A stretch of 35,408 nucleotides of DNA from Deltaproteobacteria bacterium (lineage in GTDB: Bacteria > Desulfobacterota > Binatia > DP-6), in NCBI GenBank assembly GCA_005879795.1, contig VBKJ01000153.1:1-35408 (forward strand), read 5' to 3'. The position numbers were made by a program, and so were the translations under genes. Positions 1 through 35,408 of the stretch are shown piece after piece. Numbering within the stretch: position 1 is the stretch's first letter; the number at the start of each line of letters is the position of its first letter. The notes under the pieces are model-generated. The model did not search any database. It was not told where the DNA came from and saw nothing but the letters and a program-made list of their open reading frames with translations.

Positions 1-1
1 C

Positions 2-472
2 TCACCGTGAGGCGACTCTACGCAGCGGATGGGGGCGTCGCAAGCGCAGACGCGCTCGCCGGCCGTGGTCGGGGGTGTACTCGTTGCCCCCGATCATCTG
101 CCGTCCCGCGAGCGTGGTGCGGCCGACTTCGGGGATGGCGGGCAGCACGAACGCCTCGTCCAGGCCGAGCGCGTCCATGGCGGCGTCGATCTCGGCGCCG
201 AGCGGCCCGCGCAGCCCCGGGTCGATCTTCTTGAGCACCAGCCCCGCCCAGCCCGGGCCCACGTCGGTCAGCACCGCCGCGACCCGGCGCGCCGCGTCCG
301 CCGGCGCGAGCGTGCGGCTCTGCGTGTTGCGCACGCACGTCGCGCCGCGCGGCCCGGGCCCCCGCGCCTCGAGCGCCGGCTGCACCACGACCCCGCCGCC
401 CCCCGGGAGGAGCTCGGCCCCGACATCGCAGGCCCCGGTGAGGTCGTCGGCGAGAACACGCAACGCATCCAT
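2..472 (-). CDS. DUF1537 four-carbon acid sugar kinase, N-terminal part (truncated or frameshifted)
   Basis: The first ~130 residues match the N-terminal domain of the DUF1537 (DtnK/DenK/OtnK) kinases, which phosphorylate four-carbon acid sugars such as D-threonate or erythronate: ADDLTGACD at the start, LKKIDPGLRGPLGAEI in the middle and PAIPEVGRTT near 112-121. The frame stops after 156 residues, whereas the family has roughly 400 or more with an ATP-binding C-terminal domain. The last ~20 residues are arginine-rich and lose family resemblance, as out-of-frame readings do in this DNA, so a frameshift near 20-75 is suspected; the window edge prevents a decision. It follows the PdxA-like gene on the same strand after ~160 bases. 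DUF1537 kinases and PdxA2 dehydrogenases work in sequence in acid-sugar catabolism, which supports the call. Confidence 0.72.
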   Translation of the reverse strand: MDALRVLADDLTGACDVGAELLPGGGGVVVQPALEARGPGPRGATCVRNTQSRTLAPADAARRVAAVLTDVGPGWAGLVLKKIDPGLRGPLGAEIDAAMDALGLDEAFVLPAIPEVGRTTLAGRQMIGGNEYTPDHGRRARLRLRRPHPLRRVASR

Positions 473-631
473 GTAAGTTAGACTCTCAGGCGCGGAGCAC
501 GGCGCGGGCGGGCGCCCCGCCGAGCTCCGGGAACTTGCCGAGGGCCGTCGGCGAGGACGTCGTGCGGCGCATCGACGTGCGTTCCGGGGTGGCTCCAGAG
601 GGTGAGGAGCCCTCCTCCCGAGCGCCCGCCG

Positions 632-1672
632 TCACGCCGCCCTCCCGTACGCGGCGGCGAGCCCCGGCTCGGCCGCGCCGCGGCGCGCGAGCGCGATCTC
701 GGCGGCGACGCGGATCGCCTCGAGGAGGTTCCGGTGGTCGGCCATGTTCTTGCCCGCGATGTCGAAGGCCGTCCCGTGCCCGGTCGAGGTCCGGATGAGC
801 GGCAGCCCGACGAGCAGCGTCACCACCTTGCCGAAGCCGAGCAGCTTCACGGCCATGAGCCCCTGGTCGTGGTAGAGCGCGAGGGTGAGGTCGAAGGCGC
901 CGTCGCGTGCCCTGAGAAAGACGGTGTCCGCCGGGAACGGGCCCTGGGCATCGATGCCGCGTGCGCGCGCCGCCGCGATCGCGGGTACGATCTCGTCCCG
1001 CTCCTCGCTGCCGAAGGCGCCCTCCTCGCCCGCGTGCGGGTTGAGTCCCGCGACCGCGAGCCGCGGCCGCGCGATGCCCAGGTCGCGGAGCGCCGCGTCG
1101 GCCAGCACGAGCCGGTCGAGCACGCGGTCCTTGCGCACGTAGTCGCACACGGCGCGCAGCGCCATGTGGTTCGTGAACAGCATGACGCGCATCTTCCCCA
1201 GGAGGAGGAGCATGGCCGGCCTGGTCGCGGTCAGCTCGCCCAGGATCTCCGTCTGCCCCTCGTAGGCGTAGCCGGCCGCGTGCATCGCCTCCTTGTTGAG
1301 CGGCGCCGAGACCATGGCGTCGATCTCGCGCGCGAGGGCGAGCCGCCCCGCTTCGCGCGTGTAGTGGACGGCGGCCGCGCCGAAGGCGGGGCGCGTCTCG
1401 CCCCAGCGGTGCTCGGCGACGTCGACGTTGCGGTAGTCGATCAGCTCGATCATGCCCGGGCGCCCCCCGGCCTCCGCCGGCCGCGCCAGCGTCCGGATCG
1501 GCAGGCGCACCCGCGTTGCCTCCATCGCCCGCTCGAGCACGCGCGCGTCGCCGAGGACGAGCGGGATGGCCCTGGCCGTGACCGAATGATCGGCGAGCGA
1601 CTTGACGATGATCTCGGGACCGATGCCGGCCGCGTCCCCCATGGTGATCGCGACCCGTGGCCGAAACGCCAT
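632..1672 (-). CDS. pdxA2: PdxA/PdxA2 family 4-phospho-hydroxyacid dehydrogenase
   Basis: 346 residues, typical for PdxA (about 330). Opens AITMGDAAGIGPEI, with SAPLNKEAMHAAG near 122-134. By spacing, the three His ligands of the divalent metal in E. coli PdxA are kept: TNHMAL (169), NPHAGEEG (213) and LYHDQG (268). The next motif is EGQTEIL where PdxA usually has GHTE, so the substrate-contacting His is Gln140. GTAFDIAGKNMADHRNLL near the C terminus resembles PdxA2 rather than biosynthetic PdxA. PdxA2 oxidises and decarboxylates 4-phospho-D-threonate or -erythronate with NAD+, using the product of a DUF1537 kinase, and such a kinase follows downstream. I chose the ATG just before the conserved start; it lies 5 bases after the stop of the glycosyltransferase gene. 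A role in vitamin B6 synthesis is less likely. Confidence 0.85.
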   Translation of the reverse strand: MAFRPRVAITMGDAAGIGPEIIVKSLADHSVTARAIPLVLGDARVLERAMEATRVRLPIRTLARPAEAGGRPGMIELIDYRNVDVAEHRWGETRPAFGAAAVHYTREAGRLALAREIDAMVSAPLNKEAMHAAGYAYEGQTEILGELTATRPAMLLLLGKMRVMLFTNHMALRAVCDYVRKDRVLDRLVLADAALRDLGIARPRLAVAGLNPHAGEEGAFGSEERDEIVPAIAAARARGIDAQGPFPADTVFLRARDGAFDLTLALYHDQGLMAVKLLGFGKVVTLLVGLPLIRTSTGHGTAFDIAGKNMADHRNLLEAIRVAAEIALARRGAAEPGLAAAYGRAA

Positions 1673-1677
1673 TCCGC

Positions 1678-2820
1678 TCACTCCGTCGGCGCGGCGACCC
1701 CGAACCCGTCCGGCGCGCTCGCGGCAAGCTCCGGACCGGCGGCGCGCCGCGCCGCCAGCACGTTGCGATAGATCGCCTCGATCCGGTCGAGGACCGTCTC
1801 CCACGCCCGCGCGTCCTCGACCGCGCGCCGGGCGGCGGCACCGAGCCGGGCGCGCGCCCCCGCGTCGGAGAGCAGCTCGACCACGGCGGCCGCGAACGCC
1901 GCCTCGTCCCCGTCGGGGACGACCCGGCCGGTGACGCCGTCGCGGAGGCACTTCGCGGACCCGGCCGAGGCGACGATTGCCTTGCCGGCGGCCATGTAGT
2001 TGAGGAGCTTCATCGGGAAGCCGGCGCGCTCGCTGCGCGGCGAGACCGCCACGTCGGCCGCGTCGAGCCGCGCCCGGACCTCATCGTAGGACGCGGCGCG
2101 CACGATCTCCACCCCGGGGCCGAGGGTGCGCTCGAGCGCCCCGGGCGCGGCGTGCGTCACGAGCACGAGGCGAGCCGCAGCCACCCGCGCCCGCACGCGC
2201 GCGAAGCTCGCGAGGAGGAAGCCCAGGTTCTGGTAGCCGTCGAGGTTGCCCGCGTAGCACACGAGCCCGTTCGGGTCCGTCCGCGGCCGGTGGGCGGCGG
2301 CGCCCGGCGTGGCGGCGGGGGCGATGCAGGCGAGGTCGCCCGCGGTCACGCCCCGCCGGCGCAGCATCTCGCCCAGCTCCGCGGTGACCGCGATGCAGAA
2401 GTCGGCGCGGCGCGGGACGTGCGCATCCAGGAGGAGTCCCACCCGGCGCGCGAGCCGCCGCGCGAGCCGGGCGCGGAAGTAGAGCGGCAGCTCCTCGGCG
2501 AGCGCGGTGTGGCCGTGGTACACCACCGGGCAGCTCGCCGCCCGGCCGACCACCAGGCCCGCGATCGCCGCCTCGTAGTTGTGCGCATGGATCAGGTCGA
2601 TCGCCTCGCGGCGCACGGTGCGCCAGAGGCGGGCCACGAGTACGACATCGCGGGCGAGGCGCGCCGGGCGCGGCCCGGGCCGGCCGCTCGCCACCGCGCC
2701 GTAGGTGACGAGGTGGACGGCGTGCCCGCGACCGCGGATACCATCGGCGAGCTGCCGTACCAGCACCTGAGAGCCGCGCAGATCCGGATACGGGCCGGCG
2801 AGGACGAGCGCGATGCGCAT
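1678..2820 (-). CDS. GT4-family glycosyltransferase
   Basis: 380 residues with the two-Rossmann GT-B layout. The N-terminal half opens MRIALVLAGPYPDLRGSQ, followed by IDLIHAHNYEAAIAG, the typical acceptor-domain pattern. The C-terminal half has GLVCYAGNLDGYQN, then ADVAVSPRSERAGFPMKLLN and YMAAGKAIVAS, which is the nucleotide-sugar binding region; the second Glu of the usual E-x7-E element is not in its canonical place. It should transfer a sugar from a nucleotide donor to a lipid or saccharide on the cytoplasmic side. No signal peptide or membrane segment is evident. It sits in the operon 16 bases after a phosphohydrolase gene and 5 bases before pdxA2. The acceptor cannot be told from sequence. 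Confidence 0.85.
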   Translation of the reverse strand: MRIALVLAGPYPDLRGSQVLVRQLADGIRGRGHAVHLVTYGAVASGRPGPRPARLARDVVLVARLWRTVRREAIDLIHAHNYEAAIAGLVVGRAASCPVVYHGHTALAEELPLYFRARLARRLARRVGLLLDAHVPRRADFCIAVTAELGEMLRRRGVTAGDLACIAPAATPGAAAHRPRTDPNGLVCYAGNLDGYQNLGFLLASFARVRARVAAARLVLVTHAAPGALERTLGPGVEIVRAASYDEVRARLDAADVAVSPRSERAGFPMKLLNYMAAGKAIVASAGSAKCLRDGVTGRVVPDGDEAAFAAAVVELLSDAGARARLGAAARRAVEDARAWETVLDRIEAIYRNVLAARRAAGPELAASAPDGFGVAAPTE

Positions 2821-2836
2821 CAGGGCTGGGAGTCCG

Positions 2837-4513
2837 TCACTCGGACGTCCTCCCGGGCTCCAGGTAGCCGAGCGCGGCGAGCCGCGCCTCGAGGTCGCGC
2901 GTCTCGTCGTCGTCGAAGGGCCGAAGAGCGGGCGCCGTGTCGGCGAGCGGATCGGGCGCCGAGCGGGGCTCGGCGTCCAGCGCGGCGGCGATCGGCCGCC
3001 CGTCGAGGCCGGCGGGCACCGGTTCGCCCGCGAGGGCGAGGACCGTCGGAGCGACGTCGACGATGTCCGCGGGCCCGAGCTCGCCGGCCCGACGCACGCC
3101 CGCGCCGGCCAGGATGAAGAGGCCGTCCCGGCGGTGGGCGCCGTTCATGCCGCGGCCCTTGCCGCCGCCGTGCTCGGCCGGTGCGAGGCGGCGGAGCGCC
3201 GGGCCCGGCCCCACACTGCGCAGGCACGACGGGCTGTACCCGTCCAGCCGCGCGAGCTCGAGCACGAGGTCGGGCGCACGCCCGACGAATGGCCCCGCGT
3301 AGAGCTCCTCGCGCCGCCACACGCGCTCGACGACCGGGCGGCCGGCCTCGTCGCGCCAGCCGGCGAGAGCGGCCGCGACCCGCCCGCGGGTCGCCCGGTA
3401 GGCGGCCGGGTCGACGACACCCTCGGGCTCGCGGCCGCGGAGGTTCAGCCACACGCTCGGGTGGTAGTCGAGCTCTTCGGCGTAGGCGAGCGTGCGGCTC
3501 CACTCGATGCCCGCCAGACGGTGCAGACCCTCGAGGCGACCCGCCGCCGCCGGCGCCCGGCGCACGAGCGCGCCCTGCAGGCGCCGCGGCACGGCCCGGA
3601 GCGCCGCGGCGCGCACCAGCCCGGCCAGGCGGCCCCGGCTCGCCCGGCGGAACCCGAGAAGCCCGCACTCCGCCAACCGCCGGTTCAGGTGGACGACGCG
3701 GTCGCTCGCGCCTCCGCTCCCGTGATCGGACACGATCGCGACCGCGGCGTCGGGCGGCGCCGCGGCGAGGAGCGCACCCACGGCCCGGTCGAGCGCCTCG
3801 TAGACGCGCGCGATCGCACCGGCGAACGGGCTCGGCGCGTGGCGCGGCGAGCGCGGGTCGTGGAAGCGCCAGAAGTGGTGCGCCACGGTGTCCGACTCGC
3901 CGAACACGACCATGAGCGCGTCCGGACGCTGGCGCTCGAGCAGCCACGCGGCGAGCTTCGTGCGGCGCTCGACCCCATCGAGGAGCCGCGCGAGCGCGCC
4001 CGTGTGCCAGCCTGGCCCCGTCGTGACCTCCTGGAAGTCGGCGAACGGCACCCGGCCGACGAGGCGCCGGATGTCGCGGTAGAACGCACGCGGGTGCACG
4101 AAGGAGCCGTCGATCGCGGTCGCGAGCGGGCTGTCGAAGCCGCTCACCATGACGCCGTCGACCGGCTCGGGCGGATAGGTGGCCGGCACGGTCAGCACCG
4201 CGACCCGGCGCCCGGCCGCCGACAGCCGCGTCCAGAGCGCGGGCACCCGCCGGTAGCTGCCGTTCACGAAGCGCACGCGATACGTGCCCGGCACCCGCTC
4301 CGTGAAGTCGAGGACGCCGTGGCGACCCGGGTTCACGCCGGTGACGAGCGAGGTCCAGGCCGGGAAGCTCGCCGCCGGGATGGTCGAGCGGAGCGGGCCC
4401 CAGGCGCCCGCGTCCATCAGGCGTGAGAGGACCGGGAGCCGGCCGGCGGCCGCCCACGGCCGGATCAGGTCGAGCGTCGCCCCGTCGAGGCCGATCACGA
4501 GGAGGCGCGTCAC
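2837..4513 (-). CDS. Alkaline-phosphatase-superfamily phosphohydrolase 1 (type I phosphodiesterase-like)
   Basis: 558 residues. Starts with GTG, overlapping the stop of the upstream sulfatase-like gene as GTGA; the family's first strand VIGLDGATLD begins immediately, so this start is well placed. Superfamily marks: Asp10 (first metal ligand), SFPAWTSLVTG with Ser49 at the nucleophile position, FGESDTVAHHFWRF (Asp and His ligands, about 200), IVSDHGSGG (Asp-His) and a late His near NGAHRRDG. The layout resembles predicted phosphohydrolases/phosphomutases of the COG3379 kind. The C terminus (DLEARLAALGYLEPG) resembles the ends of the neighbouring sulfatase-like protein. No signal peptide, so probably cytosolic or peripheral. 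Expected chemistry is metal-dependent hydrolysis or transfer of a phosphate ester; the substrate is unknown. One of four superfamily members in the operon. Confidence 0.85.
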   Translation of the reverse strand: MTRLLVIGLDGATLDLIRPWAAAGRLPVLSRLMDAGAWGPLRSTIPAASFPAWTSLVTGVNPGRHGVLDFTERVPGTYRVRFVNGSYRRVPALWTRLSAAGRRVAVLTVPATYPPEPVDGVMVSGFDSPLATAIDGSFVHPRAFYRDIRRLVGRVPFADFQEVTTGPGWHTGALARLLDGVERRTKLAAWLLERQRPDALMVVFGESDTVAHHFWRFHDPRSPRHAPSPFAGAIARVYEALDRAVGALLAAAPPDAAVAIVSDHGSGGASDRVVHLNRRLAECGLLGFRRASRGRLAGLVRAAALRAVPRRLQGALVRRAPAAAGRLEGLHRLAGIEWSRTLAYAEELDYHPSVWLNLRGREPEGVVDPAAYRATRGRVAAALAGWRDEAGRPVVERVWRREELYAGPFVGRAPDLVLELARLDGYSPSCLRSVGPGPALRRLAPAEHGGGKGRGMNGAHRRDGLFILAGAGVRRAGELGPADIVDVAPTVLALAGEPVPAGLDGRPIAAALDAEPRSAPDPLADTAPALRPFDDDETRDLEARLAALGYLEPGRTSE

Positions 4514-6405
4514 TTCCCGTCCTTCGTGACGTAGCCGAGGGCCTCGAGACGCTCCCTCGTCGCGGGGTCCATCTGCCCCGGCTCCGCCCCCCCTGCGTGC
4601 GCGCGCGCCTCGAGCACCGACTCGCCCAGCTCGGCGCGCATCTTCTCCGCCTCGGCCGGCGCGCTCGCGACCTCGTTCCGGTGCTCGCCGGGGTCGTGCG
4701 GGAGGTCGTAGAGCTCCTCGGGGGCGAGGCCGCGCGGGTTCCCCGCATTGGCGGTGATCAGCTTCCACTCGCGCGTGCGCACCGCCCGCAGGACGTTGCC
4801 CTCGAGATCCTCCTCGGCGAACGTGCTCTGCCGCGCCGCCGCGGCGCCCCCGTCGAGCGGGAGGGCATGCCCCTGCATCGCGGCGAGCGGCGCGAGATGC
4901 GCCGCCGCGATGATGGTCGGGGCGATGTCGAGGCTGGTTGCGAGCTCGTCCAGCACGCGGCCGGCCTCGCCGGCCGGGGGCAGCCTGTCTGCCCCGGGCG
5001 GCTTCACGATGAGCGGCACGTGGATCTGCTCGTCGTAGAGAGTCGTCCCGTGCCACCAGCCGCCGTGCTCGTGGAACTCCTCGCCGTGGTCGGAGGTGAG
5101 GACGACGAGCGTCCGGTCGTAGAGCCCGCGGCGCTTCAAGTCGTCGAACAGCACGCCCAGGTGCTCGTCCAGGTACGCCACCTCGCCCGCGTAGAGATGG
5201 TGGAGCTTCTCGGCGAGCGCGGGTGGGGGGTTCGGGTTGGCGACGCGCGCCCGGCATTCGCCGTCGAAGGGATGGGCGCAGTAGGGATCGTGCGGGTCCA
5301 TGTAGTGGGCGAAGAGGAAGAACGGCTCGACGCCCGCGCTCCGATCGAGCCAGCCGCGCACGGCCGCGGTTACCACCTCGGCCGGCTGGTAGTAATGATG
5401 CACGTCCACGGAGCGGGCGGCGAAGCGCTCGCGCACCAGACGGAGCCCGCTGTAGAGCGCGAGCTGCGCGGCCGCCTCGCTCGCGCCGAAGAAGAGGTCG
5501 GGCGCCAGGTAGCGGTACTCGTCGAAGCCCTGCTGGAAGTTGAAGGCCTCGGAGATGTTCGCGTTGTCGGCGAAGCCGACGGTGTGGTAGCCGCCGCGCC
5601 CGAGCACCTCGGCCAGCGTGTCGACGCGATCGGGCAGGCGGTCGGCCTTGTGCATGGCGCCGTGCGACGACGGGTAGAGGCCGGTCAGGATGGTCGCCAC
5701 CGAGGGCCGCGTCCACGACGCCTGCGCGAAGGTGTTGGCCCAGCGCATGCCGTCGGCGGCGAGCGCATCGATGTGCGGCGTCCTGACGGCGGTCGAGCCG
5801 TAGCAGGAGAGGTGGTCGGCGCGCAGCGTGTCGACCATGACGAGGACGACGTTCGGCGCCCCGGCCGGCGCCGCCGCCCGCGGCGGGGCGGGTGCCGGCC
5901 CCGGCGCCGGGATGGTGGATGTCCCACCCGCCCACGCCGCGACGAGGAGTGCTACCACGAGGGCGGCCGCTCCCGGGCGGGTGAGCGCCGCCCGCCGCTC
6001 GTCCGCGCCGCGGAGCGCGCGCCAGAGGAGGACCGCGGCGAGGGCCGCTAGGGCGAGCGCGCCCACCTGGACGACGAGCGGCACGAGCCCGCGCGGCACC
6101 TGCTCGAGGAGCACGTCGCGGATCACGCGGAAGCGGGCGACGGCGAAGGCGAGCGCTGTGCCCACGCCGGCAAGCGCGAGACCGAAGCCGTCGGTGCCGA
6201 CGACGGCCGCCAGGACGCCCCCGCCGAGCCCGAGCCCGGCGCCCACCGTGCCGTAGGCGGCGAGCGCCCAGCCGAGCGCGGGCAGCTCGCCCGGGCCGTG
6301 CGCGTGCCCCCACACCGCCAGCGCCTCGGCCGCACCCACCGCCGCGCCCGCTACGAGGCCACCGGCCAGACCCGCGCCGAGCGCGCGTGTCCTCGCGTTC
6401 GTCAC
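4510..6405 (-). CDS. Membrane-anchored sulfatase-like hydrolase with Thr at the nucleophile position
   Basis: 631 residues, GTG start overlapping the upstream stop (GTGA). Residues ~1-165 hold about four to six hydrophobic segments, then a Pro/Ala linker, then the sulfatase fold from ~184: NVVLVMVDTLRADH with Asp192, SWTRPSVATILTG with Thr232, SLDIAPTI, and TSDHGEEFHEHGGWWHG with the Asp-His ligands; HYMDPHDPY lies between. Family sulfatases carry Cys or Ser, converted to formylglycine, where Thr232 sits. This protein therefore probably works like Thr-nucleophile phosphodiesterases or phospho-transferases of the superfamily, not as a true sulfatase. The catalytic domain should face the periplasm. 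It ends LEALGYVTKDGK and overlaps the next hydrolase gene by 3 bases. Confidence 0.85.
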   Translation of the reverse strand: MTNARTRALGAGLAGGLVAGAAVGAAEALAVWGHAHGPGELPALGWALAAYGTVGAGLGLGGGVLAAVVGTDGFGLALAGVGTALAFAVARFRVIRDVLLEQVPRGLVPLVVQVGALALAALAAVLLWRALRGADERRAALTRPGAAALVVALLVAAWAGGTSTIPAPGPAPAPPRAAAPAGAPNVVLVMVDTLRADHLSCYGSTAVRTPHIDALAADGMRWANTFAQASWTRPSVATILTGLYPSSHGAMHKADRLPDRVDTLAEVLGRGGYHTVGFADNANISEAFNFQQGFDEYRYLAPDLFFGASEAAAQLALYSGLRLVRERFAARSVDVHHYYQPAEVVTAAVRGWLDRSAGVEPFFLFAHYMDPHDPYCAHPFDGECRARVANPNPPPALAEKLHHLYAGEVAYLDEHLGVLFDDLKRRGLYDRTLVVLTSDHGEEFHEHGGWWHGTTLYDEQIHVPLIVKPPGADRLPPAGEAGRVLDELATSLDIAPTIIAAAHLAPLAAMQGHALPLDGGAAAARQSTFAEEDLEGNVLRAVRTREWKLITANAGNPRGLAPEELYDLPHDPGEHRNEVASAPAEAEKMRAELGESVLEARAHAGGAEPGQMDPATRERLEALGYVTKDGK

Positions 6406-8408
6406 CGCGCTGCCGCCAGGAGCGCGTGCCCCTCCATCTCGGACGGCACGGGCACGCCGAAGAAGGCGAGCGCCGTCGGCGCGAGATCCACGATCGCCGG
6501 ATCCTCGGCCTCGAGGCGGCGCGAGGCCAGGATGACGCCGGGCGTGTCCGCCACGTCGGAGGCGGCATGGTCGCCGCTCCACTTCTTCCAGTTCGGCTCG
6601 AACAGGTCCCCGGGGATGCCGCCGAGCGGCGTCCGCCACGAGGTGCGGTAGCCGTCGCGGAAGGCGATCTGCAGGTCGGGCATGCGCTCCGGCGGCGCGC
6701 CCGGGAAGATCTCGGGGCCCTTGTAGACCCTGGCGACGAAGCGCTCCCCGGTCGAGGGATCGACCTCCGCCTCGAGCCCGCGCGCGATGGCGTCGAGGAG
6801 CGCCTCGTACTCCGCGCCCGGCGCGACGATCCCGTGCCCCTCGCGGCCGCGCAGGTTCACGTAGATCTGCCCCGTGCCGAGCGCGTAGGCGCGCGTCTTC
6901 GTCCACTCGACGCCGGGGAAGAAGTCCTCCTTCTCCGCGCCGGGCGCGGCGGCGGCCTGCACCAGGTAGCCGCGGTCGCGCAGCCAGGTGTTCACGTTCA
7001 GGCCCGTCCGGTAGCTGTGGAAGCCGTGGTCGGAGAGGACGAGCAGCACGGCCTCGGGGCCGAGCCGCTCGAGCACCTCGCCCACGACGCCGTCCATACG
7101 CTGGTAGACGCGCTGCACCGCATCGCCGAAGCGCGCCGCCAGCACGGCGTCGTAGCGGGGGTGGGCCGGGTCGAGGAAGCGGTAGAACATGTGCGCCACG
7201 CGATCGGTCTGGGTGAAGACCGAGACGAGGAGGTCCCAGTCCGGGCGTGCGAGCTCGCGCAGCGTCGAGGCGCGCACCTCGTCCATGGTCTGGTCGAGGT
7301 CGTCGAGGAAGGCCTGCTCGTCCACGCGCTCGGCGTTGAGCGCCGAGGTGTCCTCCGACCAGCCGACCGTCTTGTAGGGCCCGAGCGCCCCGGCGAGCTC
7401 GCCCGCGAACGCACCGGGCGCGCTGATCGCGGCGAAGGGGTGGGCCGGCGCGTAGTTGAGCGGCGACAGGTAGACCCGCAGCGGGTCGAGGGAGAGGACG
7501 TGGAAGCGGCAGAGCCCGTCGAGCGCGACCAGCGGGAGCCCGAGCGGTGCGACCACGGGGACGCGAAAGGCGAGCCACGGGCTCCAGCCGCCGCGCCCGA
7601 CGCGGGTCTCGCGCCCGGCGAAGTCGATCGTCACCGCGTCACGCTCGCGGTCGACGCGCAAGCGGACCGGGATGCTGAGCGCCGGCCGGCCGCCGCCGCG
7701 CGGATCGGCCGGCCCGGGCACGTCCGCGCGCGCCGCGTCGCCCGTCACCCGGAGCGCCACCAGCCGCCCGCCGCCCGGATCGCCCTTCCCGTCGGCGGCC
7801 AGGTCGCTCGCCAGGTAGAAGAAGGTGCTGTTCGTGCCGAGGAGGTCCGGGACGCCGAGGCCCGAGAGCATGCGCCCGCCCGGCACCGGGTCGGGCGGGA
7901 ACGCGTACGGCACGCGCAGCACGACCGCGTGCACCCCATGCTCGGCCGCCACCTCCCAGAAGGGCACCCCGCGCCGGCGCGTGTACCCCCGGGCCGGCGC
8001 GGACTGGACGACGCCGTGCCAGTACCGCGGCGGCCGTACTCCGCCCGTGCCCACGTCGGGGAGGTACGTCGCCGGGTCACGCTCGATGAAGTCGAAGATA
8101 CCGTGGCGGGCGGGGCGGGTGCCAGTCGCGAACGTGGTCCACGCCACCGGCGACTGCGGCGGGTTGGTCGAGGCGAGGGGGCGGTAGTCGCCGCGCTCGG
8201 CGAGCGCCCGCAGGCGGGGCAGCTTCCCTTCCTCCATCCAGCGCGAGAGGAGCCGCGGGTCGACGCCGTCGAAGCCGAGGATCACCAGCCGCGGCCCGCG
8301 GCGCCCGGCCTCCTGCCCGTCGCCGCAGCCGACCACGATCGCCAGCAGGGCGATCGCCACCCCGAGGGTCCGCAGCGCCCTACTCCTCGGGGAGGGTCTC
8401 CCAATCAT
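6402..8408 (-). CDS. Alkaline-phosphatase-superfamily hydrolase 2, predicted lipoprotein
   Basis: 668 residues from the ATG at 8408. The N terminus has a basic region, a hydrophobic stretch and a lipobox (AIVVGC, Cys28), so the protein is probably anchored by lipid outside the cytoplasmic membrane. Then LVILGFDGVDPRLL (Asp47), PPQSPVAWTTFATG with Ser86 at the nucleophile position, HGIFDFIERD, SVFTQTDRVAHMFYRF (Asp/His), LVLSDHGFHSY, and KKWSGDHAASD with a late His. An insertion of about 150 residues (roughly 200-350) separates the two catalytic halves. Start is uncertain: a CTG at 8375 lies 7 bases after a GAGGAG and would give LRTLGVAIALLAIVVGC, a compact lipoprotein signal. The stop overlaps the sulfatase-like gene by GTGA. 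Substrate unknown; probably a cell-surface phosphoester. Confidence 0.85.
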   Translation of the reverse strand: MIGRPSPRSRALRTLGVAIALLAIVVGCGDGQEAGRRGPRLVILGFDGVDPRLLSRWMEEGKLPRLRALAERGDYRPLASTNPPQSPVAWTTFATGTRPARHGIFDFIERDPATYLPDVGTGGVRPPRYWHGVVQSAPARGYTRRRGVPFWEVAAEHGVHAVVLRVPYAFPPDPVPGGRMLSGLGVPDLLGTNSTFFYLASDLAADGKGDPGGGRLVALRVTGDAARADVPGPADPRGGGRPALSIPVRLRVDRERDAVTIDFAGRETRVGRGGWSPWLAFRVPVVAPLGLPLVALDGLCRFHVLSLDPLRVYLSPLNYAPAHPFAAISAPGAFAGELAGALGPYKTVGWSEDTSALNAERVDEQAFLDDLDQTMDEVRASTLRELARPDWDLLVSVFTQTDRVAHMFYRFLDPAHPRYDAVLAARFGDAVQRVYQRMDGVVGEVLERLGPEAVLLVLSDHGFHSYRTGLNVNTWLRDRGYLVQAAAAPGAEKEDFFPGVEWTKTRAYALGTGQIYVNLRGREGHGIVAPGAEYEALLDAIARGLEAEVDPSTGERFVARVYKGPEIFPGAPPERMPDLQIAFRDGYRTSWRTPLGGIPGDLFEPNWKKWSGDHAASDVADTPGVILASRRLEAEDPAIVDLAPTALAFFGVPVPSEMEGHALLAAAR

Positions 8409-8478
8409 CGGAGTAGGCGGCGCCATCAGCGGGCTCGGGCGCGGGCGGCGCGGGGGCGTCCCGGCGGCGCTCAGCCAT
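8380..8478 (-). CDS. Possible small acidic protein (32 aa)
   Basis: A short frame opens with ATG overlapping the end of the CobW-like gene by 8 bases and ends with GAG GAG TAG. Its product is acidic at the C terminus (AAYSDDWETLPEE) and Pro/Ala-rich before that. It fills exactly the gap between the metallochaperone gene and the CTG start alternative of the lipoprotein hydrolase, and its last two codons form the best ribosome-binding site there. Translational coupling would fit the rest of the operon. It is short and could be chance; I know no family for it. Confidence 0.35.
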   Translation of the reverse strand: MAERRRDAPAPPAPEPADGAAYSDDWETLPEE

Positions 8479-9418
8479 GCGGGGCTCTGACTTCCTCGCC
8501 CGTCTCGCAGGCGGCGAGCGCGGCCTCGATCCGGCGCTGGTGGCGCCGGATGTCCCGGCCGATGAACACGGCCTGACTCTCCCCCACCCCGTCGTCGAGC
8601 TTCACCCAGGTGAGCTCGTGGCGGCCGCAGGTGTAGTTGAAGAGGCATTGCCAGTCGCGGCCCGCGAAGCGCACGATGCCCTTGGCGCGCAGGACGTCGG
8701 CGGGCAGGCGGCGGAGCAGGCGCTCGAACGTCTCCTGGCGGAGCGGCAGCCGGGAGCGGTAGAGGAAGCTGCCGATGCCGTCGGCGTGCAGGTGGTCGAA
8801 GCCCGCGCGGGCGCGGTCGCGGAAGGCCGCGACCCCGGTCGCGAAGAGCACGTCGCTGTCGATCGCGCCGCGCACGGTCCGCATTTGCTCGGCGCGCGGG
8901 TTCAGCTTCGCCAGCCGGCGCTCGAGCCGCGCCACGGCGGCCGCGGCGACCAGGTCGAGCTTGTTCACGACCAGGAAGTCCGCCGCCTCGATCTGTGCCC
9001 GCGCCACCCGGGTCTCGTCGAGCTGCCGCTCGACGTTGGCCGCGTCGACCACGGTGACGACCGCGTCGAGCCCGAGGCCCGCGCTCTTCACGCGGTAGGC
9101 GAGCGGCTCGGGGTCGGCGAGCCCCGTCGACTCGATGACGATGAGGTGCGGCTTCGCGGTGTCGATGATCTCCTGGATCGCCAGGTCGAAGCGATAGTCG
9201 TCGATCGAGCAGCAGATGCAGCCGCTCGTCAGCTCGACCATCTTCTCGACGTTCGCGAGGCCGGTGACGACCCTGCCGTCGATCCCGACCTCACCGATCT
9301 CGTTCATGATGACCGCGACGGGCTTCCCGCGGAGCCCGTGCTCGAGCACGTGACGCAGGAGCGTCGTCTTCCCGCTGCCGAGGAAGCCGGTCAGGATGTC
9401 GACCGCGACCGTGCGCAT
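8471..9418 (-). CDS. CobW/COG0523-family GTP-dependent metallochaperone
   Basis: 315 residues. Walker A is GFLGSGKTT (11-19); the family's metal-binding CxCC motif is GCICCS (Cys67, Cys69, Cys70); IVIESTGLADPEPL follows; the guanine-specificity motif is VVNKLD. The C-terminal CobW_C domain contains DWQCLFNYTCGRHELTW. COG0523 GTPases insert or traffic metals, often zinc or cobalt, into client proteins. Its start codon shares one base with the stop of a superfamily hydrolase (TGATG), and another hydrolase follows, so it sits inside a run of enzymes that need two metal ions each. A client relation to those enzymes is inference from position. Zinc-limitation control (a Zur site) was not seen. Confidence 0.9.
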   Translation of the reverse strand: MRTVAVDILTGFLGSGKTTLLRHVLEHGLRGKPVAVIMNEIGEVGIDGRVVTGLANVEKMVELTSGCICCSIDDYRFDLAIQEIIDTAKPHLIVIESTGLADPEPLAYRVKSAGLGLDAVVTVVDAANVERQLDETRVARAQIEAADFLVVNKLDLVAAAAVARLERRLAKLNPRAEQMRTVRGAIDSDVLFATGVAAFRDRARAGFDHLHADGIGSFLYRSRLPLRQETFERLLRRLPADVLRAKGIVRFAGRDWQCLFNYTCGRHELTWVKLDDGVGESQAVFIGRDIRRHQRRIEAALAACETGEEVRAPHG

Positions 9419-10806
9419 CAGTGGAGCGGCCTGCCCACGAGCCCGTCGGGCAGGGGCTGTCCCATCAGGCGGAGCACCGTCGGTGCGATGTCGTAGATCG
9501 ACACGTCGGGCAGCCGGCCGCGGAGAGGGGCCTCGGCGCCCGCCGTCGAGAGGATGAAGATGCCGTGCCAGTCGTGGTTGGCCTCGTCCGGCCCCGTGTC
9601 GTTCTCGAAGGTGTGGATGCCGCCCATCCCGACCGCGCCGACCGAGCGCCAGTCGAGGTCGCCGAAGTAGACGAGGAGATCGGGCGCGACGCCGTTGACG
9701 CTGCGGTAGAGGTCCTCGGGCCGGTACGCCTTGCAGCCGATGGTGCGCCCGCTCGGGTCCGAGATCGCCTCGATGCCGGCCACGAGGTCGCTGCGCACGC
9801 GCTCGTAGTCCGCGGGGTCGATCGTCCCCGCCGGCTCTCTCCCCTTTACGTTCATGAACAGGCGCCCGTAGTAGCCGCCGTCGCCCCACGCCCTGGTCTT
9901 AGTCCAGTCGATCGCCGCCTGGCCGATGGGCGTCGGCTTCGACGGCCGGTTGGCGAGCGTCAGGTAGCCCTCGCGCATCAGCCACTCGTTGAAGCAGATG
10001 CCGCCGTCCATCTTCTTGGCGCCGTGGTCGGAGACGACGAGCACGAGGGTGTCGGCCGGGCAGAGGGCGAGCAGCTCGGCCAGCTCCGCGTCCACGTGGC
10101 GGTAGTAGTCGCGGATCGCGTGCTCGAAGGGGTTCCCGGCCTCGTGCTTGGGGTGCGCCGGGTCCATGTGGCTCCAGAAGCCGTGCTGGATGCGGTCGAC
10201 GCCCATCTCGACCAGCATGAAGAAGTCCCAGGAGCGCGTGCGCAGGAGGTGCTTCCCGAGCCGGAGGTGCTTGTCGGTCTTCTCGTACACGCGCTGCAAG
10301 AGCCCCGCCTTGTCCGCGGTGCGGAAGTCCTCGACGTCGAGCACGTAACCTTCGGTCACCCGCTCGACCTCGGCCTTGAGCGCCCGCGGGTAGGTGTACT
10401 CGTTCCTCGTCGAGGGCGTGAGGAAGCAGGTCACCATCTCGCCGTTCACGGCCGACGGCGGGTAGGTCTGCGGCACGCCGAGGACGACCGTGTGCAGGCC
10501 GGCCTGCCCGAGCCAGTCCCAGATGCGCGGCGCCTTCACCTGGGCCGAGCTCGCGAAGGCGTAGCCGTCGTAGGAGCGGTCCTTGCGGTTGCGGAAGCCG
10601 TAGAAGCCGAGCTCACCCGGGTCGCGGCTCGACATCATCGAAGTCCAGGCCGGCACCGTGATGGGTGGATGCGTGCTCAGCATGCGGCCGTGTGCACCGC
10701 GCGCCATCAGGCCCGCAAGCGTCGGCAGCTGGCTCCGCCAGCGGTCGAAGACGAGCGTGGGTACGGCCGAGTCGAGACCGACGATGAGCACCTTCGAGAA
10801 CGCCAT
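9418..10806 (-). CDS. Alkaline-phosphatase-superfamily phosphohydrolase 3
   Basis: 462 residues, starting at the ATG just before KVLIVGLDSAVPTL. Metal and catalytic motifs: Asp12, PPITVPAWTSMMSS with Thr50 at the nucleophile position, MLVEMGVDRIQHGFW (Asp and His), LVVSDHGAKKMDGG, and a late His in ANHDWHGIF. DPGELGFYGFRNR replaces the usual PGxHGxxDF. No signal peptide or membrane segment. The family comprises metal-dependent phosphomutases and phosphodiesterases, so the exact reaction is open. The gene follows a large glycosyltransferase whose frame runs into it, and overlaps the metallochaperone start by one base. The nucleophile residue differs between the four hydrolases (Ser, Thr, Ser, Thr in map order), which argues for distinct substrates rather than recent duplication. 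Confidence 0.87.
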   Translation of the reverse strand: MAFSKVLIVGLDSAVPTLVFDRWRSQLPTLAGLMARGAHGRMLSTHPPITVPAWTSMMSSRDPGELGFYGFRNRKDRSYDGYAFASSAQVKAPRIWDWLGQAGLHTVVLGVPQTYPPSAVNGEMVTCFLTPSTRNEYTYPRALKAEVERVTEGYVLDVEDFRTADKAGLLQRVYEKTDKHLRLGKHLLRTRSWDFFMLVEMGVDRIQHGFWSHMDPAHPKHEAGNPFEHAIRDYYRHVDAELAELLALCPADTLVLVVSDHGAKKMDGGICFNEWLMREGYLTLANRPSKPTPIGQAAIDWTKTRAWGDGGYYGRLFMNVKGREPAGTIDPADYERVRSDLVAGIEAISDPSGRTIGCKAYRPEDLYRSVNGVAPDLLVYFGDLDWRSVGAVGMGGIHTFENDTGPDEANHDWHGIFILSTAGAEAPLRGRLPDVSIYDIAPTVLRLMGQPLPDGLVGRPLH

Positions 10807-12799
10807 CCCGCAGGCGCGCGTTTCTATCGGACGCGGCGGAGGGCCGCAATCCCGGCGTGACAGCGGTGGTGGCCTCGGACAGCACACAGGAGTCCGTCCG
10901 GGTAATCGTGGCGGCTGCGGCCAGCGCCGTCGGCCCTGTCTCGGCCCTGAGCGTGTAGAGGGCGTAGCCGCCCTCGCGCACCAGGGGCGGATCGCACTCC
11001 TCGATGAGGAAGCCACGCCACAGGCGCGCGACCGATGCCTCGAAGGGGTCGCCGGCCGCCTCGAGCCCGGCCAGCTGGATCGCGACGTGCGTCACGCCGA
11101 GGCCGTGCGCCGCCGCGGCCAGCGCCTCGGGGGTGACGAGCGTCCGGTAGTCGAGCAGGCCCTGCTCCAGGTAGCTCCCGAGCACGAAGGGGCGCTCGAT
11201 GTAGTACGGATGCGGGATCTTCTCCAGCACCAGCACGAGCCCCGCGGCCGGCACCTCGGCGTTGGCGCGCTCCCAGAACGCGAAGCGCGCGGAGTGGCGA
11301 CGGAGGAACTCCGCCGGCGCGAGCAGTCCGGCGGCGACCCGCACCTGGTCGGGCCACAGCGGCTGGAGGAGGCCGGTCGTGAGGGCCAGGTTGCCGGCGA
11401 TGGTGAGCGCGACGGCCGCCGCGAAGAGCCGGCGCGGGAGGAGCGCCCGCGCCGCCGGCACCCCGGCGACCAACACGAGGGCCAGGCCGGGCAAGACGTA
11501 GCGCGGGTGCGCCCACGCCGCCGCCGCCACGATGCCCGCGTAGCCGAGGCCGAGCGCGGCGGTGGCCAGCACCGCGAACCGCCGCCGGCGTACGAGGAGG
11601 ACCGCGGGGGCGAAGGCGAATGCGAACGGGCTCACGTCCATGCTCTGCCGCGCGCCGTTCTCGAACGAGTCCGGATGCATGGTGAGGTCCCACGGGACGC
11701 TCACCACCTCGAGCCCCGCGTAGGGCGTGCCCTCGCGCCGCTCGGCCCAGGTCGTCTGGTACTGCCGGTAGTAGTCGCGGAGGTACTCGCTCGCCGCGCT
11801 CGACCAGTGTCGCCCGCCGAACACGGAGTACCCGAAGGGATAGATCGGGTTCCCCGTCTCGGCCGCGTTGCGCACGTACCAGGGACTCGCGGCGAGAAGC
11901 GCGAGCAGGCCGAAGGCGAGCGCCGGGCGCACGCGGCGGCGCGCCGGCTCGGCACGCCGGGCGAGCACGGCGAGCAGTCCCGCGCCGAGCAACGCCGGCA
12001 CCAGGAGCCCCATCGGCTTGCTCCCGCCCGCGAGCCCCGCCATGAGCGCGGCCCGGCGGAGGTCCGCTCCGCTCCCGTCGGCCACCCAGGCGAGGAAGGC
12101 CGTGGTCGCGAGCGCCGCATAGAGGACGACGGCCAGGTCCACGCCGGCGTGGGTCATGAGCGACCAGGAGATCGGCAGGGTGAAGAAGAGCGCACCCGCG
12201 ACCGCTCCCGCGCGCGGCGCGAGATGCCGGCCGGCGAGCGTGGCGAGCGCGAGGGCGGCGGCGACACCCAGGGTGCCGTTCAGCAGCCGGGCGAGCACCT
12301 CGCCGCTGGCCGCGAAGCCGAGCGCGAAGACGAAGTTGGGGAGGAACTGCACGTGCCCCCAGAAGCTCCACGGCGTCGGCACGAGGCCGCCGGCGAGGGC
12401 ATAGAGGCGCGGGTAGACGAGCTGGTACTTCGTCTGGTCGCCGCCCACCGGGGGCGCCAGCATCGTGGGCACCTCGGCGGCGAGGACGAGCGCGGACACG
12501 AGGACGAGCGGCCAGGCGCGCCTCAGCACGCCCGGGTCGAGGGCGCGGCAGGCCCGCACGAGGTCGCGGCCGCCGGCGACCAGGGCGGCCGCGCCGAGGA
12601 GTGCGATCGGCGTCGAGCGGAGCCGGCCCGCGACGGCGAGTCCCAGGGCCGCGATGCCCGCGAGACCGAGCCCGAACGCGAGCCCGGCGAGCAGGTGCTC
12701 GGCGCGGGCGGCGGGCAACGCGCGGAGAGCGCGCAGCGCGAGGAGCCCCGCCGCAGCCGCGGCCGCGAGCGCGGGCACGAGGAGGACGAGGGAGGTCAT
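10613..12799 (-). CDS. Polytopic GT-C-type glycosyltransferase (ArnT/PMT-like); 3' end uncertain
   Basis: 728 residues as read. About ten or more hydrophobic segments run from residue 1 to ~480. An early loop has PVGGDQTKYQLVYPR with the acidic residue typical of GT-C enzymes, followed by FWGHVQFLPNFVFALGFAA. ASPWYVRNAAETGNPIYPFG and AHPRYVLPGLALVLVAG resemble ArnT/PMT-like proteins that move sugars from polyprenyl phosphate on the outer face of the membrane. A soluble C-terminal part ends plausibly near GGYALYTLRAE. Beyond that the frame stays open for another ~100 residues of low-quality sequence and overlaps the next gene by 194 bases; a frameshift would bring the stop at 10824, just before that gene. 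The start ATG overlaps the stop of a tiny upstream gene (ATGA). Confidence 0.8.
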   Translation of the reverse strand: MTSLVLLVPALAAAAAAGLLALRALRALPAARAEHLLAGLAFGLGLAGIAALGLAVAGRLRSTPIALLGAAALVAGGRDLVRACRALDPGVLRRAWPLVLVSALVLAAEVPTMLAPPVGGDQTKYQLVYPRLYALAGGLVPTPWSFWGHVQFLPNFVFALGFAASGEVLARLLNGTLGVAAALALATLAGRHLAPRAGAVAGALFFTLPISWSLMTHAGVDLAVVLYAALATTAFLAWVADGSGADLRRAALMAGLAGGSKPMGLLVPALLGAGLLAVLARRAEPARRRVRPALAFGLLALLAASPWYVRNAAETGNPIYPFGYSVFGGRHWSSAASEYLRDYYRQYQTTWAERREGTPYAGLEVVSVPWDLTMHPDSFENGARQSMDVSPFAFAFAPAVLLVRRRRFAVLATAALGLGYAGIVAAAAWAHPRYVLPGLALVLVAGVPAARALLPRRLFAAAVALTIAGNLALTTGLLQPLWPDQVRVAAGLLAPAEFLRRHSARFAFWERANAEVPAAGLVLVLEKIPHPYYIERPFVLGSYLEQGLLDYRTLVTPEALAAAAHGLGVTHVAIQLAGLEAAGDPFEASVARLWRGFLIEECDPPLVREGGYALYTLRAETGPTALAAAATITRTDSCVLSEATTAVTPGLRPSAASDRNARLRDGVLEGAHRRSRLGRTHARLRPLAEPAADACGPDGARCTRPHAEHASTHHGAGLDFDDVEPRPG

Positions 12800-12927
12800 C
12801 GAGGCCCCAGGTAGCCGAGCCAGTAGATCAGGTAGACGGCCGCCGCCCACGCCGCTAGGGCGAGGCGGGTGGCGCGCCGATCGACGGCCTGCGCGCGAGC
12901 AGCGGCGGCGGTCTCCTCAATGTGCAA
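12796..12927 (-). CDS. Small single-pass membrane protein (43 aa)
   Basis: A short frame reads from TTG at 12927 to a TGA that overlaps the glycosyltransferase start (ATGA). The N-terminal 23 residues are charged and Ala-rich; then comes one hydrophobic segment, LALAAWAAAVYLIYWLGYLG, ending in PR. This coupling and the convincing membrane helix suggest a real gene. The start is doubtful: a GAGGAG lies at codons 4-5 and not before the TTG. Family unknown; it may assist the multi-pass glycosyltransferase that follows. Confidence 0.5.
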   Translation of the reverse strand: MHIEETAAAARAQAVDRRATRLALAAWAAAVYLIYWLGYLGPR

Positions 12928-13144
12928 GGGAAACGATGCGCTTCGTCTTGGCGGCATAGCGAACGTAGCGGTATGGGGCCCAGGCGTGCGCGGCGTGGTG
13001 GCCGCAGGCGACGAATGCCCGCACGAACGCGGCCAACCCGAGCACGCGTCCGAGCAGCCGGACCGTCGCCATCCCGCCGTCCATTCCGGCGTCGATAGCT
13101 CCGCCGATGCCCGCCCTGGCGGGAATTCGTTGCCGATCCTTCAT
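12917..13144 (-). CDS. Hypothetical small protein (75 aa)
   Basis: An open frame fills the gap between the NusG paralogue and the small membrane protein on the operon strand and overlaps the latter by a few bases. The product is basic with a hydrophobic patch (RVLGLAAFVRAFVACG) and ends YVRYAAKTKRIVSLAH. The purine-rich GGGGGAG directly abuts the ATG, too close for a normal ribosome site; an internal ATG at 13072 is an alternative. No family recognised. Kept because the space is otherwise empty in a compact operon. Confidence 0.3.
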   Translation of the reverse strand: MKDRQRIPARAGIGGAIDAGMDGGMATVRLLGRVLGLAAFVRAFVACGHHAAHAWAPYRYVRYAAKTKRIVSLAH

Positions 13145-13183
13145 CTCCCCCAGCGTGTCACCGCGCCCGCTGGCGCGTGGCCA

Positions 13184-13699
13184 TCACACGCGGTCCACCA
13201 GCTCGACCGGCAGTTCGACGGTTGCGCCCTGCCGGAGAAAGTCGAGGAGAATCTGCACCCGTCCGCGCCCGGAGCAGGGCCGCTGCACGACCGCGATCAA
13301 CCCCGCGAGCGGGCCGCTCTTGATCTGCACCCGATCCCCCGCCCTGAACGGCGCGAGCGGTCGGATGACACCCCCTTCGCCCGCACTGGCGGCGATGAAC
13401 CAGATCACGCTGTCCTGGATGGGGGTGGGCGTCGCGCCGAAGGCGACGAAGCTGCGCACGCCGGGCGTCCAGACCACTCGGTAGTAGTGCTCGAGGAGCG
13501 CGATGTGTAAGAAGAGGTAGCCCGGAAAGAGGGGCGCTACCTCGTCACGCCCCCACTCGAGGATGCGGGGCAGGAAGACCGCGACCCCGCGCCGCTCGAG
13601 CTGCTGCACCGCGTAGTCTTCCTTCCGCACCTTGGTGCGGGCCACGTACCACTGACGGTCCTGACCGCGAGCAACCGAGAGCGGTGCAGGGGCAGGCAT
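13184..13699 (-). CDS. NusG paralogue (RfaH/UpxY/LoaP-like specialised antiterminator)
   Basis: 171 residues. The NGN domain is seen in QWYVARTKVRKEDYAVQQLE, GVAVFLPRILEW and LFPGYLFLHI; the C-terminal KOW domain in FRAGDRVQIKSGPLAGLIAV and GRGRVQILLDFL. This is the architecture of NusG, but housekeeping nusG lies in the secE-rplK cluster. Paralogues such as RfaH, UpxY and LoaP sit first in long polysaccharide or secondary-metabolite operons and keep polymerase from terminating early. Here it is likewise the first gene of a ~13-kb co-directional operon with two glycosyltransferases. A sigma-54 promoter ends 18 bases upstream, so the predicted mRNA leader is only about 6 bases. No recruiting (ops-like) element was identified. 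Confidence 0.88.
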   Translation of the reverse strand: MPAPAPLSVARGQDRQWYVARTKVRKEDYAVQQLERRGVAVFLPRILEWGRDEVAPLFPGYLFLHIALLEHYYRVVWTPGVRSFVAFGATPTPIQDSVIWFIAASAGEGGVIRPLAPFRAGDRVQIKSGPLAGLIAVVQRPCSGRGRVQILLDFLRQGATVELPVELVDRV

Positions 13700-13716
13700 A
13701 CGGAGCCGGCTCGGAG

Positions 13717-13732
13717 AGCAATTTCAGTGCCA
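13717..13732 (-). promoter_or_regulatory. Sigma-54 promoter of the NusG/hydrolase operon
   Basis: Read on the minus strand: TGGCAC-TGAAA-TTGCT, a complete match to the -24/-12 consensus (TGGCAC, five bases, TTGCW). It is upstream of and oriented toward the NusG paralogue. Expected transcription start is about 13706, seven bases before the ATG. Almost identical to the element at 16808-16823. Confidence 0.88.
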
Positions 13733-14056
13733 CGAAGACGCCCCAGCTGCAGCCGAGGTTCTTGATTTTCCGACGCTTTTGCCCTGCGACGCGTATCCGG
13801 AATCCGACCTCTCTCTCGCATCCCTGCATCCGTCGTGCAGGTGCGCTCCCGAACCGGCGCCTGCCCTCCCGAGGGCTAAGGGCCGGGGTAGGGCCGCGCG
13901 ATCTGGCCGAGAAGCGCGGGGCCGATCAGCCGCGGCGCGCCCGCGATGATCGGGAAGCGGGCCCTGCACCCGCCGCAGACGAACGTCGCTCCTCGATCTC
14001 GCTCGCGTGGGCCGGATCCGCCGGCGCGTCGGAGAGGGGGGTCTCGCGCGGGACGC
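13733..14056. other. Intergenic region upstream of the operon promoter, with a dyad
   Basis: No convincing gene. It separates the response-regulator stop from the sigma-54 promoter and is the expected place for activator sites. A perfect dyad, CCTGCA-7-TGCAGG (13823-13841), lies about 100 bases upstream of the -24 element, a usual distance for an enhancer bound by an NtrC-type activator. CCTGCA half-sites also occur three times upstream of the second sigma-54 promoter (16870, 16893, 16932). No clear terminator for the response-regulator gene was found. Confidence 0.4.
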
Positions 14057-15490
<1,434 letters not shown>

Positions 15491-15504
15491 TGCCCGACCT
15501 CGGT

Positions 15505-16383
15505 TCAGGGGCACAGCGGAAGGAAGATCACCAGGCTCTTCTCCTCCGGACCCCCGTCACGCTCCAGGAGTTCTCCGCCGTGCAAACCCACGACCTTCTG
15601 GGCCACCGCCCACTCGATCCCGGCCTCCGCGGTGCGGAAGAGCGGCGAGGCCTCGTTCGGCAGGCGGAGATGAAAGCCGACTTCCAGCCCGGCACGCTCG
15701 CGGCGCGCACTGCGCTCGATGGTGACGGCGATGCTCGACGCGGATCCCACCTGCCTCGTCAGCTGGCGCACCGCCACCTCGAAGGCGCGCGAGAGGTGCC
15801 CCGGATCGATGAGCACCCCGCCGCCCTCGCTCGGCCACGCGTCGCCTTCGGACACCATGACCGACGTGCCGTTCAGCTGCGCGCGCACCTGGAAGAGCAG
15901 CCCCTCGAGGAGATCCCTCACCGCCATGCGGGTGAAGGAGAGTTGCGTGGGATGGAAGTAGTCGAGCGAGACCCTCAAGAAGTCCTCGAGGTTCTTGATC
16001 GTGCGCTCGAGCATCTGCGCCGCGGTCGAGTCCGCCGACTTCGGGGCCGGCTTCTGCTTGAGGTAGTCGGACCAGTAGTAGAGCTTGTGGAAGAAGTTCC
16101 CGAGCTCGTGCGCGATCTCGGCCAGCACCTTCTCCTGCACCAACACCGGCGTGCCGTGCTCGGCGCGGAGCAGCGGCGGCCGCGTGACGAGCGGGCCGAG
16201 CTTCACGGGGCCCTCGGGGCCGGGGAGCTTGTTGGCTGACATGGCTGCGAGCGATCCGGCGAACGCGGCGGGGGGGTCCGCGCCACCGCCCTCTGCTCGC
16301 CTGGCCGCGAACCGGTGGAGGGAGGAGCTACGCGAGCCGGTGGTGACCACCCCGCCCGACATGCCCATCAACTCCCGCGGCAT
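15505..16383 (-). CDS. Histidine-kinase-like protein with degraded ATPase domain
   Basis: Up to 292 residues; start uncertain, since the first ~47 are low-complexity and MSANKLPGPE at 16242 is an equally good start. VLAEIAHELGNFFHKLYYW matches an H-box (His92 from the first ATG), followed by a second dimerisation helix. The ATPase part is weak: VLIDPGHLSRAFEVAVRQL sits where the N-box should be but has no Asn, no DxGxG motif is present, and GIEWAVAQKVVGLHGGEL stands for the G2 box. No membrane segment or sensor domain. It may be an inactive partner, or accept or remove phosphate without using ATP. Its stop is 14 bases before the response regulator start, so the two are probably co-transcribed. 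Confidence 0.75.
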   Translation of the reverse strand: MPRELMGMSGGVVTTGSRSSSLHRFAARRAEGGGADPPAAFAGSLAAMSANKLPGPEGPVKLGPLVTRPPLLRAEHGTPVLVQEKVLAEIAHELGNFFHKLYYWSDYLKQKPAPKSADSTAAQMLERTIKNLEDFLRVSLDYFHPTQLSFTRMAVRDLLEGLLFQVRAQLNGTSVMVSEGDAWPSEGGGVLIDPGHLSRAFEVAVRQLTRQVGSASSIAVTIERSARRERAGLEVGFHLRLPNEASPLFRTAEAGIEWAVAQKVVGLHGGELLERDGGPEEKSLVIFLPLCP

Positions 16384-16480
16384 GCCGCCCGAGGCATTCT
16401 AGGAGGGGCCCCTGCAGAGTTGCAAGCATGGGTCGCGCAAGCACGCGACACCATGGCGGATGCCTGGACCCGCGCTCCGC

Positions 16481-16780
16481 TCATCCGAGCGGCCCCGCGC
16501 CCGGCGGCCTGGTCTCGAAGGCGAGCTTCAAGTTGTGGACTTTGCGAAGCTCGTAGTCCATCTTGAGCAGGGCCTCGATCAACGTCTTGATCTCGAGGGT
16601 CATCCGATCGAGCTCCTCGAAGGAGACGCGCTCGAGCTCCCGCCGGACCTGCTCGTAGAGGTTGAGGAGGCTGCCGACCCCGCCGGCCGCCGAGAAGCGC
16701 CGATCCATCTCCTCGTAGGAGGCGAGGATGCGCTCCAAGCGGTCACGGACGCCGTCGCTCGGTGTACCGGTCTCGTTCAC
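16481..16780 (-). CDS. Small coiled-coil protein of the sigma-54 locus (99 aa)
   Basis: Not recognised as a known family. 99 residues, charged and strongly helical: VRDRLERILASYEEMDRRF, then LLNLYEQVRRELERV and MTLEIKTLIEALLKMDYEL with heptad-like spacing, ending in a Pro/Gly tail. No cysteines, signal peptide or membrane segment. It is the first gene after the sigma-54 promoter at 16808-16823, with a leader of about 17 bases, and lies ~100 bases before the kinase-like gene on the same strand. A regulatory or scaffolding role toward the two-component proteins is possible from position only. Confidence 0.7.
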   Translation of the reverse strand: MNETGTPSDGVRDRLERILASYEEMDRRFSAAGGVGSLLNLYEQVRRELERVSFEELDRMTLEIKTLIEALLKMDYELRKVHNLKLAFETRPPGAGPLG

Positions 16781-16807
16781 AGATTGCCCGCGGGCGGCTT
16801 GACGGTG

Positions 16808-16823
16808 TGCAATTTGAGTGCCA
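16808..16823 (-). promoter_or_regulatory. Sigma-54 promoter of the coiled-coil/two-component operon
   Basis: Minus strand TGGCAC-TCAAA-TTGCA, a full -24/-12 match differing from the operon promoter at 13717-13732 in only two of 16 positions. Expected start is near 16797. A perfect dyad CACGGA-2-TCCGTG (16822-16835) overlaps the upstream edge of the -24 element and could be a binding site. Confidence 0.87.
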
Positions 16824-16835
16824 CGGAACTCCGTG

Positions 16836-17199
16836 ATTCTCCAAGAATATCAACGGCCACTGCGGCGGTCCTGCACGCCCGGGACCGGCAAGCCTGCATG
16901 ATCGCACGCGCCCGGGAGCGCGCACTGCGCGCCTGCAAGAACCCCCACCGCACGATCGCCCCGGCCCAGGGCGAGGGACGACCCGCCCTGAGCAGGTGCC
17001 TGGTCGCCCGTGCGCCGGGACGGTAGCGACCCGCGGGTATGGCCGCGGGGCCGCCGGCGCAGCGCCTCTGCGCCGGCACGCCCGCGCACCCGGGACCCGA
17101 GGAGCGGAGACGGCGGCCACGCCCCCTGCCCGCGCGCATCACCACGTCCCGCGCGCACCGGCCGTGCGCGCGCCGAGCCCTTGGTAGACGTGGGTTTCC
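16836..17199. other. Divergent intergenic region with a strong hairpin
   Basis: No convincing gene between the sigma-54 promoter and the HU promoter. It has three CCTGCA half-sites (16870-16937), possible activator sites. A perfect 10-base inverted repeat, GCCGGCGCAG-5-CTGCGCCGGC (17053-17077), would form a very stable hairpin in either strand's RNA. No T-run follows, so it is not a typical intrinsic terminator. An unannotated structured RNA or a barrier between the divergent promoters is possible. Confidence 0.4.
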
Positions 17200-17229
17200 T
17201 TGACACCCGCATGGCGGGTGCCGTAAGGT
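17200..17229 (+). promoter_or_regulatory. HU promoter with an operator-like palindrome
   Basis: TTGACA (17200-17205) is a perfect -35; TAAGGT (17224-17229) is a weak -10 at 18 bases. The perfect palindrome ACCCGC-ATG-GCGGGT (17205-17219) fills the spacer, where a bound repressor would block polymerase. AGGAGGT precedes the ATG at 17261. Confidence 0.65.
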
Positions 17230-17260
17230 CGCGCCGCTCTCCACCCCCCCAGGAGGTCTG

Positions 17261-17551
17261 ATGACGAAGGCACAATTGGTGGCGAAACTCGCCGAAGGGA
17301 CCGGCGCCAGCCGCAAGCAGGTCGACGAGATCCTCGCGTCCATCATCGATACCGTGGTCAAGACCGTGAAGAAGGGCGAATCGGTCAAGATCCCGGGCCT
17401 CGGCATCTTCCGCCTGCGCAAGATGAAGGCGCGCATGGGGCGCAACCCGCAAACCGGCGAGCCCATCAAGATTCCCGCGCGCAAGAAGGTTGGCTTCTCG
17501 GTCGCGAAGACCTTCAAGGACACGGTGCTCGGCAACAGCAGCAAGAAGTAA
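17261..17551 (+). CDS. HU/IHF-family DNA-binding protein
   Basis: 96 residues, the usual HU size. MTKAQLVAKLAEGTGASRKQ forms the N-terminal helices; VKIPGLGIFRLRKMKARMGR is the beta arm; RNPQTGEPIKIPARKKVGF is the DNA-intercalating arm with the conserved Pro (GEPIKIPA). It ends in a Lys-rich tail. HU bends and compacts DNA and IHF-like members help NtrC-type activators loop onto sigma-54 promoters, which is suggestive next to two such promoters. Whether it is HU or IHF-like cannot be decided here. Strong AGGAGGT just before the start. Confidence 0.95.
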   Translation: MTKAQLVAKLAEGTGASRKQVDEILASIIDTVVKTVKKGESVKIPGLGIFRLRKMKARMGRNPQTGEPIKIPARKKVGFSVAKTFKDTVLGNSSKK

Positions 17552-17559
17552 TCGCTGGC

Positions 17560-17578
17560 GCCGGTCGGGTGGACCGGC
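17560..17578 (+). other. Hairpin between HU and the lipoprotein gene
   Basis: GCCGGTC-5-GACCGGC is a perfect 7-base stem ending just before the ribosome site (GGAGG) of the next gene. No T-run, so it could slow read-through or stabilise the HU message rather than terminate. Confidence 0.4.
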
Positions 17579-17590
17579 AGGAGGTAGGCC

Positions 17591-18163
17591 ATGAGACGGG
17601 AACCGCTCTTCCTGGCGTCCGTACTCGCGTTGCTCGGCGGCTGCGCGACCCTGCTGCACGGGCCGTATCAGGAGGTCGCTCTCGAATCGAATCCCCCGGG
17701 CGCGACGGCCACGATCATGCCGACGCTCTCCGAGCGCGGAACGAACTACCTCGACCCGACCAAGCAGTACACCGTCACGACGCCGGCCACCGTGCGGCTG
17801 CGCCGCGACAACACGTATCGCGTCGACATCCAGAAGTCCGGCTACAAGCTCGCCACGACCAAGCTCGTCAGCAGCTACGACTGGCTCAACGCGCCGGTCG
17901 CGTGCGGGCCCTGCGAGCTGATCGGCGACCTGCCCACCTACGATCTCAAGGGGAGGGCGCTGCCGCTGCGCTTCCTGGAGGGGGCCTTCTACGAGTACCC
18001 GCGCGGCTTCGTCGCCGCGTGGGGGAAGGGGCTGCGTATCCTCAGCCCCGAGGCGCTGCTCGGCAACGCCTTCAAGCTCCGGCCCCGGGAGGGCAGCTTC
18101 TTCACGGACTGGCACGGGCTCGGCACGCCGAAGGTCGAGGCCGCGCTCGAGCCGGCGGGCTAG
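17591..18163 (+). CDS. Predicted lipoprotein with PEGA-like domain
   Basis: 190 residues. MRREPLFLASVLALLGGC is a lipoprotein signal with lipobox LGGC (Cys18). VALESNPPGATATIMP and later TPATVRLRRDNTYRVDIQKSGY resemble PEGA domains (short beta repeats with a central NPPGA-like turn) found in surface or periplasmic proteins. The rest, rich in aromatics, is not recognised. Ribosome site AGGAGGT lies 6 bases before the ATG. It follows the HU gene by 39 bases and may share its transcript. Function unknown; probably an envelope structural or ligand-binding protein. Confidence 0.75.
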   Translation: MRREPLFLASVLALLGGCATLLHGPYQEVALESNPPGATATIMPTLSERGTNYLDPTKQYTVTTPATVRLRRDNTYRVDIQKSGYKLATTKLVSSYDWLNAPVACGPCELIGDLPTYDLKGRALPLRFLEGAFYEYPRGFVAAWGKGLRILSPEALLGNAFKLRPREGSFFTDWHGLGTPKVEAALEPAG

Positions 18164-18306
18164 CCAGCCAGCGCGACGCTGGGGTCGAAGGCGGGTGCGG
18201 CCGTCCAGACGCCCGGCCTCCCGGCGGCCCGACCGCCCTCCCCCACCCCGACGCTTCTCGCCGGCGCGGTAGCGGCCGCGCCGGGCTTGGCCTATGGATC
18301 CGTAGC

Positions 18307-18975
18307 ATGGCCGGGCCGCTCGACTTCTTCACCGTCGTCGACACGCAGCGGGCGCTACGCCGCTTCCGCTCCGATCCGGTGCCGGACGCCGCCATCCGCC
18401 GTGTGATCGCGGCCGCCACGCGCGCGCCCTCGGCGCGCGGCGCGGAGCCCTGGTTCTTCGTCGTGGTGCGCGACGAGCGGGCCCGCGCCGCGATCGGCGA
18501 GCGCTATCGCGCCGCCTGGGAGGCGGCCGAGCAGTTCACCGCTGCGGCCGACGCTGACCGCGATGTGCGCGACCGTCCGCACTACGCGCGCATGATGCGC
18601 GGGGTGCGCGACCTCGCGCTCAACTTCGCCGCGGCCCCCGTCCTGATCGTCTGCTGCCTCGACCACCGCCAGCTCGGTCCGCTCGCCGGCCCGGACTGCT
18701 CGCTCCGCTCGCCGCTTGCCGCCTACGCCTCGATCTTCCCGGCGGTACAGAATGTCCTCCTCGCCGCACGGGCGCTCGGCCTGGGCGCGACGCTCACCAC
18801 GCTCCACCGCACCTTCGAGCCCGCGCTCAAGGCGGTCCTCGACATTCCGGCGGGGGTCGAGGCAGTGGCCCTCGTCCCGCTCGGCTATCCGGTCGATCGC
18901 TTCGGCGCGACGCGGCGGAAGCCGGTCGAGGAGGTGGCGTTCCTCGATCGCTGGGGGAAGCCGTTCCGCGGCTGA
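18307..18975 (+). CDS. Nitroreductase-family FMN oxidoreductase
   Basis: 222 residues. The N terminus has TQRALRRFRSDPVPDAAIRR and then RAPSARGAEPWFFVVVRD, the FMN-binding pattern of the nitroreductase family. SIFPAVQNVLLAARALGLGA is the conserved central helix, and VALVPLGYPVDRFGATRRKP closes the fold. Members use NAD(P)H to reduce nitro groups, quinones, flavin or activated C=C bonds. The substrate is not evident. About 140 bases upstream hold no gene, and a DUF35-thiolase pair follows. Confidence 0.88.
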   Translation: MAGPLDFFTVVDTQRALRRFRSDPVPDAAIRRVIAAATRAPSARGAEPWFFVVVRDERARAAIGERYRAAWEAAEQFTAAADADRDVRDRPHYARMMRGVRDLALNFAAAPVLIVCCLDHRQLGPLAGPDCSLRSPLAAYASIFPAVQNVLLAARALGLGATLTTLHRTFEPALKAVLDIPAGVEAVALVPLGYPVDRFGATRRKPVEEVAFLDRWGKPFRG

Positions 18976-19034
18976 GGCCGGAGCCAGGCCCTCACCCGTG
19001 TGTGGTGAGCGGGCGTCGTGATAGACAGACGCCC

Positions 19035-19442
19035 ATGGCGGATGCGCGCGCCATCGTCGACGGCCTGTTCGTAACCGACGCGGACGGGCCGCGCCTCCTT
19101 ACCGCGCGCTGCCCCGCGTGCGGTAAGCCGCACTTCCCGGCGGGGCCGGTGTGTCCATACTGCGCCGCCGACGGCTGCCTCGAGATGCGCGTCGGACCCG
19201 AGGCCCGGCTCTGCCTCTACACCGCGGTGCAGACGCGGCCACCCGGCTACCGGGGCGAGATGCCCTACGGCTTCGGGGTCGTCGAACTCGCGGGCGGCCT
19301 GCGCGTGATCGCGCGCCTCACCGAGGCACGGCCCGAGCGGCTGCGGCCGGGCCTGTCGATGCGTCTGGTCGTCGAGCCGCTCTTCACCGACGACGAGGGA
19401 CGGCTCGTCCTCTCCTACGCTTTCCGTCCGGAGGGGCGGTGA
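19035..19442 (+). CDS. DUF35 zinc-ribbon/OB-fold protein (thiolase partner)
   Basis: 135 residues. The zinc ribbon is CPACGKPHFPAGPVCPYC (four Cys), followed by an OB-fold with LYTAVQTRPPGYRGEMPYGF and FGVVELAGGLRVIARL. DUF35 proteins bind a thiolase-fold partner and help it handle acyl-CoA; in HMG-CoA synthase complexes and in the steroid aldolase ChsH2-Ltp2 they bind or shield the CoA thioester. The stop overlaps the thiolase start as GTGA, fitting a 1:1 complex. Confidence 0.88.
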   Translation: MADARAIVDGLFVTDADGPRLLTARCPACGKPHFPAGPVCPYCAADGCLEMRVGPEARLCLYTAVQTRPPGYRGEMPYGFGVVELAGGLRVIARLTEARPERLRPGLSMRLVVEPLFTDDEGRLVLSYAFRPEGR

Positions 19443-20563
19443 GGCCGGTCTACATCTCCGGCGTGGGCATCCACTCCTTCGGGCGCTTCCCGGAGAAGAG
19501 CGTCACCGCGCTCGGCGCCCAGGCGGTGCGCACGGCGCTGGCCGACGCCGGCTTGAGGCGCGGCGATTTCCAAGCGGCGTTTTGCGGGACGGTCTACAGC
19601 GGCGTCGCCGCCGGGCACAAGGTGCTGACGGCGCTCGGCCTCTGCGGCGTGCCGATCGTGAACGTCGAGGCGGGCTGCGCGAGCGGCGGCGCGGCGCTCG
19701 CCCTCGGCGCGGCGCAGGTGGCGAGCGGGCGCCACGACTGCGTGCTCGTCTTCGGGCTCGAGAAGATGCCGCGCGGCATCATCCGCTCGAGCTTCTTCGA
19801 GCCGTGGCGCGAGGAGGCGGGGCTCGCCGCCACGCCCGCCTACTTCGCCCTCCGCGCCCAGCGCCTGATGGTCGAGAGCGACGTCCGGCTCGAGGACCTG
19901 GCGCGCGTGTCGGCCACGAACCACCGCCACGGGGTCGCGAACCCGCACGCGATGTACCGAAGAGCGCTCTCGGTGGAGGAGATCCTGGCCTCCCCGGTCG
20001 TATGCGAGCCGCTCCGGCTCCTCATGCTGTGCGCGCCCAACGAGGGCGCCGCGGCCGTCGTGCTCTCGGCGCGGCCCACACCCGTGCGCGTGGCCGCCGC
20101 GGCGCTCCGCTCGCACCACGCCGGCTCGGTGCTGGGCGAGCACACGCCGCTCTCCGGCCTGGCCGAGGACGGGGTCCCGACACCCACCGAGATGGCGGCC
20201 GCCGACGCCTGGGCCGAGGCCGGCCTCGGCCCCGCGGACCTCGACGTGGTCGAGCTGCAGGACACGGACGCCGCGCGCGCGATCCTCGCCGCCGAGGAGC
20301 TCGGCCTGTGCGCGAAGCACGGCGGCGGGCGCTGGGTGCGCGACGGCGGCGGCGAGATGACCTCGCGGCTGCCGGTCAACCCTTCGGGCGGTCTCCTCTC
20401 GAAGGGCGAGCCGCTCGGCGCCTCGGCACTCGGCCAGATCGTCGAGCTCACCTGGCAGCTGCGCGGCGCGGCGGGGCCGCGCCAGGTGCCCGGCGCGCAC
20501 GTCGCGCTCGCGCACACGGTGGGCCGCGGCGCCAACGCCTGCGTCGTCATCCTGGCACGCTGA
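19439..20563 (+). CDS. Thiolase-fold acyl-CoA enzyme (SCP2-type)
   Basis: 374 residues, GTG start overlapping the DUF35 stop. The nucleophile Cys80 is in NVEAGCASGGAALALGA. The C-terminal motif is NPSGGLLSKGEPLGASA, where typical thiolases have GHP: the active-site His is Glu. The terminal Cys region is GRGANACVVIL. SCP2-type thiolases cleave or condense 3-ketoacyl-CoA; loss of His makes ordinary thiolysis doubtful, and a condensing or aldolase role with the DUF35 partner is possible. No signal peptide; cytosolic. Confidence 0.85.
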   Translation: MRPVYISGVGIHSFGRFPEKSVTALGAQAVRTALADAGLRRGDFQAAFCGTVYSGVAAGHKVLTALGLCGVPIVNVEAGCASGGAALALGAAQVASGRHDCVLVFGLEKMPRGIIRSSFFEPWREEAGLAATPAYFALRAQRLMVESDVRLEDLARVSATNHRHGVANPHAMYRRALSVEEILASPVVCEPLRLLMLCAPNEGAAAVVLSARPTPVRVAAAALRSHHAGSVLGEHTPLSGLAEDGVPTPTEMAAADAWAEAGLGPADLDVVELQDTDAARAILAAEELGLCAKHGGGRWVRDGGGEMTSRLPVNPSGGLLSKGEPLGASALGQIVELTWQLRGAAGPRQVPGAHVALAHTVGRGANACVVILAR

Positions 20564-20581
20564 CGGGTGGGCGGCCGGGGG

Positions 20582-20595
20582 GGCGGGCGCCCGCC
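20582..20595. repeat. GC-rich palindrome after the thiolase gene
   Basis: GGCGGGCGCCCGCC is a perfect 14-base palindrome 19 bases after the stop. It has no T-run. It could be a protein site or part of a terminator, but GC-rich palindromes are common by chance here. Confidence 0.25.
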
Positions 20596-20626
20596 AGGTC
20601 GACTCCGAAAAGCTCGGCAGCGGTCT

Positions 20627-20655
20627 TTGACATTCCCAGCCCGGGTCCGGACACT
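20627..20655 (+). promoter_or_regulatory. Candidate promoter of the YdcF-like gene
   Basis: TTGACA (20627-20632) is a perfect -35; 17 bases on is GACACT, a poor -10 (3 of 6). Transcription would start next to the ATG at 20664, implying a very short leader. Confidence 0.35.
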
Positions 20656-20663
20656 GCCGCGCC

Positions 20664-21311
20664 ATGCGGGCCGCGCTCGGCGTCGCCGTCGCGCTCGCGG
20701 CCGTGGCGGTCGCCGCGATCCTCGCCGCCGGGCGCGTGCTGGTGGTGGCCGACCCGCTCCCGCCCCGCGCCGATGCGATCGTCGTCCTCGCCGGGTCCGT
20801 CCCCGACCGGGCCCTCGAGGCGGCCGACCTCTACGGCACCGGGCGCGCGCCGCGCGTGGTCGTGACGCGCGAGCGCCTGCCACGCGGCCAGGCGGCGCTG
20901 CGCGCCCGCGGCGTGCGCCTGCCCGAGGAGGACGAGCTCACGGTGACGGCGCTGCGCCAGCTCGGCGTCCCGCCGACCGCCATCCTCCTGCTGCGCCGAC
21001 GCGCCGTCAGCACCGAGAGCGAGGCGCGCACCATCGCGCGCTGGGCGTGCCGCCAGGGGGTCCGGCGCCTCGTCGTCGTCACCTCCCGCGCGCACACGCG
21101 CCGCGCCCGGCTGATCCTCCGCCAGGCCCTCGGCAAGGGCATCGAGCTCGCGATGCGCCCGTCGCGCTCCGATGCCTTCACCGCCGCCCGCTGGTGGCGC
21201 GTCCGCCGCGACGCCAAGCTCGTCTTGAGCGAGTACGAGAAGCTCGCCAACTACTGGCTCACCCAGAGCTGGCGGATCGCGCCCTGCGGCGGGATCAGGC
21301 GGCGCGACTGA
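20664..21311 (+). CDS. YdcF/DUF218-family membrane-anchored protein
   Basis: 215 residues. One N-terminal hydrophobic segment (about 4-30), then ADAIVVLAGSVPDRALEAADL and VTSRAHTRRARLIL, the two halves of the DUF218 pocket, with STESEARTIARW between. Relatives include SanA and YdcF, implicated in envelope barrier function; YdcF binds S-adenosylmethionine and no clear reaction is known. It stands alone between the thiolase pair and the convergent Grx4 gene, whose stop is 20 bases away. Confidence 0.85.
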   Translation: MRAALGVAVALAAVAVAAILAAGRVLVVADPLPPRADAIVVLAGSVPDRALEAADLYGTGRAPRVVVTRERLPRGQAALRARGVRLPEEDELTVTALRQLGVPPTAILLLRRRAVSTESEARTIARWACRQGVRRLVVVTSRAHTRRARLILRQALGKGIELAMRPSRSDAFTAARWWRVRRDAKLVLSEYEKLANYWLTQSWRIAPCGGIRRRD

Positions 21312-21331
21312 ACGGCGCCGCGCTCGGACTC

Positions 21332-21652
21332 TCAGCCCTCGACCGCCCTGCGCAGCAGCGGCGCGAGCTCCCCGCGCGCATGCATCTCACGCACGATGTC
21401 GCACCCGCCGACGAACTTCCCGCCCGCGTACACCTGGGGGATGGTCGGCCAGCTGGAGAAGCGCTTGATCCCCTCGCGCTTCTCCGGCTCGGCGAGCACG
21501 TCGATCGCCTTGAAGGGCACGCCGATCTCCCTGAGCACCGCCACCGTCGCGGCCGAGAAGCCGCACATCGGAAAGCTCGGCGTCCCCTTCATGTAGACGA
21601 CGATGTTGTTCCCCTTCACCTCGCGCGCGATGTCGTCCAGTACGTCGGCCAT
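21332..21652 (-). CDS. grxD: Monothiol glutaredoxin Grx4 (CGFS type)
   Basis: 106 residues. Active site MCGFSAATV with Cys30 and Ser at the second position, VYMKGTPSFP before it, WPTIPQVYAGGKFVGGCDI after it (TIP loop and GG glutathione contact). CGFS glutaredoxins carry a glutathione-ligated [2Fe-2S] cluster and deliver it to targets or to BolA. The bolA gene is immediately upstream in the same operon, which is a conserved pairing. The ribosome site AGGAG overlaps the bolA stop. Confidence 0.95.
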   Translation of the reverse strand: MADVLDDIAREVKGNNIVVYMKGTPSFPMCGFSAATVAVLREIGVPFKAIDVLAEPEKREGIKRFSSWPTIPQVYAGGKFVGGCDIVREMHARGELAPLLRRAVEG

Positions 21653-21664
21653 CCGGGCTCTCTC

Positions 21665-21889
21665 CTACGCCGCGGCCGTGCGCAGCGCCAGCGCGTGAAT
21701 CTCCGGCATGAGGGTGCCGAGGACCCCGTAGATCATCTGGTGCTGCTCGATGAGCGTCTTGCCGGCGAAGGCCGCGGTCCGCACCCGCACCTCGAAGTGG
21801 TCGCCGGCGCCGGTCGTGTCCTCGACCTGGACCTGGGCACCGGGCAGCGCCGCCTCGATGCGACGGCGGATCTCGTCGGGGCTCGTCAT
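21665..21889 (-). CDS. bolA: BolA-family protein
   Basis: 74 residues. The fold signature is DHFEVRVRTAAFAGKTLIEQ with HQMIYGVLG, holding the conserved His used to bridge the [2Fe-2S] cluster with Grx4. ATG at 21889 is preferred over the in-frame GTG at 21895 because GGAGGT lies six bases upstream of it. Twelve bases separate its stop from grxD. Such pairs act in iron-sulfur transfer and iron sensing. Confidence 0.92.
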   Translation of the reverse strand: MTSPDEIRRRIEAALPGAQVQVEDTTGAGDHFEVRVRTAAFAGKTLIEQHQMIYGVLGTLMPEIHALALRTAAA

Positions 21890-21947
21890 CCGCACACCTC
21901 CATGGGCTGGTACACGCTCGCCACGGGCGACGCAAGCGCGGGGGGCT

Positions 21948-22871
21948 TCAGCGCCCGGTGCCCGCGTGCGCCTCGCCCGCGCCGAGGTCCTTCAGGTTCA
22001 GGAAGGGGACCGCGCCGCCGCCGGTGAACTGGGGCAGGGAGCCGTTCCAGCGGTCGATCGCCTTGTTCTGGATGAGGAGCGACGTGAGCGACTCCTGGAG
22101 GAGGCGGTTCGCCTCGGCCTGCGCCTTGGCCTTCACCAGGGTCGCCTGCGCGTCGCCCTCACCCTCCGCCACCTTCGCCTTGGCGAGCGTCTGCTGGCGC
22201 TGCAGCTCGTACTCCGCCTGCTGCGCCTGCTGCTGGGCGGCCATCTTCTGCTGCAGCTGCTTCTCGATGATGTCGGGCAGGTGGCTCGCGCCAAGGTTGA
22301 CCTTGTCGACCACGAAGCCCATCTTGTTCATCTCGTTCCGCAGGTCGTCCTGGATGCGGGCCTGGAGCTGGCCGCGCTGGGCGGAGATCAGCTCGGTGAG
22401 CGACATCTGTCCGGCCGCGTTCTGCGATACGGTGATGATCGTCCGGCGGATGAAGGTGCGCTCGATGTCGGCGATGTCGGCACCCCGAAACGAGCGGAAG
22501 ACGTCGGCCGCCTGCTCGTGGCTCGTGTTGTAGGTGACGGAGATGTCCTGGCGGATGTGCTGCCCCTCTTTCGTGGGCAGGTCGATCGAATCGTCGCCCT
22601 GCGCGGTGCCCTCGCCGCCCCGCTGCACCATGGTGTAGGTGCGGAGCGCGACCGGGTAGGACTGCACCTGCGTGATCCACGGGACGCGCCAGGCCACCCC
22701 CTGCCCCACCGTCTTGAGCGCTCCCGACCAGCGGTTGAAGACCACGCCCACGTTGCCGGGCTGGATGATGGTGAACGAGGACCACACCGCGGCGACCAGG
22801 AAGAGCACCAGGCCGAGCACCGCGCCGCTCGCCAGCACGGCAGGCGCGTTCGCACGCACGTCATCCGTCAT
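21948..22871 (-). CDS. SPFH/Band 7 (prohibitin-like) membrane protein
   Basis: 307 residues. A membrane segment (about 12-35, LASGAVLGLVLFLVAAVWSS) precedes the SPFH domain beginning SFTIIQPGNVGVVFNRWSG, with VALRTYTMVQ and SVTYNTSHEQAADVF. The latter half is coiled-coil, Gln/Ala-rich (QQQAQQAEYELQRQQTLAKA). SPFH proteins form large membrane rings that organise proteases or lipid domains. The ATG at 22871 is preferred because GGAAGG lies six bases upstream. Its start overlaps the end of a small membrane-protein gene, likely its partner in the operon. Confidence 0.9.
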   Translation of the reverse strand: MTDDVRANAPAVLASGAVLGLVLFLVAAVWSSFTIIQPGNVGVVFNRWSGALKTVGQGVAWRVPWITQVQSYPVALRTYTMVQRGGEGTAQGDDSIDLPTKEGQHIRQDISVTYNTSHEQAADVFRSFRGADIADIERTFIRRTIITVSQNAAGQMSLTELISAQRGQLQARIQDDLRNEMNKMGFVVDKVNLGASHLPDIIEKQLQQKMAAQQQAQQAEYELQRQQTLAKAKVAEGEGDAQATLVKAKAQAEANRLLQESLTSLLIQNKAIDRWNGSLPQFTGGGAVPFLNLKDLGAGEAHAGTGR

Positions 22872-23061
22872 GGCCATCCTTCCGCCCGAACTTCCCGTCG
22901 CTGCGCCGCTCGAGGACGACGACGCGCCGCGCGCGGCGCGCGGCGCCGCCGCGCAGGAGACGGGCGATGCGGGCCTCGAGCCAGCGACGCAGCGGGCGGA
23001 GCGCCCCGTAGAGCGCGAGCACCAGCCCCACCAGGACGAGCAGCTCGCCGGCGCTGAGCAT
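22861..23061 (-). CDS. Small membrane protein upstream of the SPFH gene (66 aa)
   Basis: MLSAGELLVLVGLVLALYGA is one hydrophobic helix, followed by an Arg-rich tail (RRWLEARIARLLRG, AARRARRVVVLERR). No family known. The gene end overlaps the SPFH start by 11 bases. A sigma-70 promoter just upstream would place the first base about two bases before the ATG, so translation is probably leaderless; an in-frame TTG at 23067 is the only alternative. Confidence 0.55.
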   Translation of the reverse strand: MLSAGELLVLVGLVLALYGALRPLRRWLEARIARLLRGGAARRARRVVVLERRSDGKFGRKDGHDG

Positions 23062-23069
23062 CGGCAAGG

Positions 23070-23098
23070 CTTATAGCGCGCGCCGCGGCGCGGACCAA
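23070..23098 (-). promoter_or_regulatory. Sigma-70-type promoter of the SPFH operon
   Basis: Minus strand: TTGGTC (23093-23098), 17-base spacer, TATAAG (23070-23075). The predicted start, about 23063, nearly coincides with the ATG at 23061, so the mRNA is expected to be leaderless. Confidence 0.65.
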
Positions 23099-23124
23099 TG
23101 TGGCGCGCTCGGCGCGGGCCTGGT

Positions 23125-23478
23125 CTACGAGCAGCTCAGGTTCGGGCTCGCGTCGCTCGTCCAGGTGCAGGTCCGGGTCGCCTGCGGATGGCTCGTGCGG
23201 ATGGTGAACGAGTTCCCCAGGCCGGTCGCCGTGCAGCCCACGCCGGGCGAGAGATTCACGCCGGGCATGAGCGAGCAGTCGCCGCTGAAGTAGCCGAGCG
23301 TGTAGCCGTAGTAGGCTTCCTCGGCGGTGGCCGCGTTGCGTGCGTCCTGCATCACGCGCGCGTCGTAGCCCTTGCCCTTCTGGCCCGCGAACTGCGGCAT
23401 GGCGAGCGCCGCCAGCGTGCCGATGATGGCGACCACCACCAGGAGTTCGACGAGCGTGAAGCCGGCCGTGCGCCGCAT
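23125..23478 (-). CDS. Type IV pilin (major-pilin-like)
   Basis: 117 residues. Prepilin leader MRRTAG then FTLVELLVVVAIIGTLAAL: cleavage after Gly6, Phe at +1 and Glu at +5, as required for type IV pilins. The rest is small: MPQFAGQKGKGYDARVMQDA, a central YYGYTLGYF and three or more Cys (CSLM, GCTAT, TCTW, LSCS), probably making disulfides. A sigma-54 promoter immediately upstream matches how pilA is usually driven through PilR-type activators. The predicted mRNA leader is only about two bases. No other pilus gene is nearby. Confidence 0.9.
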   Translation of the reverse strand: MRRTAGFTLVELLVVVAIIGTLAALAMPQFAGQKGKGYDARVMQDARNAATAEEAYYGYTLGYFSGDCSLMPGVNLSPGVGCTATGLGNSFTIRTSHPQATRTCTWTSDASPNLSCS

Positions 23479-23490
23479 GCCCGGGTCTGG

Positions 23491-23506
23491 AGCAAACCCG
23501 GTGCCA
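23491..23506 (-). promoter_or_regulatory. Sigma-54 promoter of the pilin gene
   Basis: Minus strand: TGGCAC-CGGGT-TTGCT, a complete -24/-12 match. Predicted start near 23480. Third sigma-54 site in the window, with a different spacer from the other two. Confidence 0.87.
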
Positions 23507-23928
23507 GAGCCGCGAAGGCCGCCGGGGGTTGGATTTTCCGCACAAAGGCGGCACCGGCTCGACGGGGGCGGCAAGGGGCTGACGGCGCCCGGGGGCCGCC
23601 GTCGCGCGGCCGGCCGGGGTTCCCGATGGATGCAACAGCGCCAGCCCCGGCGCCCCGCAGGGCATCCCCGCGCGCGCCGCTGCGAACGACGACGTGGGCG
23701 GGCGTGCCGTACCGTGCGACTGCGGTGACGTGCTCGTCGGCTCGCGCCCGCTCGGCGTCGACGATGGCGCCGTCTCCTCGTGGCGCTCGCAGCGCTCGCG
23801 GTCGTCCTGGGCGCGAGCCGCGCGGCGCTGGCCGCGTGCACCAAGACGAAGGCGAGCGTCACCCCCCTGACCCCGGGTGGACCGGCCGAGCCGGGTCGGT
23901 TAATAACCTCCCCGGGAGGTAGGTGACG
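23507..23928. other. Intergenic region between the pilin and the amidohydrolase
   Basis: Besides the pilin sigma-54 promoter (its upstream side would hold the activator sites), the plus strand has an open stretch 23780-23926 starting at GTG whose N terminus looks like a signal peptide (VALAALAVVLGASRAALA, then ACTKTKAS). It has no good ribosome site and is listed only as a possibility. A hairpin over the amidohydrolase ribosome site is at 23906-23920. Confidence 0.4.
23906..23920 (+). promoter_or_regulatory. Ribosome-site hairpin of the amidohydrolase gene
   Basis: ACCTCC-CCG-GGAGGT: the six-base stem pairs the ribosome site GGAGGT with an upstream anti-site. If formed, it would hide the site eight bases before the ATG at 23929 and control initiation. 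It follows an AT-rich TTAATAA, unusual in this DNA. Confidence 0.5.
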
Positions 23929-25041
23929 ATGGCGAACGAGCGCATCATCTCGGCGGACTCGCACGTGAACCCGCCGAAGGACCTGTGGACGTCGCGCGCG
24001 CCCGCGAAGCTCCGCGACCGGGTGCCCCGCGTCGAGTCCACGCCGCAAGGCGACTTGTGGATCGTCGACTCGCAGGTCTCGGGTGCGATCGGTCTCGACG
24101 CCTCTGCCGGCCACAAGCCCGAGGAGTTCCGGCCCTCGGGGATGACCTACAAGGACATGCGGCCCGGCTCCTACGACCCGGCGGCGCGGCTCGCCGACAT
24201 GGACCTCGACGGCGTCGACGCCGAGATCCTCTACTTCGGCGGGCCCGTCACCTCGCTCTCGCCCGATCCCGAGCTGCGCGGCTACGTCATCCAGACCTAC
24301 AACGACTGGATGGTCGAGCTGTCGAAGGCGGCGCCCACCCGCCTCGTCGGTCTCGCGCACATCCCCCTCCTCGACCTGGCGGAGGCGATGGCCGAGCTCC
24401 GGCGCGTCGCGAAGCTCGGGCTCCGCGGCTTCCATGTCGACCCCTTCCCGGACGAGCGCGGCGGGAAGGCGCTCTGGGATGCCGCCTACGAGCCCTTCTG
24501 GTCGCTGGTCGAGGAGACCGGGCTCCCCGTGAGCTTCCACATCGTGGGGCCGCGCAACACGAACGTGCAGCAGACCTTCATGAACCCGACCCCGGGCGTG
24601 AAGGAGACCTTCATCGCCATCGCGCCCATCTCGATCTGCGAGGTGGTCTCGACGCTCGTCTTCACCGGCATCCTGGCGCGCCATCCGAAGCTCCACTTCG
24701 TGCTGGTCGAGTGCGGCATCGGCTGGATCCCCTACTTCGTCGAGCGCATGGACCAGACCTTCAACAAGCACCGCTTCTGGACCAAGTCGGTGATCACCGA
24801 GAAGCCGAGCACCTTCTGGTACCGCCAGGGGCACGCGACCTTCATCCAGGACCTGTCGGGCGTGGCGGCGCGCCAGAGGGCCGGCCTGCGCAACATCATG
24901 TGGTCGACCGACTACCCGCACTCGGACAGCACCTGGCCGAGGTCGCGCGCGGCGCTGGCCGAGCACTTCAAGGACGTCCCCGAGGACGAGCGGGCGCTGA
25001 TCGCGGGTGGGAACGCCGCGGCGCTCTACGGGCTCAACTGA
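23929..25041 (+). CDS. Amidohydrolase-family (ACMSD-like) metal-dependent hydrolase or decarboxylase
   Basis: 370 residues. Metal-site pattern of the PF04909 group: ISADSHVNPP at the start (His), GFHVDPFPD, SFHIVGPR (His) and WSTDYPHSDSTWP near the end (Asp). This group includes decarboxylases such as ACMSD and 6-methylsalicylate decarboxylase and several hydrolases. MTYKDMRPGSYDPAARLADM is typical of uncharacterised members tied to acyl or aromatic degradation. The ATG at 23929 is preferred over the GTG at 23923 by ribosome-site distance. Its stop shares a base with the zinc-ribbon gene that follows. Substrate not predictable. Confidence 0.85.
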   Translation: MANERIISADSHVNPPKDLWTSRAPAKLRDRVPRVESTPQGDLWIVDSQVSGAIGLDASAGHKPEEFRPSGMTYKDMRPGSYDPAARLADMDLDGVDAEILYFGGPVTSLSPDPELRGYVIQTYNDWMVELSKAAPTRLVGLAHIPLLDLAEAMAELRRVAKLGLRGFHVDPFPDERGGKALWDAAYEPFWSLVEETGLPVSFHIVGPRNTNVQQTFMNPTPGVKETFIAIAPISICEVVSTLVFTGILARHPKLHFVLVECGIGWIPYFVERMDQTFNKHRFWTKSVITEKPSTFWYRQGHATFIQDLSGVAARQRAGLRNIMWSTDYPHSDSTWPRSRAALAEHFKDVPEDERALIAGGNAAALYGLN

Positions 25042-25331
25042 TGGGCTCGATCGTCGCCTACAAGTGCCCCTCGTGCGGCTTCGCGACCGAGCAGCTGAGC
25101 GTCGGCTGGGGAAAGGCGGGCCGCGCCCGGTTCTGGGGCGGCCTCGCCGTCTGCGGCGAGTGCAAGGACCTGATCGTCGTCGACCTCTCCGAGCAGCGCG
25201 CCGACCGCCGCGACCGACGCTGCGCGAAGTGCAACGCGCCGGTCAAGCTGATCGAGGGAACCGTGGACCGCATCCCGTGTCCGCGCTGCGGAGCGGCGCT
25301 GCGGCACGCGACGCTCGGGAGCTGGAGCTAG
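25041..25331 (+). CDS. Double zinc-ribbon protein (96 aa)
   Basis: Four CxxC pairs: CPSC, CGEC, CAKC and CPRC, i.e. two zinc ribbons in 96 residues, with a Trp/Gly-rich link (GWGKAGRARFWGG). No signal peptide. It is translationally coupled to the amidohydrolase (shared base at stop and start), so may be a small partner of it. The last bases interlock tail-to-tail with the convergent DUF35 gene (CTAG shared by the two stops). Family not recognised. Confidence 0.7.
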   Translation: MGSIVAYKCPSCGFATEQLSVGWGKAGRARFWGGLAVCGECKDLIVVDLSEQRADRRDRRCAKCNAPVKLIEGTVDRIPCPRCGAALRHATLGSWS

Positions 25332-25729
25332 GGCGCGCGGCGGAACTTCACGAGCGTGATCTCGTCGCTCGCCGCCACGAACACCGCCTCGACGGGCATG
25401 CCGGCGCGGATCTGCTCCGGCGGGCAGTGGAGCACCTCGCTCACGAAGTGCACGCCCTCCTCCATGAGCACGTCGACGACGTTGTAGGGCTGCTTCGACT
25501 CGAACGCAGGCAGCGTCGGTCCGCGCACGATCGTCCACGTCCACACCGTGCCGCGGCCAGTCGAGCGCTCCCAGGCGAAGTCGCGCGACAGGCACCGGGG
25601 GCACGTCGGCCGCGGGTAGTGGCGAAAGCGGCCGCAGCCCGTGCAACGCTGGAAGCGGAGCTCGCCGCACCGGGCGGCGGCCCAGAACTCGGCATCGTCA
25701 CGCGTCGGCCCCGGGAGCGGCGGGCTCAT
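25328..25729 (-). CDS. DUF35 zinc-ribbon/OB-fold protein (Ltp2-type aldolase partner)
   Basis: 133 residues. Zinc ribbon CTGCGRFRHYPRPTCPRC, then OB-fold with GTVWTWTIVRGP and PYNVVDVLMEEGVHFVSEV. Start overlaps the thiolase-like gene (ATGA). In the steroid side-chain pathway a DUF35 domain (ChsH2) forms the active aldolase with Ltp2, and the gene order and the partner's features match that. The exact substrate is unknown. Confidence 0.88.
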   Translation of the reverse strand: MSPPLPGPTRDDAEFWAAARCGELRFQRCTGCGRFRHYPRPTCPRCLSRDFAWERSTGRGTVWTWTIVRGPTLPAFESKQPYNVVDVLMEEGVHFVSEVLHCPPEQIRAGMPVEAVFVAASDEITLVKFRRAP

Positions 25730-26919
25730 CGGCGGAGGATCACGGCGCCGGTCGGGTCGGTGTTGCCGCCGGCGACGAGGGCGAGCTCACAGCCAGCGAC
25801 CTGCGCCGTCGAGGTGCCGCGGATCTGCCGCACCGCCTCCACCGTGTTGTTGAAGCCGTGGATGAAGGCCTCGGAGAGCTGGCCGCCGTTGGTGTTGCAG
25901 ACGAGCCTTCCGTCCGGCCACGCGAGCCCGCCCCGTTCGACGAACGGCCCGCCCTCGCCCGGCCCGCAGAAGCCGTAATCCTCGAGTGCCATGATGACGA
26001 GCGGCGTGAAGAAGTCGTAGAAGCAGGCGACGTCGATGTCCTTCGGCTCGACGCCTGCCATCGCCCACAGCCGGCGGGCGGCGCGCGGGGCGCCGTCATC
26101 GGTTCGGTTGCTGCCCCGTTCGTAATAGGTCGAGAGACGGATGTGGTGGCCGCCCGCCGCCATCGCGCCGGCCAGGATGTAGGCGGGCGGCTGGCGGAGG
26201 TCGCGCGCGCGCTCGGCCGCGGTCACGACCAGTGCGACCGCGCCGTCGGTCTCGAGGCAGCAGTCGAGCAGCCGCAGCGGGTCGGAGACCATGCGCGAGG
26301 CGTGGTGGTCGGCGATCGTGATCGGCGTGCCCATGACCGCATGCGGGTTGCGCACGGCGTGGCTCCGGAAGGCGACCGCCACCTCGGCGTACTGCTCGTC
26401 GGTGGTGCCGTACTCGATGCGGTGGCGCATGGCGATCATCGCCATCTCCTGGAAGGCGGCGACCAGGCCGTGCGGGACGTGCCACTTGTTCAAACCCGTG
26501 AGCGCCACCTCTCCGAGCCGCTCCCAGTAGCGCCCGCCCTGGTGCACGCCAGCGCCGTAGGCGGAGTGCTTGCCGCGCGCGCGCGAACGATGGACCAGCA
26601 CGGTCGACGCCATGCCGGCCGCGATCGCCGTCGCCGCCAGCACGAGGACCGACGCCGAGCCGCCGCCGCCCCAGGCGCTCGACGCGAACCAGCCGAGATC
26701 GGGGTGGCCGAGCGCGGCGAGCAAGTTCTCCTCGTCGGTCGTCTCCATGTCGTAGCGCACCGTGCCGTCGATGTCGCGCGGCGAGAGGCCGGCGTCGGCG
26801 CAGGCGGCGAGGATCGCCTCGAGCGCCATGTCGTACTCGGAGCGGCCGAGGGACTTCCCGAACGCGGTCTGGCCGATGCCGACGACCGCCGCCCGGCCGC
26901 GGATCGTCGCCGCGCTCAC
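25726..26919 (-). CDS. Ltp2-like thiolase-fold aldolase
   Basis: 397 residues, GTG start overlapping the CoA-transferase stop (GTGA). Thiolase fold (AAVVGIGQTAFGKSLGRSEY), but the Cys position holds Gly: SSAWGGGGSASVL. Late motifs NTNGGQLSEAFIHGFNNTVE and CFYDFFTPLVIMALEDYGFC match the lipid-transfer protein Ltp2 group, in which tyrosines, not cysteine, catalyse a retro-aldol cleavage of a steroid side-chain CoA thioester. Thiolysis is therefore unlikely. Operon order: double CoA-transferase, this gene, DUF35. Suggests cleavage of a branched or sterol-like acyl-CoA. Confidence 0.85.
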   Translation of the reverse strand: MSAATIRGRAAVVGIGQTAFGKSLGRSEYDMALEAILAACADAGLSPRDIDGTVRYDMETTDEENLLAALGHPDLGWFASSAWGGGGSASVLVLAATAIAAGMASTVLVHRSRARGKHSAYGAGVHQGGRYWERLGEVALTGLNKWHVPHGLVAAFQEMAMIAMRHRIEYGTTDEQYAEVAVAFRSHAVRNPHAVMGTPITIADHHASRMVSDPLRLLDCCLETDGAVALVVTAAERARDLRQPPAYILAGAMAAGGHHIRLSTYYERGSNRTDDGAPRAARRLWAMAGVEPKDIDVACFYDFFTPLVIMALEDYGFCGPGEGGPFVERGGLAWPDGRLVCNTNGGQLSEAFIHGFNNTVEAVRQIRGTSTAQVAGCELALVAGGNTDPTGAVILRR

Positions 26920-29279
26920 TGGAGGACGCCGTCCTCGGCGAGGCGGGCCACCTGGGCGCGGGAGAGGCCGAGGACGCGAGTCAGCACGTCCTCGGTGTCG
27001 GCGCCGAGGCGCGGCGCGGGCCGGGGCGGTGCGAGCGGCGTGCGGGAGAAGCGGATCGGGTTCCCGCTGTGCCGCTCGGGACCGATCTCGGGGTGCTCGA
27101 CGGTCACGATCGCGCCGCGCGCGGCGAGGTGCGGGTCGGCGCGGTGATCGTCGCCGTTCTGGACCGGCATGGCCGAGACGCCCGCCGCCTGGAGCGCCGC
27201 GGCCGCCTCCTCGGCGCTGCGCGCGCGCGTCCACTCGGCGACGCGGCGGTCGAGGTCGGCGCGCGCGGCGAGCCTGCCCGCGAGCGACGCGAGCGCGGGG
27301 TCGTGGGGCCAGCCGAGCGCGCCCGCGAAGCGCTCCCACGCCTCGTCGCCGACCACCGCGATGGCCACCCAGCGGTCCTCGCCCGCGCTCGGGTAGACGC
27401 CGTGCGGGCAGGCGTACAGGGCCGCGTTGCCCCGCTGGGCGGTGGGCCGGCCGGTCGCCGGCCCTTCCAGGTAGAACTCGCCGATCAGATACGCTGCCGC
27501 CTCCGCCTGCGACATCTCGATCAGCTGCCCCTCGCCCGTGCGGCGGCGGTGCTCGAGCGCGGCCAGCACCGCGACCGCCGCCAGCTTGGCGGCGATGTGG
27601 TCGGGGTGGTTGAGCGACGAGCCTGCGGGATACGGCGCGTCGGGATGGTTCCAGAGCCAGGTGACGCCCGCGAAGGCCGAGTTGAGCGGGCCGTAGGCGG
27701 AGGCCTCGCCGAGCGGCCCGCCGCGGCCGAAGCCCTGGGAGGCGACGTAGATGATGTCGGGACGGACGCGGCGAACGTCCTCGTAGTCGAGACCCCACTG
27801 GCGGACCACGTCGCCGCGGTTGTTCTCGATCAGGACGTCCGCCGCCGCGCAGAGACGGAGGGCCAGCTCGCGGCCGCGCGGCGTGCGCAGGTCGAGGGCG
27901 ACGCTCAGCTGGGCGCGCGAGGCGTCGTTGAAGGTCCACGAGCGGTCGAAGGCGTCGGGCTCGACCGTGACGCGGCGGAGAAAGTCGACGTTGGCCCGCG
28001 ACTCGACCTTGATGACCTCGGCGCCGAGCTCGGCGAGCAGCGTCCCCGTCTCGGGGATGGCGACGCCGCAGCCGAGGTCGATCACGCGGAGCCCGGCGAG
28101 GGCCGGGCGGCTCGCGCCGTCGCCGCTCGGGTGCTCGGGCGCGCGCGGCGGGAAGCCGGCGCCGGGTACCGGCGCCGGGCGCGCCAGCACCGCGGGCGTG
28201 CGCGAGAAGTTGAAGGGCGCGGGCGCGAAGGGCGCGTCGCCCAGGTGCGGGAACCCCGTCGCGCGGAAGTAGCCGCGGACGCGCGTCTGCTCCTCGGCCA
28301 CGAACTCCTCGGGCGTGTTGACGGGCGTGATCGGCACGCCGAGCCGGCGCCCCTCGGCGAGGACCTCCGCGCGCGCGCGCCCCGCGAGCGCCTCCGCGGC
28401 GACCACGCGCACGACGTCACCGTTCATGAGGCGGAAGAGCGCCACGCCCCAATGCTCACCCTCGAGCGCCTCGGGGTTGCCGAGGAGCGCCACGAACGCC
28501 CGCCACTGCCGCGGCGAGCCGGGCAGCACGCGCACGTAGCCGTCGGCGGTCTTGAGCACGTGGTACGCGCCGTCGGCGTTGCGCGGCGGTGAGACGGGCA
28601 GCATCGGGTAGAGGCGCGCGTAGTCGGCGAGCGGGATCGACCACGGGTTCATGCCGTTCAGCGCCGCCTCCTGCACCGAGACCTCGACCGTCTGCCCCCT
28701 GCCGTGACGCGCGCGGTCGAGGAGGGCCGCGAGCGCGCCGGCCACGGCGAAGACCGCGCCGCAATCGTGTGCCGCGTAGCCCGGGAGCCAGCACGGCGGC
28801 CGCTCGCGGAAGCCGGAGGCATGAAGCGCGCCCGAAGCGGCGAAGGCCGGCAGCGCCTCGAGCCGCCAGCCCGCGCACGGGCCCGTCAGCCCGAGGTCCG
28901 CGAGCGCGACGTGCACGAGGCGCGGATGGCGCTCCTGGACCTCGGCGGGGGTGAGGCCGTGGCGGCGCTCGCCCTCGGGACCGAGGTTCTCGATCAGGAT
29001 GTCGGCCTGCTCGCACAGCGCGCAGAAGCGGTGCCAGCCGTCGGCGTCGTGCAGGTCGAGGACCGCGCTGCGCTTGTTGGCGTTGCGATAGAAGAACGGG
29101 AGCGAGCGGTCCGGAGCCTCGATGCCACCCGCGAACGGCGGGACGAGGCGCCCCGGGTCGCCGCGCGGCGGCTCGACCTTCACCACGTCGGCGCCCAGGT
29201 CGGCGAGGAGCCGCCCCGCGAATGCGCCGCGGAGATCGGTCAGGTCGACGACGCGGAGGTGTTCGAGCGCCGCGGGCAT
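26916..29279 (-). CDS. Fused double CaiB/BaiF CoA-transferase
   Basis: 787 residues, twice the usual ~400. Two class III CoA-transferase halves: LEHLRVVDLTDLRGAFAGR and LGADVVKVEPPRGDP (first), LAGLRVIDLGCGVAIPETGT and LGAEVIKVES (second, from about residue 395). In formyl-CoA transferase an Asp (169) forms the acyl intermediate inside a YDLLIQAMSG segment. The equivalent here is EALPAFAASG in the first half and YGPLNSAFAG in the second: no Asp in either. It may be a CoA-binding or structural enzyme, or use another residue. Start chosen at MPAALEHLRV. Co-translated with the aldolase pair. Confidence 0.85.
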   Translation of the reverse strand: MPAALEHLRVVDLTDLRGAFAGRLLADLGADVVKVEPPRGDPGRLVPPFAGGIEAPDRSLPFFYRNANKRSAVLDLHDADGWHRFCALCEQADILIENLGPEGERRHGLTPAEVQERHPRLVHVALADLGLTGPCAGWRLEALPAFAASGALHASGFRERPPCWLPGYAAHDCGAVFAVAGALAALLDRARHGRGQTVEVSVQEAALNGMNPWSIPLADYARLYPMLPVSPPRNADGAYHVLKTADGYVRVLPGSPRQWRAFVALLGNPEALEGEHWGVALFRLMNGDVVRVVAAEALAGRARAEVLAEGRRLGVPITPVNTPEEFVAEEQTRVRGYFRATGFPHLGDAPFAPAPFNFSRTPAVLARPAPVPGAGFPPRAPEHPSGDGASRPALAGLRVIDLGCGVAIPETGTLLAELGAEVIKVESRANVDFLRRVTVEPDAFDRSWTFNDASRAQLSVALDLRTPRGRELALRLCAAADVLIENNRGDVVRQWGLDYEDVRRVRPDIIYVASQGFGRGGPLGEASAYGPLNSAFAGVTWLWNHPDAPYPAGSSLNHPDHIAAKLAAVAVLAALEHRRRTGEGQLIEMSQAEAAAYLIGEFYLEGPATGRPTAQRGNAALYACPHGVYPSAGEDRWVAIAVVGDEAWERFAGALGWPHDPALASLAGRLAARADLDRRVAEWTRARSAEEAAAALQAAGVSAMPVQNGDDHRADPHLAARGAIVTVEHPEIGPERHSGNPIRFSRTPLAPPRPAPRLGADTEDVLTRVLGLSRAQVARLAEDGVLQ

Positions 29280-29373
29280 GCGGCCCCCTCTACTCCGCGG
29301 GTGACCGCGCCGGCAAGCTCCTCCCGGCCGAGGACTGGCGGCCAGGGCCGGCGCCGTGCTACCGCGACGGCGC

Positions 29374-30771
29374 ATGTCGGTAGCCCCTGCCGCGACCGTC
29401 CTCGAGCGCCAACTCCGCGAGGTAACCGCACTCAACGCCACGCTCCAGGCGCTCACCTCCACGCTCGACCTGCCGGAGATCCTCCGCATCGTCCTCGAGC
29501 ACACGAAGCACGTCACCTCCGCGGAGGGCCTCTCGCTCCTCCTCTACGACCGCGAGCGCGACGAGATCGTCTTCGCGGCCACCGAGACGCTCCAGGAGAA
29601 CACCCTCACCTGCCGCGAAGCCCCGCTGCCCCCGGCGGTGGGCGGGCTCATGAGCCCCGATCGGCTCATCGTGCCGGTGCGCGGCGAGGAGCGCGTCCTA
29701 GGCACAATCGAGCTCACGCGCCGCTACGACGGCCGCCCCTTCGACGAGGCAGACCGCGAGCGGGCCGGCGCGGTCGTCGCCGAGCTCGCCTCGACGGACG
29801 ATCTCGAGCGCGTCGCGCACGACCCCGATGCGCTGCACGGCCTCTTCGCCCGCCTCGCCGCCGCCGTGCCGAGCCAGGACGCGGTGCTCGTCATCTACGA
29901 TCGGGAGCGCCGCGAGCTCGCCTTTCGCGTCTCGCGGGCGCTCCGCCACGGGGTGATCGACGGCGTGCGGCTCCACATGGGCCAGGGCATCGCTGGCTGG
30001 GTGGCGCTCCACCGCGAGGCCGTCCGCCTCGATGACGCGAGCCACGACCCGCGCCATGACCCCCGTATCGCACGCGAGACTGGCCTCCTCCCGCGCAGGA
30101 TGCTCTGCGTGCCGATGGTGCACCGCGGCACCCTTCACGGCGTCATCCAGGTCATCAACAAGCTCGACGGCTCCGCCTTCGACGACAATGAGCTCCGGCT
30201 CGTGCAGAGCCTCGCCGACCACGCTGCGATCGCGATCGAGAACGCCTCGCTCTACCGGCAGGCGCAGCAGGCGGCGCTCACGGACGACTTGACGGGTCTC
30301 GGGAACACGCGGCACTTCAACCGGGTGCTCCCGGCGCTGCTCGCGCGCGGTGGGCCGGTGTCGCTGTTGGTGCTCGACCTCGATGGGCTCAAGGCGGTGG
30401 TGGACCGGTACGGGCACCTGGTGGGGAGCCGCGCCATCGCCGAGGTGGGGCACGTGATCGGGGGGCGGCTCAGGCCGGGGGACGTGGCGGCGCGGTTCGG
30501 CGGAGACGAGTTCGTGGTGATCCTCCCGGCGACCGACACGACGGCCGCGCGCGCGATCGCCGAGGGGCTGCGGGAGGCGATCGCGGCCTGCCCCATCCCG
30601 GGCGAGCGGGAGGGCGAGACGCTCACCGTGAGCATCGGAGTTGCGACCTTCCCGGATCACGCGGATGACGCGGAGGGGCTGTTCCGGGCGGCCGATGCAG
30701 CGATGTACGCGGTCAAGCGGAGTACGAAGAACGGCGTGGCGGGGGGGAGGAGAGCGTCCGAGGGCGGGTGA
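29374..30771 (+). CDS. GAF-GAF-GGDEF diguanylate cyclase
   Basis: 465 residues. A helical start (ATVLERQLREVTALNATLQA) leads into a first GAF domain (about 30-155) and a second (about 160-300, with HMGQGIAGWVALHREAVRL). The GGDEF domain follows: TDDLTGLGNTRHFNRVL, then ARFGGDEFVVI, so the active site is intact, and RPGD five residues before it is a product-inhibition I-site. It makes cyclic di-GMP, probably in response to a ligand bound by a GAF domain. No membrane segment. It starts 94 bases from the divergent CoA-transferase operon. Confidence 0.93.
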   Translation: MSVAPAATVLERQLREVTALNATLQALTSTLDLPEILRIVLEHTKHVTSAEGLSLLLYDRERDEIVFAATETLQENTLTCREAPLPPAVGGLMSPDRLIVPVRGEERVLGTIELTRRYDGRPFDEADRERAGAVVAELASTDDLERVAHDPDALHGLFARLAAAVPSQDAVLVIYDRERRELAFRVSRALRHGVIDGVRLHMGQGIAGWVALHREAVRLDDASHDPRHDPRIARETGLLPRRMLCVPMVHRGTLHGVIQVINKLDGSAFDDNELRLVQSLADHAAIAIENASLYRQAQQAALTDDLTGLGNTRHFNRVLPALLARGGPVSLLVLDLDGLKAVVDRYGHLVGSRAIAEVGHVIGGRLRPGDVAARFGGDEFVVILPATDTTAARAIAEGLREAIAACPIPGEREGETLTVSIGVATFPDHADDAEGLFRAADAAMYAVKRSTKNGVAGGRRASEGG

Positions 30772-30792
30772 ACCTAGGCCCCGCCGGCCGGC

Positions 30793-31311
30793 TCAGCGCA
30801 CCGGCTCCTTCCCCTCCGCCAGCGCCTGCAGCTCGAAGGTGTTCCGCCACGGCCCAAGGAGCCCGAGCCTCACCCACGCCTGGTAGAGGTAGTCCGTCAC
30901 CGCCCCCGGATCGCCCGGGCGCTCGACGCGCACCACCGTCACCCCGAGCTCGGGCCGCGTGCGCGCCAGCACGAGCGCGCGCGCCACGCGCCACTCCCAC
31001 TCCTCCACGCTCGCGATGCGGATGCCGTGGTGGTCGGTCAGATCGGCCTCCTGCCCTTCGAGGGCGGCGAGCGCCCGCCCGAGCTCCGCATCGCTCCGCC
31101 GAAGACGCGCCACCGCGTCGAACACCGCGCCCGCCGCCGGCGTCGGGCGGAGATAGAGCGCGCCGCGGTTCAGGTCGTCGCCCAGGCGGTAGCCGACGAG
31201 ATGCGGCTTGCGCACGATGAGCGTCCACGGGAAGAGCGCCTCGATGCACGCGCAGAGGCCGTCCACGTGCTCGGGCGGGACGCAGTAGTTGTTGTGGTTC
31301 CACGCATCCAC
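30793..31311 (-). CDS. Hypothetical VOC-like protein (172 aa)
   Basis: The N terminus NHNNYCVPPEHVDGLCACIE and later KPHLVGYRLGDDLNRGALYL suggest a vicinal-oxygen-chelate fold, weakly. A helical, charged middle follows (DAVARLRRSDAELGRALAAL), with a C-terminal half EWEWRVARALVLARTRPELG. GTG start at 31311. It ends 22 bases from the cyclase stop (convergent) and is divergent from the CoA-transferase, so is probably a single-gene unit. Substrate and activity unknown. Confidence 0.6.
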   Translation of the reverse strand: MDAWNHNNYCVPPEHVDGLCACIEALFPWTLIVRKPHLVGYRLGDDLNRGALYLRPTPAAGAVFDAVARLRRSDAELGRALAALEGQEADLTDHHGIRIASVEEWEWRVARALVLARTRPELGVTVVRVERPGDPGAVTDYLYQAWVRLGLLGPWRNTFELQALAEGKEPVR

Positions 31312-31391
31312 GCCCCGCGCATAGCAGGCGCTCGGGGCGCGTGCGAGCGGTGCCTTGACGCGCTCGCCCCCTGGCTCCTAGTCTCGCCCTC

Positions 31392-32597
31392 ATGGCAACC
31401 GTGCTCGATGGCATCACGGTGGTGGAGGTGGCGGACTGGGGCTTCGTCCCCTCCGCCGGCACCGCGCTGGGCGACTGGGGCGCGGCGGTGGTGAAGATCG
31501 AGCACCCGCGCCACGGCGACCCGATCCGCGGCCTGATCACCGGCGGCATGATCCCGGGCGCGTCCGGGCGGAACTTCATCGTCGAACAGCTCGGGCGCCA
31601 CAAGCGCAGCGTCGGCATCGACCTCGGGACCGACGAGGGCCGCGCGCTCCTCTATCGCCTGGTCGAGCGCGCCGACGTGTTCCTCACCAACTTCCTGCCC
31701 GACGCGCGCGAGCGCCTGCGCATCACCTACGAGGACTTGAAGCGCGTGAACCCGCGCCTCGTCTACGCCAAGGGCCACGGCCAGGGCGCGCGCGGACCCG
31801 ACGCGCGCCGCGGCGGCTACGACGGCGTGTCGTTCTGGGCGCGGGGCGGGATCGCGGACCGGCTCTCGACGCCGGGCGGGCCCTACGTGCAGCAGCGGCC
31901 CGCCTTCGGCGACTTCATCGGCGGGATGTGCATCGCGGGCGGCGTCGCCGCGGCACTTTTCCGGCGCGAGAAGATGGGTGAAGGCATCGAGCTCGACGTC
32001 TCGCTCCTCGGCACGGCCATGTGGGTGCTCTCGCCCGACATCGTCGCCGCCCTCATGTACGGCGCCCTGCTGCCCTCGGCGGGCGAGATGCGCGTCACGC
32101 CGAACCCGCTGGTCGGGAACTACGTCTGCCAGGACGGGAAATCCATCGTCCTCATGATGCTCCAGGCGGAGCGCTTCTGGCCGCACTTCGCGGAGACCAT
32201 CGGCCGCCGGGACCTCCTCGAGCGCTACCCGACGCCCGCGGCTCGACAGGAGAAGCGCCAGGAGATCGCCGAGGAGCTGGCGCGCCACTTCGCGACCCGG
32301 GCGCGCGACGAGTGGGCGCGCATCCTGCGCGCGTCGGAGTGCATCTGGGGGCCGCTCCAGAGCCCGCTCGACCTCCCCCGGGACCCCCAGGTCGAGGCCA
32401 ACGGCTACCTGCTCGAGTCGCCCGCGCCCGAGGGTCCGGTGCGCGTGTGCGCGAACCCGGTCCAGTTCGCGGGCGCGCCGCCCGTGGTCCGGCGGCCCGC
32501 CCAGGAGGCGGGCGCGCAGACCGAGGAGGTGCTGCTCGAGCTCGGTTGCAGCTGGGAGGAGATCGCACGCTGGAAGGAGAGCGGGGTCGTGGCGTGA
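31392..32597 (+). CDS. CaiB/BaiF family CoA-transferase
   Basis: 401 residues, normal single-unit size. LDGITVVEVADWGFVPSAGT, AAVVKIEHPRHGDPIRG, NFIVEQLGRHKRSVGIDLG, and GGYDGVSFWARGGIADR, in which the catalytic Asp of the class III CoA-transferases (GYD) is present, unlike in the fused relative. It moves CoA between carboxylic acids. Ends ELGCSWEEIARWKESGVVA, typical. The TetR-carotenoid oxygenase unit follows after 68 bases. Confidence 0.9.
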   Translation: MATVLDGITVVEVADWGFVPSAGTALGDWGAAVVKIEHPRHGDPIRGLITGGMIPGASGRNFIVEQLGRHKRSVGIDLGTDEGRALLYRLVERADVFLTNFLPDARERLRITYEDLKRVNPRLVYAKGHGQGARGPDARRGGYDGVSFWARGGIADRLSTPGGPYVQQRPAFGDFIGGMCIAGGVAAALFRREKMGEGIELDVSLLGTAMWVLSPDIVAALMYGALLPSAGEMRVTPNPLVGNYVCQDGKSIVLMMLQAERFWPHFAETIGRRDLLERYPTPAARQEKRQEIAEELARHFATRARDEWARILRASECIWGPLQSPLDLPRDPQVEANGYLLESPAPEGPVRVCANPVQFAGAPPVVRRPAQEAGAQTEEVLLELGCSWEEIARWKESGVVA

Positions 32598-32628
32598 GGC
32601 TCGCCGACCCGTCGCGCGGCACGCCCCC

Positions 32629-32658
32629 TTGACTCGCCAAATATAGCGGCGCTATAGA
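32629..32658 (+). promoter_or_regulatory. Promoter with TetR-type operator
   Basis: TTGACT (32629-32634) as -35; -10 CTATAG (32652-32657) at 17 or TATAGA at 18 bases. The perfect palindrome TATAGC-GGC-GCTATA (32642-32656) covers the spacer and -10, eight to nine bases before the GTG of the TetR gene. Classic autorepression layout; the mRNA is nearly leaderless. Confidence 0.8.
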
Positions 32659-32665
32659 GCTGCCC

Positions 32666-33319
32666 GTGGCCTCCCGCGCCGCCGCCCTCGCCCGCTCCCG
32701 CGACGCCGACTCGGAGGCCACGCGGCGCGCCATCCTGGCGGCCGCCGAGGACCTGCTCGCGCAGGGCGACCTCTCCATCCGCCAGCTCTGCGCGCGCGCC
32801 GGCGTGACGCCGCCCACCATCTACCATCACTTCGGCGACAAGCGCGCGCTCGTCGAGCGGGTGATCGACGACTGCTTCGCGGTCTTCGACCGGGCCCTCG
32901 CCCGCCGCCGCCCGCCGGCCGACCCGGTCGAGGCGCTCGCCTGGGCCTTCGACCGCTACGTCGAGTACGGCCTCGCGCATCCCGCCCACTACCGCCTCAT
33001 GTTCCAGCAGCGCGACGCGCGGCGGCCCACGCCTGCCGGCCTCGTATCGTACGACCGGCTGCGTCGCATGCTCGCGGCGATCGCCGCCGCGGGCCGCCTG
33101 CGCGTCCCGGTCGAGGAGGCGACGCGCGCCTGCTGGTGCGCCGCGCACGGCGTCACCTCGCTGCTCGTCGGCGGCTACTTCTCCGCCCAGGACCCCGCCG
33201 TCGCGCTCCTGCGCGACGGGTTGATCGCCCAGCTCACCACGGCCGCCGCCGCGCGGCGCGCGCGCCGCCCGCGCGGCCAGAAAGGGAACCGCCCATGGTA
33301 CGTCGCGAATCGGAGGTGA
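32666..33319 (+). CDS. TetR-family transcriptional regulator
   Basis: 217 residues, GTG start. The N-terminal HTH is [20 protein letters not shown] followed by [20 protein letters not shown] and [11 protein letters not shown]. The C-terminal ligand domain contains [20 protein letters not shown] and [17 protein letters not shown]. It probably represses its own operon through the palindrome just upstream until a small lipophilic ligand binds. The last 25 bases overlap the carotenoid oxygenase gene, so the two are coupled. Confidence 0.92.
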
Positions 33320-34689
33320 ACGTCTTCCTGCAGGGCAACTTCGCTCCCTGGCGCATGGAGGGCGTGGCCGGGGACCTCGAGGTCAGCGGCCGGATTCCCC
33401 GGGAGCTGAACGGCACCTACTACCGCAACGGACCGAACCCGGCCTTCGAGCCGCCCGGGCGCTACCACTGGTTCGACGGCGACGGCATGATCCACGCCGT
33501 CACGCTCGCCGATGGGCGCGCGCACTACCGCAACCGCTACGTGCTGAGCGCCGGCCTGAAGGAGGAGCGCGCCGCCGGCCGCGGGCTCTTCTCGGGGCTC
33601 CTCGACATCGACCCGAGCGAGGCGCCGCGCTTCAAGAACACCGGCAACACGAACATCGTGTGGCACGCCGGGCGACTGCTCGCGCTGATGGAGGCCGCCT
33701 TCCCGACGCGCATGGAGCCGCGCACCCTCGAGACGCTCGGCGAGTTCGACTTCGACGGGCGGCTGGTCGGGGCCATGACCGCGCATCCGAAGATGGACCC
33801 CGAGACGGGCGAGATGCTCTTCTTCGGCTACTCGCCCTTCCCGCCCTGGCTCCAGTACCACGTCGCCGACCGCGACGGACGGCTCGTGCGCAGCGAGGTG
33901 ATCGACGTCGCCTGGCCGTCGATGATCCACGATTTCGCGATCACGAGGGACCACGTCGTCTTCATCCTCTGCCCGCTCGTCTTCAGCTTCGAGAACATGG
34001 CGGAGCGCGGCGGCGCCTTCTCCTGGGAGCCCGAGCGCGGCACGCGGCTCGGTGTCATGCCGCGGAGCGGCGGCAACGTCGACGTGCGCTGGTTCGAGAC
34101 CGAGGCGTCGTACGTCTTCCACCCCATGAACGCCTTCGCCGACGGCGACGCGATCGTGCTCGACGTGGCGCGCTACGGGCAACTCGACTTCATGAACCCC
34201 CGGGCGGCGGCGAACCCGAGCTACCGCAACGAGAACGCGGCTCGCATGCACCGCTGGCGCATCGATCTCCGCGCCGGCGGCGTCAAGTCGACGCCGCTCG
34301 ACGACATCATCACGGAGTTCCCGCGGGTCGACGAGCGCCTCGTCGGCCGGCGCCACCGCTTCGGCTACACGGCGGCGCGCGAGCCCGAGCTCAGCGACGG
34401 CGCCGAGCCACTCTGGACCGCGGTGAAGAAATACGACCTCGAACGCGGCACCGCCGAGACCCGGCGCTTCGGCGCCGAGAACGGCGTCGGCGAGCCACTC
34501 TTCGTCCCGCGCAGCGAGGGCGCGGCCGAGGACGACGGCTGGGTACTGGTGCTCGCCTACGACCACGCGCGCAACACGAGCGATTTCTACATCCTGGACG
34601 CACGCAACGTGGGCGGCGAGCCCGTGGCCGTCGTCCACCTCCCGCACCGCGTGCCCTACGGCTTCCACGGCAACTGGGTGGCGGCATGA
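33295..34689 (+). CDS. Carotenoid cleavage oxygenase family protein
   Basis: 464 residues. Seven-bladed propeller family signature: [54 protein letters not shown]. Four iron-binding His are visible in [36 protein letters not shown] and YGFHGNWV (end). Non-haem Fe(II) dioxygenase that splits a C=C in carotenoids, retinoids or stilbene-like compounds. Overlaps the TetR gene and (ATGA) a luciferase-like oxidoreductase. A substrate relation to the TetR ligand is inferred. Confidence 0.92.
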
Positions 34690-35408
34690 TCCGCTTCGGC
34701 CTGAACGTCGGCTACTCGGGCGCGCAGCTCGCGGTCGACATGGACCTCGTGCGCGAGGCCGAGCGCCTCGGCTTCCACTCGGTGTGGACGGCGGAGGCGT
34801 ACGGCTCGGACGCGGTGACCCCGCTCGCCTGGATCGGCGGGCAGACGAGCAAGATCCACCTCGGCGCGGCGATCATGCAGATGTCGGCGCGCACGCCGGC
34901 CATGACGGCATCGACCGCGACCTCGCTCGACCAGCTCTCGGGCGGCCGCTTCCTCTTGGGGCTCGGCGTCTCCGGCCCGCAGGTGGTCGAGGGGTGGCAC
35001 GGGCAGCCCTTCGGCAAGCCGCTCACGCGCACGCGCGAGTACATCGAGATCGTGCGCGCGATCTGGGCCCGCGAGCGCCCGCTCGAGCACCAGGGCGAGC
35101 ACTACCAGATCCCGTATCGCGGCCCGGGCGCGACCGGTCTCGGGAAGCCGCTGCGCTCGATCCTCCACGGGCGCCAGATCCCCATCTACATCGCCGCCAC
35201 GCGGTCGAAGAGCGTGGCACAGGCGGCCGAGATCGCCGACGGCTGGCTCGCGGTCTGGTACTCGCCCTACCGCACCGGCTTCTACCGCGACGCGCTCGAG
35301 TCGGGCTTCCGGCGCGCGGGTGGCGGGAAGTCGCTCGCCACCTTCGACGTGGCGCCCGCCGTCACCGTGATCCAGGGCGACGACGTGCAGGCCTGCCTCG
35401 ACTTCGTG
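34686..35408 (+). CDS. Luciferase-like F420-dependent oxidoreductase (runs off the window)
   Basis: 241 residues to the edge; the 3' end is missing. [78 protein letters not shown] and [20 protein letters not shown] are typical of the luciferase-like monooxygenase superfamily, F420-using branch. FMN use cannot be excluded. Start overlaps the oxygenase stop by ATGA, so it belongs to the TetR operon. Substrate unknown. Confidence 0.88.

Follow-up and report, generated by a model that had tools for sequence, protein, structure and literature searches.

Among NusG paralogues, RfaH, UpxY and LoaP each serve particular operons, and LoaP genes often adjoin polysaccharide or secondary-metabolite operons (PMC12691694). 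Sigma-54 control has been described for PEP-CTERM genes tied to exopolysaccharide (EPS) loci (PMC1569441). The transferases OpgB and OpgE possess an N-terminal membrane domain (PMC3818809), and the client targets of COG0523 GTPases are mostly unknown (PMC9164220).

The window, the whole stretch of 35,408 nucleotides analysed here, is the start of contig C153 of genome G000, which is 4.1 Mb in size, consists of 280 contigs and is 99.6% complete. It carries four enzymes of the alkaline phosphatase (AP) superfamily, here AP1 to AP4, together with a COG0523 GTPase and glycosyltransferases behind a sigma-54 promoter. To our knowledge, there is no described system with this combination of AP-superfamily enzymes, COG0523 and glycan locus, and no role has been assigned to AP-superfamily phosphodiesterases within EPS loci. 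In the open-licence literature, no text was found linking COG0523 or type I phosphodiesterases to EPS loci. A slightly better than even chance is given to the reading that the window is the compacted form of a sigma-54-controlled EPS or surface-glycan locus, combining regulated glycan synthesis with phosphodiester editing.

Gene order and control elements

Genes were called from open frames, G+C at third positions and matches to known families; the minus strand carries, in this order, a 99-aa ORF, a histidine-kinase (HK)-like gene, a regulator, a sigma-54 site, a NusG paralogue, a GT-C glycosyltransferase, AP1, the COG0523 GTPase, AP2, AP3, AP4, a GT4 glycosyltransferase, PdxA and DUF1537. The preliminary description had proposed a one-strand run with short gaps and GTGA/ATGA overlaps, and all elements that it named are present on that strand. 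The overlaps are real on inspection of the sequence, with GTGA at the AP2/AP3 and AP3/AP4 junctions and TGATG at AP1/COG0523. The gap between NusG and GT-C is not a short one, its 384 bp containing a 53-aa ORF. The extent of the operon had to be redrawn, as the run continues past GT4 into PdxA and a prematurely ending DUF1537, and the upstream regulator and weak HK-like gene are part of the system. Scans for terminators and sigma-70 promoters gave nothing above chance.

The sigma-54 promoter TGGCACTGAAATTGCT (13717..13732, minus strand), proposed earlier, precedes the NusG paralogue and matches the consensus TGGCAC-N5-TTGCT exactly, and a second exact -24/-12 site, TGGCACTCAAATTGCA (16808..16823, minus), lies upstream of the conserved 99-aa ORF (16481..16780, minus). 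Exactly three perfect TGGCAC-N5-TTGCW sites occur in the window. All three lie on the minus strand, none starts more than about 45 bp from the start of an ORF, and no exact matches are expected by chance in the shuffled window. The third, TGGCACCGGGTTTGCT (23491-23506, minus), stands directly upstream of a type IV prepilin-like ORF starting at 23479 (FTLVELLVVVAIIG). Among relatives, sigma-54 sites lie upstream of the 99-aa ORF and of NusG or Wza in four loci (L121, L122, L123 and L126) and upstream of the 99-aa ORF in two more (L124 and L125), and sites with one mismatch precede an AAA-ATPase gene in L030, L035 and L037. The retention of these sites before the same genes supports the earlier view that the system is inducible.

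The features of a sigma-54-dependent operon, a -24 GG/-12 GC promoter and a gene for an enhancer-binding protein, were both found. The latter is an NtrC-type response regulator with REC-AAA and HTH domains (14057..15514, minus; PF00072 and PF00158), which is 83-92% identical in the six relatives searched and scores 360 bits against the PEP-CTERM PrsR model TIGR02915, where the cut-off is 502.6. Beside it lies the degenerate HK-like protein (15505..16383, minus), for which tblastn finds homologues of 34-56% identity next to the relatives' regulator genes, and which has no family match in Pfam or NCBIfam; its gene is paired with the regulator and its ATPase part appears degenerate. The 99-aa protein has no Pfam match and is 65-83% identical beside HK and regulator in relatives. 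L124 and L125 hold two diverged copies of it. The NusG/RfaH-like elongation-factor paralogue (13184..13699, minus) bears out the earlier assignment (PF02357, 7e-16) and scores below the cut-offs of the curated models for RfaH (82.7 against 144.5 bits), UpxY (55.6 against 100) and LoaP (51.9 against 125), and is therefore regarded as a separate lineage. By analogy, this paralogue and the regulator would work like RfaH, UpxY or LoaP and like PrsR, respectively, but they are not filed as members of those families.

The 53-aa ORF (12797..12956, minus), read from the sequence, encodes one hydrophobic helix and overlaps the GT-C start via ATGA; a counterpart with 76% identity over 21 aa lies directly upstream of GT-C in L104. 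Both glycosyltransferases named in the preliminary description were recovered: the GT-C-type membrane glycosyltransferase (10613..12799, minus) by a PMT_2 match below the cut-off (8.5e-5) and by orthologues of 44-67% identity at the same position in relatives' loci, and GT4 (1678..2820, minus) by PF13692 and PF13439. The final 193 bp of the GT-C frame extend out of frame into AP1. The PdxA-family dehydrogenase (632..1672, minus; PF04166, 5e-96) occupies the same place in relatives, and it is followed by the N-terminal part of a DUF1537 acid-sugar kinase (2..472, minus; PF07005), which stops early at the window edge. The DUF1537 ORF measures 156 aa, against open frames of 335-486 aa in relatives, and its shortness may reflect a frameshift or contig-edge error.

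Hydrolases and the COG0523 GTPase

The four AP-superfamily enzymes do carry different nucleophiles, as had been claimed, namely T50, S92, T232 and S49. AP1 (9418..10806, minus; PF01663, 1e-44), AP2 (6402..8426, minus; PF01663) and AP4 (2837..4513, minus; PF01663, 2.6e-43) are NPP-type phosphodiesterases by their complete series of D, S/T, D, H, D, H and H, the fold having been modelled for AP4 only. The residues are D12, T50, D204, H208, D260, H261 and H411 in AP1; D53, S92, D408, H412, D466, H467 and H620 in AP2; and D10, S49, D208, H212, D263, H264 and H460 in AP4. Their metal ligands are invariant in the aligned orthologues (n = 12 for AP2), except in one cut-off sequence. An alternative nucleophile for AP4, T54, was dropped, as alignment with phosphonoacetate hydrolase and conservation put it at position 49. 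The AP4 nucleophile is Ser in the window's genome only and Thr in 28 of 29 aligned AP4s. The AP4 model (pLDDT 87.4) matches NPP with Z about 28 and an rmsd of 3.3 over about 350 residues. For AP1, a single-sequence search of solved structures gave no match and a profile gave weak NPP matches only.

The model of AP3 (4510..6405, minus; PF00884, 6.5e-49; pLDDT 85.5) begins with five long helices, interpreted as membrane-spanning, and continues in a sulfatase-fold domain that matches S1 sulfatases and phosphonate monoester hydrolases with Z of 38-44. Its motif is TRPSV as against the C/S-x-P-S-R of sulfatases, the Arg of CxPSR being Val in the window, and Thr232 occupies the formylglycine position in 25 of 25 AP3 orthologues. 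A classical S1 sulfatase dependent on formylglycine is thus ruled out, since the motif is absent and Thr is found in all of these orthologues. As regards a possible kinship with OpgB/EptA/LtaS-type transferases, N-terminal membrane helices and a Thr nucleophile were seen in AP3, its scores are far below the cut-offs of the curated EptA and LtaS models, and no EptA, LtaS or OpgB chain is among the matches listed in the structure comparison. The differing cellular locations suggested earlier are consistent with the predicted features of the proteins: neither AP1 nor AP4 has a signal peptide, AP2 and several of its orthologues have a lipobox-like N-terminus, and AP3 has a putative five-helix membrane anchor.

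The GTPase between AP1 and AP2 (8471..9418, minus) belongs to COG0523 by its CobW nucleotide-binding domain (cobW, 4e-47), its CobW_C domain and its CxCC motif, in which C67, C69 and C70 are invariant in 20 orthologues. A profile of its orthogroup separates members cleanly (at least 369 bits, as against at most 239 for others), and among 395 genomes of the phylum, matches above 390 bits occur in this class only. An AP-superfamily gene stands on the same contig in 24 of 24 loci of the orthogroup, within 11.4 kb and at a median of 2.6 kb, several of these loci having been fetched because both genes stood on one contig, whereas other COG0523 genes of the class have such a neighbour in 0 of 20 loci, some with short flanks. 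The Fisher p values, 6e-13 over loci and 2e-9 over 17 versus 15 genera, are too optimistic because of shared ancestry. A COG0523 GTPase among the hydrolase genes, as first described, is thus confirmed and tied to AP-superfamily loci.

The further proposal is that of a metallochaperone: the orthogroup would be dedicated to GTP-driven delivery of metal to NPP-type phosphodiesterases, and these would edit surface-polysaccharide intermediates bearing phosphodiesters. It is a tentative proposal, which we rate as rather unlikely. The GTPase may instead serve another client or have a general zinc-sparing role, its proximity to AP genes coming merely from residence in glycan loci, an explanation that we regard as a serious possibility falling short of an even chance. 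In its favour, a second type of glycan locus places COG0523 5-12 kb from the AP gene, beside a cupin and a GspE/PilB-like ATPase, and AP3-AP4 is found in many genomes, and AP3-AP4-GT4 in several of the class's families, with no member of this orthogroup; COG0523 is therefore not obligatory. Against it, wherever an f1 or f69 locus has AP1, the GTPase gene directly adjoins it, in f68, where gene order is different, the GTPase gene stands right before AP4, and the sole predicted metalloenzymes common to all loci of the orthogroup are AP enzymes. The second locus type (L064-L075) reads LptD, dTDP-glucose dehydratase-like, cupin, COG0523, GspE/PilB-like ATPase, GT2, ABC transporter, GT, NPP-type AP, DUF6077 and GT4. 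Concrete client predictions are rare for this GTPase family, and the COG0523 link offers one; if the metallochaperone proposal is true, it would give a new class of COG0523 client and an enzymatic step new to glycan synthesis of the Wzx/Wzy type.

Loci of relatives and readings of the window

Relatives of AP4 occur in 47 of the 118 genomes of the class (E at most 1e-40). Forty AP4 loci were fetched, and 38 with a good AP4 were used for neighbour counts. AP3 lies directly upstream of AP4 on the same strand in 35 of these 38 loci and 23 of 25 genera, which bears out the conserved hydrolase neighbourhood that the preliminary description had offered as a check, and GT4 lies directly downstream of AP4 equally often (35/38 loci, 23/25 genera), two of the three loci without it being cut by contig ends. 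The AP3-AP4-GT4 core is as constant in the class as standard export genes. The loci show four architectures, most of which carry genes for glycan assembly or export: A, with regulator, AAA ATPase, NusG, AP3, AP4, GT4, Wza, Wzz and BY-kinase; B, with flippase, GT4, AP2, AP3, AP4, GT4 and GT2; C, the window's type, with GT-C, flippase, AP1, COG0523, nucleotide-sugar dehydrogenase, AP2 (lacking in some loci), AP3, AP4, GT4, PdxA, cyclase or aldolase-cyclase and DUF1537; and D, with regulator, epimerase, COG0523, AP4 and GT4. Pairs of the AP3-AP4 or AP-AP kind, in several cases accompanied by GT4, are not confined to the class: Desulfuromonas, Desulfobacteraceae, Hydrogenedentes and further MAGs have them, and one such pair stands beside export genes.

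In five genomes (G165, G163, G156, G173 and G186), the regulator and/or NusG share one contig with the C module in a locus of 35-45 kb, the G163 regulator lying at the end of another contig. Between regulator/NusG and the C module stand Wza, Wzz, BY-kinase, Wzy, a deacetylase, an asparagine-synthase-like protein, a priming transferase and a radical-SAM protein, as well as glycosyltransferases and one more protein of the sulfatase fold. A flippase is part of these loci, and complete ones hold four to five AP-superfamily genes each. In G092, the ancestral locus is in two parts (L122 and L027) about 250 kb apart on one contig. The embedding of the same genes in Wza/Wzz/Wzy/priming-transferase/flippase loci supports the earlier assignment to a surface glycan, and this part of the reading is well supported by gene neighbourhoods; the glycan may be phosphorylated, as first proposed. 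The system does not stand by itself: in relatives the genes, whose linkage is conserved, belong to larger Wzx/Wzy-type loci. Judged by conserved context, the sigma-54 regulator, promoters, NusG paralogue and glycosyltransferase/AP module form one conserved system.

About 24 kb of the relatives' locus, including assembly and export genes, is absent from the window, this figure and the locus length having been read from contig coordinates. Flippase, polymerase, chain-length protein, outer-membrane export protein and priming transferase are all absent from the window, so that its locus is not of the Wzx/Wzy-dependent EPS type by these genes, which are present in relatives' loci. The gap may reflect a local assembly fault. 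The window lacks the middle part, its genome has no close homologue of Wzz or flippase, and the sister genome G188 (80% complete, fragmented) likewise has none and lacks the asparagine-synthase/dehydrogenase (AsnB-UGD) stretch as well; on these sequence comparisons, the window is therefore read as a lineage-level compaction, and the supposed operon as a compacted remnant. As flippase and Wzz are missing, synthesis of the ancestral polymer by this locus may have ceased in the organism.

The same losses fit a decaying remnant, in which large deletions took assembly and export and the remaining genes drift or do unconnected housekeeping, a reading that we hold to be unlikely though far from negligible. 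The overrun of the GT-C frame into AP1, the early end of DUF1537 and the Ser of the window's AP4 where aligned AP4s have Thr would agree with drift, but ten frames are still open with high third-position G+C, the metal ligands are intact, the sigma-54 site is still an exact consensus match, and the G188 comparison rests on an incomplete and fragmented genome. More improbable is a phosphorus- or acid-sugar-scavenging operon whose enzymes take phosphate or sulfate esters off external compounds, with PdxA/DUF1537 degrading a four-carbon acid. The catabolism of acid sugars includes PdxA2-type dehydrogenases and DUF1537 kinases (PMC9997740), relatives have a class II aldolase-cyclase protein between PdxA and DUF1537, and an outward orientation is predicted for AP2 and AP3; yet AP1 and AP4 are without signal peptides, the genes constantly found alongside are those of glycosyltransferases, joined in relatives by EPS export genes, and across most of the class PdxA/DUF1537 do not accompany AP3-AP4.

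Under the favoured reading of a compacted, sigma-54-controlled glycan locus, the regulator would fire sigma-54 polymerase at the promoter before nusG, and the NusG paralogue, in the manner of RfaH, UpxY and LoaP, would sustain elongation over the whole length of the glycan operon. Sugars would be added by GT-C and GT4; AP3, with a membrane anchor, Thr nucleophile and predicted extracytoplasmic active site, and the lipoprotein AP2 would transfer or remove phosphodiester groups of the glycan at the periplasmic face; and AP1 and AP4, with their cytoplasmic NPP fold, would act on precursors that are nucleotide-activated or lipid-linked, cleaving or transferring their phosphodiesters. In clades having it, the COG0523 GTPase would supply metal to the NPP-type enzymes. 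We infer the substrates of the enzymes and the metal supply by the chaperone. With the ancestral assembly and export genes gone, the window's lineage probably either still makes a glycan or glycolipid of smaller size or has a decaying pathway. Counting against this reading are the fold of AP3, nearest to S1 sulfatases and phosphonate monoester hydrolases and not to known transferases, the catabolic element suggested by PdxA and DUF1537 at the tail, the lack of a close Wzz or flippase homologue in the window's genome, and the dispensability of the COG0523 orthogroup. Once shown, the role of the AP enzymes would add a step to the textbook EPS pathway, and the sigma-54 regulator and NusG paralogue are a conserved pair predicted to control the glycan locus of this uncultured class.

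Comparison with known systems

Wzx/Wzy EPS loci, including the sigma-54-regulated PEP-CTERM (PrsK/PrsR) type, share with the relatives' loci an NtrC-type regulator, AAA ATPase, Wza, Wzz, BY-kinase, Wzy, priming transferase and -24/-12 sites. The loci described here differ from them in the four to five AP-superfamily enzymes of each complete locus and in the COG0523 GTPase, the regulator falls below the cut-off for PrsR, and the window's own locus is without the assembly and export genes. The window's paralogue resembles RfaH, UpxY and LoaP in having a NusG N-terminal domain and heading a glycan operon, but it is below the cut-off of every curated model.

The fold, the full metal-ligand set and the nucleophile of NPP (PF01663) are common to AP1, AP2 and AP4, whereas AP1 and AP4 differ from NPPs in being cytoplasmic, and identity to solved NPPs is low. 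AP3 has the fold of S1 sulfatases and phosphonate monoester hydrolases, but carries Thr at the formylglycine residue and lacks CxPSR; it shares an N-terminal membrane domain with OpgB/OpgE-type transferases, yet its catalytic domain is closer to sulfatases than to curated transferase families. The window's GTPase has the CobW and CobW_C domains, Walker A and CxCC of YjiA, ZigA, CobW and Nha3, and differs from them as a separate orthogroup confined to AP-bearing glycan loci.
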